A stretch of 64,000 nucleotides of DNA from contig NZ_CP064791.1 in the NCBI RefSeq assembly GCF_017094465.1, positions 124,001-188,000 on the forward strand, written 5' to 3'. Origin of the DNA: Halapricum desulfuricans. GTDB lineage: Archaea; Halobacteriota; Halobacteria; Halobacteriales; Haloarculaceae. Under the pieces are notes generated by a model. That model was not told the DNA's origin. It was given only the letters and a program-made list of their open reading frames with translations, and did no database searches. Shown here piece by piece: positions 1-64,000 of this stretch. Position 1 is the first letter of the stretch; each line of letters opens with the position of its first letter. The translations under genes and the position numbers were made by a program.

Positions 1-2
1 TC

Positions 3-917
3 GCGGAACTGGCCGGCGAATACGGACACACGGTGACCGCGATAACCGACTCGACGTCGGCCGCGACCGATCCCGACGGTCTCGATGTCGACGCTGTCCT
101 CGAACGCAAGAACACTGAGGGGATCGTCGGGACGGCGGACCCAGTGGATGCCCTCGACGCCGACTACGACGTGCTCGTGGAAGCGACGCCGACGACGCTC
201 GGCGACGCCCAGCCCGGGTTCGGCCACGTGACGGTCGCACTCGAACGGGACCGTCACGTCGTGCTGGCCAACAAGGGACCGGTCGCGGAACGCTACGGCG
301 AGGTGATGGCCCTGGCCGAAGAGAGTGCTGGCGAGGTCCGGTTCGAGGCGACGGTCGGCGGCGCGATCCCGGTGCTGTCGACGATCGAGAACTACGGTCC
401 GGGGACGATCACCGCGGCCCGGGGCGTGCTCAACGGGACCGCGAACTTCATCCTCTCGCGGATGGCCGGGGAGGGGCTGGATTACGAACACGTGCTGGCC
501 GAGGCGCAGGATCTGGGTGTCGCGGAAGCCGATCCTGCCTTCGACGTGGAAGGCACCGACGCGGCGCTGAAATTCGTCATCCTGGCGAACGTCCTCGCGG
601 CGGGCGACCGCGAGTACACCCTCGACGATGCGACCGTCGAGGGGATCGAGGCGATCCCGCCCAGTGCGCTGGAACTGGCCCGCGAAGACGGCCGGACCAT
701 TCGCCTGATCGGCGAGGTTTCGGGCGGCGAGATCCGTGTCGGACCACGGCTGGTGTCCGAACAGGCCGATCTCGCCCCGAGTGGCACCCGCAACATCGTT
801 CAGCTGGAGACCGAAAACGCGGGACGGCTTAATCTCTCGGGCCGCGGCGCGGGCGGTCCGGAGACCGCGACGGCGGTACTGTCGGACGTTACGCAACTTG
901 CCCCCCGCGCCCCGTGA
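3..917 (+). CDS. hom: Homoserine dehydrogenase, 3' part (5' end outside window)
   Basis: NAD(P)-dependent reduction of aspartate semialdehyde to homoserine, in threonine and methionine biosynthesis. The reading frame is open from base 3, upstream of the first possible GTG at 33, so the gene enters from the left and its NAD-binding glycine motif is off the window. What remains has the end of the Rossmann domain (VLVEATPTT, then VLANKGPVA) and the catalytic/dimerisation domain with the family signatures NGTANFILSRM and AEADPAFDVEGTDAALK, which include the conserved Asp and Lys that act on the substrate. There is no ACT domain at the C-terminus, as in other archaeal forms. It is a core metabolic gene, high in GC, and belongs to the chromosomal backbone rather than to the island downstream. 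Confidence 0.93.
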   Translation, partial: AELAGEYGHTVTAITDSTSAATDPDGLDVDAVLERKNTEGIVGTADPVDALDADYDVLVEATPTTLGDAQPGFGHVTVALERDRHVVLANKGPVAERYGEVMALAEESAGEVRFEATVGGAIPVLSTIENYGPGTITAARGVLNGTANFILSRMAGEGLDYEHVLAEAQDLGVAEADPAFDVEGTDAALKFVILANVLAAGDREYTLDDATVEGIEAIPPSALELAREDGRTIRLIGEVSGGEIRVGPRLVSEQADLAPSGTRNIVQLETENAGRLNLSGRGAGGPETATAVLSDVTQLAPRAP

Positions 918-975
918 CAGCAGTTGCCAAAACGCAAGACGGCGACGGGACCGCTCCTGTGCCGTATCGAAACCG

Positions 976-984
976 TTTTAATTG
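976..984 (+). promoter_or_regulatory. Archaeal TATA box of the EF-1alpha/S10 operon
   Basis: The sequence TTTTAATT is preceded by a purine/CG stretch (CGAAACCG) that fits a BRE. It lies about 50 bases before the ATG at 1032, which predicts transcription from about 1005 and a leader of roughly 27 nt. Its position argues for the start at 1032 and against an upstream in-frame start at 924, which would lie before the promoter. Confidence 0.55.
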
Positions 985-1031
985 CTTCTGCCGAAGGTTT
1001 CCGATACAGCGCCTCTGCGCGTGAGATACCA

Positions 1032-2303
1032 ATGAGCGACGACAAACCGCACCAGAACTTGGCCATCATCGGCCACGTTGACCACGGGAAGAGTACGATG
1101 GTTGGTCGGCTCCTGTACGAGACAGGATCCGTACCCGAGCACGTCATCGAACAGCACAAGGAAGAAGCAGAAGAGAAGGGCAAGGGCGGCTTCGAGTTCG
1201 CCTACGTCATGGACAACCTCGCCGAGGAGCGCGAGCGCGGGGTCACCATCGACATCGCCCACCAGGAGTTCGACACCGACGAGTACTACTTCACGATCGT
1301 CGACTGTCCGGGTCACCGCGACTTCGTGAAGAACATGATCACGGGCGCGAGCCAGGCCGACAACGCCGTGCTCGTGGTCGCCGCCGACGACGGCGTCCAG
1401 CCCCAGACTCAGGAGCACGTCTTCCTCTCGAAGACGCTGGGTATCGACGAGCTCATCGTCGCCGTGAACAAGATGGACCTCGTCGACTACAAGGAATCCT
1501 CCTACGACGAGGTCGTCGAAGAAGTCAAACAGCTCCTCAAGCAGGTCGCGTTCGACGCCGAGAAGGCGAAGTTCATCCCGACCTCCGCCTTCGAGGGCGA
1601 CAACGTCTCCGAGACCTCGGACAACACGGACTGGTACGACGGCGAGACCCTGCTGGAGGCGCTCAACGCGCTGCCTGAGCCCCAGCCGCCGACGGACGCG
1701 CCGCTGCGACTGCCGATCCAGGACGTCTACACCATCTCCGGTATCGGGACCGTCCCCGTCGGACGGATCGAGACCGGGACGATGCAGCCCGGCGACAACG
1801 TTAGCTTCCAGCCCAGCGACGTCGGCGGCGAGGTCAAGACCGTCGAAATGCACCACGAGGAAGTCCCGAGCGCGGGCCCAGGTGACAACGTCGGGTTCAA
1901 CGTTCGCGGCATCGGCAAGGACGACATCCGACGCGGTGACGTCTGTGGTCCGGCCGACGACCCGCCGACGGTCGCCGAGACCTTCCAGGCGCAGATTGTC
2001 GTCATGCAGCACCCGAGCGTGATCACTGCGGGTTACACGCCGGTCTTCCACGCCCACACCGCACAGGTCGCCTGTACGATCGAATCGATCGATCAGAAGA
2101 TCGACCCCTCGTCCGGCGAGGTCGCCGAGGAGAACCCCGACTTCATCCAGTCGGGCGACGCGGCGGTCGTCACCGTCCGTCCGCAGAAACCGCTCAGCAT
2201 CGAGCCGTCCAGCGAGATCCCCGAGCTCGGCTCCTTCGCCATCCGTGACATGGGTCAGACCATCGCGGCCGGCAAGGTCCTGAGCGTCGACGAGCGCGAA
2301 TAA
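1032..2303 (+). CDS. tuf: Translation elongation factor EF-1alpha (aEF1A)
   Basis: GTPase that delivers aminoacyl-tRNA to the ribosomal A site. The 423-residue length is normal for archaea. G1 is GHVDHGKS at residues 14-21, followed by the switch region GVTIDIA, G3 DCPGH, G4 NKMD and G5 TSA; domains II and III follow ([18 protein letters not shown] and the C-terminal barrel). The start is ATG 1032 (MSDDKPHQN), matched by the TATA box near 976; the open frame extends to 924 but that part precedes the promoter. The stop codon overlaps the first base of rpsJ by one nucleotide, so the two are translated together. This is a core housekeeping gene. Confidence 0.98.
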
Positions 2304-2611
2304 TGCAGCAAGCACGCGTTCGGCTCGCGGGCACCAGTCCGGACGATCTGGACGACATCTGCGACGACGTCCGCGAGATCGCGAACAAGACCGGCGTCAA
2401 ACTCAGCGGTCCCGTTCCGCTGCCGACCAAGACGCTGGAAGTGCCGGCCCGGAAGTCCCCTGACGGAGAGGGGACGGCCACCTGGGAGCACTGGGAGATG
2501 CGCGTCCACAAGCGGCTGATCGACATCGACGCCGACGAACGGGCGCTGCGCCAGCTGATGCGCATCCAGGTCCCCAACGACGTCTCCATCGAGATCGTCC
2601 TCGAGGACTGA
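2303..2611 (+). CDS. rpsJ: 30S ribosomal protein S10 (uS10)
   Basis: Component of the 30S head. It is 102 residues, the usual archaeal length, and carries the uS10 signatures GPVPLPTK and HKRLIDI. The ATG shares a base with the stop codon of EF-1alpha (TAATG), the standard EF-1alpha/S10 pairing of archaea, and the two form one operon. Nothing is unusual in it. Confidence 0.97.
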
Positions 2612-2710
2612 TCCGCGTCGACGGTTCACGCCTGGCACTGCCCGATCAGGGTCTCACGCGCAGGGGAATCGCATCATTCAAACACCTGCGCTTCGTGGGA
2701 CGATATACGC

Positions 2711-2782
2711 GGGCCGGTAGATCAGTGGCAGATCGCTTCCTTCGCAAGGAAGAGGCCCGGGGTTCAAATCCCCGCCGGTCCA
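2711..2782 (+). tRNA. tRNA-Ala (anticodon CGC)
   Basis: A full cloverleaf folds. The acceptor stem is GGGCCGG (2711-2717) with CCGGTCC (2775-2781) and contains the G3:U70 wobble pair that identifies alanine tRNAs; the discriminator base is A at 2782. The D arm is GATC/GATC. The anticodon stem CTTCC/GGAAG encloses loop TTCGCAA with anticodon CGC at 2743-2745. The T arm is CGGGG-TTCAAAT-CCCCG. No intron is seen and CCA is not encoded. It lies 99 bases after rpsJ. I found no second copy of its 3' end in the window, so there is no sign that the island used this tRNA as its attachment site. Confidence 0.95.
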
Positions 2783-3275
2783 CTCACCCTTTCGCTTCTC
2801 CTCGAATAAACGGTAATAGCGGCACAAGAGATCCGCCAGCACCGATCTTCTCTGGAGTCGAAATCGGGGTATCCGGGCCACGGCCCAAATCGATGCATTC
2901 GCATAGCCGTGTGCATCTCTTGGCGGTTTGCTTGCTGCTGTCTGCTTTGCGTCTGCGGGCATCGCCGGTTCACGTTCATTCGCTGCTTTTCGTCCCGGCA
3001 ACTGGCCCCGGGTACTGTCGTATTGCCACGCTCACGCCGGACTCGCGCCCGGAGTACTGCACTCGCTCGCGAGCGCCCGGCTGCACGTCCGGGAGGATCA
3101 CCCGCGTGACACGGAGTCCAGTTCTGTCGTCGCAGCTGAACGGCGGCAGATGTGTTTCGCGCAATCACTGGGCTCCAAACGGACTGGCAGCCGGTCGCCC
3201 CGTCCGCTGGAAACACTCTGCCGAAGTGTTTCTCGATATCCTGTCGTCGGGAACCTGCCAGTTACCCGGACGTCG

Positions 3276-3295
3276 AATTTCATTTCCGAGAATCA
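3276..3295 (+). repeat. Direct repeat copy 1 upstream of pilin gene
   Basis: Core ATTTCATTTCCGAGAATCA. It matches the copy at 3400-3419 at 19 of 20 positions (C/T change) with 124 bases between repeat starts. The pair sits upstream of the pilin promoter and could bind a regulator or be leftover insertion ends. Confidence 0.55.
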
Positions 3296-3399
3296 AAGCT
3301 CTCGAAACAGGTCAAATTCCACTCTGAGTGCTATTAAAACCACAAGAGGGCAATTCTTTCTATCTCGCTCATGAACAGCAACGCTGCACATACGCAGTC

Positions 3400-3419
3400 A
3401 ATTTCATTTCTGAGAATCA
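3400..3419 (+). repeat. Direct repeat copy 2 upstream of pilin gene
   Basis: Second copy of the repeat at 3276-3295. It ends about 35 bases before the TATA-like element at 3454, a position where archaeal activators or repressors commonly bind. The function is inferred only from position. Confidence 0.55.
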
Positions 3420-3514
3420 TCTTCTCGCTGCGAAAGTGGGAAATCGTCCGTAGTTTTTATGCTCCGTCCAGTGAACACCACTGACCACGCACGCTGACGC
3501 GTGCGGGACCAACA

Positions 3515-3949
3515 ATGGACATCAAGAAATTCTTCACAGACGACGACGCCGTGAGTCCGGTTATCGGCGTGATCCTCATGGTCGCGATCACGGTGATTCT
3601 CGCGGCCGTCATCGCATCGTTCGTGCTCGGACTGGGCGACTCGACGAACACGACGCCGACCGCCGACTTCGATTTTGAATATAATAACAGTGGTGCAAAC
3701 GAAGTGGTCATCACGCACAATACGGGTGACACAATCGACGCAGACCGCGTGACGGTCAAAGTGGATGGCACCGAAGTCGGCAGTGGTGGTTACAATTTCT
3801 CCTCAGGCAGTGGCTTCTCAGGTGATATCTCCTCCGGATCTTCAGTTAACGTAACAGGATTTTCCGGAGGAGAGCAAGTCACCGTCACGTGGAACTCTGA
3901 AGATCAGGAATCCTCGTCGACGCTCGGCGAGTACACAGTCCCGAACTAA
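3515..3949 (+). CDS. Type IV pilin-like protein (archaeal pilin N-terminal domain)
   Basis: Probable subunit of a surface adhesion pilus. It is 144 residues. The N-terminus is a short charged leader followed by VSPVIGVILMVAITVILAAV, the hallmark of haloarchaeal pilins (Pfam Arch_PilN family), which combines the prepilin-peptidase processing region with the hydrophobic assembly helix at about residues 12-40. The rest is a Ser/Gly/Thr-rich beta domain with several N-x-S/T sites that could be glycosylated, and no cysteines. The start ATG 3515 follows a TATA-like element at 3454-3460. It stands alone, which is common for haloarchaeal pilins, and its partners pilB and pilC are not in the window. 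Confidence 0.88.
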   Translation: MDIKKFFTDDDAVSPVIGVILMVAITVILAAVIASFVLGLGDSTNTTPTADFDFEYNNSGANEVVITHNTGDTIDADRVTVKVDGTEVGSGGYNFSSGSGFSGDISSGSSVNVTGFSGGEQVTVTWNSEDQESSSTLGEYTVPN

Positions 3950-4268
3950 CGACCTCTAACATCCACCCCAACTTGGGTGGTCTACTCGTGACAACTCCCG
4001 ATAGAGATATCCATATCAAATGGGGTTTCTCACATCGAGATCGTTCCGACGATCCTCCGGCGCTACTTCAGCGTGGGGTCCGTTCGCTGTAGCACTTTCT
4101 CACCCGTGCGGACGATCATCTGTGTCACTCTTACTCCGGGATGGAACGCTAACTCGATGAATACGGTTCATCGCTCAGTTGTTTCTACCAATTCGCAACC
4201 CCCGATACGCTAATTGTGAAAGAGGATCCTGCCACAGCTATACAAACCTGACCACCTACTGCAGTCGT
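3950..4268 (+). other. Intergenic region, pilin to amidohydrolase
   Basis: No gene seen in 319 bases. A possible weak hairpin lies near 4060-4095 (CAGCG pairing with CGCTG, with outer GCTA and TAGC arms), which might end the pilin transcript. The reading frame of the next gene is open from 4179 but has no haloarchaeal character before ATG 4269. Confidence 0.4.
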
Positions 4269-5135
4269 ATGCGCCTGGTCGATACACACACGCACGCTTG
4301 GGGGCCCGATACAGCCGACTTGCCCTGGCACAGTGCCGATCTCCCGCCGGAGTGGTCCGGCCCGTATCCCCACGCGGATCTCGTCGCCGACATGGATGCG
4401 GCCGAAGTCGACGAAGCGGTGTTGCAGCCGACGACGATCTACGGCCGCGACGAACGAGCCAACGAGTACACGCTCCGGACGATCGAGGCTCATCCCGAAC
4501 GCCTGTGGGGCGTGGGTGTCATGGAGTATTTCCAGGACGAACCCGATCTCCGACAGGCTGTTCGCCGCGTGATCGGTCACGAACGGATGCTCGGGATTCG
4601 GTTCCACGCCGCCTTCGAGTACGGGGAGACGCCCGGTGAGATGGATCGACAGGCGGACTGGATCGCCGACGATGCGCTCGATCCGCTGTACGACGAGCTC
4701 GCCACGCAGGATGCGGCCGTGTTCGTCCTCGCGAAACCCGGGCAGTACTCTCTGCTCGCTGCGCTCGCAGCGGCCAATCCCGATGTCACGTTTGTCCTCG
4801 AACATATGGGCTGGCCTGACGAGGGGATGAGCCCCGACGAAGAGCCCTGGACCGATATCGAGACGCTGGCGGAGCGTGAGAACGTCTACGTCAAGGTAAG
4901 CTCGATTCCGAGGGCGTCGGGAGATGCCTGGCCTTACGAGGCTGCCGGGCTGTTTGTCCGGAAACTCCTGTCGTGGTTCGGTCCCGAGCGCCTCATGATC
5001 GGCTCGGATTACCCCTGGCTGGACGACTGGGCGTCCTATCGAGCGTGTCTCTCCTGGCCGGAAGCCGCCGAGTACCTCTCCGCTCGGGATCTGTCGTGGC
5101 TCTCCTATCGGACGTTCGAGACGCTTCGGGAGTGA
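4269..5135 (+). CDS. Amidohydrolase-2 family metal-dependent hydrolase
   Basis: TIM-barrel hydrolase of the COG3618/Amidohydrolase_2 family, substrate unknown. It is 288 residues from ATG 4269. It opens with the metal-binding motif DTHTHAWG (H-x-H), then has a buried RFHAAFEYGE strand, FVLEHMGWP with the conserved His, KVSSI, and the closing GSDYPW motif whose Asp is the usual catalytic or metal residue. The N-terminus chosen begins right at the first barrel strand (MRLVDTHTHA), as in relatives; the frame is open for 90 bases further upstream but that part is not protein-like. It is not visibly in an operon. It is the last backbone-like gene before the integrase. Confidence 0.85.
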   Translation: MRLVDTHTHAWGPDTADLPWHSADLPPEWSGPYPHADLVADMDAAEVDEAVLQPTTIYGRDERANEYTLRTIEAHPERLWGVGVMEYFQDEPDLRQAVRRVIGHERMLGIRFHAAFEYGETPGEMDRQADWIADDALDPLYDELATQDAAVFVLAKPGQYSLLAALAAANPDVTFVLEHMGWPDEGMSPDEEPWTDIETLAERENVYVKVSSIPRASGDAWPYEAAGLFVRKLLSWFGPERLMIGSDYPWLDDWASYRACLSWPEAAEYLSARDLSWLSYRTFETLRE

Positions 5136-5265
5136 CACTGGCACCGCTCCCTACCGACTACCTGCGTTTTCTCGCCCCTCTCTTAGAATCGAATACCGGT
5201 TCTTCAGCTACTAAAGGGGTTATTATCGGCCGAATTTGATCGGCTCATAATCGGACAGAATTGTG

Positions 5266-5279
5266 ATGGGCCCTGCCGG
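5266..5279 (+). repeat. tRNA-3'-end-like direct repeat, copy 1
   Basis: ATGGGCCCTGCCGG followed by ATTGTGAACC. Read on the other strand it is GGTTCACAAT-CCGGCAGGGCCCA, similar to a tRNA T-loop plus acceptor end. It is identical over 14 bases to 5378-5391. Confidence 0.45.
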
Positions 5280-5377
5280 ATTGTGAACCTCGCCGACGGC
5301 TCGCGGACGCTCGCCGCCGTCTGGTTCAAATCCTCGGGCAACACGATTCGCTCCTCACGTCCGTTCGTCGCAGAATC

Positions 5378-5391
5378 ATGGGCCCTGCCGG
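5378..5391 (+). repeat. tRNA-3'-end-like direct repeat, copy 2
   Basis: Second copy of the 14-base repeat, 112 bases downstream of the first and about 110 bases before the integrase start. Both are preceded by CAGAAT. A possible remnant of an attachment site. Confidence 0.45.
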
Positions 5392-5501
5392 GGAACATCC
5401 GCAGGATGCATGGCTATGAGCTAGCTATTCAGCCGCGTATCAGGTGCTGAGACGGCCGGTGAGAGAGAGCCCCTGTTTTCGAGCCTTCGGGAGACCGTAG
5501 A

Positions 5502-6515
5502 ATGACAGACGAACTCGAACCACTGGCACCCAGCACAGGCAAGCAAATGTATCTCGACGAACGCCGCCACGAACTCACTGAGGCGACTATCCAGTCGCAC
5601 GGCTATCGTCTCAAGCAGTTCGTGTTGTGGTGCGAGGATGATGGCATCGACAATCTGAACAACCTCTCCGGGCGCGACATCCACCGGTTTCGGGTCAAGC
5701 GCCGCGAAGAAGACGGCCTAGCGACGGCCAGTATGAAAGGTCAACTGGCGACGTTACGGATGTTCTTGCGATTCTGCGCGAGCATCGACGCGGTTACCCC
5801 GGGTCTCGACGAGAAGATCATCCTCCCGACGACCACCGCTGAGGATGCACGTGATGAGTTGATCACAGCTGACCGAGCTAATGAGATTCTCGACCATCTC
5901 CAACAGTATCGATACGCGACCTTGGAGCACGCGCTACTCGAAGTCCTGTGGCACACTGGACTGCGGGTCGGTGCTGCAACCGGGCTGGACGTATCTGACT
6001 ACGACTCCGACGAACGATCTTTGGAGCTGAGTCACCGGCCAGATACCGGGACGACGCTGAAGAATCAGGGGAGTGGTGAACGCTTCGTGGCGCTGAGCGA
6101 GCGCGTCTGCGACGTCCTCGACGATTGGATCTCTGTGAATCATCCTGGCGCTGAGGACGATTACGGCCGCGATCCACTCTTTGCCACCCAGCGCTCACGA
6201 CTGAGCAGGAATCGGGCCAGGTCGATCGCCTACCAGTACACACGACCCTGCGTATACAGCGATAGATGTCCGCACGACCGTGAGATCGAGGAGTGTGAAG
6301 CACGGCCAACCTCGCAGGCACACTCGTGTCCCTCAGCGCTGAGCCCCCATCCCTTTCGCCGCGGGGCGATAACCTACCATCTTCAAGAAGACACGCCGGA
6401 ACCGGTCGTCCGTGACCGGATGGATGTTAGTATGGACGTGATCGACCGGCATTACGACCAACGGGCACCACAAGAGAAGTTGAGACAGCGGCGACAGTAC
6501 CTGCCTGATCAATAG
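5502..6515 (+). CDS. Tyrosine recombinase/integrase (XerC/D-like)
   Basis: Site-specific recombinase that probably moved an element of this accessory region. It is 337 residues. A SAM-like core-binding domain (about residues 15-95) is followed by the catalytic domain with R155 in HTGLRVG, H283 and R286 in HPFRRG, and the nucleophile Y318 in DRHYDQR, so the main catalytic set is present. Between the strands is an insertion with four cysteines (C250, C256, C265, C276) that may bind zinc; the second integrase at 12204 has a similar insertion, so both belong to one haloarchaeal branch. It lies just inside the point where base composition changes, next to tRNA-like repeats. Confidence 0.92.
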   Translation: MTDELEPLAPSTGKQMYLDERRHELTEATIQSHGYRLKQFVLWCEDDGIDNLNNLSGRDIHRFRVKRREEDGLATASMKGQLATLRMFLRFCASIDAVTPGLDEKIILPTTTAEDARDELITADRANEILDHLQQYRYATLEHALLEVLWHTGLRVGAATGLDVSDYDSDERSLELSHRPDTGTTLKNQGSGERFVALSERVCDVLDDWISVNHPGAEDDYGRDPLFATQRSRLSRNRARSIAYQYTRPCVYSDRCPHDREIEECEARPTSQAHSCPSALSPHPFRRGAITYHLQEDTPEPVVRDRMDVSMDVIDRHYDQRAPQEKLRQRRQYLPDQ

Positions 6516-7048
6516 CTCAGGCCCGTTAGAAAGGATTGAGTGCTGAACTGGTGACCGTGTTGGAAATCCTCATCCAGTAACCGTTTTGGAAAGTCTTGAT
6601 ACAGGGCGCGTACCGGCCAATAAATTTAGTGAATGGAAAGTTGTGGAATTAACTGAGGGAGTTATTGGAGTGGTCTGCATAACATTTGAGCGTTCAATCA
6701 GGCTCCTGGGGCCATAGAGGCTACAAAATCGCTGGACGCGGACGTAGCTGGTTCGACTTGATGATCAGTGAACGTGCAAAGGTGGCGCTGACCACTCGAA
6801 TAGCTCCCTCACCTGTATTCCGACCAAGGACCGATGAAGTGACTAGCATAGCGCGATCAGACATCTCGTGTCCAAATTTCGGATTTATTATATATTTGCT
6901 CTTGCGTAGCACATTGTTGATTACTTGCTGTCGTGCGATTCCTGTCTCCACTCCTGAAACTCTATCGGACCATAGAGATGTTCAACCCAGGGCCCGTCGG
7001 CTACCGCTACATGCAGTGACGGTATCAACCATCTTCTTCACAAGAACA
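6516..7048 (-). other. Low-coding, AT-rich transition region
   Basis: About 530 bases between the integrase and the GHMP gene. The longest open frames (plus 6686-7162, minus 6721-6951) have unlikely composition. One short minus-strand segment at 6921-7037 reads like the tail of a real protein and is listed separately. Base composition falls sharply here. Confidence 0.4.
6921..7037 (-). pseudogene. Possible 3' remnant of an unknown gene
   Basis: A minus-strand stop-to-stop segment of 38 codons with no start codon. It reads with strongly protein-like composition (VADGPWVEHLYGPIEFQEW) and ends in TAA at 6921. Its frame is closed upstream by TGA at 7038-7040. It lies directly downstream of the GHMP gene in the same direction and may be the eroded end of a neighbour lost by recombination. 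I do not recognise the family. Confidence 0.25.
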
Positions 7049-7963
7049 TTATCGATCTGTGAATTCTGCGCCAGTGGTCGAAGCTTCTGTGTCTATACTT
7101 TTCACCCCATCATACTCTATATCTATTGGATCTGGGGATATCACAAAAACAGCTGGTCCTAATGACGACATGCCAGCAGCGTATCCCATTTCTTGCAACT
7201 CATTAACTAAAGATAGTGAATCTGGTTGTCTCTTTATCTCTCTTTTTTTGAAACCAATGAACTGCATCGAATTTATTGCTTCTCGAAACAATATATAATC
7301 ACCCTGTGCGATACTCGGAATCAATTTCATTAGTATTATATGTGAAAGTTTCTGCACCTCATCTATAGGAATAGGACATCCTTCTTCAAATACTGTGAGT
7401 TCGTCAGAACCATGAGCACCAACTGAATCTGGAAGGAATATCTTGATATGCCAATCTGGAAACTCTAACCTGGATAATACTGGTGGCGGTGGCACATCAG
7501 ATGCTGCTGAGGGTAAGAATCCGCTCTTACTATCTAAACTATGACCTCCATCCAAAATGAATCCCCCTTCAGAGAATACTGCTGTACCAATACCTGATGT
7601 GCCACCACGTCCTACAACTTCAGCCATAGTCCTCGTAGACAATTTTTTGTCGTTGATCTCCGCTACAGCAAATCCTACGGCCAGAGAAAGTTGAGTCCCC
7701 CATCCCAGTCCTCTATGTGGCGGAATAGTTTGTCGTATTGTTATTTTAACTGGATCTAAACCGTATTCTTGAATAACCGCAGTTGCTGCTGTCTTCGCTC
7801 GCTCTCGCTTAGGCCCCTGTACTTGGAGAATATCGGATTCCTCAGCTTCTATCACAATACCAGGATATTTTAAACCGAGGCCTATCCCGCCATCCACACG
7901 GTTCGATTCACGGCTTAGATCAATTAACCCGAAGTGTAATCTGCATCCGGTTTCTATTTTCAT
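7049..7963 (-). CDS. GHMP-fold protein of the beta-RFAP synthase family
   Basis: The family's known reaction condenses p-hydroxy- or p-aminobenzoate with PRPP in methanopterin biosynthesis; whether this copy does that is open. It is 304 residues from MKIETGCRLHFGLIDL. Motifs match the family: RLHFGLIDL near the N-terminus, the glycine-rich GHMP loop PPHRGLGWGTQLSLAV and GRGGTSGIGTAVFSEGGF. The frame extends to 8053, but MKIE... at 7963 starts where relatives do. It is AT-rich compared with core genes and divergent from a Ham1-like gene and a P-loop kinase, with 90 bases between the start codons that must hold both promoters. With these neighbours it may handle a modified nucleotide or a ribosylated cofactor. 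Confidence 0.75.
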   Translation of the reverse strand: MKIETGCRLHFGLIDLSRESNRVDGGIGLGLKYPGIVIEAEESDILQVQGPKRERAKTAATAVIQEYGLDPVKITIRQTIPPHRGLGWGTQLSLAVGFAVAEINDKKLSTRTMAEVVGRGGTSGIGTAVFSEGGFILDGGHSLDSKSGFLPSAASDVPPPPVLSRLEFPDWHIKIFLPDSVGAHGSDELTVFEEGCPIPIDEVQKLSHIILMKLIPSIAQGDYILFREAINSMQFIGFKKREIKRQPDSLSLVNELQEMGYAAGMSSLGPAVFVISPDPIDIEYDGVKSIDTEASTTGAEFTDR

Positions 7964-8053
7964 GGCAAGTGACTTGACACGCTCCACAAAACGAGGGGAG
8001 AAATAATATATGTACTGCCCTGAAAGTGTGAGGCGTAAGAACCACATCCACAT

Positions 8054-8812
8054 ATGATTGATGATAATATACCTCTGCTATTGATAACTACTAGTAGTAG
8101 AAAGTTCGACCACTTGCGGTATTTATCTCACCATAACAATTTAACTCAAAATCATAATGTCGTGTTAGCGCAGGTTCCTTGGGAATACCAAGAGATTCAA
8201 TCGGACAATATGGATCTGTTGTTATCTGAAGCTATCCAAAGAAAGATATTTGATGATATAAGAAATACCTTCTTTATGATTGAACAAACTTCGGTGTTCT
8301 TTGATGCGATGGATAGCAGGGGCCCTGGTCAATATTTCAAAAAGTGGTGGGACACTAAATCAGATGAGGATTTAAAATTGAAGTTCAGTCGAAATCCCGG
8401 CGCCACTATTGAGTCAGGATTAGCTCTTAATATTCCAGACCATGATCCTCTCATATTCACTAATACGCAGAAGGGGAAAATAAATATGGACGGGGAGATT
8501 AGAGAAGAGAATAAAAAGTACTCCTGGTTAAGTTCAGATGACTTTAATTTGTATTTCACTCCAAAAGGGTCTACAAAAGTTTATAACGAAATGAATATCA
8601 GTGAGTTTTTAGAATATGACTTTCGAAAACCGAATTTTGATCGAATCTGTGAACGGATTGGCGAGTATTCCTCTATAATAAGAAATAAAATCACTCCTGA
8701 TAGTATACGTACTGTAGTGGAGTCCAATATTGAGAACGTCATATACAAAGATACCGACTCTTTCGGGGAATCTACTGGCGATCCTAAACAATCCAGCTTG
8801 AGTGATTTATGA
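8054..8812 (+). CDS. Diverged Ham1/RdgB-like nucleoside triphosphate pyrophosphatase
   Basis: Ham1/RdgB enzymes hydrolyse non-canonical purine NTPs. This 252-residue protein shows the fold order of that family: LLLITTSSRKFDHL where relatives have the T-x-N-x-x-K nucleotide loop, FFMIEQTSVFFDAM in place of the acidic EDSGL segment, then GPGQYFKKWW, a beta strand ending IFTNTQKGKI, and YFTPKGSTKVYNEM where relatives have FxPxGxxKTFAEM. The normally invariant catalytic Asp of EDSGL is not obvious, so activity is uncertain. It overlaps the next gene by 4 bases (ATGA), so the two are coupled. AT-rich. Confidence 0.55.
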   Translation: MIDDNIPLLLITTSSRKFDHLRYLSHHNNLTQNHNVVLAQVPWEYQEIQSDNMDLLLSEAIQRKIFDDIRNTFFMIEQTSVFFDAMDSRGPGQYFKKWWDTKSDEDLKLKFSRNPGATIESGLALNIPDHDPLIFTNTQKGKINMDGEIREENKKYSWLSSDDFNLYFTPKGSTKVYNEMNISEFLEYDFRKPNFDRICERIGEYSSIIRNKITPDSIRTVVESNIENVIYKDTDSFGESTGDPKQSSLSDL

Positions 8813-9360
8813 GTAGATTGATTTTGTGTATAGTTGGACCCTCTTGTGCAGGAAAGACCACGAGTGCTGAATACATACAAGAAAGACGTGATACAGATCA
8901 CTTTGAGGCAAGTGAGTTCGTCAAAAGCCGATATTCTAACTCTACTTTTTCTGGTTCTTTAATGGAGTTTGTAAAAACGGAGTTTGACAGGGAGGGCAAG
9001 GAGACCTTTGCTAGGCCCGTATGTGGGGAAATATCTGAGGCTGATGAAAGTGAGGCGATTATTTCGGGCTTCCGGACGAAACAGGAGGTGGACTTCATTA
9101 AGAAAAAGTTTTCTGATGTTCTTGTAGTTGGATTATATGCAAATAGTCTACTACGGTACCAACGAAAACTAAGACGGGATAATCCCGAATCAGAATACGA
9201 ATATCAAGATTTCCTACAAAAAGACTTCATAGAATACAATTTTGGGATTATGGAAATGTTCGACAGTGAAGAAGACATTTTAATCGTGAACGAGGGAACA
9301 CTCGATAATCTATATACTACGATAGATGAACAGATTCTAAGTAAAATAGATTCGAATTAG
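8809..9360 (+). CDS. P-loop nucleotide kinase-like protein
   Basis: 183 residues. A Walker A loop at residues 9-16 (GPSCAGKT) follows the first beta strand. SEFVKSRY, EAIISGFRTKQEVDF and VVGLYANSLLRYQRK fit the core of an NMP-kinase or dephospho-CoA-kinase-like fold, the last with a lid-type arginine region. The substrate cannot be told. It is translated from an ATGA overlap with the Ham1-like gene, which suggests joint action on a nucleotide. Its stop overlaps the stop of the convergent methyltransferase gene by 4 bases. Confidence 0.6.
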   Translation: MSRLILCIVGPSCAGKTTSAEYIQERRDTDHFEASEFVKSRYSNSTFSGSLMEFVKTEFDREGKETFARPVCGEISEADESEAIISGFRTKQEVDFIKKKFSDVLVVGLYANSLLRYQRKLRRDNPESEYEYQDFLQKDFIEYNFGIMEMFDSEEDILIVNEGTLDNLYTTIDEQILSKIDSN

Positions 9361-11144
9361 TTTATAAATGACTCTATTTGTTCGACTTCCTCACCATTCA
9401 AGCCCAGTATCTCATACATGATTGAGTTTACTTTTTCCCATCGCTTGTTGTCGTAGTTGTCTGCCAATTCGTCTGCTACGCTCGGATCAATTTCCGTTGG
9501 CAATATAACTTGTAAGTCAACTAGGTCTCTCTTCATTTGTCGCCAGAAACCAGAGTCCATTTCAGGCAGAGATGATTTCAGTATGAACTCAAATACACTA
9601 CTATTTAATATGGCAGCCAAAGTCTTCAGATCACCATCATAGAAGATAGAGTAACAGGTGTTATGTGAGATCATCCTTTCTGCCACTGCAAATCGTGAGT
9701 GTGAAGTCAGATCAGGAGTGACAATTCTCCTTTCTGTTTCGAGGTTTGTTTTAATAGTATCGTGAGTTTCATACCACAACTTGCCTTTTTCTCTAACACA
9801 ATACCTATCTTGGAGATCAGGACGATGATATTCCAAATATTCCTTTACCTGAGGATAGTCGTCTAAATCTATGACCTCACCATTGCTATTATATGGGTTA
9901 AAGATATACAAATCTTGATTTATTTCGCCCTTTCTGATATTCTTTCCTCTAATTAGTGGATAAACCACCTGATTAGACATTCTTTGAGCATCAGATTCAT
10001 TTAGAATGAAAATATCATCGGCACCTGTAGCTATGCCCGCTCTGATTTGGATCCCCGTCTGTTTAATACGGGTCAAGTCCTTTCCTATCCGAGATCTCAG
10101 TTTCTGAATCTCTGGAGGCATAAATTGCCAGCTGTCTTCGCCAAGTTGGCTCTGTTCAATTTGAGCACAGTCACTGAATTCAGAGCGTCCTTGATCAGTA
10201 TTGAGAGAACGTCGTAAATCGTTTAGTCGTTCACTTGTAGTTTCGCAGTAAGTTAGGTAATTGTTTTTCTGATAGTTGGGGAAGGAAGTGTCCTGTTTTT
10301 GTAGAATTGTTATACAGGGATATGCATTGACAACGGGGAACGGATCATTCTCTATTTTGACTATTTGATCTATATATGTCCTATTAGTAATTATCTCCCT
10401 AAGATTTTTACCATAATCTGATTGGTGGAACCTATCTGGCGTTACGAAGCCAAGGCTGCCACCTCTATCCAAGAGTTCAATAGCTCTTTCAAAGAAAAGT
10501 AGATAGATATCGTATTTTCCAATAGCAGAGTCATATTTTTCTCTGTAAATTTTGTCCTCTTCAGAGGAGATTTCATCATGTCTTATATATGGGGGATTCC
10601 CAACGATAATATCAAATTTGTCAGAGGCAATCTCTGTCCTCTTATTCAGAGAGTTGGTATGATAAACCGGTAGTGTTGAAATCGGATTTCTTGCGTCTGC
10701 TGATCTGATTTCTCTTTTCAGGGTGTCGAGAATTAGTTGGGAAGTTCGCCAAACTGCGAGTGAATTAATATCGTACCCGTATATATTGTTTTTAACTGTT
10801 GAAATGATCTGGCGGGCTCCCTCCGGACTATCTGGATCATAGCCTATCTTAATCAACCGGTTACGAAGCCTCCTGACTATTTCTTTTATAAAAGAACCGG
10901 TCCCGCAGGATAGGTCTGCAATCTTCACATGTTCAATTTCATTTTCAGCAGTATAGTCTACCGAATCCAGTATAAACTCAACAAGTGATTTCGGCGTGTA
11001 TACATCTCCAACTCCTGAGATCGGGGTACCTTGGTAACCATCGATTTTTTCTATCTCAGAAGAGTCGTCCAAGATATCCGTAAGGAGGTCGTCACTAACA
11101 GAGAATGGCTGTAGTTGATCCGGATAATTCAATTCTTCTCTCAT
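9357..11144 (-). CDS. Adenine-specific DNA methyltransferase (Eco57I-like, N6 class)
   Basis: Predicted SAM-dependent N6-adenine methyltransferase, 595 residues. Motif I is DLSCGTGSF (residues 77-85), the catalytic motif IV is NPPY (183-186), and the motif X region GDVYTPKSLVEFIL precedes them, the order of gamma-class enzymes. The C-terminal half (about 340-560) looks like the target recognition domain of type IIG enzymes (TaqI-like specificity region, IRAGIATGADDIFIL, LIRGKNIRKG). No PD-(D/E)XK nuclease domain is seen at the N-terminus, so this is a methylase only, or a partner of the membrane protein just upstream at 11155-11880, with which it forms an operon (10-base gap). Confidence 0.85.
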   Translation of the reverse strand: MREELNYPDQLQPFSVSDDLLTDILDDSSEIEKIDGYQGTPISGVGDVYTPKSLVEFILDSVDYTAENEIEHVKIADLSCGTGSFIKEIVRRLRNRLIKIGYDPDSPEGARQIISTVKNNIYGYDINSLAVWRTSQLILDTLKREIRSADARNPISTLPVYHTNSLNKRTEIASDKFDIIVGNPPYIRHDEISSEEDKIYREKYDSAIGKYDIYLLFFERAIELLDRGGSLGFVTPDRFHQSDYGKNLREIITNRTYIDQIVKIENDPFPVVNAYPCITILQKQDTSFPNYQKNNYLTYCETTSERLNDLRRSLNTDQGRSEFSDCAQIEQSQLGEDSWQFMPPEIQKLRSRIGKDLTRIKQTGIQIRAGIATGADDIFILNESDAQRMSNQVVYPLIRGKNIRKGEINQDLYIFNPYNSNGEVIDLDDYPQVKEYLEYHRPDLQDRYCVREKGKLWYETHDTIKTNLETERRIVTPDLTSHSRFAVAERMISHNTCYSIFYDGDLKTLAAILNSSVFEFILKSSLPEMDSGFWRQMKRDLVDLQVILPTEIDPSVADELADNYDNKRWEKVNSIMYEILGLNGEEVEQIESFIN

Positions 11145-11154
11145 TTATTTCATA

Positions 11155-11880
11155 TTAGTCGTTTTCGATAGATGGTTGTCGCCCGTCTTGCCACAGAGAC
11201 TCGAAGTGCTGAGTGTAACTATCAACTAAGTCTCCGTCTGTTCGACCTAAAAAGGTTAGTGTGCTTCTGCTTGGTTCGCTTATAAAGTAGGGGCCAACAA
11301 AGGCTTTTGAATCGATCCTAAAGTAGTTTGCCGGCATAGCGTCGTAGTACCTGACTTCCAAAGTCTCAATTTCACGTTCATACAATCGCTGTGCGGATTC
11401 TCTTATTGTCGCCTGTAGATCGCCTCGCTCCTGATCTTCCTCACCATACCACTCACAGATGTCTGACTCAGGGTCTAACAATAGTAAACGAATCTCAACA
11501 TCTAGTTGCCCAAGGCGATTCAAAATATCGCCTAGATCATTTTGAAATCTAGTCAAAGAAATAGCCTGTATATGTAACTTATCGTCACATTGCCGCATTA
11601 GCTGTTCGTACTGTTCTTTTTCTGCTCTTCCTCTCCCGCTCTGGATATCCAATACACCCCACCGGTCCACCAATTCATCAATGAAATCTTTTTCTTTATC
11701 AGACACATACATTTTATAGTCAATTGTTCTAATAATCCCGCCCCCAACAATTGCTATTCCTAATCCAGAAATTGGAGATTGCGGACCAATAAAGTACCAA
11801 ATAACCACTCCAAATAAAATTATTGATGAGTTAGTTATTATAAATCTGCGCTTGGCTCTTTCCATCTGTTCTATATACAT
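11155..11880 (-). CDS. Membrane-anchored protein of unknown function
   Basis: 241 residues. Two hydrophobic segments lie at about residues 14-32 and 36-52 (IIILFGVVIWYFIG, then GLGIAIVGGGII), followed by a cytoplasmic domain of about 180 residues. That domain has alternating strands and helices: HIQAISLTRF, VEIRLLLLDPESD, NYFRIDSKAFVGPYFIS, then TLTFLGRTDGDLVDSYTQHFESLW. The arrangement recalls phospholipase-D-like folds, but there is no H-x-K-x4-D motif, so catalysis of that kind is not supported. It is the first gene of an operon with the adenine methyltransferase. It could be a membrane effector of a defence pair; this is a guess from context. Confidence 0.5.
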   Translation of the reverse strand: MYIEQMERAKRRFIITNSSIILFGVVIWYFIGPQSPISGLGIAIVGGGIIRTIDYKMYVSDKEKDFIDELVDRWGVLDIQSGRGRAEKEQYEQLMRQCDDKLHIQAISLTRFQNDLGDILNRLGQLDVEIRLLLLDPESDICEWYGEEDQERGDLQATIRESAQRLYEREIETLEVRYYDAMPANYFRIDSKAFVGPYFISEPSRSTLTFLGRTDGDLVDSYTQHFESLWQDGRQPSIEND

Positions 11881-12203
11881 TACTTGTTAACCAAAAGAGG
11901 GAGATTCAAAAATCCAGCCATTTACCACTCGGTCGTCACATGCAGTACTTCCTGACCGACGTAATCGGTGGAATTGGATCGCAGAATTGGCCCGAGAAAG
12001 TATGTGGATATAGATGTGTACAACCCCAGATGGCGATCGCCGCCCGTCCATAGCGGGCGAGACCTATTAGGATTCAGTTAGGAGTGAAATCAAGCTATAT
12101 TTAGCAATTTTCCACGGCCATTTGTGGTAAAAACATGATCATATGATGATTGGGCCTGAGAAGATTCACAAACCCTGTTTATACGGTAATTCCCACCGTT
12201 GTC
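11881..12203. other. Intergenic region with a GC-rich hairpin
   Basis: No gene in 323 bases. CGCCCG (12041-12046) and CGGGCG (12054-12059) form a 6-bp stem with a 7-base loop, which may be a terminator or protein site between the methyltransferase operon and the integrase operon. Base composition changes from AT-rich to mixed here. Confidence 0.4.
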
Positions 12204-13337
12204 TTAGTCCCCCCAGCACTTTCTGACGGCCTCTGCACGGTCTTCCTTGCGCTGGTGCTTCGTCCGTGGGTCATAGTGTTTCTTGATCACAGACACACTG
12301 ACATCGAAGCGCTGGCTAGCAAGGTCCTGCCGCAATCCTCCGCTGAGATGATTGACGATCGCCCCACGCCGAATCGCATGAGGATAGTACGACAGAGGGC
12401 AGACGTCCGCGTCGGGATCACAGCTTCCATCACAGTCCGGTTTTTCCGGTCCATCAGGCTGCCAACGGCAACTGGTTGCTTTGTAGAGCCATCGGCGTAG
12501 CGTGGCTTTGCAAGCCCGGCCGTACTCTGTGGCGAACAGTGGCTGTCGGCCGTACTCGTCGGTGACATCCGGTCGCTCGTATTTGATAAAGTGTTCGAGT
12601 GCCTCGACGACTTCGTCTCTAAGTTCGATGTACCGTTCCCCGTCTCCAGGGGTGTCGTCGTCTTCAGAGCCGTTCTTCAGTCGGGTACCTGTGTCGGGTC
12701 GGTGAGCGATCCAGAGTTCGTTCTCCTCTGGATAGAAGTCACAGAGGTCGAGCGAGTGCCCGTCACCGAGTCGGAGGCCCCCGTTCCAGAACAGCTCTGT
12801 TGTCGTGTGAATCGCTGTTCCATAACGTCGTGACCGAAGTTTTTCGAGGATTGCTGTCGCTTCGTCTGCGGGTAGTGCCTCATCTCGAGCGTTCGGTGAG
12901 AGCCCAAGTTCGTCTTTGGAGAGGATATTGTATACAGCCTCATCGCAGAGCTGGCGGTCGTTTAACCAGTTAAGCCAGGTCCGGACGTTCTTCGTATATG
13001 TGTATATCGTGGCATCAGCGCTGAACGAGGCCTCAAGTCCATCGACGAATTCGTCTACTAGCTCCGTCGTAATCTGACCGGGATGATCAACATTGTGGGT
13101 TTCGGCGAATGTGATGAAAACCGGGATCGTGCGCTTGTATTGAGCGCGTGTCGCCGAACTCCGTTGTTGGCGACGACGCAAGAATCGGTCGTATAGGTTG
13201 GACAACGTTGGTTGGTTCGAGTGACTGGAGTCTGTGGATGCCGTTTCGATTCCGAAGGCATCGAGTATCTCCTCGACAGCCTGAGAGTCATCAACCCCGG
13301 ACAGTGCCTCAACCAACGCGTCGGACATGAATATCAC
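12204..13337 (-). CDS. Tyrosine recombinase/integrase (second copy)
   Basis: 377 residues, related to the integrase at 5502. The core-binding domain is followed by a catalytic domain with the Arg of GGLRLGDG, the HAIRRG box (His and Arg) and the nucleophile Tyr in IKKHYDPR. It also has a four-cysteine insertion (CRWQPDGPEKPDCDGSC and a further Cys in DADVC). The start is either GTG 13337, which overlaps the stop of the upstream gene by 4 bases (GTGA), or ATG 13328. The overlap means it is co-translated with a degenerate recombinase-like protein. It is likely the mobility gene of a second nested element. Confidence 0.88.
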   Translation of the reverse strand: MIFMSDALVEALSGVDDSQAVEEILDAFGIETASTDSSHSNQPTLSNLYDRFLRRRQQRSSATRAQYKRTIPVFITFAETHNVDHPGQITTELVDEFVDGLEASFSADATIYTYTKNVRTWLNWLNDRQLCDEAVYNILSKDELGLSPNARDEALPADEATAILEKLRSRRYGTAIHTTTELFWNGGLRLGDGHSLDLCDFYPEENELWIAHRPDTGTRLKNGSEDDDTPGDGERYIELRDEVVEALEHFIKYERPDVTDEYGRQPLFATEYGRACKATLRRWLYKATSCRWQPDGPEKPDCDGSCDPDADVCPLSYYPHAIRRGAIVNHLSGGLRQDLASQRFDVSVSVIKKHYDPRTKHQRKEDRAEAVRKCWGD

Positions 13338-14236
13338 TCAATAATGCTCGCCATAGCGTACTTCCACACGTTCTCAGGACTAAGGGATGTCATTGTAGTA
13401 GTCGGTTCACACTCTGTATTAGCAAATTGATCAGAAATCTTCTCGTCCCCTCTGCTAAGTGACCGACGAATTGTTGAGGGCGCTGCACGCCCATGTGATG
13501 TGGTGAATAGCGGGGGCTCTTGTTCAGTGACTGAGTCACGATGATGCTCAATGTACTCTTTCAGGACCTGCTTGAGTTGATCGGACACCACCACTGTCCG
13601 CGTGTCAACTAACCCTATGGCAGCCACGAGATGTGTATCTGGAATCCCGATCTTGACTTCCTCGTTGGCTATGTCCAAATCAGCGATATTCAGGTCCAGT
13701 ATTGGTCCAGGACAACCTCTTGTTTCGAGGATAGTTTCCACGTATGCGTGCGTTCGAGTTCCGTAACAGCTGTGGCGAAGATAGTCAACGTAACACTCGA
13801 TCTTTTTCTCAAGACACGTTGGTTGCTTCCAATTAGTGGCCTTCGCCTCTACTCCGTGGAATCTGCCGGTACCTTCGTCCATATTTTCTTTGATTGACAA
13901 TACTATTTTTGCTGTCACGAGCCGCGGATCGTCTTGGTCCAGATAGGAAATAAAATTCGCAATCGTGTCTATATGTCCAGAAACGGTATCGGCACTTGTA
14001 GAGCGCGTCGAGATATGTACGATGTAGCTTGATGCAAGCTCTACCAGATTTTCAACAGCTGAATTCTCCTGTGTCCAATCGACAAAAGCATTGACACGGC
14101 TGTGATGGGCGTGAAAAGTGTTTTTTGGAGCAGTATTTGCAACCCTGCTTAGGTACTCCTCTGCTTCTTGTTGCAGGCACGTGTGCGAATTTCCTTTTAG
14201 ACGTGATCTCTTCGGGGGTCTACCTTGCATTCCCAC
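13334..14236 (-). CDS. Degenerate tyrosine-recombinase-like protein, partner of the integrase
   Basis: 300 residues. It has an N-terminal helical core-binding region and then segments that line up with the integrase catalytic domain (YGTRTHAYVETILETRGCPGP, DLNIADLDI, PPLFTTSHGRAAPSTIRRSL). The catalytic residues are missing: the TGLR arginine is replaced by TRGC, there is no H-x-x-R box, and no C-terminal tyrosine at the expected place (VWKYAMASIIE ends the protein). It sits directly upstream of the active integrase with overlapping stop and start. It may be a DNA-binding or directionality partner, or a decayed copy; the intact frame and coupling favour a retained role. Confidence 0.6.
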   Translation of the reverse strand: MGMQGRPPKRSRLKGNSHTCLQQEAEEYLSRVANTAPKNTFHAHHSRVNAFVDWTQENSAVENLVELASSYIVHISTRSTSADTVSGHIDTIANFISYLDQDDPRLVTAKIVLSIKENMDEGTGRFHGVEAKATNWKQPTCLEKKIECYVDYLRHSCYGTRTHAYVETILETRGCPGPILDLNIADLDIANEEVKIGIPDTHLVAAIGLVDTRTVVVSDQLKQVLKEYIEHHRDSVTEQEPPLFTTSHGRAAPSTIRRSLSRGDEKISDQFANTECEPTTTMTSLSPENVWKYAMASIIE

Positions 14237-14434
14237 ACTGGCCCAGAAATACCGAAACCTGAACAGTAACAGGTGAGAAGGGGGCTTTCACTTGGCTTTT
14301 ATTAGGGTCTATTGGTTTGGTGAAGTTTGGTTTCCAACCAGTAGACTACACATCTAGGGTGTGATAAAACGATTCACAAGGTGTTTCTCGGAGCACTAAC
14401 TCGATGAATCAGCCGTTAGAACGTATATGTGTCT

Positions 14435-14758
14435 TTATCGGGTATCATCATTCGTCCCTCGGGCAATTCGAGCATTCTGAAGCGGGCAAACGAAGATAGT
14501 CCTGTCTGAGTGAACGAGTACGCGCAATCCAGCGTAAGCAAAGGTCACCGTCACGTCATGGGCGGGATCGTCGGTTATGAGTTCCTCTAATCCATCAATG
14601 TTAATGGCATCCGAGAGTGGCGGGACTGTTTCGACCGGTGTCTCCAACACTTCAGACACAGCCTCTATAATCGGCGTCGTTATCTCGTTCGGAGGCCGAG
14701 TCATGAAGTCACGTACGGCTATATCACGCTTTGTAATGCGGACCATTTCAGAAATCAC
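14435..14758 (-). CDS. HalOD1 output-domain protein
   Basis: 107 residues. The middle matches the HalOD1 domain of haloarchaeal signalling proteins: IEAVSEVLETPVETVPPLSDAI followed by VTFAYAGLRVLVHSDRTIFV. Many haloarchaeal paralogues consist of this single domain; they are assumed to be signal outputs, with no known biochemical activity. The start could also be the internal ATG of MTRPPNE. It stands alone between the integrase operon and an unknown gene. Confidence 0.75.
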   Translation of the reverse strand: MISEMVRITKRDIAVRDFMTRPPNEITTPIIEAVSEVLETPVETVPPLSDAINIDGLEELITDDPAHDVTVTFAYAGLRVLVHSDRTIFVCPLQNARIARGTNDDTR

Positions 14759-14933
14759 TCACAAGCGCCATTCTGTGGACTATGCTTACCACAGCGCAAT
14801 TCTCGATAACAGGCCCATTACCCCTCGATCGTTGACCGGTACTCCAACTGTATCGAACGATCCGTGTGCTGGGCATGCCAACTGTTCTATGACACCTTCT
14901 ACACATCATCTAGACGTAATGTAATTCCTGTTC

Positions 14934-16139
14934 TCAAAGGATTTCCACCAGTGGTTCTGCACCTTGTTGTATTAAATCCCACTCTCTTTGACTTATTTTT
15001 CTATCTTTTAGTTTATCATCTTCGGGATTAATGCCGTAATCGTGGAGCCACTCAATATTATCATTTTCTCTGAAATAACACAGCAGATCGCCGTAATCCG
15101 TTGTCACCCAATACTGTTCAGTATTGTCCCATTTGACAATTGGGGCATGCTCGTAGACTGCTGTAACAGACCGCGATCTGTTCTTTCCATCTTTTGCTAA
15201 TTTGTTAAGAGTCTCTGTCACATTTCCCTTGAAACTCGACTTATACAGGTCAATAGCTATTTCTCCTGAGTTTCGTTGTGATTTATTCCAGACCGATATC
15301 AGTATCTCCTCCGCATCCACCCCCGGCGCTGACGCTTCCCGAAGACTGTCCCACTCAGTGTCCAACTTGGTTCGAACCTTCTGTGCTTGATCTAAGGAGG
15401 TGTTGTCTAGAAGACCCTCCACAACAGATCTTATTGACTGTCTTTTGCCAACGTCATTCTCGTACATGTAGCGTTGAGCACGTGAACTCACCAAGCCAGA
15501 GAGAAGGTCACTATACGCAAGATCAAACTCACTCAGTACATCCGTGAGAACGTTGTTTTCCTTCTCTTTCACCCCACTTTCAAATGAGATGAAATAGTTA
15601 TAGTGGTCCCGTTTTCTATTTTCGAGCCCCTCAAAAATCGCCTCTAAGTTCTTCCTCTCATCCAATTCTTGGCCAGACTCAGTTGCGCTGTGTGCAAGTA
15701 TAAAGCCCCAGATAAGATCCAATACCTCCTCTCTATTCTGTGCAAAGTCAGACATCATCGCAATGACTAATCCCAGGTCATAGCCGAGTTTCGTTTCAGG
15801 TTGATTGATCTCCTCTGTCGATAATGTGACCTTCTTTTCTGAGAGGTGTCGAGCGAACCCTTCCGTCTCCAATATGCTATTCCAGATTTCACCGGTAGCA
15901 TGAACCTCTCCCTGGTAATGGAGGAGAGCAATGTCGTTTAGCAACCACTGAAACCGTTCATCAAGAGATTCAAGACCATCCTCAATTCGGTCTTCTAATT
16001 CACTTTTCTTGTATGTGCTTGTATCCTCAGTGAGAATATATCTAACATCTTTCGTACTCAGACAATTAGCTTTGTTCGCAGATCGCTGATCTGCCTGCCT
16101 GAGAATACTCTGGAGTATGTGGGTTTCAAATCCAGCCAT
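14934..16139 (-). CDS. Hypothetical protein, mostly helical
   Basis: 401 residues from MAGFETHILQSIL at 16139; the frame runs open to 16247 but the extra 36 residues lack protein character and would crowd the divergent gene. It is rich in charged residues and predicted helices, with no transmembrane segment, cysteine cluster or nucleotide loop. A C-terminal stretch (VTAVYEHAPIVKWDNTEQYWVTTDYGDLLCYF) has the look of a winged-helix tail. I do not recognise the family. It is divergent from the serine recombinase, and may be cargo or a regulator of it. Confidence 0.6.
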   Translation of the reverse strand: MAGFETHILQSILRQADQRSANKANCLSTKDVRYILTEDTSTYKKSELEDRIEDGLESLDERFQWLLNDIALLHYQGEVHATGEIWNSILETEGFARHLSEKKVTLSTEEINQPETKLGYDLGLVIAMMSDFAQNREEVLDLIWGFILAHSATESGQELDERKNLEAIFEGLENRKRDHYNYFISFESGVKEKENNVLTDVLSEFDLAYSDLLSGLVSSRAQRYMYENDVGKRQSIRSVVEGLLDNTSLDQAQKVRTKLDTEWDSLREASAPGVDAEEILISVWNKSQRNSGEIAIDLYKSSFKGNVTETLNKLAKDGKNRSRSVTAVYEHAPIVKWDNTEQYWVTTDYGDLLCYFRENDNIEWLHDYGINPEDDKLKDRKISQREWDLIQQGAEPLVEIL

Positions 16140-16497
16140 GGCTGAGGAAACTGCTGAATGCCTTATAAACTCCGTTGTAAAGGGGTGTTCTCTCCACAGC
16201 AATACCGGAGTTATCATCTGAGCGGCAAGTGATGGTCTCCGAAGCAATACGACAACTTGCAGAACGGTTCACGACACGTGGTAAACTGAACAGTACCGGA
16301 TCTCAGGCACAAGCTCTGCTCTGTGCTTTCACCCTCCAGATGATCCAGGTAGCCATCGCTGCTTGCGAACGCACACGTGACCAATTGTCTGTCTACTCAC
16401 TTGACTTGACTGGACAATTCGAAAAGAAAACTATCGCATCGCACAGTCGCTCTCCCTCACTCATACACCAAGGACTGTATGCAGTACATAAAGTAAG

Positions 16498-16531
16498 GAT
16501 GGACAAGACACCCATAGGTGGTTTGTCCATC
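16498..16531. repeat. 34-base imperfect palindrome
   Basis: GATGGACAA at 16498-16506 pairs with TTGTCCATC at 16523-16531; 14 of 17 positions are symmetrical around 16514/16515. It lies between the unknown gene at 14934 and the serine recombinase, in front of the recombinase domain. Candidate recombinase crossover site or operator. Confidence 0.5.
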
Positions 16532-16561
16532 TCTATTATATGTGGTGCATATATTCTGTTA

Positions 16562-17941
16562 GTGGTCTGGGTGCGTCTACCAGACAACCTGGCGCTGTTG
16601 ACCTGGACTCTTCCCCTCGGAAGCATCTACGGAACTGAGCTTGCAGACCCAAAATTTGGGCTACTCGCGAGAAGTAGCACAGATAAAAACGACAATAGTG
16701 CGCCACGTGACCACCAATTAGACGCGCAATACTCTGAGGTTGATCGAGTAGATGGAACGATCGAAAAAGAAGTTAGTGTAGTAGAGTCAGCCGCTACGAT
16801 GGACCGAGAGGGGGTGAATGAGCTACTGAGGGCCGCACGCAAAGGAGAGATCAATATTCTCTCCGCTATGGAAGTAGACAGAATTACGCGAGCGCCTGTG
16901 TTTGAAGCTCATAAGTTTTACAATAAGCTACGGAACTTGGATTGCAAGATCTACGCTGGGTCAATAGGCTATGTAGACTGGGACGATATCAACGATGTAC
17001 ATAACCTATTGAACCAGACAGTATTTGCTCGGAAGTGGTTCCTGAGATTAAAGGAAGGAGCAAAAGGATCTGTTGAACAGAGTTTGTCAGAGGGAAAATA
17101 CCCATTCGGTAATAGTAATACGCCGTTTGGTTTCCACACTGATTCCGACCACAATATCCATGTGAAAGAGAGTGAACGAGAGATCATCTACCGGGCGTTC
17201 AAAACGTTCTTGCGCACAAAAAATCGAAGTGAAACGCTCCGGAGAATAAATGAAAAACGAAGGAAAGAAGACGACGATGAACTCAGTGACACTAATCTGA
17301 AATCACTGCTTGAAAGCCGGCTGTGTGTCGGACAACTCGATTACAAAGGACACGTCGTCTCGACAAAACCAGAAATCCAGGTGGTGGACATAGAGACTTT
17401 CCGTCGAGCGCAAAACATCCTCCAACAACGTCGAGGTGGCGAGGATCACCCCGATTTTCCTCAGTTTATTAACCGTGCTGTAGACCGGTACGGGCTTGAC
17501 TACCTCCACGACATCCTCGGTAGCCTCTCAGCCTGTCGAGAGTGTAACGGAGAGCTTAGTCCAAATGGTGGTGAGAAATTAATGGGACACTGGTTACAGA
17601 CCTACGATTGCGATAGCTGTGGACACCAGGGACCTTTGTTGACCGAAAAGGAGATCCAAGAGCTTCACCAGACTGCGGCTCTCTCTTGCCCTAAGTGCCA
17701 GTCAGTAGAACGGTTCGACGTTAGTGAAGCTGACTGGAAGGAGAGGTATTGCTACAGTTGCGGAGTCTGTGGATTCGAATTCTATAGCGGAACAAGTCCT
17801 CACAAAATAAAACGCGGATTTGAGGATTCAGTCACTCGATTTGACATTGATCTGAGTCTGATGGAGAAACTGAATTCTGACGATTCTGATCCAGAGGAGA
17901 GCCGTAGACAAGAAACACTGTCAGGATTCGGGACTTCGTAG
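16562..17941 (+). CDS. Large serine recombinase
   Basis: Site-specific recombinase of the resolvase/invertase superfamily with long C-terminal domains. The catalytic domain shows LLARSSTDKND (Arg and nucleophilic Ser) and MEVDRITR, where relatives have KLDRLSR. A recombinase domain follows (KYPFGNSNTPFGF, SLLESRLCVGQL), then a zinc-ribbon part with several Cys pairs (CRECNG, CDSCG, CPKC, CGVCGF). The frame is open from 16229, but the first 110 residues are not protein-like and include the palindrome at 16498. The real start is probably GTG 16562, GTG 16571 or TTG 16598, so its N-terminus is uncertain. Its last 21 bases overlap the convergent TFB-like gene. Confidence 0.78.
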   Translation: MVWVRLPDNLALLTWTLPLGSIYGTELADPKFGLLARSSTDKNDNSAPRDHQLDAQYSEVDRVDGTIEKEVSVVESAATMDREGVNELLRAARKGEINILSAMEVDRITRAPVFEAHKFYNKLRNLDCKIYAGSIGYVDWDDINDVHNLLNQTVFARKWFLRLKEGAKGSVEQSLSEGKYPFGNSNTPFGFHTDSDHNIHVKESEREIIYRAFKTFLRTKNRSETLRRINEKRRKEDDDELSDTNLKSLLESRLCVGQLDYKGHVVSTKPEIQVVDIETFRRAQNILQQRRGGEDHPDFPQFINRAVDRYGLDYLHDILGSLSACRECNGELSPNGGEKLMGHWLQTYDCDSCGHQGPLLTEKEIQELHQTAALSCPKCQSVERFDVSEADWKERYCYSCGVCGFEFYSGTSPHKIKRGFEDSVTRFDIDLSLMEKLNSDDSDPEESRRQETLSGFGTS

Positions 17942-18679
17942 TTCGACAGATTGTCTCCAAAGCGTTTCTTTTGTCAAGCCGACTAGCTCCCCCATCTCGC
18001 GGTACGAGACTGAAGAATCAGTATCTTGTAAATCCAAGTACGCGGCCGCAGCTGCTACTCCTACTGGATTCCCTTTGGGCATCTCTTGTAGCTGTTCAAT
18101 CCATGAATATGGGTCGAAAGCATCCAGGGGGAGGTCCAACTGTTTGTATATATACGGGAGGTAGTGAACAGGACGTGGTGGATCAAGTTCAATTTCGATA
18201 TTATTAACCAATACTTTACAAGTCTCGTGTAGGGAAGAAGAGTCAATCTCGGCAGCAACGGCTACCTTCTTGTAGGGGCGATTCCGGTGTGAGAGACGAC
18301 AAGATATCAGCACAGATGCCGCCGCAACGTGCCGAATACTTCGACCACTTAACAAGCCCTCGATCCATGCTTGAACAGCGATTTTACCCGAACGTCTTCT
18401 CTCGCTAGGTTCGACTAATAGTCGATCCCCAACCTCATCGACTGTTTCTAATAGACGGATCAGGTTCTCGTCAGAGGAGTCCCGGGCCACAACTTGTTTA
18501 CTCCGATCGAGATCAGCTTCTGCTTGAATCGTGTTCTCAGTGTCGGCTCGATCGTTCTCTTCTACCTCCTCCGTTACTACAAAGCCACAGGTAGTACAGA
18601 ATGGGGAGTTGGTCCCCGATGTGTTACTGATCACCTCTGCACCACACTTAGGACATTGCTTCATATCAGAATTCGTCAT
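17921..18679 (-). CDS. Transcription initiation factor TFB-like protein (1)
   Basis: TFB recruits RNA polymerase to TBP-bound promoters. This 252-residue protein is shorter than a full TFB (about 320). The zinc ribbon is present (C9, C12, C28, C31), and there are two cyclin-like repeats (SIRHVAAASVLISCRLS and PVGVAAAAAYLDL...TLWRQ). The B-finger/linker between ribbon and core seems replaced by an unrelated acidic linker. It might therefore be a regulator rather than a general factor. Its start overlaps the end of the upstream serine-recombinase gene, and with the Cas4-like gene the three form one operon on the minus strand. Confidence 0.75.
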   Translation of the reverse strand: MTNSDMKQCPKCGAEVISNTSGTNSPFCTTCGFVVTEEVEENDRADTENTIQAEADLDRSKQVVARDSSDENLIRLLETVDEVGDRLLVEPSERRRSGKIAVQAWIEGLLSGRSIRHVAAASVLISCRLSHRNRPYKKVAVAAEIDSSSLHETCKVLVNNIEIELDPPRPVHYLPYIYKQLDLPLDAFDPYSWIEQLQEMPKGNPVGVAAAAAYLDLQDTDSSVSYREMGELVGLTKETLWRQSVELRSPES

Positions 18680-19154
18680 TAATATCCCCGTTACCCTGAT
18701 ACGCTTTCAAGACGCGCTCTGCTTTCCTCTCTTTCCGGTCACGTTTCATTCGCGGCTTGGAATTTTGGAACCGGTACCTGACTTGGGCAACGTCGTCAAA
18801 TAACTGGTCTGGAATTATTCGGTACTCTGGAACCTCTTCTTCGAACTGAGCCACTTTGTACTTCCCAACGTAGATCTCGTTGGCCAGAATCACTCGTACT
18901 GCTTGGCGAGTCCAAGAATCTCCACTCTTTGTCGTAATGTCACGCTCATTTAGTCGAAAGGCAACCTCTGGCATAGACCGCTCGTCAAGATACAATTGAA
19001 ATATTCGGTATACTAACTCGGCTTCAAGAGCGACGATCTCCAGCGTATCGTCACTTTGTAATTTATAGCCCAAGGGGGGGGTTCTCATTTGGCCATCGGT
19101 GGGTTTGTGCCAATCCATACATCCCCATCTTTGCTCGCTGACTAGTGAGGTCAC
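18666..19154 (-). pseudogene. Serine recombinase, C-terminal piece (frameshifted)
   Basis: This frame carries the recombinase domain of the gene that begins at 19611: PPLGYKLQSDDTLEIV, YRIFQLYLDERSMPEVAFRLNE, SWTRQAVRVILANEIYVGKY and a basic tail. It is joined in sense to the upstream piece at a run of eight C (plus-strand G at 19074-19081): with seven C the frame continues NPPLGYKL, the normal family sequence. The part between 19080 and 19154 is only a shadow of the first piece. It is a broken gene, a sequencing slip or a phase-variable gene. Confidence 0.7.
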
Positions 19155-19611
19155 TTTCGAGTTCCGCGGCTGACGCTAAATTTCTGAAATTAAAACGCCC
19201 GACGGGAGATGTGGTATCAATGTGTTCTGTGACACTGTGTAAAGCTACGCCCCACTCGTTGAGTCGTTCTTCAACATTAACAAGGTCAGTCAGTGACCGG
19301 CAGAACCGGTCCAATTTCCAGAATACTACGACGTCAATAACTTTCTCTTCAGCTCTCTGGAGCATCTGCTGAAATTGAGGACGTTCCGTATTTCGACCCG
19401 ATTCAGCCTCGTCACTGAACACGTACTTGACAGTCCATCCTGCTGAGTCGCAACGTTCCCAGCATCGTCGAATTTGCTCATCAATTGAATAACCGAATCG
19501 TTGAGACGACGAAGAGGTTCTCACATAGATTGCAGCGTCCAACTCATCATTGCTGGCCTGATCTAACTCAGTCTCTGAGTCATCTGGTCTCACTGAGGGA
19601 ATCGTACTCAT
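19063..19611 (-). CDS. Serine recombinase, N-terminal catalytic piece (frameshifted)
   Basis: Resolvase-type catalytic domain: AAIYVRTSSSSQ with the Arg and nucleophile Ser near residues 31-35, SIDEQIRRC, VVVFWKLDRFCRSL, and the C-terminal SQRAKMGM helix. It then stops after NPPLGL because of a C8 run; the rest of the protein continues in the next frame (18666-19080). The ATG overlaps the stop of the Cas4-like gene by 4 bases (ATGA), so translation is coupled. On its own, the piece has the catalytic domain without most of the DNA-binding domain. Confidence 0.8.
   Translation of the reverse strand: MSTIPSVRPDDSETELDQASNDELDAAIYVRTSSSSQRFGYSIDEQIRRCWERCDSAGWTVKYVFSDEAESGRNTERPQFQQMLQRAEEKVIDVVVFWKLDRFCRSLTDLVNVEERLNEWGVALHSVTEHIDTTSPVGRFNFRNLASAAELESDLTSQRAKMGMYGLAQTHRWPNENPPLGL
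19074..19081. repeat. G8/C8 homopolymer at a frameshift
   Basis: Eight G on the plus strand, C8 in the coding sense of the serine recombinase. Removing one base restores a continuous reading frame. Confidence 0.85.
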
Positions 19612-20780
19612 GCCCCTTCACCTGTCACTCCCTTTTCTTCATTAGACGATCCGCGCTGTTCATGCGGTGAAATCTGGAGTTCCCTCAGGGAATCGTCTTC
19701 TGCACAGACCGGGCAAACCGGTCGTGACCTGCCAACTCTATCCTGTCTGCCAATAGAATCCCACTCAAAAGACGAAGCACAGCCTGGGCATTGAAACGTA
19801 CAAACCCCGTACTCATCAGCTACGTCTGGATATTTTTCGGCCAAGACAGGCGTCAACAGAGCATCAGGGTTTGATTCTAAGTACCGAACAACCTTCTCAC
19901 GCGGATAATCAGCGAAGTTGGGGAGGAACCCGTCCGTCCCGAGATCTTTGTGATTTGAGTCTCCTTTTCCACACCGCTCCCGGAACGAGCAGAATTTACA
20001 TTCCCAATCATTCTCAGGTTCCGCAGGAGGCAGTTCCTCTGTAAGGCGGTAATGGGTGTGGTCAGCTGCCCACTCTAGGACTACGTCTTCCCAGAATTCT
20101 TCGTCGAATTCGACGTGAAATATCTTCACGTCCATTGTTTTCCTGCTCCCGTACATTACAACACCATCAGTCAGATCAACACCGAACTTCTCCGAGAGGC
20201 CCGCCATGTACGCGTGTAGTTGAGCACGATGCGATCGATTCGGTTCCGACGTATGCTCTACGGACGATTTCGTCTTGATCTCTGTCGGGAGGATCGGGGT
20301 GGCGTCTGCATCAACGATTAGTGGGTCTGTTTCTCCCTTGATCTGTAATTCGACCCCCTTAGTTTCCACTCGAAAGTCTACCCAGACAGAGTTCTGAACG
20401 TACGTGTCCGCATTAGTGATCGCGCGCTCCAAGAATGGGAACGCGAGATCTTCCTCGAACCGTGTCCCGAACCAGAAGATACCGTCTGGATCGGACGTTT
20501 CTTCGGGTGCGTTGCATTGCTGATAGACTACTTTCCGATGGCACTTGAGGAGCCTGCTCGGACTGTGTCGTTCGGAATCGGGAACAGATGCTGGGCCGTT
20601 GAAGAATGGAGTTCCGTTTTCGATGTTCTGTCGGTACTGTCGTTCACGATACCAGTCGCGGAATCGATCACCAGAGAGGGATGCGAGTAGTTGTTCGACC
20701 GATAATTGGGGAGAGGTGTTGGACCCTTCGCTATCATCGTTGGTCGAGTTTCGCGTGACACGCCCTTCTTTGTCTGCCAT
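19608..20780 (-). CDS. Cas4/RecB-like PD-(D/E)XK nuclease with iron-sulfur cysteines
   Basis: 390 residues. It shows the Cas4 layout: an N-terminal cysteine in RLLKCHRK (C80), catalytic D152 in GETDP, E167-I-K169, the Q-x3-Y motif (QLHAY, Q187/Y191), and a C-terminal cysteine triplet C261, C264, C270 (CKFCSFRERC), which with C80 could hold a 4Fe-4S cluster. Past residue 350 there is an extra zinc-finger-like part (CPGC, CPVC). There is no CRISPR array or cas1/cas2 in the window, so a role in DNA-end processing for recombination or island maintenance is more likely than spacer capture. First gene of an operon with a serine recombinase and a TFB-like protein, divergent from the preQ0 operon. 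Confidence 0.8.
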   Translation of the reverse strand: MADKEGRVTRNSTNDDSEGSNTSPQLSVEQLLASLSGDRFRDWYRERQYRQNIENGTPFFNGPASVPDSERHSPSRLLKCHRKVVYQQCNAPEETSDPDGIFWFGTRFEEDLAFPFLERAITNADTYVQNSVWVDFRVETKGVELQIKGETDPLIVDADATPILPTEIKTKSSVEHTSEPNRSHRAQLHAYMAGLSEKFGVDLTDGVVMYGSRKTMDVKIFHVEFDEEFWEDVVLEWAADHTHYRLTEELPPAEPENDWECKFCSFRERCGKGDSNHKDLGTDGFLPNFADYPREKVVRYLESNPDALLTPVLAEKYPDVADEYGVCTFQCPGCASSFEWDSIGRQDRVGRSRPVCPVCAEDDSLRELQISPHEQRGSSNEEKGVTGEGA

Positions 20781-20913
20781 CGTAACTGACTGAAACGGTG
20801 CGTAGCGGCTTACTCAATCGTCGATTGATGCCTCACTCAGATCCAAATCTATGATGATGTCATGACGACAGATCCACTTCCCGGAATTCCACATTCACTC
20901 TGCTCCGGTTAGG

Positions 20914-20920
20914 TTTAAGT
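20914..20920 (+). promoter_or_regulatory. TATA box of the preQ0 operon (leaderless)
   Basis: TTTAAGT after a GGTTAGG stretch. Its centre is 26 bases before ATG 20943, so transcription should begin at or next to the start codon, giving a leaderless mRNA, and supporting 20943 as the queD start. Confidence 0.6.
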
Positions 20921-20942
20921 AGCACCCAGATAATATCGGAGT

Positions 20943-21407
20943 ATGCCTGGGAGAGTCGGATCAAAGAAGCAGACACGCACCACGACAGATCGGATGCAGG
21001 AAGAACGAACGCTGGTCGTAGGTCGCGATCGTCCTATTCGGATCAGCAGTGGACACCGCATTCAACACCACGATGGGAAGTGTTCTCGGCCCCATGGCCA
21101 CAACTACGAGATTGTCGTCGAGGTCACCGGTACTCTCAGTGAAGAAGGGTGGATTGTGGACAAAGGAGATATTACCTCGGTAATATCCAACTGGGATCAC
21201 CGATTCCTTCTGGAGAAGGGAGATCCTCTTATCGGGGCGTTCGAAGAGAGTGGTGACAGTGACGCAGTTGTCGTGTTAGAACACCCGCCAACTGCCGAGG
21301 TGATGAGCATCGTTCTCGAAGAACGGATGCTCGAAGCGTTCCCAGAGAACGTCTCAGATGTGTCCGTCGAAGTGAGTGAAACGGGCGAACTCTGTGCGAC
21401 ATACTGA
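20943..21407 (+). CDS. queD: 6-carboxy-5,6,7,8-tetrahydropterin synthase
   Basis: Converts 7,8-dihydroneopterin triphosphate to 6-carboxytetrahydropterin, the second step to preQ0. It is 154 residues. Zinc ligands H38 (SSGHR), H51 and H53 (PHGHNY) and the catalytic Cys C47 (GKCSRPHGH) are present, as are the DHRFLL and PPTAEVMS motifs, so it is QueD-like rather than a decayed PTPS. The N-terminal 20 residues are longer than usual, but the leaderless promoter supports this start. The stop is followed with no gap by queE (TGATG overlap). First gene of the four-gene preQ0 operon. Confidence 0.9.
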   Translation: MPGRVGSKKQTRTTTDRMQEERTLVVGRDRPIRISSGHRIQHHDGKCSRPHGHNYEIVVEVTGTLSEEGWIVDKGDITSVISNWDHRFLLEKGDPLIGAFEESGDSDAVVVLEHPPTAEVMSIVLEERMLEAFPENVSDVSVEVSETGELCATY

Positions 21408-22183
21408 TGCCAGTCAACGCTGATACCGACGCGCTCGACGACGAATCCTCTCCAGACAGCGACAATGCGCTCCCTATCAACGAGCTCTTCTACTCGTTAC
21501 AGGGAGAGGGAAAGCTTGCGGGCGTGCCGACAGTCTTCGTCCGGACGAGTGGCTGCAACCTTCGGTGCTGGTTCTGCGACTCCTACCACACCTCCTGGGA
21601 ACCCACCCACGCGTGGATGGATATCGACGACATCATCAGTGACATCGAGGACCATGACGCCAATCACGTCGTACTCACTGGCGGTGAGCCGATGATCCAC
21701 GACGAATGCGTGGAACTATTGGACCGCCTCGGAGAACGAGGCTATCACACAACGGTCGAGACGAACGGCACCATCTATCGCGACGCGCATATCGACCTGG
21801 CCAGCATCAGCCCGAAACTTCAGAGCAGCACCCCAACTGCCGAATGCGATCCGAAAGGCGACGGTGACTGGGCTGAGCGACACGAAGAACGGCGGATCGA
21901 CATTGACGCGATCGCCGAAATGGTTGATGCCTATTCGAGCCAGCTCAAGTTCGTTGTCACTGATCCCGAAGACATGGCCGAGATTGAAGACATGATCGCC
22001 AGGATTCGGGAGGCGACTGAGAAGCAAATCCAGGACGACGACGTCTTACTGATGCCTGAAGGAATGACCCGCGACGAGTTGGACGACACTCGAGAGACGG
22101 TCGCCGAACTCGCGATGGAGTACGGCTACCGCTACACCCCACGACTTCACGTGGACCTCTGGAACGACGCACCTGGTACCTGA
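21407..22183 (+). CDS. queE: 7-carboxy-7-deazaguanine synthase (radical SAM)
   Basis: Contracts the ring of 6-carboxytetrahydropterin to 7-carboxy-7-deazaguanine. It is 258 residues. The QueE N-terminus NELFYSLQGEG is followed by the iron-sulfur motif C50-x3-C54-x2-C57 (SGCNLRCWFCDS), the SAM-binding TGGEPM, and ETNGT and SPKL segments. It overlaps queD by one base and is followed by folE after a 2-base gap. The acidic N-terminal 20 residues are a typical haloarchaeal extension. Confidence 0.93.
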   Translation: MPVNADTDALDDESSPDSDNALPINELFYSLQGEGKLAGVPTVFVRTSGCNLRCWFCDSYHTSWEPTHAWMDIDDIISDIEDHDANHVVLTGGEPMIHDECVELLDRLGERGYHTTVETNGTIYRDAHIDLASISPKLQSSTPTAECDPKGDGDWAERHEERRIDIDAIAEMVDAYSSQLKFVVTDPEDMAEIEDMIARIREATEKQIQDDDVLLMPEGMTRDELDDTRETVAELAMEYGYRYTPRLHVDLWNDAPGT

Positions 22184-22185
22184 AC

Positions 22186-22827
22186 ATGAGCGACGATACG
22201 CAACTCGACGACGTAACGACGGAGGAACCGTTTCCAGTGAACACGGACACCGACGCTGCCATCGACCACGAAAAAGCCCAGCAGGGCGTCAAGCTGCTGC
22301 TCGAGGCCATCGGTGAAGATCCTGAAGCCGATGGACTCACCGATACGTGGCAGCGCCGTGTGCCCGACATGCTCGAGACACTGAGCGAGGGGTCACGGCA
22401 ACGCGAGAAGCCGACCATGCGGGCCTTCGAAGCGACAAACGACGATCTGGTCGTGAAAACTGGAATCCCCCTCTATAGTCTTTGCGAGCACCATATGCTC
22501 CCGTACAGGGGGACTGCGCATATCGCCTACCGCCCGGCTGGAGAGGTCGTCGGCCTCTCGAAATTGATCCGCTACGTTCGGTGGCAGTCCCGACGGCTCA
22601 CGATGCAAGAGGAGCTGACCCAGGACATCGCTCACGGTCTCGCTGACGAGCTCGGAGCCGAGTCCGTGATGGTCGAAGTTTCGGCGACACACATGTGTGA
22701 GGCGATGCGCGGTATTGAGACGGAAACGACCACGACCACGCGAGCCACGGTCGGCTCGCCGACGAACGACGAGCGAGAGCGATTCCGCGACGCAATCGCG
22801 CGGACCGACAACGGTGAGACGCTATGA
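22186..22827 (+). CDS. folE: GTP cyclohydrolase I (type IA, FolE)
   Basis: Opens GTP to dihydroneopterin triphosphate, the entry to preQ0. It is 213 residues with zinc ligands C100 and H103 (SLCEHHMLPY) and C171 (THMCEAMRG), the GLSKLIRYV and QEELTQDIA motifs, and the characteristic T-rich C-terminus TTTTRATVG. Haloarchaea and other archaea usually use the unrelated MptA/FolE2 enzymes, so a bacterial-type FolE points to horizontal acquisition with the operon. It overlaps queC by 4 bases (ATGA). Confidence 0.93.
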   Translation: MSDDTQLDDVTTEEPFPVNTDTDAAIDHEKAQQGVKLLLEAIGEDPEADGLTDTWQRRVPDMLETLSEGSRQREKPTMRAFEATNDDLVVKTGIPLYSLCEHHMLPYRGTAHIAYRPAGEVVGLSKLIRYVRWQSRRLTMQEELTQDIAHGLADELGAESVMVEVSATHMCEAMRGIETETTTTTRATVGSPTNDERERFRDAIARTDNGETL

Positions 22828-23519
22828 GTGACCAAGATAGAGCGGTAATTCTGGTATCGGGCGGCATGGACAGTGCGACGGCCGTCTACGAAGCGATCGA
22901 CCGCGGTTACGAGCCGTACTTCCTGCACACGTCCTACGGGCAGAATACGGAGACCAAGGAACTCGAATGTGCACGCGCACTCGCCAAAGAAGTCGATGCG
23001 GCGGACTTTCTCCACGTCGAGACACAGCATCTCGCGACGATCGGCGATTCCAGTCTCACTGACGACGAGATGGACGTCGAAGAAGCCGACATGGACAGCG
23101 AAGAGATCCCCCGTTCGTACGTCCCATTCCGGAACTCGAACTTGCTCTCGATGGCCGTCTCTTACGCCGAAGCGCAGGATTGTTCGGCGATATTCATTGG
23201 CGCGCATAGCGAGGATTTCTCTGGGTATCCTGATTGTCGCCCAGAGTTCTTTGAGGCGTTCCAGCAGGTCATTGATGTCGGGACGAAACCGGACACCGAA
23301 ATCGAACTCATTGCTCCGTTCGTCGAGTGGTCAAAGACCGATATCGCGGAGCGCGGACTCGAACTTGGGGTACCATATGAGCACACGTGGAGTTGCTACC
23401 GGGACGAGGCGCCAGCGTGCGGAACTTGTGACTCCTGTGCGTTCAGACTGCAAGCGTTCCAGAATCTGGGGGAACGTGACCCGATTGAATACGCAGAGCG
23501 CTCATCAAATGTGGAATAG
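22824..23519 (+). CDS. queC: 7-cyano-7-deazaguanine (preQ0) synthase
   Basis: ATP-dependent conversion of 7-carboxy-7-deazaguanine to preQ0, the base that transglycosylases insert. It is 231 residues. The PP-loop SGGMDS lies at about residues 12-17, GAHSEDFSGYPDCRPEF is the substrate loop, and the zinc motif CGTCDSCAFR (with the upstream Cys of WSCYR) is complete. Last gene of the preQ0 operon. Haloarchaea need preQ0 for tRNA archaeosine, but the placement beside two DpdA-like genes suggests this set also feeds DNA modification. Confidence 0.95.
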   Translation: MSDQDRAVILVSGGMDSATAVYEAIDRGYEPYFLHTSYGQNTETKELECARALAKEVDAADFLHVETQHLATIGDSSLTDDEMDVEEADMDSEEIPRSYVPFRNSNLLSMAVSYAEAQDCSAIFIGAHSEDFSGYPDCRPEFFEAFQQVIDVGTKPDTEIELIAPFVEWSKTDIAERGLELGVPYEHTWSCYRDEAPACGTCDSCAFRLQAFQNLGERDPIEYAERSSNVE

Positions 23520-23555
23520 CTCCACTGTCTTTTTTCTTGCCACCTCTGAATGATA

Positions 23556-23939
23556 TCATGGCTTTTCATCTCCTGATAGTAGGGATGCGAAGACATCGAC
23601 AGTTGGAGTATTAGTATTTATAAGGAGTGCTGCAAGGTCGAAGTTCGCTCCAGGCATCACTGTTTGTCGCTCTGAGTCATAGATTATGATCCCTGCCTCC
23701 GAAAGAGTCGGTAAATGTGTCTGCGAGAGTGCATTGTACGCGTTCCGGTACGACTCCCCTGTCGCTTGTCTTTCCGGAACTCCGAGTTCCATACTGGTCG
23801 TCTTCCGAGCCAGTTCGCGAGTAGTGACGATATCTTCAGTCGTATTTTCCAAAATCTCGATAACAAACCTACGTCGTGGTGCACGCAGAGCGTGGTACAG
23901 CGTAGAAAGCAAGTCTTCGAGTTCGTTGTCATCGGCCAT
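23556..23939 (-). CDS. DUF7344-type winged-helix protein
   Basis: 127 residues from MADDNELEDLLSTL; the frame is open to 24056 but the extra part is not protein-like. It matches the haloarchaeal DUF7344 helix-turn-helix family: YHALRAPRRRFVIEIL, ELARKTTSMELG, YNALSQTHLPTLSEAGIIIYDSERQTV. Likely a transcription regulator. It lies between the preQ0 operon and the transglycosylase operon, on the opposite strand, and could control either. Confidence 0.7.
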   Translation of the reverse strand: MADDNELEDLLSTLYHALRAPRRRFVIEILENTTEDIVTTRELARKTTSMELGVPERQATGESYRNAYNALSQTHLPTLSEAGIIIYDSERQTVMPGANFDLAALLINTNTPTVDVFASLLSGDEKP

Positions 23940-24123
23940 CTGGGGCTCCCTCTGAAATTGGGGCCGATCTCCCAATACAGCGCTCCCCGTGGTCGACCTC
24001 AAGTAGCATGATACAGAATATAGATTCCAACCACAAAAATCTATGTTTGCCACCACAGTTTATACAGTCCACAGACAGGTTTCCACCTGCTGTTAGGTAC
24101 CATATCGCTGTATTCCGCTGTAG

Positions 24124-24387
24124 ATGCGACCACGTATAGACTGGATGACTCAAGCCGACGAGCGAATTCTGGAGTTTCTACGAGAGAAAGATATCGTCGC
24201 ATCACCTGCGGTTATCGCAGCCAACATCGATTACACGGGAGAGTACATCTCTCGACGATGTCGAAAGCTTGCCAATGCTGGCCTTCTACAACGAGTTGAT
24301 GCCTCAAATTATCGGGTTACCGAACTTGGAGAGCAGTTCTTACAAGGCGAAGTAGTAGCAGATGATATCTCACTCAGTGATGAATGA
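24124..24387 (+). CDS. Small winged-helix DNA-binding protein
   Basis: 87 residues. The pattern WMTQADERILEFLRE, SPAVIAANIDYTGEYISRRCRKLANAGLLQRVDASNYRVTELGEQFL is a winged helix, like the PhiH1-repressor type regulators found in haloarchaeal viruses and plasmids. The start MRPRIDWMT matches the usual N-terminus of that family. Directly upstream of the DUF6884-dpdA operon on the same strand, with a separate promoter at 24409, so it may regulate that operon. Confidence 0.75.
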   Translation: MRPRIDWMTQADERILEFLREKDIVASPAVIAANIDYTGEYISRRCRKLANAGLLQRVDASNYRVTELGEQFLQGEVVADDISLSDE

Positions 24388-24408
24388 GTGGTAGGCTGTC
24401 GTCACAAG

Positions 24409-24417
24409 GTATAAGTC
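24409..24417 (+). promoter_or_regulatory. TATA box of the DUF6884-dpdA operon (leaderless)
   Basis: GGTATAAGT centred about 27 bases before ATG 24440. The spacing predicts a leaderless transcript that starts with the DUF6884 gene. Confidence 0.6.
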
Positions 24418-24439
24418 CCACCGATCAGTACAACGCTCC

Positions 24440-24895
24440 ATGTCCACGCTGCTGGTTCAGTCATGCTCTAAATCCAAAAAATCGACTACTGAACCGGTCC
24501 AGGCTATCGATTTGTACTCTGGATACTTCTACAAAATAATCAAGAAGTCGAGACGTACTGGAGAGTTTGCGGAGGACATTGACATTGCAATCCTGTCAGC
24601 AAAGCATGGGCTCATCAGCCCAGACGAGCTGATTATGGAGTACGACCAGCGAATGTCGAAAGAGCGTGCAGAGGAACTAGCGGACGAGGTAACTGAAGAA
24701 CTGCGCGAGTTGGTTATCGACGGCGGATATGAGCGAGTCGTGATTAATGCGGGGCAGACGTATCGCCACGCGTTGGACCCCGAGGAGATTCCAGCAGACG
24801 TTTCGTATATCTCTGGAGATGGGATCGGGACGAAGGGGCACGCTCTCAAGAAGTTTATTAATGGGAACGACTCCATCTTGCAGGAGGCCCCGTGA
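24440..24895 (+). CDS. DUF6884 protein, candidate 7-deazaguanine DNA modification factor
   Basis: 151 residues. It has the DUF6884 signatures LLVQSCSKSKK at the N-terminus, DLYSGYFYKI, AILSAKHGLISPDE, EYDQRM, and VINAGQTYRHAL. The fold is related to YaaA (DUF328), and in bacterial Dpd clusters the DUF328 protein DpdC takes preQ0 in DNA to the amide form; a similar job here is inference. The stop overlaps the next gene by 4 bases (ATGA), so it is made with the DpdA-like transglycosylase. Confidence 0.7.
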   Translation: MSTLLVQSCSKSKKSTTEPVQAIDLYSGYFYKIIKKSRRTGEFAEDIDIAILSAKHGLISPDELIMEYDQRMSKERAEELADEVTEELRELVIDGGYERVVINAGQTYRHALDPEEIPADVSYISGDGIGTKGHALKKFINGNDSILQEAP

Positions 24896-26133
24896 TGTCA
24901 CAAGTAACGAGACGATTTGATTTCGAGGTTGACGCCGTAGCTGGTGATGCACGTACGGGGACACTCCGAATCGGAAGTCAAGAGTTAGCAACGCCGAATC
25001 TCTTCCCGGTACTCAATTTCTACGGTGGCGGAACAGAACGAAGCGTGTTTGGTGGTGGTATCCACCGAACTATCAAGGAATTCATGATTGGTGCCGACAG
25101 AATCGGTGGCGGAGACTATTCTGAGTATTTCGACTGCACGATGACGTCAGTCGCGTCGCTAACGGACTACAACATCACCCACGAACGCTATCAGAGCTAT
25201 CTCGATACACCGATCAAAGAACGCGAACTGTTCGAACCTTACAACGGTACGTTGTTCGTCGATTCTGGAGGGTTCAAATTCCTCGATGGGGGTGACATCG
25301 ACGGGAGTGACTTCGAGGTCGATATCGATCAGGAAAAGATCTACGAGATTCAGAAAAAGATGGGTGCAGACATCATCCTGAACCTGGACCACCCGATTGC
25401 ACCCGACGATTCACACGAGCAGCGGATGGAGAAAGCAGAGAAAACAGCACTCAACATCGCTGAGTTCCTCGACTTGTCTAGCGATTTTGACGGTGCTCGG
25501 TATCTCACCCTTCATGGATACAACTACTCGATGATGGACGCATTCCTCGAGAAAATCACGAGTATCGTCGATACGCGAGAGATTCACGAGGCTTTCGACG
25601 GCGTTGCACTTGGCAGCTTAGTCCCGAAGAAAGACAATCGAGAGCTCCTCATCCAGGCGGTAACGGATTGTCAAGAGGTGCTTCAGGACTGGGGGTTCGA
25701 CGATATGCCTCTCCACGTGCTGGGGATCTCTAGCCGGGCAGTACCCCTCTTGGCTGCTCTCGGTGTGGATAGCTTCGACGCCTCGAGTTACCTCCACAAT
25801 GCGATCAACGGGAAGTACTACAAATCGATGATGGAGAGCGTACCAATCTCCGAGGTCTCTTTCGAGAACTGTGATTGTCCTGTCTGTTCGTCAGAGCTCC
25901 ATAGACAACGAATGCGAGGCGACGCAGAGTATCAGAAGGATATCTACGGGGCAGTCGCTGTACACAATCTCATCATTCAGAAACAGGAACTTGCGACCAT
26001 TCGCGACCGTATTCGAGCAGAGGGAACCGCCCCTCTCAGAGAATACATCGAATCCACAGTGGCCAGAGATAAACAGACGCGGCAAGTCGCGCACAAAGTC
26101 GTCAATCAATCGCTCGGAGGGTACTTCCAATGA
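24892..26133 (+). CDS. dpdA: DpdA-like tRNA-guanine transglycosylase homologue acting on DNA (1)
   Basis: Predicted to exchange guanine for preQ0 in DNA. It is 413 residues in the TGT barrel fold. DSGGF at 124-128 and D166 in LNLDHP are where TGT has its general-acid and nucleophile Asp; GSLVPKKDN and DSFDASSYLHNA line the substrate pocket; C327, C329, C332 and H358 form the TGT zinc site. It lacks the PUA and archaeosine domains of tRNA enzymes. A second homologue lies at 29039. It overlaps DUF6884 upstream and the GHKL ATPase downstream by 4 bases each, so all three are one translational unit. That it acts on DNA is inferred from this context and from its divergence from tRNA-specific enzymes. 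Confidence 0.82.
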   Translation: MMSQVTRRFDFEVDAVAGDARTGTLRIGSQELATPNLFPVLNFYGGGTERSVFGGGIHRTIKEFMIGADRIGGGDYSEYFDCTMTSVASLTDYNITHERYQSYLDTPIKERELFEPYNGTLFVDSGGFKFLDGGDIDGSDFEVDIDQEKIYEIQKKMGADIILNLDHPIAPDDSHEQRMEKAEKTALNIAEFLDLSSDFDGARYLTLHGYNYSMMDAFLEKITSIVDTREIHEAFDGVALGSLVPKKDNRELLIQAVTDCQEVLQDWGFDDMPLHVLGISSRAVPLLAALGVDSFDASSYLHNAINGKYYKSMMESVPISEVSFENCDCPVCSSELHRQRMRGDAEYQKDIYGAVAVHNLIIQKQELATIRDRIRAEGTAPLREYIESTVARDKQTRQVAHKVVNQSLGGYFQ

Positions 26134-27692
26134 AGAAAGCACCAAAAGTCAACGAGGTAAACGAGTTCTTAGAGATTGCGAGCGACTTCGAGGATCCACT
26201 GGAAGTCATCCGTGAGTCACTCTCGAACTCGTACGACGCTGAAGCATCGGAAATCGAGATTACGATTCGAAGCCGACCGCAGGGGTCGGACATCATTATC
26301 GAAGACGACGGGAACGGAATGAACGAGCGCGACCTAGAATCGTTCTTTGACCTCGGTAATTCCCAGAAGACGGACTCTATCGGGTACAAGGGCCACGGCA
26401 CCAAGATCTTCTACAAGAGTGATCGCATTGTGGTCAATACGGCCAAGAACGGGGTTAACCGCCGAGCGGTGATGGATAACCCTTGGGAGAAACTTAATCG
26501 GCAGGAACTCCCAGAATACGAATTGACTAAAGCAGATGTCAGGGATGAGAATCAGGGCACGCGTATCAAAATCACAAACTTCCGTTCTGGTGAGGGATTC
26601 GATCCCGAATCACTCACATATAACAAGATCCATCACTACCTGAAGTGGAAAACAATCGCTGGATCGACGGCCCATTTCTTCGAAGATAATCCCAGAGAGA
26701 TGGACATCCGAGTAGACCTGGGTGAGGAGATCGATGATACGAGGGACGAACTCGTCACCACCAGTCGATTGGAATTCCCTGACGAGCAGCTAGAACCCAG
26801 TGACGACGAGTTCCCAGCAGAGCGGATGTGCAAACACTACGAGCCACGTGAGATTGAAGTCGAATACGATGGTGGAATGACGACAGTACAAATAGTCGGG
26901 ATGGTTGGAGGGAAGGCTGCCAGAAACGAACTACCCACACACGGTCGTCATTCGGTGCAGTTCGGTGTCTGGTTCGCCAAGGATCACATCAAGGTGGAGC
27001 AGATCAACGAAACCATCTCTCACGACAACGAGTTCATTCACTTCTTCTTCATTGTCAACTGTCAGGATCTCGAATTATCTGCCAACCGGGAAACGATCCG
27101 GAATAAATCGAATCCAGTCTTCAGAGCAGTTCGTGACGAAGTAGAATTCTATATGTCCAAGGTAACTCAGGACCCTTGGTTCAAGAACTATCTCGAAATC
27201 CGGCGAGAGGGGAAACTCAAGCGTCGGGCCCGGACGCAGGAATCGTCCCTGCAAGATCGGCGAAAATCGGTTACTGAGCGCGAGCGATTTGAGCCATCTA
27301 ACCGAGCTGAAGTCTTACTCGCGGTCGAACGAGCGTCTCAGCAGCAAGCCGGCTTCTCCTTGCAGGTCGAAGACTACCAGCCGGATGCTGACATCCAGGC
27401 TATCGTCCGGCATCAGGGTAAACTCCGGAATGCTGCGATTCACCACCAGCTTACAGAGCACTTCAAGAACGAGAGCCCGCTGGAACACATTGATCTTATC
27501 ATCTATTGGGAGCAGGGAGATCCGACGAAGCTGAACGAAGTGGAGCGAACAGGATACATTGGCGGGGAAATCGAGATTGACCACGACAGTGGGTCCATCA
27601 CGTACCAGCGCGACGGTGATTCCTCGTATATTGAGCTGTTGAGCTTGACTGACGTATTCAAACCCAAGACGAAGGCCATCGCAGACGATTGA
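26130..27692 (+). CDS. GHKL-type ATPase coupled to the transglycosylase
   Basis: 520 residues. The N-terminal third is a GHKL (Hsp90/MutL/topoisomerase VI) ATP-binding domain: VIRESLSNSYDAEA (N box with Glu, Asn, Asp), IEDDGNGMN (G1), and IGYKGHGTKIFY (G2). The middle, with FVVNCQDLELSANRET-like segments, resembles the second domain of MutL and MORC proteins; the C-terminus is unassigned. The ATG overlaps the stop of the transglycosylase. An ATP-driven clamp or loading factor for modification is plausible, possibly in the place of the ATPase partner DpdB of bacterial systems; this is inference. Confidence 0.78.
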   Translation: MKKAPKVNEVNEFLEIASDFEDPLEVIRESLSNSYDAEASEIEITIRSRPQGSDIIIEDDGNGMNERDLESFFDLGNSQKTDSIGYKGHGTKIFYKSDRIVVNTAKNGVNRRAVMDNPWEKLNRQELPEYELTKADVRDENQGTRIKITNFRSGEGFDPESLTYNKIHHYLKWKTIAGSTAHFFEDNPREMDIRVDLGEEIDDTRDELVTTSRLEFPDEQLEPSDDEFPAERMCKHYEPREIEVEYDGGMTTVQIVGMVGGKAARNELPTHGRHSVQFGVWFAKDHIKVEQINETISHDNEFIHFFFIVNCQDLELSANRETIRNKSNPVFRAVRDEVEFYMSKVTQDPWFKNYLEIRREGKLKRRARTQESSLQDRRKSVTERERFEPSNRAEVLLAVERASQQQAGFSLQVEDYQPDADIQAIVRHQGKLRNAAIHHQLTEHFKNESPLEHIDLIIYWEQGDPTKLNEVERTGYIGGEIEIDHDSGSITYQRDGDSSYIELLSLTDVFKPKTKAIADD

Positions 27693-27826
27693 TTTGATAA
27701 TCGTTCCACTCACGGTTCACAGTAGGTGGCATTCAGCCATCTAACGCCTTGGCGGATCTCTATTTCCCAACACACCACATAGCAAATTGCTCGTAAAGTA
27801 ACTCCGGTGTTCTGCTTGTGTCGATA

Positions 27827-28948
27827 TTACTCAATTTGCTGTTCAACACACCACTCGTATAGGTCTTCTTTGAGGTCCTCTGAAGTCTCACCGAACAATT
27901 TCCCGAGTCGCCACCCGAGGTTCTCCCAGGTGAGTTGACTCAACACTTCCTCGTTCAATTCTTTGCCATTGACGGCGTCGTTCCATCCTACTTTGAACCG
28001 TCCCCGCCGGTAGTTGGCATCTGGAGCGACTTTACGGACGTCTTCCTCGTAGGTTAGTGCCTCATATGACACAGGGGGGCTAGACGCTTCTACAGTCTGA
28101 TCGTCATCGGCGGAGAACGTGCCACGGTCTATCTCTTTAACCTCCTCGTGTAGGCCTCCCTTTGGTGCGAAGACAACTTCGAGTGGCGTGTGGTCTGAGA
28201 GGTCGTCGTACTTGTGGAGATAAGATGCCTCAGTTGCGTGAAGTCGTTGGCTCGCGAAGACGTGATCAAATCGTCGTGGGAATTCATTCCCGTTATTCTC
28301 GGCAGTCCAACTATACGCATCATCACCATAGCCGTTGACTTCACGATAGACATCGGTAAGGTCGTGATCAGCTAGGTCTACCATGACACTGCGTTCGGCG
28401 TTGATCCAACTCTCGTCACTCCCCCATACCGTGACTTCTCCAGACTCGCTTTCTTTTTTCGGAGAATTGAAATCACCACAGAGGAACCGATATTCGGGCG
28501 GATCATCTACGGCGAGTCGATCGTAGAGTGCCTCGAACATCTCGGTCTTGACCTCGCCATATATGCTACCTGGGAGGACGTGGACAGTGTGGCCTTCTAT
28601 TCGACCGAAGGGGGTGAAGAATTCCGCAGAGAGTGCTTGATGCTTATTCGGCATTTCAAAGGTTTCTGGCGGAAGCACTCTGAATGGCCACCGACTCGCA
28701 AACGCGCATCCTGAACTGTTGCCAGGGTCGTCAAAACGAAACTCATGGCTATGCGCGGTGTATTCGAAACCGTGGTTGCGGAGATATTGACGTGGACGAC
28801 GACTCGTCTTTACACCGACTTCTTGTAACGCTACGATGTCTGGCGTACGTTCCTGAAGCGCTGTCATCTGCTCTTCGAACCGACTGATCGACGATCTCTC
28901 TACATTCCACGTAATGAGCCTCAACTGTTCGTCCTCAGGACTGGCCAT
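27827..28948 (-). CDS. Endonuclease/exonuclease/phosphatase family protein
   Basis: 373 residues from MASPEDEQLRL (the frame extends to 28984 with another possible start). The EEP fold motifs are clear: LITWNVERS, DIVALQEVG with the metal-binding Glu, LCGDFNSPK with the catalytic Asp and Asn, RFDHVFAS, and LSDHTPLEV with the Asp-His pair. A C-terminal extension of about 110 residues (GWNDAVNGKELNEEVLSQLTWENLGWRLGKLFG) is not part of the EEP domain. It could cut DNA, RNA or a phosphodiester metabolite. It lies tail-to-tail with the GHKL gene and downstream of the second transglycosylase on the same strand, so it is likely part of the same system. Confidence 0.85.
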   Translation of the reverse strand: MASPEDEQLRLITWNVERSSISRFEEQMTALQERTPDIVALQEVGVKTSRRPRQYLRNHGFEYTAHSHEFRFDDPGNSSGCAFASRWPFRVLPPETFEMPNKHQALSAEFFTPFGRIEGHTVHVLPGSIYGEVKTEMFEALYDRLAVDDPPEYRFLCGDFNSPKKESESGEVTVWGSDESWINAERSVMVDLADHDLTDVYREVNGYGDDAYSWTAENNGNEFPRRFDHVFASQRLHATEASYLHKYDDLSDHTPLEVVFAPKGGLHEEVKEIDRGTFSADDDQTVEASSPPVSYEALTYEEDVRKVAPDANYRRGRFKVGWNDAVNGKELNEEVLSQLTWENLGWRLGKLFGETSEDLKEDLYEWCVEQQIE

Positions 28949-29038
28949 GGAGCTTACGAGTAGTCGAGTACCTATAGAATTCATCCCGGCTCTCTAAAAC
29001 TAGAGTACCAACCCGGGTTGTCGCTCACTAAATGAGCT

Positions 29039-31051
29039 CTATTCGGCGGTCGCAGCCAAGAAGTCGGTGAGCTCTTCGATGTTCTCGTTCCGGAAGAATT
29101 CAGTCAGTTGGAGAGCCTTCGGATCTCTTGGTAACACTTGACCGCGCCCATATTCTTCGAGCGCATCTTCGATTACCTGCCGATACGTTTTGCTCGTGAC
29201 GTAGCCGACGATCTCGTCGTAGTTATCGCCGTGCTTTTCCAGATACCGAAGAACTCGATCAGTGACTAGCTCGATTTGCCGTTCATCTTCGCCTGCCAGA
29301 ACATATTCGTATTCGAGGACTGGTTTCTCCTCTTCGAACTCTTCAGGGACCGGGCCGTACATTCCGGAGACCGTCACCTTGTGAATTCTGGACTTGTGCT
29401 TCCCGAGCTTGTCAGCTAATACTGAGTGGGTTCTCGACTCAGAGTACGGCTTTTGTTGGCTACAGGGGATCAAGAGACATACATCGCGATCAGCGGGCGG
29501 GGTGTACGATCGAGTGCTCACATCGAAGCTATGTGGACCATATTCGAGAGAGATGCTTCGAGTTTCGTCCGACTCGTCAACGCCACCATCCCAATCAGAG
29601 AGTTTCTTCTGATCGCTCCGGAGCTCTGTCCCAGGTAAGAGGTCGTAAGCACCGAGTTGTTCGATATCGTTCCGAAGACTCTTGTCACGTATCTGGGCTT
29701 GTTCGAGCCCTGTTTTGATTTGTTCGTGCTCCCGGGCGAAGTTGACGACGTACTCCAATAGGTTTCCTTCGTTGATATGCCTCCGAACGCGTTGGAGTTC
29801 GTCGTTGTACACTTCGAAGTTGTGCCGGGCAAGCAGCGCGTAGTAGTCGCTCTTGATTGGTTCGTCGTTATCTTTGCGCCTCTCTCGCTCGTCGTAGCTG
29901 AAATCTCTGTTCAGCACCGACTGCATCTCCTCATATGACGTATCGTATTCGCTATCTCCCTGACAGAGCAGACAGTGTTCCAGATTGCAGGGATAATCGG
30001 TTCCTTCGACTTCTAAATCGTCGAGGTGGATGTTCTCCCACGTTTCCGGATGGAGATACTTCCGAAACTTCGCCGATTGCATGTGGCTCGAGCAGTCGAA
30101 GGAATCGACGCCAAGCAGCGCCAGTAGTGATACCTGCTTTCCGCCGATTCCGAAGACGTGGAGTCCCATCTCGTCTGCACGATCTTCCGGAATCGCGTCT
30201 TTCGCACCCTGGACAATATCGACGAGTACATCGACGCTACTTCGGAGGGGAACTAGGGATCCGATAGCGAATCCGTCTGGCTGTGTCTCGACGTCGGCCT
30301 CAGCTAGACGCTCGATGAAAGTACCAACGTACCAGTTTACCGTCTCGTAATCGTGTCCGTGGAGAGCGACGTATACTCCTGGTTTGTCATCGCTATCAAT
30401 CCAGTCATTGAGTGTGTGTAAAGGTATGTCGTTTTCTTCAAAATGAGTGATCAAATCGACCGGATTATCCAAAAGACGAAGACATTCAACCGCGCTATCG
30501 ATGCTACGTTCCATCCGCTCGAACTTTTCTTCTTCGCGGAGCTTCGGAGGAATCGGATAGTCTAGCGTGGCAATGATATCGGCACCAAAATCGATCTGTA
30601 GGCCGAGAATACTCTTTGGATTTGTATACAATCCCCATTCGTTTTTAGTTCCACCTTCCTCAGGAGCTTCTCCGAAGGTGTTTGAATTCATCAATTTGAA
30701 ACCGCCAGAATCGATGAACACGGGCGAATTAAGATCCGGGAAATCCTCATCATCCGCTTCTGCAAATCGCTCGTGAAATGTCTTATCACGCCAGAAGTTC
30801 TTCAAGTTTCCTGGAGAGACGCCGTAGTCGGAGAAACTCATCGCCTGGAACATGACGCCTTGCAGATGATCGCTTGCGATGAGACGATCTCGCATACGCC
30901 TCCAGACTCCTCCAGATTTGAGCGTGGTTCCGCCAATTAGATTGATCACAGGGAAGAGTGCAGGTGTCTCAACTGGCCCGTGTGGTACGGACATCTCTCC
31001 AATGCGTCCGTATCCATCGTCACCATGTTGCGTTACCCGGAAGGAAGCCAT
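29039..31051 (-). CDS. DpdA-like transglycosylase fused to an archaeosine-synthase-like domain (2)
   Basis: 670 residues. The N-terminal TGT domain has DSGGF at 114-118, D164 in TLDYP, GSLVPLRSS, DSFDCSSHMQ and a zinc site (three Cys around residues 360-370 in CNLEHCLLC, then the His of ARHN). After a linker, residues 523-650 resemble the DUF5591 catalytic domain of ArcS: IPCSQQKPYSESRTHSV (ArcS C-S-x-x-K-P-Y-S), then VSGMYGPVPEEFEE and YDEIVGYVTSKTY. ArcS turns preQ0 in tRNA into archaeosine. The fusion suggests an enzyme that inserts and then amidinates a 7-deazaguanine, perhaps giving deoxyarchaeosine in DNA. The start ATG 31051 is the first in frame. A second, different homologue sits at 24892. 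Confidence 0.85.
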   Translation of the reverse strand: MASFRVTQHGDDGYGRIGEMSVPHGPVETPALFPVINLIGGTTLKSGGVWRRMRDRLIASDHLQGVMFQAMSFSDYGVSPGNLKNFWRDKTFHERFAEADDEDFPDLNSPVFIDSGGFKLMNSNTFGEAPEEGGTKNEWGLYTNPKSILGLQIDFGADIIATLDYPIPPKLREEEKFERMERSIDSAVECLRLLDNPVDLITHFEENDIPLHTLNDWIDSDDKPGVYVALHGHDYETVNWYVGTFIERLAEADVETQPDGFAIGSLVPLRSSVDVLVDIVQGAKDAIPEDRADEMGLHVFGIGGKQVSLLALLGVDSFDCSSHMQSAKFRKYLHPETWENIHLDDLEVEGTDYPCNLEHCLLCQGDSEYDTSYEEMQSVLNRDFSYDERERRKDNDEPIKSDYYALLARHNFEVYNDELQRVRRHINEGNLLEYVVNFAREHEQIKTGLEQAQIRDKSLRNDIEQLGAYDLLPGTELRSDQKKLSDWDGGVDESDETRSISLEYGPHSFDVSTRSYTPPADRDVCLLIPCSQQKPYSESRTHSVLADKLGKHKSRIHKVTVSGMYGPVPEEFEEEKPVLEYEYVLAGEDERQIELVTDRVLRYLEKHGDNYDEIVGYVTSKTYRQVIEDALEEYGRGQVLPRDPKALQLTEFFRNENIEELTDFLAATAE

Positions 31052-31427
31052 TAAGCACAGTTGGGTAGCAGGTTAGGTGGCAAAGGCTCTTCGCTTCCGC
31101 GATTGAGAGTTCGTTTATCGATTTATATACCACCGTCATCCTCGGTACTGTGAAGAGCGCTACACCGCTGTCACAGTGATCTGACCGCTTGCGGTGTCGT
31201 CTCACACAAACAATTAATAGGACCACACCAAAATTAGGAACACTTCGCCAGCGACGCTCCGTGCGTCGCACCGGGTCTGTTGGCATCGCCCACAACTAAT
31301 AACCTGACGCGCACCGCCGCACTGAAGAGTGGCGTCGCTGGTTTCCTCGCCATCTTCCACAGTGGCGACCTTGTCCAGTGCCGGCTCCACGTAGTGAGCG
31401 GTGGCGTCGCCCACGGGTTCATTCCTC
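31052..31427. other. Intergenic promoter region between the fusion transglycosylase and TFB (2)
   Basis: About 375 bases. A TATATAAA-type element on the minus strand near 31117-31125 could serve the transglycosylase gene (leader of about 44 nt). GTGGCGTCGC-like units recur near 31331 and 31391 with a variant near 31282. A minus-strand frame of about 70 codons (31214-31423) with a cluster of cysteines (CGRCQQTRC) overlaps the start of TFB and might be a small protein, but support is weak. Confidence 0.35.
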
Positions 31428-32339
31428 ATGTCTGAACACGCCACACAGACCCATCACTCTCGTACGGTCCACAAACCCACCCCTCGTACAACGGAACCAA
31501 CGGAGAAGGCGGCCTGTAGTGAGTGTGGGAAGACGACTGTCGGTGTAGACGCTGACGGTATCGAGTACTGCCAAGAGTGTGGAATGGTACTTGACGACCA
31601 ACCGATCGAGCGCACCGAACCTAGCTGGACTCCTCGAGACGAGCGGCGGACTGGCCCATCTACGAGCCAGCTGTGGCTACAGAAGGGGACGACAATCGGG
31701 AAGGCGAAGGGGGTCTCGAATAGCGAAGTCGCGAAGCTCACCCACTACAACAACCGTCTCGCATACGACGAGAAGTCTCTCTTGAGAGGGCTCCGAGAAG
31801 TCCGGAGTTTAGCGGCAGCACTGGACGTTCCCTCTTCGACCGCGGAACAATCTGCATACCTCTATCGAAAAGCTGCGAATGCGAATCTTCTCCAGGGCCG
31901 ATCTATGGACGCAATTGCAGCGACATGCGTGTATATCGCAGCTCGACGAAACGGGCCGCCGCTAACGTTCTCCGGAGTCGCTACTGTATCGCCCGTATCT
32001 GAGAGCGATATCTCGACCGCCTATCGGACTGTACTCAGCGAATTGGATCTCTCGATGCGGCCACCCGAGCCGCAAGAGTTCCTTCCTCGTATCGCCTCTC
32101 GTGTGGGGGTCTCTCATAGCGTCCAGCGTGAGGCTGCTCAAATTTTGGCAACGGCAACCGAAGCAGGTGCTCATATCGGGCAGAGCCCACCGGGTGTTGC
32201 CGGTGCGGCCGTGTACGGGGCAGCAAAACGAGCAGATCCCGATATCACACAGGATGACGTGGCTGACGTTGCGGGGGTCAGCCCAGTCACCCTTTCACGG
32301 CAGTGGCAAAATCTCAAAGATACCCTCGAGGACGACTAG
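31428..32339 (+). CDS. Transcription initiation factor TFB-like protein (2)
   Basis: 303 residues from MSEHATQTHH, close to full TFB length. The zinc ribbon is C30, C33, C48, C51 (CSECGKTT...CQECG). A B-finger/linker region follows (WTPRDERRTG...KGTTIGK), then two cyclin repeats (SMDAIAATCVYIAARRNG and SPPGVAAAAVYGAAKR, ending DVAGVSPVTLSRQWQNL). It is complete in domain layout and could work as an alternative TFB. The frame is open from 31401; MSEH... is chosen because relatives begin close to the ribbon. Confidence 0.85.
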   Translation: MSEHATQTHHSRTVHKPTPRTTEPTEKAACSECGKTTVGVDADGIEYCQECGMVLDDQPIERTEPSWTPRDERRTGPSTSQLWLQKGTTIGKAKGVSNSEVAKLTHYNNRLAYDEKSLLRGLREVRSLAAALDVPSSTAEQSAYLYRKAANANLLQGRSMDAIAATCVYIAARRNGPPLTFSGVATVSPVSESDISTAYRTVLSELDLSMRPPEPQEFLPRIASRVGVSHSVQREAAQILATATEAGAHIGQSPPGVAGAAVYGAAKRADPDITQDDVADVAGVSPVTLSRQWQNLKDTLEDD

Positions 32340-32664
32340 ACGTTTTCCGGGGGCTCCTGGACGCAAGTTCCTCAGAGCCAAATACCTAGCCTTGTTGAAA
32401 ACCTCATCTTTTGACAAGTTTCAGCAGCCGTGCTGAACACAACGCGCATATCTCGTGGCCACCAATGAGTGAATCCACCAATACAGGGACTTGATTCAGG
32501 ACCCCAACTTTTCGGAGGGGTGGCGGACTCTGCACTGTTTCGTGGATTACTGGATAAATGCCCCAAAACTCGGCTCAGAGGATTTTAAGCAATTGCTGAA
32601 TGGCGTGGCGCAGAATAGATAACCAACCGCTAAAGACACATCACACCGCTCTCGCCTCAAAGAC
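32340..32664. other. Intergenic region with probable decayed IS ends
   Basis: No gene. The sequence around 32415-32460 (TTTCAGCAGCCGTGCTGAA and GCGCATATC) looks like the inverted-repeat ends of haloarchaeal insertion sequences, and similar words recur at 33860-33890. It also carries one copy of the 15-base repeat at 32373. Confidence 0.3.
32373..32387 (+). repeat. 15-base direct repeat, left copy
   Basis: CAGAGCCAAATACCT, identical to 35362-35376. The two copies bracket a 3-kb segment with the HNH nuclease and PD-(D/E)XK nuclease genes. Confidence 0.6.
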
Positions 32665-33756
32665 GTGACGGGGCGAGCCAGGACCCTCGTACGAATGCTT
32701 AAGCCCGACCCAGTGGTACCGCCTCATAAGCAACTGGTCTCCGTGCCCGACGACACCGTCGAGTGCCCTATTTGCGGCACGCCGGTCACGCCCAACGGAC
32801 TCTGGAGCCACACGAGTAACACCCACTCCGACGACGACGTCCGCGCTGCGATGCTCGAAGTCCTCGCCGCGGTTGCCGACGATCTCGGGCACACTCCCAC
32901 CACCAAGGACCTGGACGCATACCCGCGGGCCCCCAGTTACGCCAGCTACGGCAACTGGTTCGGATCCTACAACGACGCGCTGCGTGCCGCCAACCTCGAG
33001 GTCACCCGCACGTCCCACGGTCGGGATGCAACCGACGCCGAACTGCTAGAGCACCTGCGGGCGCTTACCGACGAGCTTGGCCACCCGCCGTCGAGCCAGT
33101 ACATGGACCAGCACGGCCGGTACTCCGCGACCCTCTACAAGACCCGGTGGGGGAGCTGGTCGGACGCCCTCGCGGCCGCCGATGTCCCGACGCCGGGGTA
33201 CAGCCGCGCGGAGCTGCGCGAGCACCTGCGCGACCTCGGCGATACCCTGTGCCGGCCGCCCTCGGCGCCGGAAGTGAACGCCGCCGACGGTCCGTACCAT
33301 CGGGTGTACCAACAAGAGTTCGGTAGCTGGATCGAGGCGCTGCTGGCCGCCGGGTTCGACGTCGAGGACACCCGCGCGAACCACGGCGTCACAGACACGA
33401 TCCACTCGCCTGGGGCGGGCGGTGGCGACGCCCAGGACACCATCGACTACGGGCCGGGGTTCGACGATGCAAAGAAGCGCGCGGTCCGCGAGCGTGACGG
33501 CCGGGAATGCCAGCGGTGCGGGCTCGACGAGGACACTCACCTGGCGGCGTTCGACCGGCGGCTGCCCGTTCACCACATCGAGCCGGCGCGCACCGTCGAG
33601 GACCCGCGGGAGCGCAATGATATGCCGAACCTCGTCACCGTCTGTGTGGCGTGCCATACGAAAATTGATACGGGGCACGCACCGAATCCAGACCCTGGCG
33701 GCGGGCAGACGGCTCAAACGAGGCTGGACGAATTCGGCGAGGAGGAGTCACAGTAG
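32665..33756 (+). CDS. HNH endonuclease with homing-endonuclease-type repeats
   Basis: 363 residues, with a possible later start at ATG 32695. An N-terminal C2H2-like motif (CPICGTPV...H) precedes three repeats of about 50 residues, each ending in a W-x-x-A-L motif: SYASYGNWFGSYNDALRAA, YKTRWGSWSDALAAA and YQQEFGSWIEALLAAGF. These match the DNA-binding repeats associated with homing HNH enzymes. The C-terminal HNH domain has CQRCGLDEDTH, LPVHHIEPA and NLVTVCVACHTKI, with Cys pairs that bind zinc. It has much higher GC than its neighbours, so it was probably acquired separately. Confidence 0.85.
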   Translation: MTGRARTLVRMLKPDPVVPPHKQLVSVPDDTVECPICGTPVTPNGLWSHTSNTHSDDDVRAAMLEVLAAVADDLGHTPTTKDLDAYPRAPSYASYGNWFGSYNDALRAANLEVTRTSHGRDATDAELLEHLRALTDELGHPPSSQYMDQHGRYSATLYKTRWGSWSDALAAADVPTPGYSRAELREHLRDLGDTLCRPPSAPEVNAADGPYHRVYQQEFGSWIEALLAAGFDVEDTRANHGVTDTIHSPGAGGGDAQDTIDYGPGFDDAKKRAVRERDGRECQRCGLDEDTHLAAFDRRLPVHHIEPARTVEDPRERNDMPNLVTVCVACHTKIDTGHAPNPDPGGGQTAQTRLDEFGEEESQ

Positions 33757-33956
33757 ACGCCTACCGCGGGCGGCGAAATCTGCGTAGATCACCGGCTGCT
33801 GAATATATCCTCTATATCGTTCACGAGGTTACTGACGGTGATCGAGTAGTTTCTTGAGACCCTGCTGAATGCACAGAGCATATCAACCAGTTACCGCACA
33901 GGCTCCCCGTGGGCGACTGTTCGGAATAGCAGTTCGTTCTCGCTAGCTGGATGTAC
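33757..33956. other. Intergenic region with IS-end-like words
   Basis: About 200 bases, no gene. CTGCTGAATGCACAGAGCAT near 33864 resembles TGCTGAACACAACGCGCATATC near 32433 (17 of 22 positions over the aligned core), and GCTGAATATA near 33797 recurs inverted near 35320. Probably remnants of insertion sequences around the nuclease genes. Confidence 0.3.
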
Positions 33957-35252
33957 CTACCGTATCTCCTCTGTCTCGACGAACTTGTCGATTGACTCTC
34001 GCGTATCCATCAACGCCGCAACTGCGTCTCGGACAGCAGCAAAGACGCCCTTTCCATCCTGTTCAAACACCGGTATTTGCCGGGAATACATATGGTATCG
34101 ACTCAGAGGCTGGTCCTCTGGCAGCAGCGTTCGGGTTCGTTGAAAACCAGCAGCCTGTAGAGACTCCCAGTGTCCATCCTGTTTGAGTTTGTCATGGAGT
34201 CGTTTTCGCTGCTGAGCACCGGATGTGGGGTTCTCCGGCGATGACTGGGTGTCTTGCTTGCTTATTTTGTAACGAAGAGTAACTTCGATTAGCGAGTCCG
34301 TTGATCGGTAGCCGTGTTCGGGGTCATGATCTGTCCCCCGTTTAAGTCGTTTATCACGCGCCAGTATTTCGAAGCGAATCCCTTCGTCTTCCCACCGGTG
34401 CTTACTGATACGGTAAATATCCGACCCCTTCTCAAACCGCGACTGAAGCGTTCGTGATGTCCACCCATCAGACGAACCGGAAGACAACTCATATTGTTCT
34501 CGTAGCCACTCGCGCAGTCGTTTGAACAACTGAATGCGGTCATCGATATGCGCTTCTGAATCATACGGAATCCCCAGCTGGTCAAGCTTCTCCCCATACT
34601 GGAGTGCTAGTCTTGAATCTGGTCCAAAATCTCGCTGGTCAAGGAGATCTTTATCTATTGCGCGCATCCAGTCTCGGAGACGGAGAGCATCGATATCTGA
34701 CTCAACCTTCCCGACAAGGGTTGCCAGCCCGCGGTGAATATCGCTCCAGTACAAATTTGGATACGTGCTTTTTGGATTTATATTGTCCTGCGTGAGTAAT
34801 ATATAGTCCCAAGAATTGATGGCGTTTTTCTCGACCTGCTTCTGAAGATAGCGTGTCTGAGCGTCTATCTGTTTGTGCCTGAGAGAAGACTGGGTCTTTA
34901 TTTCAAAAACGATCATACGCGTACCCGTCTCGATTAGAATATCCAGCTCTGTCTCGTCCGGCTTCCGGCTGAAGGCACTGACCGAATTAACTGTGGCTCC
35001 ATCTATCTCCTCAATTGAGGACTGGGTCCCGCCGGCCACATCCAGGCAATGATTCAGAAAGGTCGCATCCAGACCGTGGCTTCCGTCGGGATCACACATC
35101 CATCTCAGAAATTTCGTGTGTGTCCGTTCATCCCCTGCTCTATCGATAATGTCGAACGTAGTTGTCCGTTCGGTAGTTGTCTGACGATAGAGACTCAATA
35201 TCTCATCAATTTCGCCTTCAGTTAGTTCATCGGATCCCATCATTCCATGCAA
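33957..35252 (-). CDS. PD-(D/E)XK nuclease superfamily protein (PDDEXK_4-like)
   Basis: 431 residues. The N-terminus has ERTHTKFLRWMCDPDGSHGLDATFLNHCL, typical of the PDDEXK_4 family (relatives: E-x-x-H-T-x-F-L-x-W-L-L). The catalytic core follows with D in TELDILIET and E-I-K in VFEIKTQSS, then QIDAQTRYLQ. The remaining 280 residues are of unknown role. This family occurs widely in defence contexts. It is convergent with the HNH gene and lies inside the segment bracketed by the 15-base repeats. The start may be the first ATG or one of the two following in MHGMMGSDE. Confidence 0.8.
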   Translation of the reverse strand: MHGMMGSDELTEGEIDEILSLYRQTTTERTTTFDIIDRAGDERTHTKFLRWMCDPDGSHGLDATFLNHCLDVAGGTQSSIEEIDGATVNSVSAFSRKPDETELDILIETGTRMIVFEIKTQSSLRHKQIDAQTRYLQKQVEKNAINSWDYILLTQDNINPKSTYPNLYWSDIHRGLATLVGKVESDIDALRLRDWMRAIDKDLLDQRDFGPDSRLALQYGEKLDQLGIPYDSEAHIDDRIQLFKRLREWLREQYELSSGSSDGWTSRTLQSRFEKGSDIYRISKHRWEDEGIRFEILARDKRLKRGTDHDPEHGYRSTDSLIEVTLRYKISKQDTQSSPENPTSGAQQRKRLHDKLKQDGHWESLQAAGFQRTRTLLPEDQPLSRYHMYSRQIPVFEQDGKGVFAAVRDAVAALMDTRESIDKFVETEEIR

Positions 35253-35361
35253 ATAGCCGGAGATGATAGTTCTTTCCCCGTGATATAGAAGACGTTCAGT
35301 GGATCCTGCATATAACCTCTATATTCAGCACGGCAATCGTATCGGAATCTGGGGCTTTCAA

Positions 35362-35376
35362 CAGAGCCAAATACCT
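35362..35376 (+). repeat. 15-base direct repeat, right copy
   Basis: CAGAGCCAAATACCT, the partner of 32373-32387. It lies 20 bases before the start of the next gene at 35397. Confidence 0.6.
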
Positions 35377-35396
35377 CAGATTCGGCGTTCCATATC

Positions 35397-36071
35397 ATGA
35401 GCCAGCGGGTTTCAGAGCCTCAGATCAATATCCGTTACTGGGCAGCCCAGTACGAAGCGACTGCTGATGACGACGAGATTTACGACGATGCAATCGAGTC
35501 CAACTCAACGACGCTCGATCGGGCGCGCTCCCTCTGGGACTGGAAGGATTTGAGCCGTGGAGTTCCGTTCGAGCAGGTCGAACCGGTCCTCTCCACCCTC
35601 GAGTTCGATGAGTACCTAAAGAAACCCCCTGGAGATGCAGTCGCCTCACTCAGTTCGACGTTAGTCGAGAAGGGCGCCCTCGAAACAGAAACAGTAGTGG
35701 CCCCTGCTTTCATTTTACATCTGGCAGACAGCAGCTCTGAGGAGTACTCATCGAGGTTCCCAATCTTCGACGCTCGGTGCTGGAAGGCGTTCGTGTTCCT
35801 CACAAAACGCCGAGAGGGGGACGAAAAGTTGCCAGTCGGTGCGACGACGTCGGCGTCAAGATATGGTGAGTTCTGCCAATATTTCTCGCGGACCCTTCCC
35901 CAGGGCGTCTCTGGCCGTCAATATGAGAAGGCGCTGTTCAAGTTTGGCGGCTACATTGGCCGTCTCCCGGTCGAAACGATAGCGGAAATTAGCGAATATC
36001 TCACTGCCATCGAACGGAACATCCACGAGCAGATCGATACAGCAGGATTCGCACTCACCGACTCTCCGTAG
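35397..36071 (+). CDS. Hypothetical protein, possible HhH-type fold
   Basis: 224 residues, acidic, with no membrane segment. The stretch FPIFDARCWKAFVFLTKRR followed by a helix and then FKFGGYIGRLP recalls helix-hairpin-helix glycosylase-like proteins, which have a conserved D-x-R after a P-I/V-x-D segment. The similarity is faint and no catalytic Lys/Asp pair can be assigned. Alone between the PD-(D/E)XK gene and a minus-strand pair. I do not recognise it with confidence. Confidence 0.5.
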   Translation: MSQRVSEPQINIRYWAAQYEATADDDEIYDDAIESNSTTLDRARSLWDWKDLSRGVPFEQVEPVLSTLEFDEYLKKPPGDAVASLSSTLVEKGALETETVVAPAFILHLADSSSEEYSSRFPIFDARCWKAFVFLTKRREGDEKLPVGATTSASRYGEFCQYFSRTLPQGVSGRQYEKALFKFGGYIGRLPVETIAEISEYLTAIERNIHEQIDTAGFALTDSP

Positions 36072-36120
36072 ATCTTCGCTGGTTCGTCTACATTCTCCTG
36101 TTCTGGTGATTGGAGCACCC

Positions 36121-36519
36121 CTACTTCACCGAGTATTTACGATCCTTGATCACCCTGAGCTTGTGTGGATTGAGATTTGCCTTCCCGGCGTACTCGGCTT
36201 GGAGCTCCCGGAAGCAAGCCATGAACAGGACTGCTTTCGGCGGAAACTCATTGAGAGACAGCACATCCATCTCCGCAGCCTGATCTGCGAGTGCCGGTTC
36301 TGAGTCAGTATACAGGTCTTCGATCGCTCTCAGATGCTCTTTTTCGTCCTTCGTCACCGTGGCCCCGACCTCGAGACCAGTGAGTGCTTCTGTCCACTGG
36401 ATTATATCCGATTCTGGAGGAACTTCCGATAGTGCTTCCTGGATCCATCGATGCATGGCCTTTGAGTGGACACTATCGACTGCTTCTGTGATTCCTGAAT
36501 ACTTACCCGGACCTGACAT
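36121..36519 (-). CDS. Hypothetical protein
   Basis: 132 residues from MSGPGKYSGITEAVDS at 36519; the frame is open to 36660 but overlaps the neighbour and lacks haloarchaeal composition there. Charged and helical, with no motif seen. It is 61 bases downstream of the zinc-binding protein at 36581, same strand, likely one operon. Confidence 0.5.
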   Translation of the reverse strand: MSGPGKYSGITEAVDSVHSKAMHRWIQEALSEVPPESDIIQWTEALTGLEVGATVTKDEKEHLRAIEDLYTDSEPALADQAAEMDVLSLNEFPPKAVLFMACFRELQAEYAGKANLNPHKLRVIKDRKYSVK

Positions 36520-36580
36520 AGCTGAACGAAGAGTGCCTTTCGTTAAATAACCGCCTCGGATACTGCTACCGCACAGCCCG

Positions 36581-37150
36581 TCATTGCTGTTTGTAGTACT
36601 CTTCCATAGCTGTACCACAGTCGCTACAAACCACTCGTGGCGGTGAGCTGGGAATAGCACTTGTTATTGCGGTGTTTTCGAGAGCATCCGCTTTGTTTCC
36701 GTGGTGGGTGATTCGACTTTCTGCTGTAGCGATCAGCATGAACTCACGGGGCAGCTTCGAGATAATCTCACGAGATCCCTCAGACAAGATGAGTGCGTTG
36801 TCGTGCCTGAGATCGCCTTCGCAGTTCGGGCAGACGTCCGGATCGATGTCGAATGCAGTGGTTGGAATTGCCTGCTTCGTTTCGAGTCGATCGCGCCTGC
36901 GTGTTGACGAATCGTACAGCGGCCGCTTCGGGTTACACCCGTATACTGTGGCGAATTCGTACCAATCGCCTACTTTCCAGGTGTAGGGGTAACTTGGAGT
37001 ATCCTCTGTCACAACTACGTACCGAGAAACGTCTGCCGCGTCGGTTATCTCGATAACTTCTCCTGCCTCACTGTTCGTTCCCCACACGTCGCTGACAGCC
37101 GCAACGAATGAGTACTTCGTATTGTGGTTGATCGTTCCAAGTGCAGACAT
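36581..37150 (-). CDS. Hypothetical zinc-binding protein
   Basis: About 189 residues from MSALGTINHNTKYSF (37150); earlier in-frame starts reach 37243, but that part is rich in Ser and looks non-coding. Two CxxC pairs, CPNCEGDL near the middle and CSDCGTAM at the C-terminus, could hold one zinc. A strand-rich N-terminal half (YVVVTEDTPSYPYTWKVGDWYEF) suggests a small beta domain. Function unknown. It precedes 36121-36519 on the minus strand. Confidence 0.5.
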   Translation of the reverse strand: MSALGTINHNTKYSFVAAVSDVWGTNSEAGEVIEITDAADVSRYVVVTEDTPSYPYTWKVGDWYEFATVYGCNPKRPLYDSSTRRRDRLETKQAIPTTAFDIDPDVCPNCEGDLRHDNALILSEGSREIISKLPREFMLIATAESRITHHGNKADALENTAITSAIPSSPPRVVCSDCGTAMEEYYKQQ

Positions 37151-37381
37151 ACTTTGTAGAGACATTGACTGTGCTCGCTGTCCTGAGGAAGAGCATGGTA
37201 CTTCAATGGACAAACTACTGGAAAGACGAGAATCCATTTCCACGCTAATTGAATCAATGAATCAATCACACAGTCTACGAACTCACTACTGTGAATGGAG
37301 ATACCGACAAAAACCTATTCTCGAAAGATAGTTCCCAGCATCGGGGGAGAATTTATCACTCACTCACCATATTTGTGCAAT

Positions 37382-38398
37382 ATGCCATCTGAGAAATTAG
37401 TACCGTATAAAATCGAACTGTACGAGAAATATGATCCAGAGCAAAAGTATGATTTATCGAATTTATCCAGCCATGATCCGAGTATCGGTTACGACCATAT
37501 CATAGATGTAGTAGAAGACTTCTTGTCAAACTTGGAAGGCAGGAACTTGAGAGATCCTTCGGCTGAGAAGACCTTCATAGTTGAGGATTTCGAGAGGAAC
37601 GGGAACGTTATAGATGGGTATATTTCGACAGGGAATTATGGATATGAATCCCTCATCAGAAATGTGGAAACAGGGGACCCAACCTATGAAAAGGACGAAA
37701 TGGAAGCGGAGCAGCTTCCATTCTATTTCATGTTTTATTTACCGCAGACTGTCGAGGGAGAGCCATATCGAGGCGGAACGAGGCTAGTAATCATCTTAGA
37801 GCAAATTAACCGGATGGGAATCAAGGGCCAAGTAAAGAGTCGATTTGAACAATTCCTAACAACAAGTAGCGATGACACTACTGTCAAATTCAGACCAATA
37901 TATACGGAAAGAATCTACGAGAAATTACTTGAGGCAGACTTTTTGAACAGGATTGACATTGACCTGAATAAGATTCCTGGCGATGATGAACGCCGATCAG
38001 AGTTGATTCACGGTATCGACTCAGGGGACACTAAGTCACAGACGATTGTATTACACCCTGATGACGACTTTGCGGATGGTTTGAGAGAAGTCGTTGGTAG
38101 ACTAAAAGAAGAAGAAAGAGAGTTCGCAGAGGTTGTCTCTGAAGAAGTTGAAGAAGTACGTGCAAAAGTCGTGAATTCAGGGGGGCGACAAGAAACGATT
38201 CCGTTGATGAAAAATAAAGTAGCTATGCGGAGGGACCTCTCGGGAGATGAACTTCAGTACAGCAACGGCTTGCTCACAACTGGTTCTCTAAGGCGTGAAG
38301 CTGATGGCTTATTTACTGATTTGATGCACTCCGAGTTAGTAGAGTCACCAGAGTTTGGGGATGACATCCAACCCTTGGAATTTGACGATGAGATTTAA
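37382..38398 (+). CDS. Hypothetical protein paired with a membrane protein
   Basis: 338 residues from MPSEKLVPYKIELYEKYD. AT-rich and different in codon use from neighbours. Segments such as IDGYISTGNYGYESLI and QLPFYFMFYLPQ...RGGTRLVIILEQINRMGIKG suggest a mixed alpha/beta domain, with a coiled-coil-like acidic stretch near residues 235-265 (RLKEEEREFAEVVSEEVEEV). No known motif. Only two bases separate its stop from the next gene, which encodes a multi-pass membrane protein; such soluble/membrane pairs are common among defence modules. Confidence 0.6.
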   Translation: MPSEKLVPYKIELYEKYDPEQKYDLSNLSSHDPSIGYDHIIDVVEDFLSNLEGRNLRDPSAEKTFIVEDFERNGNVIDGYISTGNYGYESLIRNVETGDPTYEKDEMEAEQLPFYFMFYLPQTVEGEPYRGGTRLVIILEQINRMGIKGQVKSRFEQFLTTSSDDTTVKFRPIYTERIYEKLLEADFLNRIDIDLNKIPGDDERRSELIHGIDSGDTKSQTIVLHPDDDFADGLREVVGRLKEEEREFAEVVSEEVEEVRAKVVNSGGRQETIPLMKNKVAMRRDLSGDELQYSNGLLTTGSLRREADGLFTDLMHSELVESPEFGDDIQPLEFDDEI

Positions 38399-38400
38399 AT

Positions 38401-38904
38401 ATGATATTCAAGAACATTTTTAAAATAATAAAAAATCACTACGCCTCATTAGCTGAGGAAACTGGCTACAAACCCAAGCCGGCCGGAGCGATCCTAATTA
38501 TTATATTTTTCTTATTACCGGCTGTCTTGGGTGCTGTATTAGGGTCTGCGGTTGTCATCTGGGAAGGATTCATATCTGCGTCAGCCCCTGTTCTGAGCGT
38601 TTTAACTGGATTTTCCATTAATACGCTAGTTCTATTGATGAGGTTTGACAATAAAAACTCTCACCAATATGATCAATCAACGGTAGAAAAGACCAAGGAA
38701 TTTACACTTTATTCGATCTTGATTGGCGTACTCATCATAATCATTCTGGTGTTCGGATTTATCATTTCTAGAATCAATTTAGAGGCCCGGAGTTTCACTG
38801 TGATTGCAGTTTCTTCAATCACTTACGCATTTATCGCCCATTACTTCCTCACACTCCTTGTTATAACGCATAGGATGTTCTCGTTCACCAAGATTGTGGA
38901 CTAA
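38401..38904 (+). CDS. Small multi-pass membrane protein
   Basis: 167 residues with four hydrophobic helices: about 29-49 (AILIIIFFLLPAVLGAVLG), 58-76, 98-121 (LYSILIGVLIIIILVFGFII) and 130-155. The N-terminal 25 residues are basic and helical (KNIFKIIKNHYASL). It is two bases after the gene at 37382, so they are an operon. No family recognised; by context a candidate membrane effector. The stop at 38904 is followed by a G9 run. Confidence 0.65.
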   Translation: MIFKNIFKIIKNHYASLAEETGYKPKPAGAILIIIFFLLPAVLGAVLGSAVVIWEGFISASAPVLSVLTGFSINTLVLLMRFDNKNSHQYDQSTVEKTKEFTLYSILIGVLIIIILVFGFIISRINLEARSFTVIAVSSITYAFIAHYFLTLLVITHRMFSFTKIVD

Positions 38905-38912
38905 TATACGAT

Positions 38913-38921
38913 GGGGGGGGG
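38913..38921 (+). repeat. G9 homopolymer
   Basis: Nine G just after the stop of the membrane protein gene. It lies outside any gene I can support. Listed because two other G/C runs in this window sit at frameshifts. Confidence 0.7.
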
Positions 38922-39160
38922 TTGAATATCTAAGATCTAAAATCCGTGGTATCGGCCTGACAAAAGTTTTTATCTATCTCTGCATATCGCGCGTGGCTTC
39001 CGACAGAGTTACGGACTTTTCGACCTGCTCTGTCACATTGGCCGCTTGTGCCCATTCGATCTACGCTCTCGCTATCTCGGTGTGCAACATTCACGCTCTG
39101 TATCCAGCACAGCTGTGATATTGTGTAACTAATTGCGAATTTCAGCACAGTGGGCTCATA

Positions 39161-39643
39161 TCAGCCTCGCTCCGCAACAGAGAGATACAACGCGTAGTTC
39201 CCTGTCAATTCACCAGTCTCACGATCTTCTGTCCGCTGGAGATTGATCTCGATCCGTGTCCGTGACCCTTCGAGTCGCTGAATCGGCTTCAACAGCCCTG
39301 CGACCGTTTCGACGAACTTTGGATCCCCTGTGATACGTATATTCGAGATTGACGTCGGGAACGTACTCCCCTCAAACCCGTTTGGCTTCGGCACGAACGC
39401 ATTTCTGAGTTCGTGGGCAGTTGGCTCGTCCAAGTTGTTCAGCCACCTCATCGCGTCCTTTTTTCGCACAGACCCACTGTCGGTGGTTGGCAAATCGTCT
39501 AACTTTGCTGATCGCGGTGATGGAGTTCGTGGGTCGCTGGTGGTTGATTCGGTCTCTGCTTTCTCGGGCTCGCACGTCCGGCAGACCCAGTCTTCTTCAA
39601 CCTTCACCATGGCGGAGCCACAGGAATCACAGAATTGCATCAC
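39161..39643 (-). CDS. RPB9/RPA12-like zinc-ribbon protein
   Basis: 160 residues. The N-terminal zinc ribbon CDSCGSAM...VCRTCEP (C5, C8, C21, C24) is like that of RNA-polymerase subunit RPB9 and TFS. The C-terminal domain (KKDAMRWLNNLDEPTAHELRNAFVPKP... GELTGNYALYLSVAERG) is a beta-rich domain seen in haloarchaeal homologues and is not the catalytic ribbon of TFS. The role is unknown. It is divergent from the VWA gene, and near a TFB-like gene. Confidence 0.7.
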   Translation of the reverse strand: MMQFCDSCGSAMVKVEEDWVCRTCEPEKAETESTTSDPRTPSPRSAKLDDLPTTDSGSVRKKDAMRWLNNLDEPTAHELRNAFVPKPNGFEGSTFPTSISNIRITGDPKFVETVAGLLKPIQRLEGSRTRIEINLQRTEDRETGELTGNYALYLSVAERG

Positions 39644-39731
39644 AATACTCAGGACAACGATCTCACATAAGTGTTAGTCTGCAACCGCCTGCTGGCCTAC
39701 GCGACCTATCTTGCCTATTTCCGATTTCACA

Positions 39732-39737
39732 TTTATA
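39732..39737 (+). promoter_or_regulatory. TATA box of the VWA gene
   Basis: TTTATA about 30 bases before ATG 39765, predicting a near-leaderless transcript and ruling out the earlier in-frame start at 39711. Confidence 0.5.
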
Positions 39738-39764
39738 CCAGATGTTCGTCCACCGTTGAGTGCA

Positions 39765-40400
39765 ATGGAGACCCACATTACCTTCGTCCTCGACTCGTCC
39801 GGCTCGATGTCGGCGATCGAAGACGACACGATTGGCGGGTTCAACTCGTTCCTCGACGATCAGCGAGATGAAGAGGGCACAGCCACTGTGTCGCTCTTCG
39901 ATTTCAACACGGACATCGATCGCGTCTATCAGGGACAGCCGATTGCCGAGGCGCAGGAACTTACGAGCGAATCCTACACCCCCGGTGGGAGAACTGCACT
40001 CCACGATGCAATCTCGATGGCGATCGACGATACGATGAACTACATCACCTCGTTCGATCCCACCGAACGACCCGAGACTGTCGTGGTGGTCGTACTGACC
40101 GATGGAAAGGAGAACGCTTCCGAGACGCCCCAAGAGATGGTTCGGGCGCGTGTCGAGAAGTGCCGCGAAGACTTCGAGTGGGAATTCCTCTTCATCGGTG
40201 CGAATCAGAACGCCGCCTTGACTGCGAGTGAGATGGGGATGGACCAAGACAAGTCGCTGGACATGGCTCACAACGCAGAGGGCACGCGCGCAGCGTACGA
40301 GTCAACGTCTGAGCGAATCAGTGAGGCTCGCCGAGAAGGGAGTACAAGCGGCTTCGATGAGGCCGATCGCGATCGGCAGAACGACGCGGACGACACCTAG
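39765..40400 (+). CDS. VWA-domain protein
   Basis: 211 residues. A von Willebrand factor A fold with the MIDAS metal site: DSSGS (residues 10-14), the Thr of TPGGRTALHDAI, and the Asp of VLTDGKENAS. No signal peptide or membrane segment, so it is cytoplasmic. Such stand-alone VWA proteins often work as metal-dependent scaffolds. The start is fixed by the promoter at 39732. It lies between the zinc-ribbon gene and the third TFB-like gene. Confidence 0.85.
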   Translation: METHITFVLDSSGSMSAIEDDTIGGFNSFLDDQRDEEGTATVSLFDFNTDIDRVYQGQPIAEAQELTSESYTPGGRTALHDAISMAIDDTMNYITSFDPTERPETVVVVVLTDGKENASETPQEMVRARVEKCREDFEWEFLFIGANQNAALTASEMGMDQDKSLDMAHNAEGTRAAYESTSERISEARREGSTSGFDEADRDRQNDADDT

Positions 40401-40508
40401 ATCTATCTGTGCAGTAAGTCGGAGCCTGTTATCGATTTAAGTACGATCGTTCTCCTGGAGGTATTGAACGTAGCTCCGGACCCCTGATATCCGACCTTGT
40501 TGCACCGA

Positions 40509-41483
40509 ATGCGATCACCAACGTCTGAGGACACGAGCGAAGACAACGGAGAGGACTCTTCCACAGATGGCGAACAGAGCCGAGTTTCCAGCTTCTCCGA
40601 CGAGGAGTCTTCAGAGCGTTTTCGATCATACTCCGACCGCGAGCGTTCGTACGACCCTGACGACCTGCGCCCTGACGTCAACGGGCAATTCTCTCCCAGC
40701 GAAACGAGCGGCCGTGGTGCGGCCCCTGTATCTCGATACGAACGGCAGGACCGAGGCCTGTCCAGTGTCGTAGGTTCTGAGAACAGGGACGGATATGGTC
40801 AGACGCTGTCGAGCAGTCAGCGACAGCGCGCTGCACGTATTCGACGGTGGCAACAGCGCGTCCAGGTTTCCGGTACGACTGCCAGAAGCCAGCGGCAGGG
40901 ACTGGACGAAATCCAGCGGATGGCGACAGCTCTGGGGATCAAAAAAGACGTCCGGCAGATGGCTTGCCGACTCTTCCGACAGTCAGTCGATGCAGGCCTT
41001 CTCCCGGGACGGGCTATCGAGAGTGTGGCCTCGGCCAGCCTGTACATCGCAGCGAGATCGGTTGGCTATCCTCGCTCATTCGATGAAATTGCCGCGGTGA
41101 GTCGCGTTGAGAGAAAGCGAATCATCAACGGCTACGAATCAGTACGAGATGAGTTCGGGTTGTCTCTCGCACCTGTGGATCCCCAATCCTATCTTCCGCG
41201 AGTCGCTTCGGAAGCAGGTGCCAGCCAGTCCGTTCAGCAGCGAGCTGCTGAGATCATACAGACTGCCCAGGAGAGCGATGGTAAGACCTCGTCTGTAATC
41301 GGCGGTATGAAGCCGACGAGTGTCGTTGCGTCTGCGCTCTTTGCTGCGAAGTCACTGGAAGGCGATTGCGTTACCCAGACGGAGATCGCTGATGCTGCGA
41401 ACGTTCACGAATCGACGATCCGGAACAACTATAGACGTCTTCTTGAGCCATATCACGAACTCAACACAGACAAAGATACGTAG
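40509..41483 (+). CDS. Transcription initiation factor TFB-like protein (3), no zinc ribbon
   Basis: 324 residues from MRSPTSEDTSED. The N-terminal zinc ribbon is absent: there are no CxxC pairs, but a Ser/Glu-rich tail instead. The B-finger/linker is kept (DRGLSSVV...TLSSSQRQRAARIRRWQQRV), as are the two cyclin repeats (AIESVASASLYIAARSVG and SVVASALFAAKSLEG, ending in a HTH-like ADAANVHESTIRNNYRRL). Loss of the ribbon should affect polymerase recruitment, so this could be a competitor or a specialised factor. It is upstream of the giant helicase operon, in the same direction. Confidence 0.8.
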   Translation: MRSPTSEDTSEDNGEDSSTDGEQSRVSSFSDEESSERFRSYSDRERSYDPDDLRPDVNGQFSPSETSGRGAAPVSRYERQDRGLSSVVGSENRDGYGQTLSSSQRQRAARIRRWQQRVQVSGTTARSQRQGLDEIQRMATALGIKKDVRQMACRLFRQSVDAGLLPGRAIESVASASLYIAARSVGYPRSFDEIAAVSRVERKRIINGYESVRDEFGLSLAPVDPQSYLPRVASEAGASQSVQQRAAEIIQTAQESDGKTSSVIGGMKPTSVVASALFAAKSLEGDCVTQTEIADAANVHESTIRNNYRRLLEPYHELNTDKDT

Positions 41484-41564
41484 CCATCTGCGCTTTATTC
41501 TCAGAAGGGAGTCATTCGCGAATTATTGTCTTCCCATCCTCAAAACCTGTAATTCGGAGTGAGA

Positions 41565-41572
41565 TTTATATA
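41565..41572 (+). promoter_or_regulatory. TATA box of the helicase operon
   Basis: TTTATATA. Initiation about 27 bases on (near 41597) puts the transcript start after the GTG at 41586, so ATG 41646 is the preferred helicase start. Confidence 0.55.
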
Positions 41573-41645
41573 GGTAAGCGCTGCCGTGTTTAGTAGACAG
41601 CCGTACTGCAATCCGTGTAATTGCAGACCCCCCAAGACCCTGTTT

Positions 41646-44600
41646 ATGCACGACCCCCAACACACCCTTAATGAAGCGGTTGATCGCGCGTCAGAGATCA
41701 CCTGGTGGAACCGCCGGATGACAAAGCTGAACGAGATACCCAATCTCGATAATGCGTACGATTTTGTCGAAACTGATCTAGTCGAACGGAAAGGACCCTA
41801 CCTTGAACTCGTGAAAGCGCCCCAGGCAGCGTCTGAACCAGCAAGCGAGTTTCTGGATTCTCTTGAGTATCACGACGATATCACCAACGCTGTCGTGTCG
41901 GAGTTGTTCGACGGTGACGACTCTGGAAGCCTGTATCAGCACCAAGCCGAGACAATTGAGGCGATTGAACGCACCAACAACGACACGATTCTATCCGTTC
42001 CGACAGCGACGGGGAAAACGGAATCATTCTTCTTCCCGATTCTCAACCACTGTCTCTCGACTGACGAAGAGGGGCTCAAGTCTCTGGTAATCTACCCGAT
42101 GAAGACGCTGAGCGTCGATCAGCTCAATCGCTTCCTCACGTACCTCGACCACATCAATCGCGATCGTGATCCGAAAGACAGGATTACGATCGGGATCTGG
42201 GACGGCGACACTCCACACGACGTCGGATCGAAAGACTACGAGATCGAGGTTGACTCGTTCATTCGTGGCCTGGAGTGTCCCCGAACGAAGGAGAAACTTA
42301 GAGTTCGCTCTTCGACGACTGTGGGTACAGAGAAGACCGAGTATTCGTGGATCCGGGTTACTCGCGAGAGTATTCGCCAGGGTGTGGATATTCTCCTTAC
42401 AAACCCTGAAGCGCTCGATTACATGCTCGTAAACGATTCGGCAGATACCCGTAGTATCCTCGGATCGAGGCCGGGCGAACATCCACTCAAGCACATCGTC
42501 TACGACGAAGCTCACGTCTGGAGTGGCATCTCGGGTGCAGCAATCTCACTGCTGACGAAACGCCTCAAACACTTCTATGGGAATCGGGATCCGCAGGTCA
42601 CGATGGTTTCCGCAACCGTAGACAACCCGACTGAGTTGGCGTCCTCGCTCACTCATACCTCGGAAGACAATATCAACGCGGTAGACTTTACGAGTCGAGA
42701 GGTGCCTGTCAAAGGTACCCCAGACTTTACCAGATTTGATCCGTGTACACTTGACGAACTCGTCGAGACGATTGCGCGTACGACGCTTACAGCAGATTCG
42801 TCTGAGGAACTCCTCTCTCAAAACCCCAATCTGGAAGGCGCGCTGGGGACTCTCCGCGAGGTCAGTCTCGTTCAGGACACATCCGCCGGGCTATCCATTT
42901 CTGAGATCCATGCAGACTGGGTCTGTAGACCAGTTCAGCGTATCGTCGATCAACTAGTCACAGAAGGCGCGTACGACACTGAACGTGCCGTTCTCGATGA
43001 CCAAGATGGTCTCGAACAAGTTGTCGAAGCTGTGGTGAAATCAGGCGGTTCGTCCAGTCAGTGGTACGAATTTGTGATCGACTCTGTGCCGGAAGTAGCA
43101 ACGTTCGCTGCCTGGTTCGATACCGACACGACCGGGAGCGTCGGCTTCAAGAAACAGCCGCAGCTGATCGAATCCGTTGCACGAGAAGGCGCTGAAAACC
43201 CGCGAGAAATCCTCGAAACCGTCATGCACTTCGGCCGGATGGCTGGTATCGTCACAGAAAAATATCACGCGTTCCTCAAACCGCCGCTCAAAGTCCACTG
43301 GTGCCAGGACTGCCACCTCGTCTCTCGCTCCAATGCCTGCCGGGAGTGCGGAGAGGAAATCCCTGAACTCCAGTTTTGCCGGCGGTGTCACTATCCGTTC
43401 GTTGAACGGGGAGAATCCACTGAAGACGACGATGAAACGGACTTCGTTCCAATCGGGACGTCTGAGGTCGTCTCTCACTGCCCTGGCTGTGACAAGTACG
43501 TAAACCTGACTGATATCGAGGTGCCGACTTCGACGCTCCTCTCGTTCATGCTGACGGAGATCTGCCGGACTGCACCGTCGAAAAAGACACTCGTCTTCTC
43601 CGACTCGCACGCCTCGGCGGAGAGTGTCGGCGGCGAGATTATCGGCCAAGAATACGGGTTGATGGCGGAATCCCTCTACGTGAAGGAACTGCTGGATCAC
43701 GACGGAGCCCACGATAACTACGAGATATTCAAAACGGTCTCTGAACAACTCCGAGAGGCGTACTATAACCCGCTGTTCCAGAACGAAATCGACGAGGACA
43801 GCGAGACGTACAACATCCTCCGTCAGCTTCGGAACGACATCTCACAAAACGCGTACCTCTCCAATTGTCGGCACCTTCTCGAAAGCGCCCTCGTCCTCCC
43901 GGAACCGCTTTATCAAGCAACGACGGACGATCTCGATCGTCGAGTTATCGCGACGGAGCTGTACAAACTCTTCGCGCTGGAACCGAGAGTCGGCTTCAGC
44001 AAGGAAACTGTCGATATCGAGGGGCTCACGCGTGAGAAGATCGTCAGCCGGATCGGGAACCGTACGACGCTTTCGGAGTCTGCTATCGCCGACCATGTCG
44101 ATGAATTCCTCCAGATTCTCCTGGATGACCGAGTAATAACGGAGCAATCTTGGGAGCGAATTCAGCAGGCAGTTTCTGAAGGCGATGTAGGTACAGAGCG
44201 TCAGGATAAGGTGTTCGACTACATCGAAGCTCAGCGAGCCCGCGTGAACGACTCTGGGGCGTTTACCAGATCATTCGATAGTGGCGTCTTTACTCGCATA
44301 CCCAAGCAAGACGAGTCGTCACTCCGTCTCATTCCTCGTGTATCATACTGTACAGAGTGTTTCTCGACTCACCCGGTACCTGAGGGTCTGGAAGCCGATA
44401 CGTGTCGGTCCTGTGGTGCAGCGGTGGAGACCTACGATCGGTACGAAATCAAGCCGGACGGCAGCTACGAAGGACAGGGATACGCGGATGTTGACTCCGA
44501 CTGGCAGTGGCCAGTGGACCACTGGGCGTACGAACTCAACCGACCCCTCGAAGAAAGCGAGGATGGCACACCCGAGTTTGTCACTGTAGGGATCCACAAA

Positions 44601-46421
44601 GGGAACATCCCGCCGACGCTTCGTGGTGCGATTGAAGAGAGTTTCCGAAAAGACGATCCGGACGTCAATATCGTGAGTGCCACGCCAACGATGGAACTCG
44701 GTGTTGACATCGGAACTCTCGATACTGTCACGCAGGTCGGGATTCCTCCCAATCTGACCAACTACGTCCAGCGGAGCGGGCGAACGGGCCGAACACGCGG
44801 GAGTTCCTCACTCGTGATGACCGTCGTCCGTGGCGATCATCCCGTTGACAACCACTACTATGCGAACCTCGAGGGGTTCTTCCGGAACTTCGAGCCTGTT
44901 CGGGTCCCCGATCCCTTCGAGTTCGACGAGCTCCTGGCAGGCCACGTTATGACGACGGTGATCGCATATCTGGCCCGTAATCCCCACGAGTCGAATATCT
45001 TCAGTCAAATCTACGAGCTGGAGACGAAAAACACGGACCTGCAAAAGTACGTTAGCGAGGTTACCGAGCGTCTCAACATCCTTCGGGAATTCATTCTGGA
45101 GGAAAAACGATCGGAACTCACGAACTACATTCGCGAGGTATTCGGTGAAGAAGGTGTTCGTGTCTTCGAGCGGATATTCGTCGAAGACGGTAACTTGAGT
45201 CTCCAGCACCGTGCTGATTTCACCTTCCAGAAACTGACAGCGATGTCGGGTTCGACCGAGACGAACAAACGTCTCTCTGAGCGCCACAACCGGCTCGATT
45301 CGTGGCTCTCTCTGCTGGGCTATCTCGCAAATTACCGTGATTTCGGTCAGCAATTCCCGGTGAAGTTCTCCGGGAGACAGGATAGTATTGAATTCGAATC
45401 GAGCGGCCGCCTCTACGATATGTTCCCTGGCGAAGAGAACGCCCTAGGCTCTGTTCTCAGTCTTCACGGGACCCAGTACGTGGTCTCTGATGTTCATGGG
45501 ACGACCACGCCGATCTCGGAAGTGGCAGTCTGCATCAACGAGGATTGTGACCGGCCGTTCCAGGCGTATCAGACCGATACTGAACACTGTCCTCACTGCG
45601 AGGAGCCCCTTGCAGAGACGAACATCCACGGTGTTGGATCAGTCGAATGTCGAACGACCCGCGGCGGTGAGGAAGGATATCACACTCGCGGGATCCTTTC
45701 GACGCACATTGCGCCAAGCGAAGGTGGTGACGAGGTCACCGTTGATGAACGTACGCTCTTCGGAGTCCAATGTCCCGTAGAGTACGGAGAATACGCCGTT
45801 ACTGACTTCGTGTACGCGTTCGAGCGGGGACACTCCCGGAGCCCTGACCGGACTACGCTTCGCTCTGAGGCGCTCATCGAACGCGAGAAAGGCGGGTCGA
45901 GCGAAGGGCTCTCCTGGGAGGAGCGACTCGAAGACGTCTCGAAGGAGACCTACGCTCCGGTCGGCCAGCGATACCATACACAGGGCCTGAAGCTCAACCT
46001 GCCGCGGTCTGAGCTTGAGGAGCGTCTCTCTGAGGCTCTCCCAGACGAGACAGATTGGCCCCAGGCTATCGCGAGCTTCGAGCAGGCGCTCACGAAGGCC
46101 GTCGCGATCGTGGGCGAATTCGATCAGCAGGACTTCCGAATCAAAACAGTCCTGAAGCCCGAAACAGTGGAAGTCTATCTCGTCGATGGCCGGCAGGGTG
46201 GCAACGGCATTACCTGGCGCATTCGCCAGGAGCTGGAAGACGATCTACTTTCAGCCATTGCCGAGGTTGCTGCGTGTGAGCGGTGTGCTGACTTCTGCGA
46301 AGAATGTCTGCTTCTCTCGAGAACGCCGCCAGCGTATCTCGAGAACGACCTTCTGAACAAGTACACGCTTCGAGCATTCCTCGGTGATTCGACCATGGCT
46401 CTCACTGACGGAGGAGATTGA
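41646..46421 (+). CDS. Giant DEAD/DEAH-box helicase with MZB/DUF1998-type C-terminus
   Basis: 1591 residues. Walker A PTATGKT at 119-125, motif II DEAH in YDEAHVWSG, motif III SAT in MVSATVD, helicase C-terminal domain with SATPTMELGVDIGTLD and RSGRTGRT. Several zinc-ribbon Cys sets lie between (WCQDCHLV, CRECGEE, CRRCHYP, HCPGCDKY) and near the C-terminus (ACERCADFCEECLL, after VDGRQGGNG, as in the MZB domain of DUF1998 helicases). DISARM DrmA and the Dpd helicases are of this type; which one is nearest cannot be told. It heads the run of genes to 53801; 72 bases separate it from the next. Confidence 0.88.
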   Translation: MHDPQHTLNEAVDRASEITWWNRRMTKLNEIPNLDNAYDFVETDLVERKGPYLELVKAPQAASEPASEFLDSLEYHDDITNAVVSELFDGDDSGSLYQHQAETIEAIERTNNDTILSVPTATGKTESFFFPILNHCLSTDEEGLKSLVIYPMKTLSVDQLNRFLTYLDHINRDRDPKDRITIGIWDGDTPHDVGSKDYEIEVDSFIRGLECPRTKEKLRVRSSTTVGTEKTEYSWIRVTRESIRQGVDILLTNPEALDYMLVNDSADTRSILGSRPGEHPLKHIVYDEAHVWSGISGAAISLLTKRLKHFYGNRDPQVTMVSATVDNPTELASSLTHTSEDNINAVDFTSREVPVKGTPDFTRFDPCTLDELVETIARTTLTADSSEELLSQNPNLEGALGTLREVSLVQDTSAGLSISEIHADWVCRPVQRIVDQLVTEGAYDTERAVLDDQDGLEQVVEAVVKSGGSSSQWYEFVIDSVPEVATFAAWFDTDTTGSVGFKKQPQLIESVAREGAENPREILETVMHFGRMAGIVTEKYHAFLKPPLKVHWCQDCHLVSRSNACRECGEEIPELQFCRRCHYPFVERGESTEDDDETDFVPIGTSEVVSHCPGCDKYVNLTDIEVPTSTLLSFMLTEICRTAPSKKTLVFSDSHASAESVGGEIIGQEYGLMAESLYVKELLDHDGAHDNYEIFKTVSEQLREAYYNPLFQNEIDEDSETYNILRQLRNDISQNAYLSNCRHLLESALVLPEPLYQATTDDLDRRVIATELYKLFALEPRVGFSKETVDIEGLTREKIVSRIGNRTTLSESAIADHVDEFLQILLDDRVITEQSWERIQQAVSEGDVGTERQDKVFDYIEAQRARVNDSGAFTRSFDSGVFTRIPKQDESSLRLIPRVSYCTECFSTHPVPEGLEADTCRSCGAAVETYDRYEIKPDGSYEGQGYADVDSDWQWPVDHWAYELNRPLEESEDGTPEFVTVGIHKGNIPPTLRGAIEESFRKDDPDVNIVSATPTMELGVDIGTLDTVTQVGIPPNLTNYVQRSGRTGRTRGSSSLVMTVVRGDHPVDNHYYANLEGFFRNFEPVRVPDPFEFDELLAGHVMTTVIAYLARNPHESNIFSQIYELETKNTDLQKYVSEVTERLNILREFILEEKRSELTNYIREVFGEEGVRVFERIFVEDGNLSLQHRADFTFQKLTAMSGSTETNKRLSERHNRLDSWLSLLGYLANYRDFGQQFPVKFSGRQDSIEFESSGRLYDMFPGEENALGSVLSLHGTQYVVSDVHGTTTPISEVAVCINEDCDRPFQAYQTDTEHCPHCEEPLAETNIHGVGSVECRTTRGGEEGYHTRGILSTHIAPSEGGDEVTVDERTLFGVQCPVEYGEYAVTDFVYAFERGHSRSPDRTTLRSEALIEREKGGSSEGLSWEERLEDVSKETYAPVGQRYHTQGLKLNLPRSELEERLSEALPDETDWPQAIASFEQALTKAVAIVGEFDQQDFRIKTVLKPETVEVYLVDGRQGGNGITWRIRQELEDDLLSAIAEVAACERCADFCEECLLLSRTPPAYLENDLLNKYTLRAFLGDSTMALTDGGD

Positions 46422-46493
46422 TGATCACAGGATCTCATCTCGCCGAACGCATCAGTATGCCATCGGAGGCGAATTCGGAGCGAAGAGGGTGAC

Positions 46494-47402
46494 ATGAGTC
46501 TGGACTATCTTAGAACGCGAATGGACCAAAACGAGGTCGCGTTCATCTACGACGAGATCGGCGACCGTGGATTCGGGATGCTACGGTGTCTTCCGGTCAT
46601 TCACTATCTCGGTGTTCACCACTTCACCTTCCCGAAGCGGTGGCGGCAACTCTCGTCACCCGCACAGTACGACTATCTTGATTACGAGTACGAACTCTTG
46701 GGTGAAATCGACCTTCGAGACGAGATGCTCTGTGCGATTACGAATCAGAACTACGAGACGCACACCGAGTTCACCATTCGCCCGCTGTTACACCGTTACG
46801 AATCGAGCGAGGCGACGTTCGTGGTCATTGCAGATCACCATGACTTCGATCCACAGGAGGGTCAGCGGATGCTCCGGATGCAGCCGTTCGTCTACGACAT
46901 GGGATCGTATAGACAGGTATACAGTTATTTCGAGGATCACTACGAGGAGGTTGGTGTGGGATGCCCACTCATAGACACCGCGAACTTATTTATGCAAGAT
47001 AACGCCAATCTTTATCGAATGGTGACAGGACAACAGCTCACTCGGACACGGGAGTTGTTCGAGGTTCTCCCTGACGCCCCGTACCTGCCGCTGTACGAAG
47101 CGTTCGTACAGATCTTTAGCCGGCGGCGTGAGCCGGGTGCCTCACCGCTTGATTCGTTTGCGGAGATCGAAGGGCTTGGTCGCTGGTTACGGCGTCGGCT
47201 GGAATGGGATCGTCAGAAAGCGCTGGAGGTAGCCCGGTCGCTCAACCGCCGGGTTGACGCTGATGAGAGTACGTTCGATAGCGCACAGCGCAGCCGTCAT
47301 CCGATGATGGAAGAAGCAACGTCCGTAGCCAGGACCATCGACTCGACTGAAAGTGACGTGCACGAACGCTACATGCGGTGGCTAAGCAAGGTGGTACAAT
47401 GA
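46494..47402 (+). CDS. Hypothetical protein of the defence operon
   Basis: 302 residues, no cysteine cluster or membrane segment. Segments such as GMLRCLPVIHYLGVHHFTFPKRW, FVVIADHHDFDPQEG and a C-terminal helical region (WLRRRLEWDRQKALEVARSLNRR) suggest an alpha/beta protein of unknown fold. It overlaps the next gene by 4 bases (ATGA). By size and place it could correspond to DpdI of the bacterial system, but I could not confirm this from motifs. Confidence 0.6.
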   Translation: MSLDYLRTRMDQNEVAFIYDEIGDRGFGMLRCLPVIHYLGVHHFTFPKRWRQLSSPAQYDYLDYEYELLGEIDLRDEMLCAITNQNYETHTEFTIRPLLHRYESSEATFVVIADHHDFDPQEGQRMLRMQPFVYDMGSYRQVYSYFEDHYEEVGVGCPLIDTANLFMQDNANLYRMVTGQQLTRTRELFEVLPDAPYLPLYEAFVQIFSRRREPGASPLDSFAEIEGLGRWLRRRLEWDRQKALEVARSLNRRVDADESTFDSAQRSRHPMMEEATSVARTIDSTESDVHERYMRWLSKVVQ

Positions 47403-48247
47403 GTTCTTCAGAAGCTTACATCCTCAACGAAATTCAAAATCCGGCCGCGTTGCGGGTCGTTTTCGACTCGATCGCGGACGGGAATGAGACGAAAGAAGAG
47501 ATTCAGGAAGACACGTGTCTCCCCGATGGATCGACCGAAGAAATTCTCGGTGGCCTCGTTCTTCTGCGACTAATCAGTCGTTCAGACTTCGGATACGAAG
47601 CGACTTCCTTGAGTTGGGACACTGGAGATCGCCACCGTGACTTCCAGCTGTCTGCACTGGAGAACCTCGCGAAGGAGGCAACCGCAGAGGACTGGGGGAA
47701 GCAAGCCGCGGTTCTCCTCAACTACGAATATCTAATTTCGCGCAACATCCAGGAGTTCGAGAACAACGAGAGAGCGCTCTACGAAGATATTGACTATTGG
47801 ATCAAGAAAGAAACGGACTATCGACCGAAAGGTGACGGTGAGATCTACAAGCACAATGACGTCAAATTCGCGAACTGGACCCGTCTCGTGGAGTATCTCG
47901 GCCTCGTTCACAAGGTTTCTGGACGCCAGCACACGGTGTATCCAGACCCAGAACTGATCTTGGCGTCTATTCGACGTGCTACTGAAAACTATCCTGTACA
48001 AGGCGAGAAGGCAGATATCGAAGTTCGGGACTATCTCGAATGGCTGGATTCGAACCTGCTACGGATTGGCTACTCAACAGGAGGTACCGTTCCTGAGATC
48101 CTAACGCAGTGTCTGTTCTCGTTAGTTCGATCACGCCAGATCCGACTCGTCGAATACGGTGACGCAGGTTCCGTCACGTTCACACACCTGCCGAATCGTG
48201 CGCACTCCGGCATCGACCAAGAAGCGAACTCAATCAAACTACTATGA
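47399..48247 (+). CDS. DpdG-like winged-helix protein
   Basis: 282 residues from MSSSEAYILNEIQNP. The N-terminal part (AALRVVFDSIADGNETKEEIQEDTCLPDGSTEEILGGLVLLRLI) is a winged-helix-like unit, repeated in weaker form in the middle and at the C-terminus. It matches DpdG in size and position, directly before the large ATPase (DpdH-like). A DNA- or partner-binding adaptor is likely. ATGA overlap at both ends. The name is by context. Confidence 0.6.
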   Translation: MSSSEAYILNEIQNPAALRVVFDSIADGNETKEEIQEDTCLPDGSTEEILGGLVLLRLISRSDFGYEATSLSWDTGDRHRDFQLSALENLAKEATAEDWGKQAAVLLNYEYLISRNIQEFENNERALYEDIDYWIKKETDYRPKGDGEIYKHNDVKFANWTRLVEYLGLVHKVSGRQHTVYPDPELILASIRRATENYPVQGEKADIEVRDYLEWLDSNLLRIGYSTGGTVPEILTQCLFSLVRSRQIRLVEYGDAGSVTFTHLPNRAHSGIDQEANSIKLL

Positions 48248-51129
48248 GCCAAGCGTTCACCTGTCCCCACCTAGATCATGTTGACGACGCAGAGTTTCAG
48301 CGACTGTTCAACAAAGTCGCCGCAGTACGAGCTGAAGATCCGGAGCTGTTCGATTTTACACATCGACAGATATCGGTATATCCCTCAGGTGCGGCAGATC
48401 AAGAGAATCCCCCTGTTATTACTGAGGACCAAATCCTTCAAAAGCTCAACACGCAGCGACACGGAAATCACGCTGTAATCATCGAGGGCGAAGTCGGCAC
48501 TGGAAAGTCTGAGCTGTGTGCTTACCTCGTCCATCAACTTCGGGACCAGAATCGCCCAATCCTTCGAGTCGATAAAGACGACGACTTGATGACCATCCTT
48601 ACGCAACGACTGCCTGACTTCCACGAGAAGCACTTTGGCGAGTCACTCCCACAAAAAGACAAATTCCAACAGCTCGAAGACAATATCGAAAATATCCCCC
48701 ACGTGGTTGCGAGCCGGGCAACTTCGGGAGCAATGATACGCTTCACGAGCCAGGGGTTTGATGTCTCAGTCACGTCTGATGAAGAAGATGTAATCGTCGA
48801 TATCGTTGAAGGTCGTCTTGAGAAACTCGTCAAGCGTGGGGAGTACGGCAAGCGGATGGACATCATATCAGAGCAACAATACGAACGTGAGGAATCCCTC
48901 GATGTCTTTGACGAATCACTCAGCACGACGGATGCCATCGATATCTGGAACGATGCTCTGTGGAATCAAATTCAGGACCTGTACGAGACACCCTCACTCT
49001 CGGAAATGCTGAAACTGGTCGGGCAACGTTTTGAAGATACGCGCCCGGTGGTAGTCTTCGAGGACTTCGGAATCGCATCCGTCGAAGCGAAGAAACTCAG
49101 GAATTACATTGAGCGGGATATCGATGAGGACAACTGGGACTTCATAATCGCCGGAACGCGGGATATCACCGAAGTCCTGCATACCCAGACTGCCGAGGAT
49201 CGTTTCGAATTCTATCAGACGAACCGTCCTGACTCGAACAGCGTTCTGTTCTTGGATAAGGACTCAGCTGTTGATTTCATTCGACCCTATCTTGGCTACT
49301 TCAAACACTACGACGACAGCGTCAACTACGAACGCGACGAGGTAGGAAACCCTGTCCAGCTTCTGGACCCTGCGCCAAACAGCGAATGTTCCTCATGCAA
49401 TCTCTGTTCAGACGAGTATCGCGACCTCTTCCCGTTCAACGAAACCTTCCTCAGGCGAATCTACGAGGGACTAGAAGAAAGCCAGCAATCTCCCCGGGAA
49501 TACGTCTCAAAGGTCTTCGACATCCTCTACGAGTACTACGTCGGTGGGACTGCTGTTCCGTCGAGTTCGAATCAACTCGGTAGCGATGTCACCAATAGCG
49601 AAACCCCGGCAGATAAGGTATATGAGCATAAAGAAGAGTTTGCTGACTTTGCAAAGTGGTATGGTGAGAAGCAAAACGGCTATTATCAAATTGACTCTGC
49701 ATTAGCCTTTGCGTTCGGTCTTATTCCAGAGAAGAAAATGGAAGCAGAGTATGATGCTGGTATTCAGGTCACACCTGAGATAATTAAAATACCCTCTGGA
49801 GATGGAAACGGAGGCACAACTCCCCCGAACCCTCCTGAAATAAAGACACGCGTAGAGCAAATCTTTGACGAGTGCCGAGGTGACGTTGATGACTGGATAG
49901 ACGACCCGAAGAATAGTCGCTTCACGAAGACGAACAATTACATCCAAACCGCTGTGGAGGACCTCATCAGCCACATCACGGACGACTATACTATTTGGAA
50001 TGATAGCGATCTAAGATACAATCTGAGCAGCCAGAAACCTCCATTCGTGTGGGAAAACTCGGTTGACGACCCACAACCGGATCAGATCGTGATAAATCCA
50101 CGTGAATTCAGACGGTCGGAAATTAGGGACCTACTTCGCCACGGAATCGAAGCTGAAGAGAAGGCTGACACGTTCGATAGAGAGAAACAACTCGAAAACC
50201 ATGGTAGCCAATTCACCGATTACGGTCAGCTATGGCGTAAAAACATTCGCTGGAACTTCATAGAGGACGACCCTCTGCTGTACAGGCAGTCGCATCAGGG
50301 TCGATACGACTTCGATGACTTCGTGATTGCTTCCTACGCATGGTTGGTCCTGCTCGATAACCCTTGGAAACCATTGACTCCGGATCGTATCAACGAGCGA
50401 TATACGGACGAAGAAGAGTTATCCATCGACAATCATCTCGATTCACAGCTTGAATACTTCCTGAATCGGGACACGTACGTTGAAGTTACCGAGGTGTTCG
50501 ACCACGTCGATGAACTCGAAGATCTGGTTGAGGCCCGCTTTGGGGTGACGACGAGTGCACTCGACGTTCGAAGCATTCGAGAGCGATTCAACCGTGCTAC
50601 TCCATACGAGATTCTCGACGCATTGGCGAAGACCTACATCGACAAGGTCAACGGACGTGTTCGATTCGCGCCAAAGAATACGCTCCCAGATATCGCTAAT
50701 GCTGTCTACAGTTGTTTCAACTCAGTGGACGACCTGGAAGAGGAAGATACAGCGCCTAACGTGAGTCGTCACGCTCTGCTGCGATTGCGCGAGACCGATA
50801 TGGACCGAATCAACGAAATCGCCCGCGATCTGAAGACGTACAATACAGTCGAATCGAGCTTCAACACAGCACTTCAGCACTTCTCGGACCACGACCAGTC
50901 GGACATCCTCGAAGTCCGTAATGCGGCCAAATTCATGCGGAACGAACTCGAAGATGAGTTCGGCTCGCCGACTGACCAGAATCGCGTCCACGCTGAACTT
51001 GCAAATCTGAAACTCTTCGGCCATCCCGTATTCAGAGATCTCGATGCTCTCGAAGAAGAGTGGGCGACACCAGGTGAGAATGGGGCCGGGACACGATTCA
51101 CGGAGGTGGCAGAGCACTATGTCCAGTAA
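48244..51129 (+). CDS. DpdH-like AAA/STAND-type ATPase
   Basis: 961 residues. A Walker A loop GEVGTGKS lies at 82-89, followed by a Walker B-like strand VVVFEDFGI near residue 270 and DFIIAGTRD. A Cys set CSSCNLCSDEY sits near 380. The C-terminal half is long and helical with no known domain. Bacterial Dpd clusters have a DpdH ATPase of about this length beside DpdG; here the order G-H is kept. It likely powers or controls the nuclease partners. It overlaps the previous gene by 4 bases and the next by 11. Confidence 0.7.
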   Translation: MSQAFTCPHLDHVDDAEFQRLFNKVAAVRAEDPELFDFTHRQISVYPSGAADQENPPVITEDQILQKLNTQRHGNHAVIIEGEVGTGKSELCAYLVHQLRDQNRPILRVDKDDDLMTILTQRLPDFHEKHFGESLPQKDKFQQLEDNIENIPHVVASRATSGAMIRFTSQGFDVSVTSDEEDVIVDIVEGRLEKLVKRGEYGKRMDIISEQQYEREESLDVFDESLSTTDAIDIWNDALWNQIQDLYETPSLSEMLKLVGQRFEDTRPVVVFEDFGIASVEAKKLRNYIERDIDEDNWDFIIAGTRDITEVLHTQTAEDRFEFYQTNRPDSNSVLFLDKDSAVDFIRPYLGYFKHYDDSVNYERDEVGNPVQLLDPAPNSECSSCNLCSDEYRDLFPFNETFLRRIYEGLEESQQSPREYVSKVFDILYEYYVGGTAVPSSSNQLGSDVTNSETPADKVYEHKEEFADFAKWYGEKQNGYYQIDSALAFAFGLIPEKKMEAEYDAGIQVTPEIIKIPSGDGNGGTTPPNPPEIKTRVEQIFDECRGDVDDWIDDPKNSRFTKTNNYIQTAVEDLISHITDDYTIWNDSDLRYNLSSQKPPFVWENSVDDPQPDQIVINPREFRRSEIRDLLRHGIEAEEKADTFDREKQLENHGSQFTDYGQLWRKNIRWNFIEDDPLLYRQSHQGRYDFDDFVIASYAWLVLLDNPWKPLTPDRINERYTDEEELSIDNHLDSQLEYFLNRDTYVEVTEVFDHVDELEDLVEARFGVTTSALDVRSIRERFNRATPYEILDALAKTYIDKVNGRVRFAPKNTLPDIANAVYSCFNSVDDLEEEDTAPNVSRHALLRLRETDMDRINEIARDLKTYNTVESSFNTALQHFSDHDQSDILEVRNAAKFMRNELEDEFGSPTDQNRVHAELANLKLFGHPVFRDLDALEEEWATPGENGAGTRFTEVAEHYVQ

Positions 51130-51808
51130 ACGTGATTTCTCTCCGATCCAGTCCGATCTCGAGCAGGTCTACGAACAGTACCAACAACAGCATCTCTACG
51201 AAGAACTCGACGATATTGCGGATCAGATGGAAGAGACGCTGCTCCAGTGTGTCATCGCCAACAATCTCTTCGAGCGCAGTCTATCGGTGAATCAGAAGGC
51301 CAAAGATACCGTAGAGGCAGCCCAGGCAGCTGTTCAGAATGACGATGTTCATCGGCTGGAGGACCTTCTTCCTGAGGTCGAAACTCGCGTTGACGAGGAA
51401 GAAACGCGCATCAACAACGAAATTCAGGAATCGCGGATCGAGATGCACGAGACGGTCAGAGCTATGCGGGGTCTGAACGAAGAGATCCAGGTGTATAACC
51501 AGGGGCGATTGAGAGGACTAGAAACGCTCCTTGACGACTGGAGTTGGAAGCAACACGTCTACACCGAGGAGAACAACTCGTATGAGGAGCGGTATAACGA
51601 GGCTGAAGAATTCGCAACCGATATGCGATCCGTATTCGACGACGCGAAGCAAGCAATCGGTGGCGAGTTCACCGGTCAAGAAATCGAATCGCTAGTAGAT
51701 AATCTACTAAACGAGGGCGGCGTCTCGTTTACTGAGCTTTCGCCTGAACAAATACAGGCTCTCGCCGACTCCGAGATCAGCTCCTACCTCCATCTGTCAC
51801 TTGGATAA
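51119..51808 (+). CDS. Coiled-coil protein of the defence operon
   Basis: 229 residues from MSSKRDFSPIQSDLEQVY. Almost wholly helical and acidic, with heptad-like stretches (QVYEQYQQQHLYEELDDIADQMEE, ETRINNEIQESRIEMHETVRAM). No enzymatic motif. It starts inside the end of the DpdH-like gene (11-base overlap), so it is made with that ATPase and could be its structural partner. Confidence 0.65.
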   Translation: MSSKRDFSPIQSDLEQVYEQYQQQHLYEELDDIADQMEETLLQCVIANNLFERSLSVNQKAKDTVEAAQAAVQNDDVHRLEDLLPEVETRVDEEETRINNEIQESRIEMHETVRAMRGLNEEIQVYNQGRLRGLETLLDDWSWKQHVYTEENNSYEERYNEAEEFATDMRSVFDDAKQAIGGEFTGQEIESLVDNLLNEGGVSFTELSPEQIQALADSEISSYLHLSLG

Positions 51809-51896
51809 GTCGGGTTACCTCTGTCGCACTAAGTTTATAAGGGATCAAGCCACCACTTACAATAAGACGACGCGACGTGGTCGCGTCACGGTTCCG

Positions 51897-53099
51897 ATGG
51901 TATCGCTCACAAGTGAGGAAGAAGACGTTATTCAAGCAATAGCGGCGTGTCTGTCTATCGCGATCGCTGAGGATCCCGAACTCACTCCAGACGATCTCAA
52001 TAAAACTCAAACGCAGAAACTGCTGTACTTGGCAATAGACGAGTTCGATCTCGACGTCACCTACAGCTGGTATTTAGCCGGCTCTCTCGTCGAGAGTAGC
52101 GCTGTTTCGCCGTCGAATCTGGAAACTCCAGACAGCCCCGCGACTCCCACAGAGCCGTCCGTTACCGATGACTCATCCTCCGAAGAGGATTCGACAGCGT
52201 CTTCTGTAGAGGCAGAGCCACCGGCGGAACCAGATGAAGAGGTCGCTCGTGAGTTCGATATCGAGAGAGAGGCAGATTCGTTCTTTCCGGAAGAGAGCAC
52301 AGCCACCGAAACGGCAGATTCCGTTAGTCAACCTGACCCGGGGCCGTCGATCGAAGAGCCAGATCTCACGATGACATTCGACAGCGACGATATTGACCTT
52401 CCTGAGGAGGTCGAGGTCTCGGTATCCGACCTCGTTGCGTTTTTCAAAGAAACACTCTCGAACTATCCTCTTACGTCTACTGATCGCTTTTTACAACATT
52501 TCTACCACTACCACGCCCCAGCGAAATATCAGGAGCTGTACGAGAGCTGTCTCCATGTGCGCAGTTCTCTTCGAGGGGTCAGAGATTCTGTTCGCGACGT
52601 CGTCAAACAGGGCGGTGACGGGGCCAAGATCGACAAGTACAGCGACGAAGTTGGTTTACACCTCTCGGATCTGCATTTCGGATTATACGAGCGTGAGGAG
52701 CTCCGAGACACGCTGAACGCGGTCGTCCAGGGAACAGACATCATCGAAGACAGTCTAATGATGTTGGCCAGGATGGATCCGGACGAACTCCGTTCAGAAC
52801 ATATCGAAGCGATTGAAGAGTTACAGTCATTCTTCTACGAATGGGTCTGGAAGTATCCCGCGCTTCGTATTTCCCGAGAAACGGCTACGGGCCCTTCCGC
52901 AGAGAGGATCCGCGAGGCACGTGAAGCGACACTCGCCGAATTCGAATCGGGGTTTATGCAGAAGTCGGAGGAGGTACTCGCGAGATTAGATGATGTCGGA
53001 CTCGTCCCCGAGTACGAAGACTATCCCGACTACAATCGCGACTCTCTCAATGAATCTATTTCAGACTTATATAGCGCCTACACGTTAGACTTCTCGTAA
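51897..53099 (+). CDS. Hypothetical protein with acidic linker, possible Panacea-like N-terminus
   Basis: 400 residues from MVSLTSEEEDVI. The frame is open to 51801 and could start earlier, overlapping the upstream gene. Residues 1-70 (LNKTQTQKLLYLAIDEFDL...YSWYLAGSLV) recall the start of Panacea/SocA-type domains, which have K-L-L-Y and Y-x-W-Y-x-x-G; the likeness is weak. A 120-residue Ser/Thr/Glu linker follows, then a helical C-terminal domain with no motif. It is followed 3 bases later by the PIN gene. Confidence 0.5.
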   Translation: MVSLTSEEEDVIQAIAACLSIAIAEDPELTPDDLNKTQTQKLLYLAIDEFDLDVTYSWYLAGSLVESSAVSPSNLETPDSPATPTEPSVTDDSSSEEDSTASSVEAEPPAEPDEEVAREFDIEREADSFFPEESTATETADSVSQPDPGPSIEEPDLTMTFDSDDIDLPEEVEVSVSDLVAFFKETLSNYPLTSTDRFLQHFYHYHAPAKYQELYESCLHVRSSLRGVRDSVRDVVKQGGDGAKIDKYSDEVGLHLSDLHFGLYEREELRDTLNAVVQGTDIIEDSLMMLARMDPDELRSEHIEAIEELQSFFYEWVWKYPALRISRETATGPSAERIREAREATLAEFESGFMQKSEEVLARLDDVGLVPEYEDYPDYNRDSLNESISDLYSAYTLDFS

Positions 53100-53102
53100 C
53101 CA

Positions 53103-53801
53103 ATGTCCCAGGGTCGAGCGGAAGATACTACTTCAGCAATCACCGCTGTCTTCTGCGATACGGGGATTTTCATCAATTACGTCAACCAGGAGTGGGAGCG
53201 CGACCATACAACCGAATTGCTCGAAAACCACTCTTGTGATATCGTCGTGAGCGAGACTGTGAAGGAAGAGTTCGAATCCGTAACTGATCGACGGGAAGAC
53301 GTCTACATGGATCTGCTCGGTTTTATTCTGGAAGAGAAAGGCGATATCGAGGAATTTTCTCCGAGTACCACGCTCCAGGGCAACGATCATTCGCACATAC
53401 AGGGCATCCAGTTTGAGCTCGCAAGTGAGGATCGTCGGGAGGTCGCTCGACGATTGCGACGATTCGGAAAGAAATTCTCCAAGCGTGCTGAGAAGGTTAC
53501 TGACTCCCTGATTGATGAAGTGTTCTATGCTGCACCCCCTTTCATGCTCAGCTTCGATCTTCAGAAAGTCATCGAGAACGAGAACGATTCAGTCATCGTT
53601 GCGGAAGCAGCTGATTGGACAAATGAGGGCGGGTCTGGGTATTTTGCGACGCTAGATAAAGGCGATCTGCTCGAACTTTCGGACGCGATAAACGGGGTCA
53701 TCCGTGAGGAATTCATTCCTGATGCAGTTCTCCACATTGTTTCTCCTGATATTATCAGCGGACCTTCGGCATCCGAATCGAAACCAGCAGATCAGAATTA
53801 A
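53103..53801 (+). CDS. PIN-like nuclease domain protein
   Basis: 232 residues. FCDTGIFINYV places the first acidic residue (D19), VVSETVKEEFESV a second acidic group (E51 onward), and DSVIVAEAADW and ATLDKGDLLEL supply later acidic residues, as in the PIN (VapC-like) ribonuclease fold. It is longer than a VapC toxin and has no small antitoxin gene beside it. It closes the operon, 3 bases after the preceding gene, and is a plausible effector nuclease for the DpdH-like ATPase. Confidence 0.65.
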   Translation: MSQGRAEDTTSAITAVFCDTGIFINYVNQEWERDHTTELLENHSCDIVVSETVKEEFESVTDRREDVYMDLLGFILEEKGDIEEFSPSTTLQGNDHSHIQGIQFELASEDRREVARRLRRFGKKFSKRAEKVTDSLIDEVFYAAPPFMLSFDLQKVIENENDSVIVAEAADWTNEGGSGYFATLDKGDLLELSDAINGVIREEFIPDAVLHIVSPDIISGPSASESKPADQN

Positions 53802-54057
53802 AGACTGGGATGAGGCCCCCATTATTTAAATATATTGAGATTATATCAGTATGATTGCAGAATCCATTGTAGCAACAGTATTTCGTTTGCTTTGTATGGG
53901 GTGCGAGAGGTTTGATAATAAATAAATCAATCGACGGCATTATCGAATTCTCACGATGTGATTTTCTGAATAAGAAATTAATTACCACCAGCAAATATAG
54001 TATGTGTTGAATATATTAGACTAAGCTATTTCACCACACCACTACGAAAGATGTCTT
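53802..54057. other. AT-rich spacer
   Basis: About 256 bases, strongly AT-rich, no gene. It separates the GC-richer defence operon from the AT-richer GmrSD-like gene and may contain that gene's promoter, though several TATA-like strings make the choice unclear. Confidence 0.4.
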
Positions 54058-55857
54058 ATGGATAACTCTAGTAATGTCCCGCTTTGTGGAGAGGAAATAT
54101 TCATGTACCCTGGTGAGCCAGGGGGCATGGGGACGCTGGATTATACAGAAGATGACTACCGAGATGGTTACCCATCTCTGAAATTTGTCAGTCGTAAGCA
54201 CCTACTAGATGCTCTTGAGGATGATTTAGAGACAAGAGACGTTGATCTGTTTGGAGAGCTTGAGGAAGCTCGGTTCAAAATCCCGGATTACCAACGACAC
54301 TATTCATGGGATGGCGATGACCATCAACGGCTATGGTACAAACTCCTTCAGATTACACAACTAGAATATACTCCTGGTCCGAACCCGCCAGAGAACTTCT
54401 TCGGTACGATATATGTTGGTGAACTACAGGAACGGAAACGTTACGAAGTTATTGACGGTCAGCAGCGGTTAACCACCATCGCCATTGTTCTCGAATGTGT
54501 TCGACGCAAGCTCGAAGAAGTGATTCCAGATCTTTCGGGGGATATTGAGGAACTTTCAACACACATCAAAGAGGCATGGATTGAGAACCTCCTGCTTCGT
54601 CAACGTGGAATGAAAAAAGTACCGTTCCTTCAGGTGAGTAGTCATGACCGGGATTTCTTTGATCCCCTGTTCGGAGATCCTGAGTCGGGCTCTTCTAACG
54701 GAATTCATAAAGAACGTCTGGAAAAGGTATATAAACTGACGGGCTATGACGGGCGGAGAAAGTATGCCTCGACGCTTGAGGAGGTGATTGATACTCTAGA
54801 GATCCCCGACAGCGTCGTTGAGGACTTCGACAAAATCAGCGACGATGACGATCTCACTAACTCCTACATATATTTCGCTGAGTCACATCAACTCCTCGTA
54901 GACGCCTTCCAGTATTATGAAGAGTCCTTAGATGACTTCCTTGATAACGATGATCGATTCCCTACGAGTGAGCACGTAGCTCACGCACTCATCAACCTCA
55001 CCTTGTTTGTTTTCAGATCTTTCCGTATCTCTGAAATCCTGTTCACGGGGGAGAACAAGGAATTGAGAGTCAACGTCTTTCAAGAGCTTAACGACGCTGG
55101 AAAGCCACTCACTACGAAGGATAAAATCAAAGCAAGAATTGTGAGTCTATTCCAACAGTCAGGCTCCTACTCTGTGGAAGACGAACTTGAAACATGGAGT
55201 GAAATCGTCGAACGGTTTGCCGACAAATCTGAGAGGGTGGAAGAATTCTTAGTTACATATGTACAAGCGACACGTAATCCGGACGGAGCGAAACATGCCC
55301 GTGACAATCTTCTGGACCTCTTTCGGCTCACTGATGTCGGTGGACATGAATTTACACCACAACTCACCTCGGATAGTGGGGGACATGAGTTCTTACAGGA
55401 ACTTGACCGATATTCTAAGCGTTTTGTAGAGATCGAGGACCTCTCCCTGACAGGTGGGGCACACTCACTCGATGATGATATCCGTAAGAGGAGTGAAGAA
55501 ATACTTCGACGCCTCACCAATCTGAATACTACTCAATGGATTCCGTTTGTTCTGTATTTATATGATGATGTTTCGTCGATACCGGGGAAGGGTGAATTCC
55601 TACAGAACGTGCTCGAGACGGTTGAATCGTTAATCTTCCGTGTCTCATTGAGCGAAGTTCGAACAACTGTTATTGAGTCAACATTTATGGAATCAGCAGC
55701 GGAATTCAGGGAAGCAAAAGAACGTGATGATATTGACGAACCGTATACCGCTGAAAGTGTTAGCAAGCTAGTCCTACGAAATGTCGAAGAGAATAGGAAA
55801 CTCACTGGTGAGACTCTCGTCGATACGATTGTTCGGTCGAGAGGGTGGGGGGAATAA
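54058..55857 (+). CDS. GmrS-like DUF262 protein (N-terminal part of a split GmrSD enzyme)
   Basis: 599 residues. The DUF262 domain is clear: FKIPDYQRHYSWD, FFGTIYVGE and VIDGQQRLTTIAIVLE (the DGQxR nucleotide-linked motif), then NVFQELNDAGKPLTTKDKIKARI. In GmrSD and similar type IV restriction enzymes that cut modified DNA, DUF262 is joined to a DUF1524 HNH domain. Here the frame stops after SRGWGE at a G6 run (55847-55852), and DUF1524 follows in the next frame. Taking one G out gives GWGNKRTKQLF, which joins the two parts. Confidence 0.8.
   Translation: MDNSSNVPLCGEEIFMYPGEPGGMGTLDYTEDDYRDGYPSLKFVSRKHLLDALEDDLETRDVDLFGELEEARFKIPDYQRHYSWDGDDHQRLWYKLLQITQLEYTPGPNPPENFFGTIYVGELQERKRYEVIDGQQRLTTIAIVLECVRRKLEEVIPDLSGDIEELSTHIKEAWIENLLLRQRGMKKVPFLQVSSHDRDFFDPLFGDPESGSSNGIHKERLEKVYKLTGYDGRRKYASTLEEVIDTLEIPDSVVEDFDKISDDDDLTNSYIYFAESHQLLVDAFQYYEESLDDFLDNDDRFPTSEHVAHALINLTLFVFRSFRISEILFTGENKELRVNVFQELNDAGKPLTTKDKIKARIVSLFQQSGSYSVEDELETWSEIVERFADKSERVEEFLVTYVQATRNPDGAKHARDNLLDLFRLTDVGGHEFTPQLTSDSGGHEFLQELDRYSKRFVEIEDLSLTGGAHSLDDDIRKRSEEILRRLTNLNTTQWIPFVLYLYDDVSSIPGKGEFLQNVLETVESLIFRVSLSEVRTTVIESTFMESAAEFREAKERDDIDEPYTAESVSKLVLRNVEENRKLTGETLVDTIVRSRGWGE
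55847..55852 (+). repeat. G6 homopolymer at the GmrSD frameshift
   Basis: Six G in GGGTGGGGGGAATAA. Five G would keep the DUF262 and DUF1524 parts in one frame. Confidence 0.75.
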
Positions 55858-55915
55858 ACGCACAAAGCAACTGTTCTTGAAACTCGTGGACGAGCATTTC
55901 AGTGGGGAAGACGGT

Positions 55916-56623
55916 ATGACGCGTCGGGATATTGATGAGGATGTCTCTGTAGACATTGAACATGTTTTCCCTAGTGGATTCCTCAGAAGCGATTCGACCA
56001 ACCCTTACGCATGGTTGTCAGACTTTTTCGCTGTCGATGGGAGTGAAATCTTGGGAACCGATTCGACAATCATCGATCAAATAGACACTCTTCAAGATTG
56101 CGATGCAGCAAGTATTTCTGAAGATGATGAAATCTATGACCGGATTCAACGGATCACCTCACACATTGAATCTGACTTCGTCAGAGATCTCGGAAATATG
56201 ATTATCCTAGAAGGGGGTGTTAATCGGTCTATCCAGAATAGCCGATTCGCGATGAAACTCCGTGCGTATCACGAGAAGCATCCTGAAGATATCGAAAACG
56301 CCGTCAACGAGTTCTTCTCGACAGAGAATCCCGAACTCACTCAGCCTACTATTGATAATCTGCTTGACCTCGATATTCCATCGGGATACGATGACACTGA
56401 TCCTACTCTGGATGATATTGAAGATGAATTCAACGGTTGGTGGAATCTTGATCGTATGGCGAGCCGCAAAGCCGAGATTGTTTCACTTATATTGATGTCT
56501 CTGACCTATGATATCGATGATCCGGAGTATCAAGATGAATTTAAAGAGGTGCTTGATCATCCGGAAACGCTAGAGGAAATGGTAGTTGACGATCTTCGGA
56601 AACGAACTGAGCAAGTTATGTGA
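55916..56623 (+). CDS. GmrD-like DUF1524 HNH domain (C-terminal part of split enzyme)
   Basis: 235 residues if it starts at MTRRDIDEDV; the same frame is open back to 55781 across the junction. It contains DIEHVFPSGFL, the DUF1524 catalytic His motif (IEHIxP), then DLGNMIILEGGVNRSIQNSRFAMKLR, with the Asn and Lys/His region of the HNH fold. Alone it would lack the recognition part. AT-rich like its first half. Either one gene broken at the G6 run, or two cooperating subunits. Confidence 0.75.
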   Translation: MTRRDIDEDVSVDIEHVFPSGFLRSDSTNPYAWLSDFFAVDGSEILGTDSTIIDQIDTLQDCDAASISEDDEIYDRIQRITSHIESDFVRDLGNMIILEGGVNRSIQNSRFAMKLRAYHEKHPEDIENAVNEFFSTENPELTQPTIDNLLDLDIPSGYDDTDPTLDDIEDEFNGWWNLDRMASRKAEIVSLILMSLTYDIDDPEYQDEFKEVLDHPETLEEMVVDDLRKRTEQVM

Positions 56624-56814
56624 ATCATCCAAATACGATATATTCCGTGTAATCTTCCTCAAATGGCTCCAAAGTGTTAACTCTCCAGGATTTGGGAACA
56701 AGAAGTATACGCACACATATATAAAAATATTAATTATTTGATAGGTATGCAGTATAAGTCCTCTATCGATCACATCCACTCAAATCTATGCAACTGAAGG
56801 GTTCAATAACCCAA

Positions 56815-57258
56815 TCACTGATAATCGAGTTCAACCTCTATGTACTGATCGACGTCGTCGTACTCGTTCTCGACGATTTGGCAGAGTTCCCTGTTCACGA
56901 ACAAGCCACCGCGTGTGATGTTTGCCGAGCCGATATACACCGAATCTTCGCTCACGACCGCTTTGGCGTGTAAGTCAGGAACAGACCGGACGTCTACGCT
57001 CTCTGAGAGATGAGATTTGATGTAGTTATTGTGCTCTTGGTCCGATCGGATCAGTACCAGAACCTCTGTGTCTCCCTCCAAGGCTTCTATCGCCTTCGAG
57101 AGGTACATCTTCCGTTCGTCGAAGCGGTTGTTCACCGGGAGTACCACTTCGATATCACTGATCCAGGGTGAGACGAGTGCCACCCGATTACTGTGAAAGA
57201 GCGTGTACCCGATGTAGTAGTCGAGTGCTTCAGAAGGTAAGGAAAATGTTTGTGTCAT
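56815..57258 (-). CDS. DpdK-like phospholipase-D-domain protein
   Basis: 147 residues with a single H-x-K motif: LHAKAVVSEDSVYIGSANIT (H97, K99, N113), the half-site of PLD-type nucleases, which pair as dimers. In bacterial Dpd systems the last gene (dpdK) is a small PLD-domain protein next to a large helicase (dpdJ); DISARM has DrmC in the same role. It is translated from within the 3' end of the helicase gene (29-base overlap). Confidence 0.78.
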   Translation of the reverse strand: MTQTFSLPSEALDYYIGYTLFHSNRVALVSPWISDIEVVLPVNNRFDERKMYLSKAIEALEGDTEVLVLIRSDQEHNNYIKSHLSESVDVRSVPDLHAKAVVSEDSVYIGSANITRGGLFVNRELCQIVENEYDDVDQYIEVELDYQ

Positions 57259-60200
57259 TGAGTTCTGCTGCTGGTAATTGCTCGCGGTTGAATATTTGTT
57301 CTTTCGCTTCCGCTACTGGCGATTGTTCGATCAGGTGGTCGTACAGCCTTTCCAGAAGGACGTAGCTGAGTGAGTCTTCCTGGGCGTGCCCAGAGATACA
57401 CTCCGAGAGATGGAGGTTTTCGACGCATCCGTCGATGTCTGGTGAGAAGAACAGCGACTTGATCGATTCAGCATGCGTATCGAGGTCGATGTCGAGCTCT
57501 TCTAACCTGTCTCTCGGGAGCTCCTCTTCACCTTCCATCTGGGCCGATGCGATTTCGTGTTTCACTCGATAGGGGACCAGGAGCGAGTCACTTCCGAGTG
57601 TCTGTCCAAGTTGATCGGCCCGATCAGCGGTTGACAGGAATTCCTGTGTAATCCGATCTTGGACATCACTATACGGAATATCTACGTGCTCGGAAACGAT
57701 CGTACGAGCTTCGGATTCGTCTGGCGCTCGCTTTGGCGGGAGATCAGCCAGTACGTCGCTGTCTGCCCACAGGCGCTCGTTGATCACCTGTGGGTTGAAT
57801 ACCGTCCGATTCAGTGCTTCGAGGACGTTGCCGGGGTCAGCTTGCAGCTCTTCGTAGAAGAGATCGACAATACCCTGCCCGCCTTCCGTTCGCTCGAAGA
57901 CGAACACTTCCTCTCGTACCGTGTCGATGCCGTAGAAGAGCATCGTCTGATTCACGCCGCTCACATCCGAGACGAGCTGCATCAGTAGGTGGGCTGCGGT
58001 GTGGTACCCGAGATATTCGAATTCCACCTCATCCAGATCCTTGTATTTCGAGATTTCGTTCCTCACATCTTCGTCAAGCGTTCGAAGGAACGACCCGACA
58101 TCCAGCGAGACACCTCGGGTGTCGAGCGTGAAGCCGAGCGGACGTGACGGGCTCTCAATCTCGCGTTCGATCCGATCCTCGTCAGCCCACACGTAGCCAA
58201 TTCCAGGACCCTTGTAGGTGGCAGGAGTGATATTCAGCGTGACTCCCTCTAGTAAGACATCTCCAGTCACGTTACAGAGGGAAAGTGCCCCTCTCTGGGA
58301 TTCGACTTCTCGATCGCGTAGAACTGTCTTCACCTGCGGGTCTGAATGGATTTTCCCGTAAGCCCGGTCGTTGTGTTCGAGGCACGAATCGATATTTGAG
58401 ATGATCTGCAAGCATTCCGGGCAGTAGCGAACGATATTGCTTGCCGTATCAGAGAGATCTGTGACCTCGTCCAGTGTGATCGACTCTGGCACAGCCATGT
58501 TTGGCTGGTCGTCGGTGGGCACACTGCTGAAGTCGAATTGTACCGTGGAATCAGAGTCCTCGGTACTGCTCTCTACGACCTCCGTATCGGGCATGAATAG
58601 CTGGCTCTTGCCCGTTTTCTGCTGATACTCGCTCCGATAGGGTGCATAGGAGTGGACGATGGAATCGATCGATTCTTCGCTTCCATCGAGGTCACTCTCG
58701 CCCCTGAAGACGGTCAGGTACTGACCGCTACTCTCGAAGTAGTTGGGCGGAACGTACCAGACCTCTCCAAGTGATCGGCCCTCTACGTTGAGGAAGCGCT
58801 CGAAGTAGTATGCCGCCCGAAGTAGGTTCTTGACGTACCAGACACTGAGGAACGGCTTGTTGTTGCGGTATTTCTCGTCAGAATCGAGATCCCGGTAGTC
58901 CTTGAGTTGCTCTACTGTCTGCTTGAGGTAGTACACCTGTCGTCGTTCCTGGCTCAACTGTTCGAGACGCTCGTCCCCGGCCAAGCCGGCAAGCATAGTG
59001 ACCGCTTCCTGTAAATCGTCAATCTTCCCCAGTCCGACCTCCGATACGCCATCTTCGGCATGGCGGTCGGCAGATGCTCGCATACCCATCAAGTATGCTG
59101 CCTGCTGCGTGATGTCGGCAAGTATCTTGTTGTACCGCTCGACTCGCTCTTCTGCGGAGAGGCTTCGATAGTCGGTAACCTGCTCACGCGCTGCATCCAG
59201 CTCTTCTCGAACAATTTCGCGTTGTGAATGGTCATCGAGCTGGCCATGCTCTTCTAAGACTGTCTCATACTCCTCCAATTTCTCGAGGTACGTCTGGATT
59301 TGTTCGAGTACGCGCTCTTGGATATGAGACAGATACTCGTCGAACGCGTTCTCTCCACGAATTACTTCGTCACCTTGGATATCTACGTATTCCTCGATCT
59401 CCTCGAAATCCTCCGAGAGCGATCGATCCTTGGCGTCAAGCGCTGACTCGACAACTCGCACCGGTTCTTCCGAGAGGAGCGGCTGATCGAGGTGGCCCCC
59501 AATACCGAGTTCAGTAGAGAGGAACTCACCCGGTTCAGTAAGGAAGCGATAGAACTCCTCGCACTCCATTGCGTCGCGTACGAATTCTTCAAAGAAGGCG
59601 AGTTCCTCTTCTCGGGGCGATCGCATTCGGCGCTCTGCAATTCCGCTGGTGATCTGATAGAACTCCCCGAGCTGCTCGTGGATCCACTCTACTACTTTGT
59701 TGTCTGTTTTCAGTGGTGTACGGAGTTCGGAACCGAGGAACCGCTCCGCACGGTAGAACATATTGGCGTCGCCAGTGAAATTAGAGAGATAGACGAAGAT
59801 ATGAGAATCCATATCTTCTTCTCGAGCGGCTCGCCCCGTCCGCTGAATAAATGACGAGAGATCCTGTGGGGTCCGGTATTGTGACACGATGTTGATATCA
59901 CCGACGTCGATCCCTACTTCGAGGAAAGACGTCGAAAGAAGGATGTCGCTTTGCCCAGCAGCTTCGGCATCGAAGCCGGCATCAGAATACACTGGCTCGA
60001 ATCGAAGGTCGTTTTCGAGGAATTCATAGCCCATCTCATCGGCGACTACTTCCCAGTTTTCGTAGCCTTCGCCGGATCTGTGATATTCCCACAGCTTCCG
60101 CTTGTCGCTATGATCAGCATCCTCGAGCTGTGCGAGCTTCTGGTTTATCTGGCTGATACTGTCGATAAACGAGAGTATCTTTCCTCGTTTCCCGTCGCGC

Positions 60201-61366
60201 TGTTGGAGAAGAGAATGCCCAAGCATCATCGTCTGCTGAATCATCATCGGTGATGCTCCAGGGCCGTCGTCGGGCGAAATCATGAAATAATAGTGCTCCT
60301 GATCACCGTGCTCTTCTTTGTAGTCCGATTCCGGCGGCTCGATTGCCTCGATGCTATTTGCCGGGAGATCGAAGAGTTTCTTCGCAAAGCGAGACGGATT
60401 ATCGATCGTCGCACTCGCGCCCAGCCACAGCAGTGGCTGCTCAGTGATTTCGTTGATATTCTCGATAATCTTCGCCGTGTGTGCTCCACGAAGGCCCGTA
60501 TACAGGTGAACTTCGTCGAGCACGATCGAGTCAACCTCGTCGATTATATTGTAGTTGGGCTTGAGAGCAAACAGCTCGAGTGACTCAAGCGTAGTCAAGA
60601 TGATGTCCGGCGTGTCCCGGGTAATCTCTTTTCGCGGTAGAACCAGCTCTCGGTCAGTGAAGCTGTGGTCCGGGTTATTTTCGCATTTGAGCGTATATTC
60701 TCGCGACGTCCCATAGAACTCGAACGAATGGATGTCCTCGTCGTCGCTGCACCAGCAGTTTGCGAGTTTGAATCTTGCAGTGCCGCCTGACCGGTCGAAG
60801 CAGGTCGAATTGTCCTCTACGTCCCCAATCTCGTAGGGCATTCCTCCGATGTAGACACCTACAGAGAGATTGGACGGTCCCTCTCCCCGCATCGTGTCGA
60901 GGTGCTGGAGGACACGCTGTAGCTGGTTCTGGAGCAACGCTCGCCGCGGATAGACAATTATCGTCGAGTCTTGTCTGTCGCTTCTGAGTAGTTGGTATAG
61001 CGGCCCGAGAAATGCTTCTGTCTTACCGAAACCGGTGGGAGCGGAGAATACACCCGCTTGCTGGTTCCCTGTCTGTCGCCGTTTCTGATCGAGCTGATCT
61101 ACGGTTTTCCAACACTCGACCTGGAAATCAAGCGGATCGAAGCCGAAGATGTCGATAATATTCGAGACAAATTGGTTGTCACCGTCGTAAGGTGTTGTTT
61201 TCCGGCGATCTTGCTTGTCCGCCGTATATTTGATCGCTTCCGTGACGTACGGGCGATCGTCTGCGTCCTCATTGAATAGCTGCTTGTTTTCCAACAATCC
61301 CTTGACTACCGGCTCGACTGAATCGTCTATCCTCTCGGGGTTAGTGTTCCGATCAAAGAATTTCAT
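57230..61366 (-). CDS. DpdJ/DrmA-like DEAD-box helicase with MZB-like C-terminus
   Basis: 1378 residues. Walker A APTGFGKT lies at 109-116, DEVH in VLDEVHLYTG near 285, motif III SAT in WLGASATI, and the C-terminal motor has LSTSFLEVGIDVGD and IQRTGRAAR. A Cys group CPECLQIISNIDSC is near 1015, and the C-terminal half ends with FERTEGGQGIVDLFY, as in MZB/DUF1998 proteins. The length and the small PLD partner fit DpdJ, but DISARM DrmA also has this build. Minus strand, overlapped by a small gene at its start and by the PLD gene at its end. Confidence 0.85.
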   Translation of the reverse strand: MKFFDRNTNPERIDDSVEPVVKGLLENKQLFNEDADDRPYVTEAIKYTADKQDRRKTTPYDGDNQFVSNIIDIFGFDPLDFQVECWKTVDQLDQKRRQTGNQQAGVFSAPTGFGKTEAFLGPLYQLLRSDRQDSTIIVYPRRALLQNQLQRVLQHLDTMRGEGPSNLSVGVYIGGMPYEIGDVEDNSTCFDRSGGTARFKLANCWCSDDEDIHSFEFYGTSREYTLKCENNPDHSFTDRELVLPRKEITRDTPDIILTTLESLELFALKPNYNIIDEVDSIVLDEVHLYTGLRGAHTAKIIENINEITEQPLLWLGASATIDNPSRFAKKLFDLPANSIEAIEPPESDYKEEHGDQEHYYFMISPDDGPGASPMMIQQTMMLGHSLLQQRDGKRGKILSFIDSISQINQKLAQLEDADHSDKRKLWEYHRSGEGYENWEVVADEMGYEFLENDLRFEPVYSDAGFDAEAAGQSDILLSTSFLEVGIDVGDINIVSQYRTPQDLSSFIQRTGRAAREEDMDSHIFVYLSNFTGDANMFYRAERFLGSELRTPLKTDNKVVEWIHEQLGEFYQITSGIAERRMRSPREEELAFFEEFVRDAMECEEFYRFLTEPGEFLSTELGIGGHLDQPLLSEEPVRVVESALDAKDRSLSEDFEEIEEYVDIQGDEVIRGENAFDEYLSHIQERVLEQIQTYLEKLEEYETVLEEHGQLDDHSQREIVREELDAAREQVTDYRSLSAEERVERYNKILADITQQAAYLMGMRASADRHAEDGVSEVGLGKIDDLQEAVTMLAGLAGDERLEQLSQERRQVYYLKQTVEQLKDYRDLDSDEKYRNNKPFLSVWYVKNLLRAAYYFERFLNVEGRSLGEVWYVPPNYFESSGQYLTVFRGESDLDGSEESIDSIVHSYAPYRSEYQQKTGKSQLFMPDTEVVESSTEDSDSTVQFDFSSVPTDDQPNMAVPESITLDEVTDLSDTASNIVRYCPECLQIISNIDSCLEHNDRAYGKIHSDPQVKTVLRDREVESQRGALSLCNVTGDVLLEGVTLNITPATYKGPGIGYVWADEDRIEREIESPSRPLGFTLDTRGVSLDVGSFLRTLDEDVRNEISKYKDLDEVEFEYLGYHTAAHLLMQLVSDVSGVNQTMLFYGIDTVREEVFVFERTEGGQGIVDLFYEELQADPGNVLEALNRTVFNPQVINERLWADSDVLADLPPKRAPDESEARTIVSEHVDIPYSDVQDRITQEFLSTADRADQLGQTLGSDSLLVPYRVKHEIASAQMEGEEELPRDRLEELDIDLDTHAESIKSLFFSPDIDGCVENLHLSECISGHAQEDSLSYVLLERLYDHLIEQSPVAEAKEQIFNREQLPAAELNDTNIFLTF

Positions 61367-61650
61367 TTATAGCACCGTGGGGGCCCAGGCGATGGATTAT
61401 CTTGCTCTGGTCAGCCCTATCAATCTTGCTCTCATTATCGTCGTCTAACGGAATGGGGTCACAGACCAGTTCTATGATATGGTCGTTCTTTCTCAATCTC
61501 AAGATAGTCGCCCCTTCACCCGACAAACCGATGAAAACACCGGGGAGTCGGTACGATAATCCATTCGAAGAGTCAACTTCAGCTCCGTCTTGGGACGCAT
61601 CAGAATGTTTGTCACCGGATAATAGGGTGTATCTTCGCTTCGGCGGTCAT
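61353..61650 (-). CDS. Small gene between the two helicases (apparent frameshift)
   Basis: A minus-strand frame of about 95 codons between the two helicase genes. It reads as a normal acidic haloarchaeal protein (GDKHSDASQDGAEVD, LPGVFIGLSGEGATIL, HIIELVCDPIPLDDDNE, KIIHRLGPHGAINEIL) and ends in TGA at 61353, overlapping the next helicase start by 14 bases. It has no ATG in frame. An ATG at 61650 overlaps the stop of the upstream helicase (ATGA) and begins MTAEAKIHP in another frame; one base fewer near 61625 would join them. So it is a frameshifted or mis-sequenced gene, or one that starts at TTG. Family unknown. Confidence 0.5.
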
Positions 61651-64000
61651 TCTGAACTCGACTCAGCTTGTTCATTGATCCGTGAAATCGCGCCTCTGGC
61701 TAATTTCTGTAACTCAGACTCGTTTATCACTTTGAGCCTCTCACTGTCCTCAGAGAGAGTCGTCTGATCCGCTGGTTGAGACTGCACGGTGACGACGATA
61801 CATTTAGCGACCTGATCTTTTTCTTGCGAAGAGCTGAGTAGTTCGAGATCTACGTCATCAATTTCGTTCTGGTAGAAAACTTTGACTGGATGAACCAGGC
61901 CGGATTTTGTTGCCAGCATATCGAAATAGCTGGTTCCCGAGTCAGTTTGGAGATTTTCGTAGCCGAGCAAGTCGAAAATCTCCCGAACCAATCGTCGCAA
62001 CACCTCATCCGATTCCCTATTCCGGAGGTACGATCGGAAATCCTTCTCCGAGTCGTGTACTTCTTCTCCGTAGAGTCTTGCTAAGGTCGGATACGTTTCC
62101 CTCGTACTTCGAGTCCGCGAGCGCTCTGAGACAGTGTCATCATCGGTTTCGGCTGTAGCATCGACACTATCTTTTCGTGACGAGCTCTTTGATTCTTGAT
62201 CGACCGAACTGCGACTGCTGTTTGACGTAGTTTTGTTCTCACTCTCTTCCGGATCACTGTCACCGACATCGGCCTTGATGCGTGCTGCGAAAGATGGGCC
62301 AATGTCATCGATCGACGATAGCTCTGATTGAGTTGCGAAGCGTATGTCTTCGATAGTCTCATAGCCTGCTTCTCGAAGCGCAATTGCTCGTGACGAATTG
62401 ACACCGCTAATCTCAGTGAGTTTCTCAGTATCAGCGTCTGTCCCTGAATTGGCGCTCGTTGGACTATCTAAGCTGTTCTCGCTCTTCGAATGCTCCCAGG
62501 CATACTCTTCCCACGAACCTAATATTTTGTCCGAGCCACGATTATCTGAGATTTCATCGTACAGTGCCCGCAAGTGATCGCTCTCGTTATCGTTTATTGT
62601 CCACTCGTATTGACCGGCCTCGTCAAGTTGTTCGATAAAGTCCGTACCCGTGTGTAACAGCTCATCGAACAACTTCTGGTCAACGGAGTCTGCTATCGAG
62701 AAGCCGGGTAACTTTTCGAATCGCGAGCCGAGTTCGCAGAACGAAGCTGCGTTCTCTATCAGCTTCTTTCCGTCTTCTCGGAATACCGCTGCATCTGGCG
62801 TTTTCGGTATTCCTACCACGTTGTAGAACATCGCGTGTTTTGGGTCATCAGAGCTTCGGAGAATCCGTCCGATTCGTTGGACGAGTTCCGGGTTGACACT
62901 CCCGGTCGCCATATTGATCGCGACTTCTGCGTTTTGCATATCGACTCCTTCTCCGAGAAGATCGCCGGTACCCAGAAGCACTGCCGATTCTCCCGGCTCA
63001 TCGAATTGGTCAACTATATCCCGCTGTTCTGTACTCTCCTGCTTGCGTGAGACTACGTATATGTGCTCAGTATTCCCGAGTTTCTCCGTGAGTCGAGTCT
63101 CTAACTCTTTGACTTGTGCATTGCTATCTGCCAGGACGACGACCTTCTCAGTCTTTATGTGATCGAGAACGATGTCTACGATCGCATCAAGCGACGGGGA
63201 GAGGTTCCAGTACTTCGTGCGCCGAGAGAACAACCGCGTGGTCAGGTTCCGGAACGGCTCGTCTCGTTGCTTGAGCTCGTTCCCTTTGGTAGTATGTGAG
63301 AATGTCCTGAAATCCTGGTAGGTCTCCAGCCGGCGGTCTGTTTCGATATCCAATCCCCCTCTCTCTAACCGCCTCCGGATATCTTCGAAGGATTCCTCTG
63401 CCCGTTTGGAGGCCTTCTCTAAATCCGAACTATCTCCATCGAACGGCGCGTATCGAACTTCCCAGTCAAACGATGGGATAACCCCGTGCTCTCTGGCCTC
63501 AGTGATAGTATATCGCTTCAGCTGCGGACCGATTCCATTTGAGAGGCGATCCTGAATTTTCGAACTCTCGCTTCCGGCGTCATCGACCGACCCAGACATT
63601 GCGAGGACGTCGCAATCAAACGCTTCGAGTAGCGTCCCCCATTCACTTCCCGTCGCGTAGTGGTGAGCTTCATCGAGGAGGACAAGATCGTAATCTAACC
63701 ACTCTTCGTTCACCAGAGATTGTGGTGTCCGGAAGTGAATTCGGCCCCAGGAGAGTTTAATATCGTCACTTCCGCTGGTCCGCTCTTCGGGGATATTCAG
63801 GTGGCGATCGAACTCTCTCCGCCACTGTTCCAGGATGAGGTCGTTGTGCGCTACGATAAGTACGTCTTCTCTGCCGCTGTTCGGCTCAAGGTTTGCTTCG
63901 ATGAGGCCTCGATCAGACGGATGAAGGTCGCCATATTTGAGAGCGATCGCACCCAGCCCGAGGACCGTCTTCCCCGTTGCAGTGGCCATATCGACATACC
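61647..64000 (-). CDS. SF2 helicase with HhH and nuclease-like C-terminus (5' end outside window)
   Basis: The frame is open to the window edge (reading DMATATGKT), so the N-terminus is missing. Motor motifs: MATATGKT (I), DEAHH (II), SGSVDD in place of SAT, then GTGDLLGEGVDM and QRIGRILRSSD (V and VI). About 480 residues on is a helix-hairpin-helix pair (ISGVNSSRAIALREAGYETIEDI, IDDIGPSFAARIKADV), then a Ser-rich linker, and a C-terminal domain (LGYENLQTDSGTSYFDMLATKSG...PVKVFYQN) like an Mrr-type PD-(D/E)XK fold with Asp and Lys in place. A SNF2/UvsW-like helicase in this position parallels DpdE or DISARM DrmD. Confidence 0.82.
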   Translation of the reverse strand, partial: YVDMATATGKTVLGLGAIALKYGDLHPSDRGLIEANLEPNSGREDVLIVAHNDLILEQWRREFDRHLNIPEERTSGSDDIKLSWGRIHFRTPQSLVNEEWLDYDLVLLDEAHHYATGSEWGTLLEAFDCDVLAMSGSVDDAGSESSKIQDRLSNGIGPQLKRYTITEAREHGVIPSFDWEVRYAPFDGDSSDLEKASKRAEESFEDIRRRLERGGLDIETDRRLETYQDFRTFSHTTKGNELKQRDEPFRNLTTRLFSRRTKYWNLSPSLDAIVDIVLDHIKTEKVVVLADSNAQVKELETRLTEKLGNTEHIYVVSRKQESTEQRDIVDQFDEPGESAVLLGTGDLLGEGVDMQNAEVAINMATGSVNPELVQRIGRILRSSDDPKHAMFYNVVGIPKTPDAAVFREDGKKLIENAASFCELGSRFEKLPGFSIADSVDQKLFDELLHTGTDFIEQLDEAGQYEWTINDNESDHLRALYDEISDNRGSDKILGSWEEYAWEHSKSENSLDSPTSANSGTDADTEKLTEISGVNSSRAIALREAGYETIEDIRFATQSELSSIDDIGPSFAARIKADVGDSDPEESENKTTSNSSRSSVDQESKSSSRKDSVDATAETDDDTVSERSRTRSTRETYPTLARLYGEEVHDSEKDFRSYLRNRESDEVLRRLVREIFDLLGYENLQTDSGTSYFDMLATKSGLVHPVKVFYQNEIDDVDLELLSSSQEKDQVAKCIVVTVQSQPADQTTLSEDSERLKVINESELQKLARGAISRINEQAESSSE

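What the first reader, a model, noticed from the sequence alone, without database searches (positions are those of the whole stretch)
29039..31051. DpdA-like transglycosylase fused to an ArcS-like domain
The N-terminal TGT domain is followed by a segment with the ArcS (DUF5591) signature C-S-x-x-K-P-Y-S and the GPVPEEFEE block. ArcS makes archaeosine from preQ0 in tRNA. One protein that inserts and then amidinates the base would give deoxyarchaeosine in DNA, which in phages is thought to be made by a different route (Gat-QueC). A fused archaeal route would be a new solution.
Basis: partly seen in the sequence, partly recalled or inferred. Interest (0 to 1): 0.86.

Follow-up and report, generated by a model that had tools for sequence, protein, structure and literature searches.

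The report
DNA base-swapping enzyme fused to archaeosine-synthase domain
A salt-loving archaeon carries, inside a DNA-defence island, a single protein that joins a base-swapping enzyme to the core of the enzyme that finishes the tRNA base archaeosine; the same fusion is conserved in dozens of haloarchaea and a few cyanobacteria and probably puts a new or very rare modified guanine into their DNA.

Summary
ORF 29039-31051(-), 670 aa, is a TGT domain (PF01702, 1.3e-29) fused to the ArcS core DUF5591 (PF17884, 2.8e-20), with the ArcS signature P-C-x3-K-P-Y-x2-S-x2-H intact. It is not a one-off: homologues occur in 38 of 391 Halobacteria genomes and three cyanobacteria; catalytic residues of both domains are invariant and both are under purifying selection.

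The TGT domain groups with a second island TGT, not with arcTGT; ArcS's tRNA-binding domains (TGT_C2, PUA) are missing; the host has its own arcTGT, ArcS and RaSEA elsewhere. The fusion nearly always accompanies DUF6884 (DpdC-type)-TGT2-GHKL ATPase, often preQ0 genes and a DpdJ-like helicase operon: a Dpd-like restriction-modification island.

Corrections: this is a cellular island, not a phage. ArcS alone transfers lysine to preQ0; RaSEA makes archaeosine. An unfused DpdA2 + ArcS pair was already reported in Vibrio phage nt-1. So the direct product is more likely a dPreQ0-lysine adduct, with dG+ only if host RaSEA acts on DNA. RaSEA is absent from fusion-bearing cyanobacteria, where dG+ by this route is unlikely. 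The product is untested.

The parts
29039..31051 (-). DpdA-like TGT fused to ArcS core (670 aa), the finding
   Evidence: PF01702 + PF17884; homologues in 38/391 Halobacteria and cyanobacteria
29723..31015 (-). TGT domain, residues 13-443; D114 and D319 (TGT catalytic Asp positions), C355 C360 C363 H410 (Zn ligands) conserved
   Evidence: Foldseek best hit 1iq8 arcTGT 7e-19
29144..29512 (-). ArcS core domain DUF5591, residues 514-636
   Evidence: (2.8e-20)
29426..29467 (-). ArcS signature P-C-x3-K-P-Y-x2-S-x2-H, residues 529-542
29345..29359 (-). YGPVP block, residues 565-569 (equivalent of GVVP in canonical ArcS)
24440..24895 (+). DUF6884 protein (DpdC-type, YaaA-like), overlaps TGT2 start
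   Evidence: PF21818 7.6e-17; AlphaFold2 model pLDDT 92, PDB hits YaaA and AF0587; with TGT2 in 31/37 loci
24892..26133 (+). TGT2, second DpdA-like transglycosylase (413 aa)
   Evidence: PF01702 2.4e-24; sister of the fusion TGT, 98/93; co-occurs with fusion in 37 of 38 genomes
26130..27692 (+). GHKL ATPase (HATPase_c_3), frame overlaps the end of TGT2
   Evidence: in 31/37 neighbourhoods
20943..21407 (+). QueD (PTPS)
   Evidence: PF01242 4.5e-20
21407..22183 (+). QueE (radical SAM, 7-carboxy-7-deazaguanine synthase family)
22186..22827 (+). FolE, GTP cyclohydrolase I
   Evidence: NF006826 9e-52, over cut-off
22824..23519 (+). QueC (plain, no Gat domain); a second QueC exists at C1:242950 of the host genome
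   Evidence: PF06508 1.5e-74
41586..46421 (+). Large DEAD helicase with MrfA Zn domain, Druantia/DpdJ-like
   Evidence: in 26 of the 38 fusion genomes and only 3 of 353 others
46494..51808 (+). Four-gene operon behind the helicase (46494-47402, 47378-48247, 48244-51129 AAA/STAND-like ATPase, 51044-51808)
54058..56623 (+). GmrSD-like: N domain 54058-55857 and C domain 55781-56623 in two overlapping frames
   Evidence: one 829-aa ORF in relatives
57230..61366 (-). DpdJ-like helicase
   Evidence: PADLOC DpdJ 8e-55; NF041067 178 bits, cut-off 800

Best explanation
A bifunctional DNA-modifying enzyme. The N-terminal DpdA-like transglycosylase swaps guanine for preQ0 in DNA; the C-terminal ArcS core then attacks the nitrile of that base, most likely by transferring lysine, leaving dPreQ0-lysine in DNA. 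In haloarchaea the host RaSEA might cleave this to deoxyarchaeosine (dG+). The enzyme is one of two transglycosylases in a Dpd-like restriction-modification island: the other (TGT2) works with a DpdC-type DUF6884 protein and a GHKL ATPase, the que genes supply preQ0, and the helicase/ATPase genes are the restriction side. Shown here: domains, intact catalytic residues, conservation of the fusion, phylogenetic separation from tRNA enzymes, gene linkage. Inferred: DNA as substrate, order of steps, chemistry of the product, role in self-marking.
For: Both domains found with intact signatures and both constrained. Fusion TGT groups with TGT2 (98/93), away from arcTGT (100/96) and E. coli Tgt. ArcS domain is its own clade (96/97), not a copy of the host ArcS. 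tRNA-binding TGT_C2 and PUA, found in the host ArcS by the same kind of scan, are absent. Host keeps its own arcTGT, ArcS and RaSEA and a second QueC, so the island is an extra system. Co-occurrence: fusion with TGT2 37/38, p 3e-45; with the helicase 26/38 against 3/353, p 3e-28 (not corrected for phylogeny). DUF6884, TGT2 and ATPase within about 9 kb in 31/37 loci. A cyanobacterial copy sits beside a DpdJ-like helicase (L220). ArcS accepts preQ0 nucleoside 5'-phosphate, so tRNA is not needed for lysine transfer (PMC11298593). Phage nt-1 pairs DpdA2 with a separate ArcS-like protein and has dG+ in its DNA (PMC6884629; ArcS-like ORF confirmed).
Against: No base analysis of any such organism was found. 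The second half of the ArcS active region differs from canonical ArcS (YPA-x2-YD-x3-TG becomes PV-x2-YEYVL), so the nucleophile may not be lysine. The fusion fails NCBI's ArcS, arcTGT and DpdA cut-offs. The AlphaFold2 model of the whole protein is moderate (pLDDT 78, pTM 0.70) and does not fix the relation of the two active sites.
Confidence: 0.6

Rival explanations
1. One reading: the product is deoxyarchaeosine (dG+), formed when the host's tRNA RaSEA completes the ArcS-domain reaction on DNA.
For: The four haloarchaeal carriers tested all have RaSEA (TIGR01210: G000, G033, G107, G259); ArcS and RaSEA form a complex in Thermococcus (PMC11298593); nt-1 DNA with an ArcS-like gene contains some dG+ (PMC6884629).
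Against: No RaSEA gene was seen in the window; cyanobacteria with the fusion have no RaSEA; the fusion lacks the ArcS domains other than the core, so the RaSEA contact may be lost; nt-1 holds mostly dPreQ0.
Confidence: 0.25
2. The ArcS domain acts as a DpdC-type nitrile hydratase, giving dADG; it is an equivalent of DUF6884 rather than a lysine transferase.
For: DUF6884 and DUF5591 share a fold (Foldseek: DUF6884 model hits AF0587 at 3.8e-4 and YaaA at 1.5e-4; hhalign 77%, E 2e-5). TGT2-only genomes have, upstream of the same module, a DpdA-like 310-aa gene plus a second DUF6884. Cyanobacterial and Paenibacillus DpdA have DUF6884 fused to TGT. nt-1 DNA contains dADG (PMC6884629).
Against: The full ArcS signature K-P-Y-x2-S-x2-H is kept, which the window's DUF6884 protein lacks; a second hydratase would be redundant with the DUF6884 already in the locus.
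Confidence: 0.2
3. The fusion is a tRNA-modifying enzyme (second archaeosine system) that happens to lie in an island.
For: TGT domain's closest solved structure is arcTGT; ArcS core is otherwise a tRNA-pathway domain.
Against: Not in the arcTGT or ArcS clades; no TGT_C2/PUA; host has the complete tRNA pathway; only 38/391 genomes have it, tied to a helicase.
Confidence: 0.08
4. TGT2 is the catalytic DNA transglycosylase and the fusion TGT is a partner subunit (as QTRT2 is to QTRT1); the ArcS part does the only chemistry of the fusion.
For: The two TGTs are sister groups and co-occur in 37 of 38 genomes.
Against: Both keep the catalytic Asp pair and Zn ligands, unlike a dead subunit; the L099 and L100 genomes have, besides the fusion, only one other TGT, a strong match to the standard tRNA type.
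Confidence: 0.15

Closest known systems
ArcS, archaeosine synthase alpha (NF040592; PF17884 core)
   Same: Core domain with P-C-x3-K-P-Y-x2-S-x2-H; adjacent TGT-like domain
   Different: Canonical ArcS has a truncated TGT-like N part plus TGT_C2 and PUA and acts on preQ0-tRNA; here a full catalytic TGT, no C2/PUA, separate clade, second conserved block altered
DpdA / Dpd system of bacteria
   Same: TGT paralogue in a defence-type island with preQ0 genes, a DUF6884 (DpdC) gene and DpdJ-like helicases
   Different: Fails NCBI DpdA model; no DpdB match found; two TGTs, one with DUF5591; GHKL ATPase in the module; the published dpd survey read here (PMC11888242) reports bacterial phyla
Vibrio phage nt-1 DpdA2 + ArcS-like
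   Same: DNA transglycosylase with an ArcS-like partner; dPreQ0, dADG and dG+ detected in DNA (PMC6884629)
   Different: Separate genes, DpdA2 very distant from the fusion TGT, ArcS-like ORF388 has RPY instead of KPY
Phage 9g Gat-QueC / DpdA route to dG+
   Same: Aim: 7-deazaguanine in DNA
   Different: Amidation by Gat-QueC; here QueC is plain and the nitrile step would be the ArcS domain
BREX-Related Capture systems with TGT (+GNAT) (PMC12839542)
   Same: TGT recruited to an archaeal/bacterial defence locus
   Different: Defined by HerA, PglZ, DUF6079, DUF4007; the paper reports no DpdB or DpdC homologues there, and the passages read describe no ArcS fusion

Membership tests
TGT superfamily (PF01702) | TGT domain above cut-off; catalytic Asp pair; Zn ligands | tested here: met
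   103.8 bits vs 26.3; D114, D319, C355, C360, H410 invariant, C363 at least 90%
ArcS core (PF17884) | DUF5591 above cut-off with P-C-x3-K-P-Y-x2-S | tested here: met
   73.1 bits vs 26; motif at 100% in 25 fusions
ArcS (tRNA archaeosine synthase) | NF040592 equivalog cut-off; TGT_C2 and PUA | tested here: not met
   125 vs 440 bits; no TGT_C2/PUA, host ArcS has both; separate clade
ArcS (tRNA archaeosine synthase) | Lysine transfer to preQ0 | not testable with these tools
   needs biochemistry
arcTGT (TgtA) | TIGR00432 cut-off; position in arcTGT clade | tested here: not met
   103.8 vs 350 bits; outside clade 100/96
DpdA (NCBI/Pfam definition) | NF041059 over 200 bits or PF23859 | tested here: not met
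   14.2 bits; PF23859 not listed up to E 1
Dpd system | DpdC (DUF6884) | tested here: met
   PF21818 7.6e-17; DpdC = DUF6884 in PMC11888242
Dpd system | DpdB and DpdD-K by curated models | tested here: not met
   DpdJ-like only, 178 vs 800 bits; no DpdB match among the genes scanned
Dpd system | 7-deazaguanine base in DNA; restriction of unmodified DNA | not testable with these tools
   LC-MS and transformation assays needed
RaSEA-dependent dG+ route | RaSEA available | tested here: inconclusive
   present in the haloarchaeal hosts tested, outside the island; absent from cyanobacterial carriers

The most novel reading that the evidence does not exclude
The final base is dPreQ0-lysine: an amino acid joined through an amidine to a 7-deazaguanine in cellular DNA, made in one polypeptide by base exchange followed by lysine transfer, and used as the self mark of a two-transglycosylase restriction-modification system shared by archaea and cyanobacteria.
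Probability: 0.33. Interest if true: 0.92.

Novelty: new variant of a known kind. Interest (0 to 1): 0.74.

Why it matters
It would be a one-protein insert-and-decorate DNA modifier, extend Dpd-like self-marking to archaea with a tRNA-pathway domain, predict a new or very rare DNA base in named, culturable organisms, and tie ArcS and DpdC (DUF5591, DUF6884, YaaA) into one family of enzymes that work on the preQ0 nitrile. It also turns the published puzzle of the ArcS homologue in phage nt-1 into a direct test: look for the lysine adduct, which would have been missed if it was not among the standards used.

Tried and rejected
Viral origin: no homologue in IMG/VR or phage records. Canonical tRNA enzyme in an odd place: rejected by trees and domain content. 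Fusion as assembly artefact or pseudogene: rejected by its presence in 38 genomes and by dN/dS. EEP nuclease 27827-28984 as a partner: no homologue in the 37 neighbourhoods, so left out. Adjacent RaSEA: none seen in the window (QueE is the radical SAM gene of the que cluster). Key subscription papers on DpdC and newer phage 7-deazaguanines are not held, so a prior mention of the fusion there cannot be excluded.

Full report
1. Is it there? Yes. The ORF at 29039-31051 on the minus strand is a single 670-aa frame. Pfam gives TGT over residues 13-443 (1.3e-29) and DUF5591, the ArcS core, over 514-636 (2.8e-20); NCBI's ArcS model matches the same part at 3.3e-36 but at 125 of the 440 bits required. 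In the PDB the two halves find P. horikoshii arcTGT and AF0587.

2. Is it more than one odd gene? In 391 Halobacteria genomes 38 carry a homologue, the listed full-length ones at 46-71% identity in one frame. The genome collection adds named carriers (Haloplanus, Salinibaculum, Natronorubrum, Natrinema, Halorubrum, Halorussus, Halobellus, Halosimplex and others) and, at 34-37% identity, two cyanobacteria (Planktothrix paucivesiculata PCC 9631 and an Oscillatoriales MAG); a third cyanobacterium, Coleofasciculus, has a full-length copy (L220). None was found in viral contigs or phage records; two lie on haloarchaeal plasmids. In an alignment of 19 including the cyanobacteria, the TGT residues D114, D319, C355, C360 and H410 and the ArcS residues P529, C530, S531, K534, P535, Y536, S539, S562, G563 and YGPVP are invariant. 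Nine ArcS-core positions are at 100% in four separate DUF5591 groups. dN/dS is low for both halves.

3. tRNA or DNA? The host has its own arcTGT (C1:1479016), ArcS (C1:2353965) and, next to ArcS, a TIGR01210 protein (C1:2351972), the family I take to be RaSEA from general knowledge. The host ArcS has TGT_C2 and PUA, which the fusion lacks. In a tree of TGT domains the fusion joins TGT2, the other TGT of the same island (98/93), and stays outside the arcTGT clade (100/96) and apart from E. coli Tgt. In a tree of DUF5591 domains the fusion is its own clade (96/97), apart from canonical ArcS (96/98) and stand-alone archaeal DUF5591 proteins (99/99). Branches between groups are long, so their order is not claimed.

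4. Surroundings. In the window: QueD, QueE, FolE and QueC (20943-23519); DUF6884 (24440-24895), TGT2 (24892-26133) and a GHKL ATPase (26130-27692) in overlapping frames; then the fusion on the other strand; a large helicase (41586-46421) with four further genes, a GmrSD-like gene and a DpdJ-like helicase (57230-61366). In 37 relatives, DUF6884, TGT2 and the ATPase lie within about 9 kb of the fusion in 31, QueC in 13, the helicase in 13. Genome-wide, TGT2 is in 37 of 38 fusion genomes and 5 of 353 others (Fisher 3e-45); the helicase in 26 of 38 and 3 of 353 (3e-28). These p-values ignore shared ancestry. A second QueC at C1:242950 shows that the island's que genes are an extra set. DpdC of bacterial Dpd islands is described as DUF6884 (PMC11888242) or DUF328 (PMC12839542) and hydrolyses dPreQ0 to dADG.

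5. ArcS core and DpdC-type proteins are kin. The AlphaFold2 model of the window's DUF6884 protein (pLDDT 92) has two significant PDB matches, YaaA (1.5e-4) and AF0587 (3.8e-4); AF0587 is a DUF5591 protein. Profile comparison aligns PCSxxK with SCSxxK and SGMYGPVP with SAxHGLIxP (77%, E 2e-5). The two domains also take the same place beside TGTs: DUF6884 is fused N-terminally to DpdA in Picosynechococcus, Paenibacillus and Coleofasciculus, lies C-terminal to a TGT remnant in another Coleofasciculus contig, and a YaaA-annotated gene lies beside DpdA in halovirus HRTV-29. In five haloarchaea with TGT2 but without the fusion, a DpdA-like 310-aa protein (26% to HRTV-29 DpdA, 2e-15) stands upstream of DUF6884-TGT2-ATPase, in four of the five together with a second DUF6884 gene. 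Firmicutes L113 and L120 carry a TGT and a stand-alone DUF5591 as neighbours. The general rule that I infer is one nitrile-processing domain per DNA transglycosylase.

6. What chemistry? ArcS of Thermococcus transfers lysine to preQ0, needs only the nucleoside, works well with a 5'-phosphate, and blocks the reverse exchange; RaSEA then makes G+ (PMC11298593). A DNA substrate is therefore chemically plausible, and lysine transfer would lock the base in place. But the fusion by itself should stop at the lysine adduct. The haloarchaeal carriers tested have a host RaSEA; the cyanobacterial carriers have no TIGR01210 match at all, so there dG+ by this route is unlikely. The part of the ArcS core after the motif differs from canonical ArcS, so another nucleophile, including water, is not excluded. 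My split for the product: lysine adduct about 0.35, dG+ 0.25, dADG 0.2, other or unmodified dPreQ0 the rest.

7. Known or new? Vibrio phage nt-1 was reported to have DpdA2, a separate ArcS homologue and dPreQ0, dADG and some dG+ in its DNA, the role of ArcS being left open (PMC6884629). I located that homologue as ORF388 (2.5e-15 to a DUF5591 profile), with RPY instead of KPY. Hence 'ArcS with a DNA transglycosylase' has a precedent; the covalent fusion, the host system with two TGTs plus DUF6884 plus GHKL ATPase, and its spread over haloarchaea and cyanobacteria were not found in the papers searched. Important subscription papers are not held. It is not a member of ArcS, arcTGT or DpdA as NCBI defines them, nor of the curated Dpd system; it looks as if it works like parts of all three. 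I rate it a new variant of a known kind.

8. Limits. No modified base has been measured. The full-length model is moderate (pLDDT 78, pTM 0.70); its TGT part matches arcTGT but the placing of the ArcS domain is not established. The restriction role of the helicase operon is inferred from linkage and from similarity, below curated cut-offs, to DpdJ and Druantia helicases.

Noticed in passing
L209-L213 (haloarchaea with TGT2 but no fusion), e.g. L209:6942-8332: A divergent DpdA-like gene, in four of the five with a second DUF6884 gene, stands directly upstream of DUF6884-TGT2-ATPase.
   Followed up: partly
L226:17416-18096 (Vibrio phage nt-1 ORF388): Annotated hypothetical; is the phage's ArcS-like DUF5591 protein, with Arg in place of the KPY lysine, next to QueD, FolE and DpdA2.
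   Followed up: partly
L120:8577-10474 and L113:887-2783: Firmicutes (Desulfovirgula and Peptococcaceae MAGs): TGT gene beside a stand-alone DUF5591 gene; in L120 a HerA translocase lies on the other side. Possible unfused relative or BRC-like system.
   Followed up: partly
Sulfolobus STSV2 15416-15838 and STSSV4 4867-5289: Spindle-shaped archaeal viruses encode a weak DUF5591-like hypothetical protein (E 5e-4 to 1e-2).
   Followed up: no
Archaea of the same phylum outside Halobacteria, e.g. L184-L193: A second, stand-alone DUF5591 protein (mostly 200-260 aa) with the KPY motif is common there and forms its own clade apart from ArcS; its function is not known to me.
   Followed up: partly
54058-56623: GmrSD-like gene read as two overlapping frames (N and C domains) where relatives have one 829-aa ORF: frameshift in the window or a real split.
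   Followed up: no
L099:11900-13638, L100:11900-13647: Behind the cyanobacterial fusion: a GmrSD_N protein and a HEPN_MAE_28990 protein in L099; genes of the same size and place in L100.
   Followed up: no
9357-11144 and 33957-35252: Eco57I-type DNA methylase and a PDDEXK (PDC-S26-like) protein in the same low-GC region; resolvase at 16229-17941.
   Followed up: no
L122:8991-15782 (Natronorubrum plasmid): Another haloarchaeal two-TGT locus: NF041059 DpdA (280 bits), DUF6884, a 344-aa TGT, BrxC/D-like ATPase and a queuosine precursor transporter.
   Followed up: partly

Follow-up and report, generated by a model that had tools for sequence, protein, structure and literature searches.

Organization of the locus

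The window analysed here is a stretch of 64,000 nucleotides from Halapricum desulfuricans. It contains seven ORFs in a row on the forward strand between positions 41646 and 53801 (genes A to G, Table 1). All seven ORFs of the original prediction are present, and they are considered to be real genes because homologous ORFs of similar length, roughly 30-57% identical, occur in many haloarchaea, in as many as 24 genomes. The homologues of helicase A align from position 41646, in agreement with the predicted start, and a TATA-like TTTATATA is positioned at about 41565, before this start. For gene E, the start is probably at 51119, which would give an overlap of 11 nt with D. The start of F is the ATG at 51897 and not the TTG at 51801, as the conserved part in an alignment of 10 homologues begins at 51897. 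Genes E and F are hence separated by 88 nt, in which a second TATA-like element, TTTATAAGG, is found; its presence suggests a separate F-G transcript.

The original prediction described one operon of seven genes, in which the six genes following the helicase overlap or nearly touch. The conserved ORFs do follow each other in one row on the same strand, and the close packing applies to B through E and to F and G. However, the run of touching genes ends at E, since the 88-nt gap with its TATA-like element separates E from F. The row is accordingly described below as an A-E block and an F-G unit rather than as one operon.

Table 1 Genes and sequence elements discussed in the text, with positions in the window
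Feature	Position	Strand	Evidence
A, YprA-family helicase, 1591 aa	41646..46421	+	Pfam DEAD, Helicase_C, MZB
B, 302-aa conserved core protein of unknown fold	46494..47402	+	24/24 core loci
C, DpdG-like	47378..48247	+	hhalign to DpdG; 24/24 core loci
D, DpdH-like P-loop ATPase, 961 aa	48244..51129	+	hhalign to DpdH; Walker A
E, small coiled-coil protein at DpdI position	51119..51808	+	23/24 core loci
TATA-like TTTATAAGG	51834..51842	+	sequence
F, 400-aa partner, possible Panacea-like N terminus	51897..53099	+	homologue alignment, hhalign
G, PIN-domain protein, accessory with F	53103..53801	+	invariant acidic residues
DpdK-like phospholipase D-family nuclease, one HKD motif	56815..57258	-	NCBIfam, PADLOC, hhalign
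HEL2, second YprA-family helicase, 1378 aa, DpdJ branch	57230..61366	-	profile, tree
preQ0 synthesis operon QueD-QueE-FolE-QueC	20943..23519	+	NCBIfam
DpdC-like protein (DUF6884)	24440..24895	+	Pfam, PADLOC
TGT1, TGT-family base-exchange enzyme without PUA domain	24892..26133	+	Pfam TGT; motifs
GHKL-ATPase gene, same operon as TGT1	26130..27692	+	Pfam HATPase_c_3
TGT2, fusion of TGT domain and ArcS-type DUF5591, no PUA domain	29039..31051	-	Pfam; motif

The core genes A to E

Helicase A is of the ARMADA/Druantia-like type, with about 600 residues separating the two helicase halves and an MZB (DUF1998) domain at the C-terminus. Its best PADLOC profile is DruE3, and relatives that are about 45-57% identical are found in 23 genomes. 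In a tree of 43 helicases, A clusters with the helicases of haloarchaeal "II-like" clusters (support 88), and the deeper fork between this group and ARMADA/Druantia has a support of only 60. Here, "II-like" is a name based on gene layout and is not equated with the Type II of BRIGADE, a system discussed below. Full-length matches to A are confined to haloarchaeal plasmids and genomes, where genomes outside the order were covered by one pattern scan.

Protein B has no Pfam or PDB match, and B, F, and G gave only chance-level matches in a profile search against PDB sequences. B matches the first gene of the II-like clusters (96.5%, hhalign); its predicted structure, based on a four-sequence alignment, has a pLDDT of 38, which is too low to be of use. 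Comparison using hhalign also relates C to bacterial DpdG (95.4%, E 1.7e-8) and to the second gene of the II-like clusters (98.2%), and D to DpdH (98.7%, E 4.2e-16) and to its II-like counterpart (99.1%). Apart from these matches and those of E and the DpdK-like protein given below, window-gene pairs scored below 3% in the profile-profile comparison with bacterial Dpd and haloarchaeal II-like proteins. The suggested likeness to the DpdG-DpdH gene order is thus borne out. Moreover, the Walker A motif of D (GEVGTGKS or a one-letter variant) is kept in all 24 loci. A pattern scan of viral contigs revealed no relative of D.

The profile search that had been proposed for DpdG, DpdH, and DpdI therefore identified the first two, while E gave no sequence match to bacterial DpdI in the profile-profile comparison. 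E does match the fourth gene of the II-like clusters (71%, hhalign). The coiled-coil gene was originally regarded as an addition to a Dpd-like set, but E is part of 23 of the 24 core loci and occupies the position that DpdI has in bacterial Dpd.

A second helicase and its nuclease partner

HEL2 and the DpdK-like PLD protein are encoded by a gene pair that overlaps by 29 nt (56815-61366). DpdJ is the best profile for HEL2, which clusters with bacterial DpdJ with a support of 100 in the tree of 43 helicases. The DpdK-like protein matches DpdK of NCBIfam (2.6e-15, under the curated cut-off), DpdK of PADLOC (3.5e-14), and DpdK in hhalign (98.9%). Homologues of DpdG, DpdH, DpdJ, and DpdK are consequently present as judged by profile and tree, with all Dpd-family matches under the curated NCBIfam cut-offs. 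The DpdK-like protein, which is encoded beyond the seven genes of the original prediction, is a likelier nuclease than F-G.

Between F-G and the DpdK-like gene there is also a two-gene GmrSD-type (type IV) restriction pair (54058-56623). The same two-gene layout is found near TGT clusters or cores in two other genomes (G302 and G077), which led us to reject the idea of a frameshifted pseudogene, and a single-gene form lies beside the core in a third (G046).

Conservation and synteny among haloarchaea

To compare gene order, about 15-36 kb around the core was taken from relatives and every gene was mapped, giving 24 loci including the window. The order A-B-C-D-E is constant in all 24 haloarchaeal loci, with E not detected in one of them (G340). 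These loci come from several haloarchaeal families; Natrinema, Haladaptatus, Natronosalvus, Halorubrum, and Salinibaculum are among the named carriers. HEL2-DpdK is present in 20 of the 24 loci. In eight loci, and in addition on the Natrinema plasmid NZ_CP082247, it follows straight after E on the same strand. The resulting order, A-B-C-D-E-HEL2-DpdK, means that the part from C to DpdK parallels DpdG-H-I-J-K of Enterobacter and Agrobacterium. In the window, HEL2-DpdK is inverted, and F-G together with the GmrSD pair separates the two halves.

Co-occurrence was examined in 342 Halobacteriales genomes, with counts that ignore kinship. In this sample the core ATPase is found in 22 genomes and HEL2 in 23, and 19 genomes have both relative to 1.5 expected. 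TGT1, present in 34 of the 342 genomes, is found in all 23 genomes with HEL2 (2.3 expected). Carriers are found in several families, with a patchy distribution inside each, a pattern shared with other defence genes that move horizontally. In one locus (L055 4953-9371, G184:C16:114952-119370), a complete A-E block is directly preceded by a further C-D-E set, which is divergent (24-32% identical).

The modification genes

The region 20943-31051 encodes QueD, QueE, FolE, QueC, a DpdC-family protein, TGT1, a GHKL ATPase, and TGT2. The genome has a further QueC above the cut-off (C1:242953), its own housekeeping arcTGT, and its own ArcS with a PUA domain, and for this reason the genes in the window are viewed as a dedicated second set. 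The DpdC-like protein matches DUF6884 of Pfam (7.6e-17) and DpdC of PADLOC (3.9e-6). In TGT1, the motifs DSGGF, FDASSY (the FDxSSY segment), and CDCPVC are present and the zinc ligands are kept. The protein is a candidate DNA transglycosylase; we take the aspartate in FDxSSY to be the nucleophile. The GHKL ATPase gene adjoins TGT1 in the mapped TGT1 clusters, and its product may stand in for DpdB, which was not found in the window. No TGT1 was found in phage records.

Of 17 full-length TGT2 proteins, 16 contain the motif PCx3KPYx2Sx2H, presumably the ArcS motif, which the separate ArcS of this genome has as well. As ArcS synthesises archaeosine and acts on tRNA (PMC6313347), an archaeosine-like base in DNA is a reasonable but unproven guess for what is made here. 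In this context, the DNA of phage nt-1, which carries ArcS, holds dPreQ0, dADG, and some dG+.

The ArcS-type domain of TGT2 is, on the other hand, also what would be expected if the 7-deazaguanine genes had a role in tRNA modification or salvage, with the helicase core as an independent defence that just shares islands with them. Consistent with such a division, a distance of 10-20 kb, with other genes in between, separates the modification genes from the core in the window. However, arcTGT and ArcS already exist in the genome, both window TGTs lack the PUA domain that is present in the genome's ArcS, and HEL2 was never found without TGT1, a pairing that is also seen in bacterial Dpd. Together, these points make the tRNA explanation improbable.

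Three core loci (G340, G046, and G212) lack TGT1 and form a separate branch in the A tree. In the first, a 348-aa TGT and a canonical DpdA are encoded beside the core; in the second, a 351-aa TGT gene lies about 14 kb from the core; and in the third, where the core contig is short, a TGT gene is found on another contig. Hence, every examined core-bearing genome has an extra TGT gene, if not always the same one. That the gaps left by TGT1 are filled by another TGT-family gene is counted in favour of the function proposed below.

The F-G pair

Assigning G to the PIN family, as originally proposed, is reasonable: 7 of 12 relatives have weak Pfam matches, and four acidic residues (D19, E56, D162, and D185) are invariant in 12-13 sequences. 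The corresponding proposal for F, a possible Panacea-like protein, is tentative: the similarity is weak, at 59% over 16 columns in hhalign, yet specific, as other families reach at most 1%. F has the N-terminal motif KTKLQKLLYLA...SWYLAG and a long C-terminal region, and its structure predicted from the single sequence has a pLDDT of 43, likewise too low to be of use. A pattern scan of viral contigs detected no relative of F.

F-G is present in 10 of the 24 core loci and absent from the other 14, is mostly convergent with DpdK, and occurs without the core in three genomes (G333, G104, and G052). Among the mapped loci, it immediately follows E in the same orientation only in the window and, past an intervening TFB gene, in one other genome (G240). 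Members of a close PIN subfamily (E below 1e-35) were found in nine of the 342 genomes, all nine with the core (0.6 expected), within about 20 kb of the core and often adjoining DpdK, across several families. Contrary to what would have counted against the original prediction, the ATPase gene and this PIN subfamily share neighbourhoods in all nine genomes.

This tie, together with the seven genes lying in one row on one strand in the window, could be taken to mean that the genes constitute a single operon in which an ATPase-coiled coil-PIN trio forms the effector branch on the Dpd-like G-H genes. The distribution of F-G speaks against it. The supposed effector branch would be missing from more than half of the core loci. 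Where F-G is present, it is usually found behind DpdK in convergent orientation; in the window it is preceded by a TATA-like site of its own, and three genomes have it but no core. Moreover, profile comparison identified no counterpart of F or G in the Dpd or II-like sets. We regard the effector-branch proposal as highly improbable. Instead, F-G is a separate accessory two-gene unit, a frequent hitchhiker outside the core.

In its layout, F-G is similar to toxin-antitoxin systems. An ordinary pair of this kind, or an addiction pair, functionally unlinked to the restriction genes, would account for the two-gene layout, the acidic residues of the PIN protein, the Panacea-like motif, and the occurrence without the core, and Panacea antitoxins neutralise many toxins (PMC8832971, PMC10440598). 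Yet the tie of the close subfamily to core loci suggests more than chance co-travel. An unlinked pair, which is compatible with our preferred explanation for the core, has in our judgement slightly less than an even chance. The link between F-G and the core is statistically strong and its immune role putative; a simple passenger and a functional fail-safe have similar odds.

The surrounding island

Three TFIIB-family genes are present in one island (17921-18679, 31401-32339, and 40497-41483). Relatives of the second are found again next to F-G or the core, both in several genomes and on the Natrinema plasmid, and the system may carry its own transcription factor. A gene for a 224-aa protein without a Pfam match (35397-36071) and one for a vWA-domain protein (39711-40400) recur in BRIGADE-like neighbourhoods. 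Other likely defence or mobile genes are located at 9357-11144, 19608-20780, 32665-33756, 33957-35252, and 61647-63989; the types represented are an Eco57I-type methylase, a Cas4-like PD-(D/E)XK protein, an HNH-repeat endonuclease, a PDDEXK_4 protein, and an XPB-like helicase with helix-hairpin-helix. The region 5502-20780 is an island of mixed mobile elements with integrase/resolvase genes at 5502, 12204, 16229, 18666, and 19063, where GC falls from about 0.65 to 0.38-0.56. Integration at tRNA-Ala (2711) was considered and is unsupported, its 3' end not being repeated elsewhere in the window or the genome.

Proposed function

Considering gene content, homologies, synteny, co-occurrence, conserved active-site motifs, and the helicase phylogeny, we think it likely that A-E is the core of a BRIGADE Type I defence locus that marks host DNA and restricts unmarked DNA, accompanied by an accessory PIN pair. 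By analogy, the most likely function of the locus is Dpd-like restriction-modification with a preQ0-derived self mark; as in Dpd, DNA would be the target of modification, self would be discriminated from non-self, and DNA would be cut. In such a model, QueD, QueE, FolE, and QueC would provide an extra supply of preQ0. TGT1 and the DpdC-like, GHKL, and TGT2/ArcS-type proteins would then convert guanines in host DNA to a preQ0-derived base, the self mark. The products of A to E and HEL2-DpdK would inspect incoming DNA or translocate along it, and the PLD nuclease DpdK would cleave DNA that lacks the mark. F-G would be a linked toxin-antitoxin-like unit and a possible fail-safe.

A more specific version can be formulated, in which the host chromosome carries an archaeosine-type deoxynucleoside mark made by TGT1 and the TGT2/ArcS fusion, the core couples to different modification modules, and the PIN pair is a death switch that acts when restriction fails. 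As a whole, this combination is speculative and rather unlikely. If an archaeosine-like base in host archaeal DNA is nevertheless true, a modification of archaeal tRNA and phage DNA would also serve a third purpose, that of labelling self in immunity. Similarly, TGT modules that are exchanged next to an invariant helicase core would illustrate how the mark can be swapped while the attack machinery stays. The locus also yields gene-by-gene predictions as to which genes mark DNA, which cut it, and which are passengers. These are of interest as BRIGADE rests on the genome analysis of one 2025 preprint.

Comparison with known systems

F-G shares with Panacea toxin-antitoxin pairs the two-gene arrangement, the possible Panacea-like N terminus (F), and a PIN-type nuclease (G). 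However, typical Panacea antitoxins are far shorter than F, which gave no match to the Pfam Panacea model. Druantia III and ARMADA II have a helicase of the same family as A, with a large insertion between the RecA halves, but their partner genes are different (DruH) and no 7-deazaguanine genes were seen in them.

The II-like clusters of Haloferax (pBNX82-4, L109), Salinigranum (L073), and Haloarcula (L072) have counterparts of B, C, D, and E in the same order. They differ in that the helicase, which belongs to the sister group of A, is last and not first, and in that no counterpart of F or G was found; in Haloferax and Salinigranum, two large helicases are encoded side by side. Two further II-like clusters (L022, G046:C1:2650000-2669500, and L023, G033) comprise a DpdH-like gene and a gene for a helicase of ~1850 aa, with their own ~355-aa TGT nearby.

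In Salmonella, Dpd marks DNA and blocks unmodified DNA, with dpdA-C making the mark and dpdD-K acting in restriction (PMC11888242). Compared with Dpd of Salmonella Montevideo, Enterobacter (L077), and Agrobacterium (L117), the locus has DpdG-, DpdH-, DpdJ-, DpdK-, and DpdC-like genes, the G-H-(I)-J-K order in part of the loci, and TGT-family and preQ0 genes. It differs by the addition of the ARMADA-like helicase A, protein B, and the GHKL gene, and TGT1/TGT2 replace canonical DpdA. Using tblastn, DpdA, DpdB, DpdD, and DpdF had no match in the window and bacterial DpdA did not match TGT1, which scores 24.8 against a DpdA cut-off of 200. Classification as Dpd proper was rejected, as DpdA and DpdB were not found in the window.

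BRIGADE Type I, as far as it is described in the main text of the preprint (Bell et al. 2025, PMC12458937), combines an ARMADA-like and a Dpd-branch YprA helicase, typically with a PLD nuclease and a 7-deazaguanine cluster, and occurs only in halophilic archaea. No experimental test of BRIGADE, including antiviral activity, was found in the literature searched. The locus resembles this description in each respect. A is the ARMADA-like helicase (with a support of 60 for the deeper fork to ARMADA proper) and HEL2 the second, Dpd-branch helicase; the 7-deazaguanine synthesis cluster is at 20943-31051; the DpdK-like protein is the PLD nuclease, for which a PD-(D/E)xK nuclease is the alternative; and full-length matches to A have the expected distribution in halophilic archaea, including the host. 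Since these features agree with BRIGADE while Dpd proper fails on DpdA and DpdB, the locus is classified as BRIGADE Type I working like Dpd. The main text of the preprint, from which its supplement may differ, does not mention DpdG or DpdH homologues, an ArcS motif, exchangeable TGT modules, or a linked PIN pair. Apart from what that supplement may already contain, the present analysis adds to BRIGADE the gene-by-gene matches to Dpd, the ArcS motif in TGT2, the exchangeable modification modules, and the linked PIN pair.
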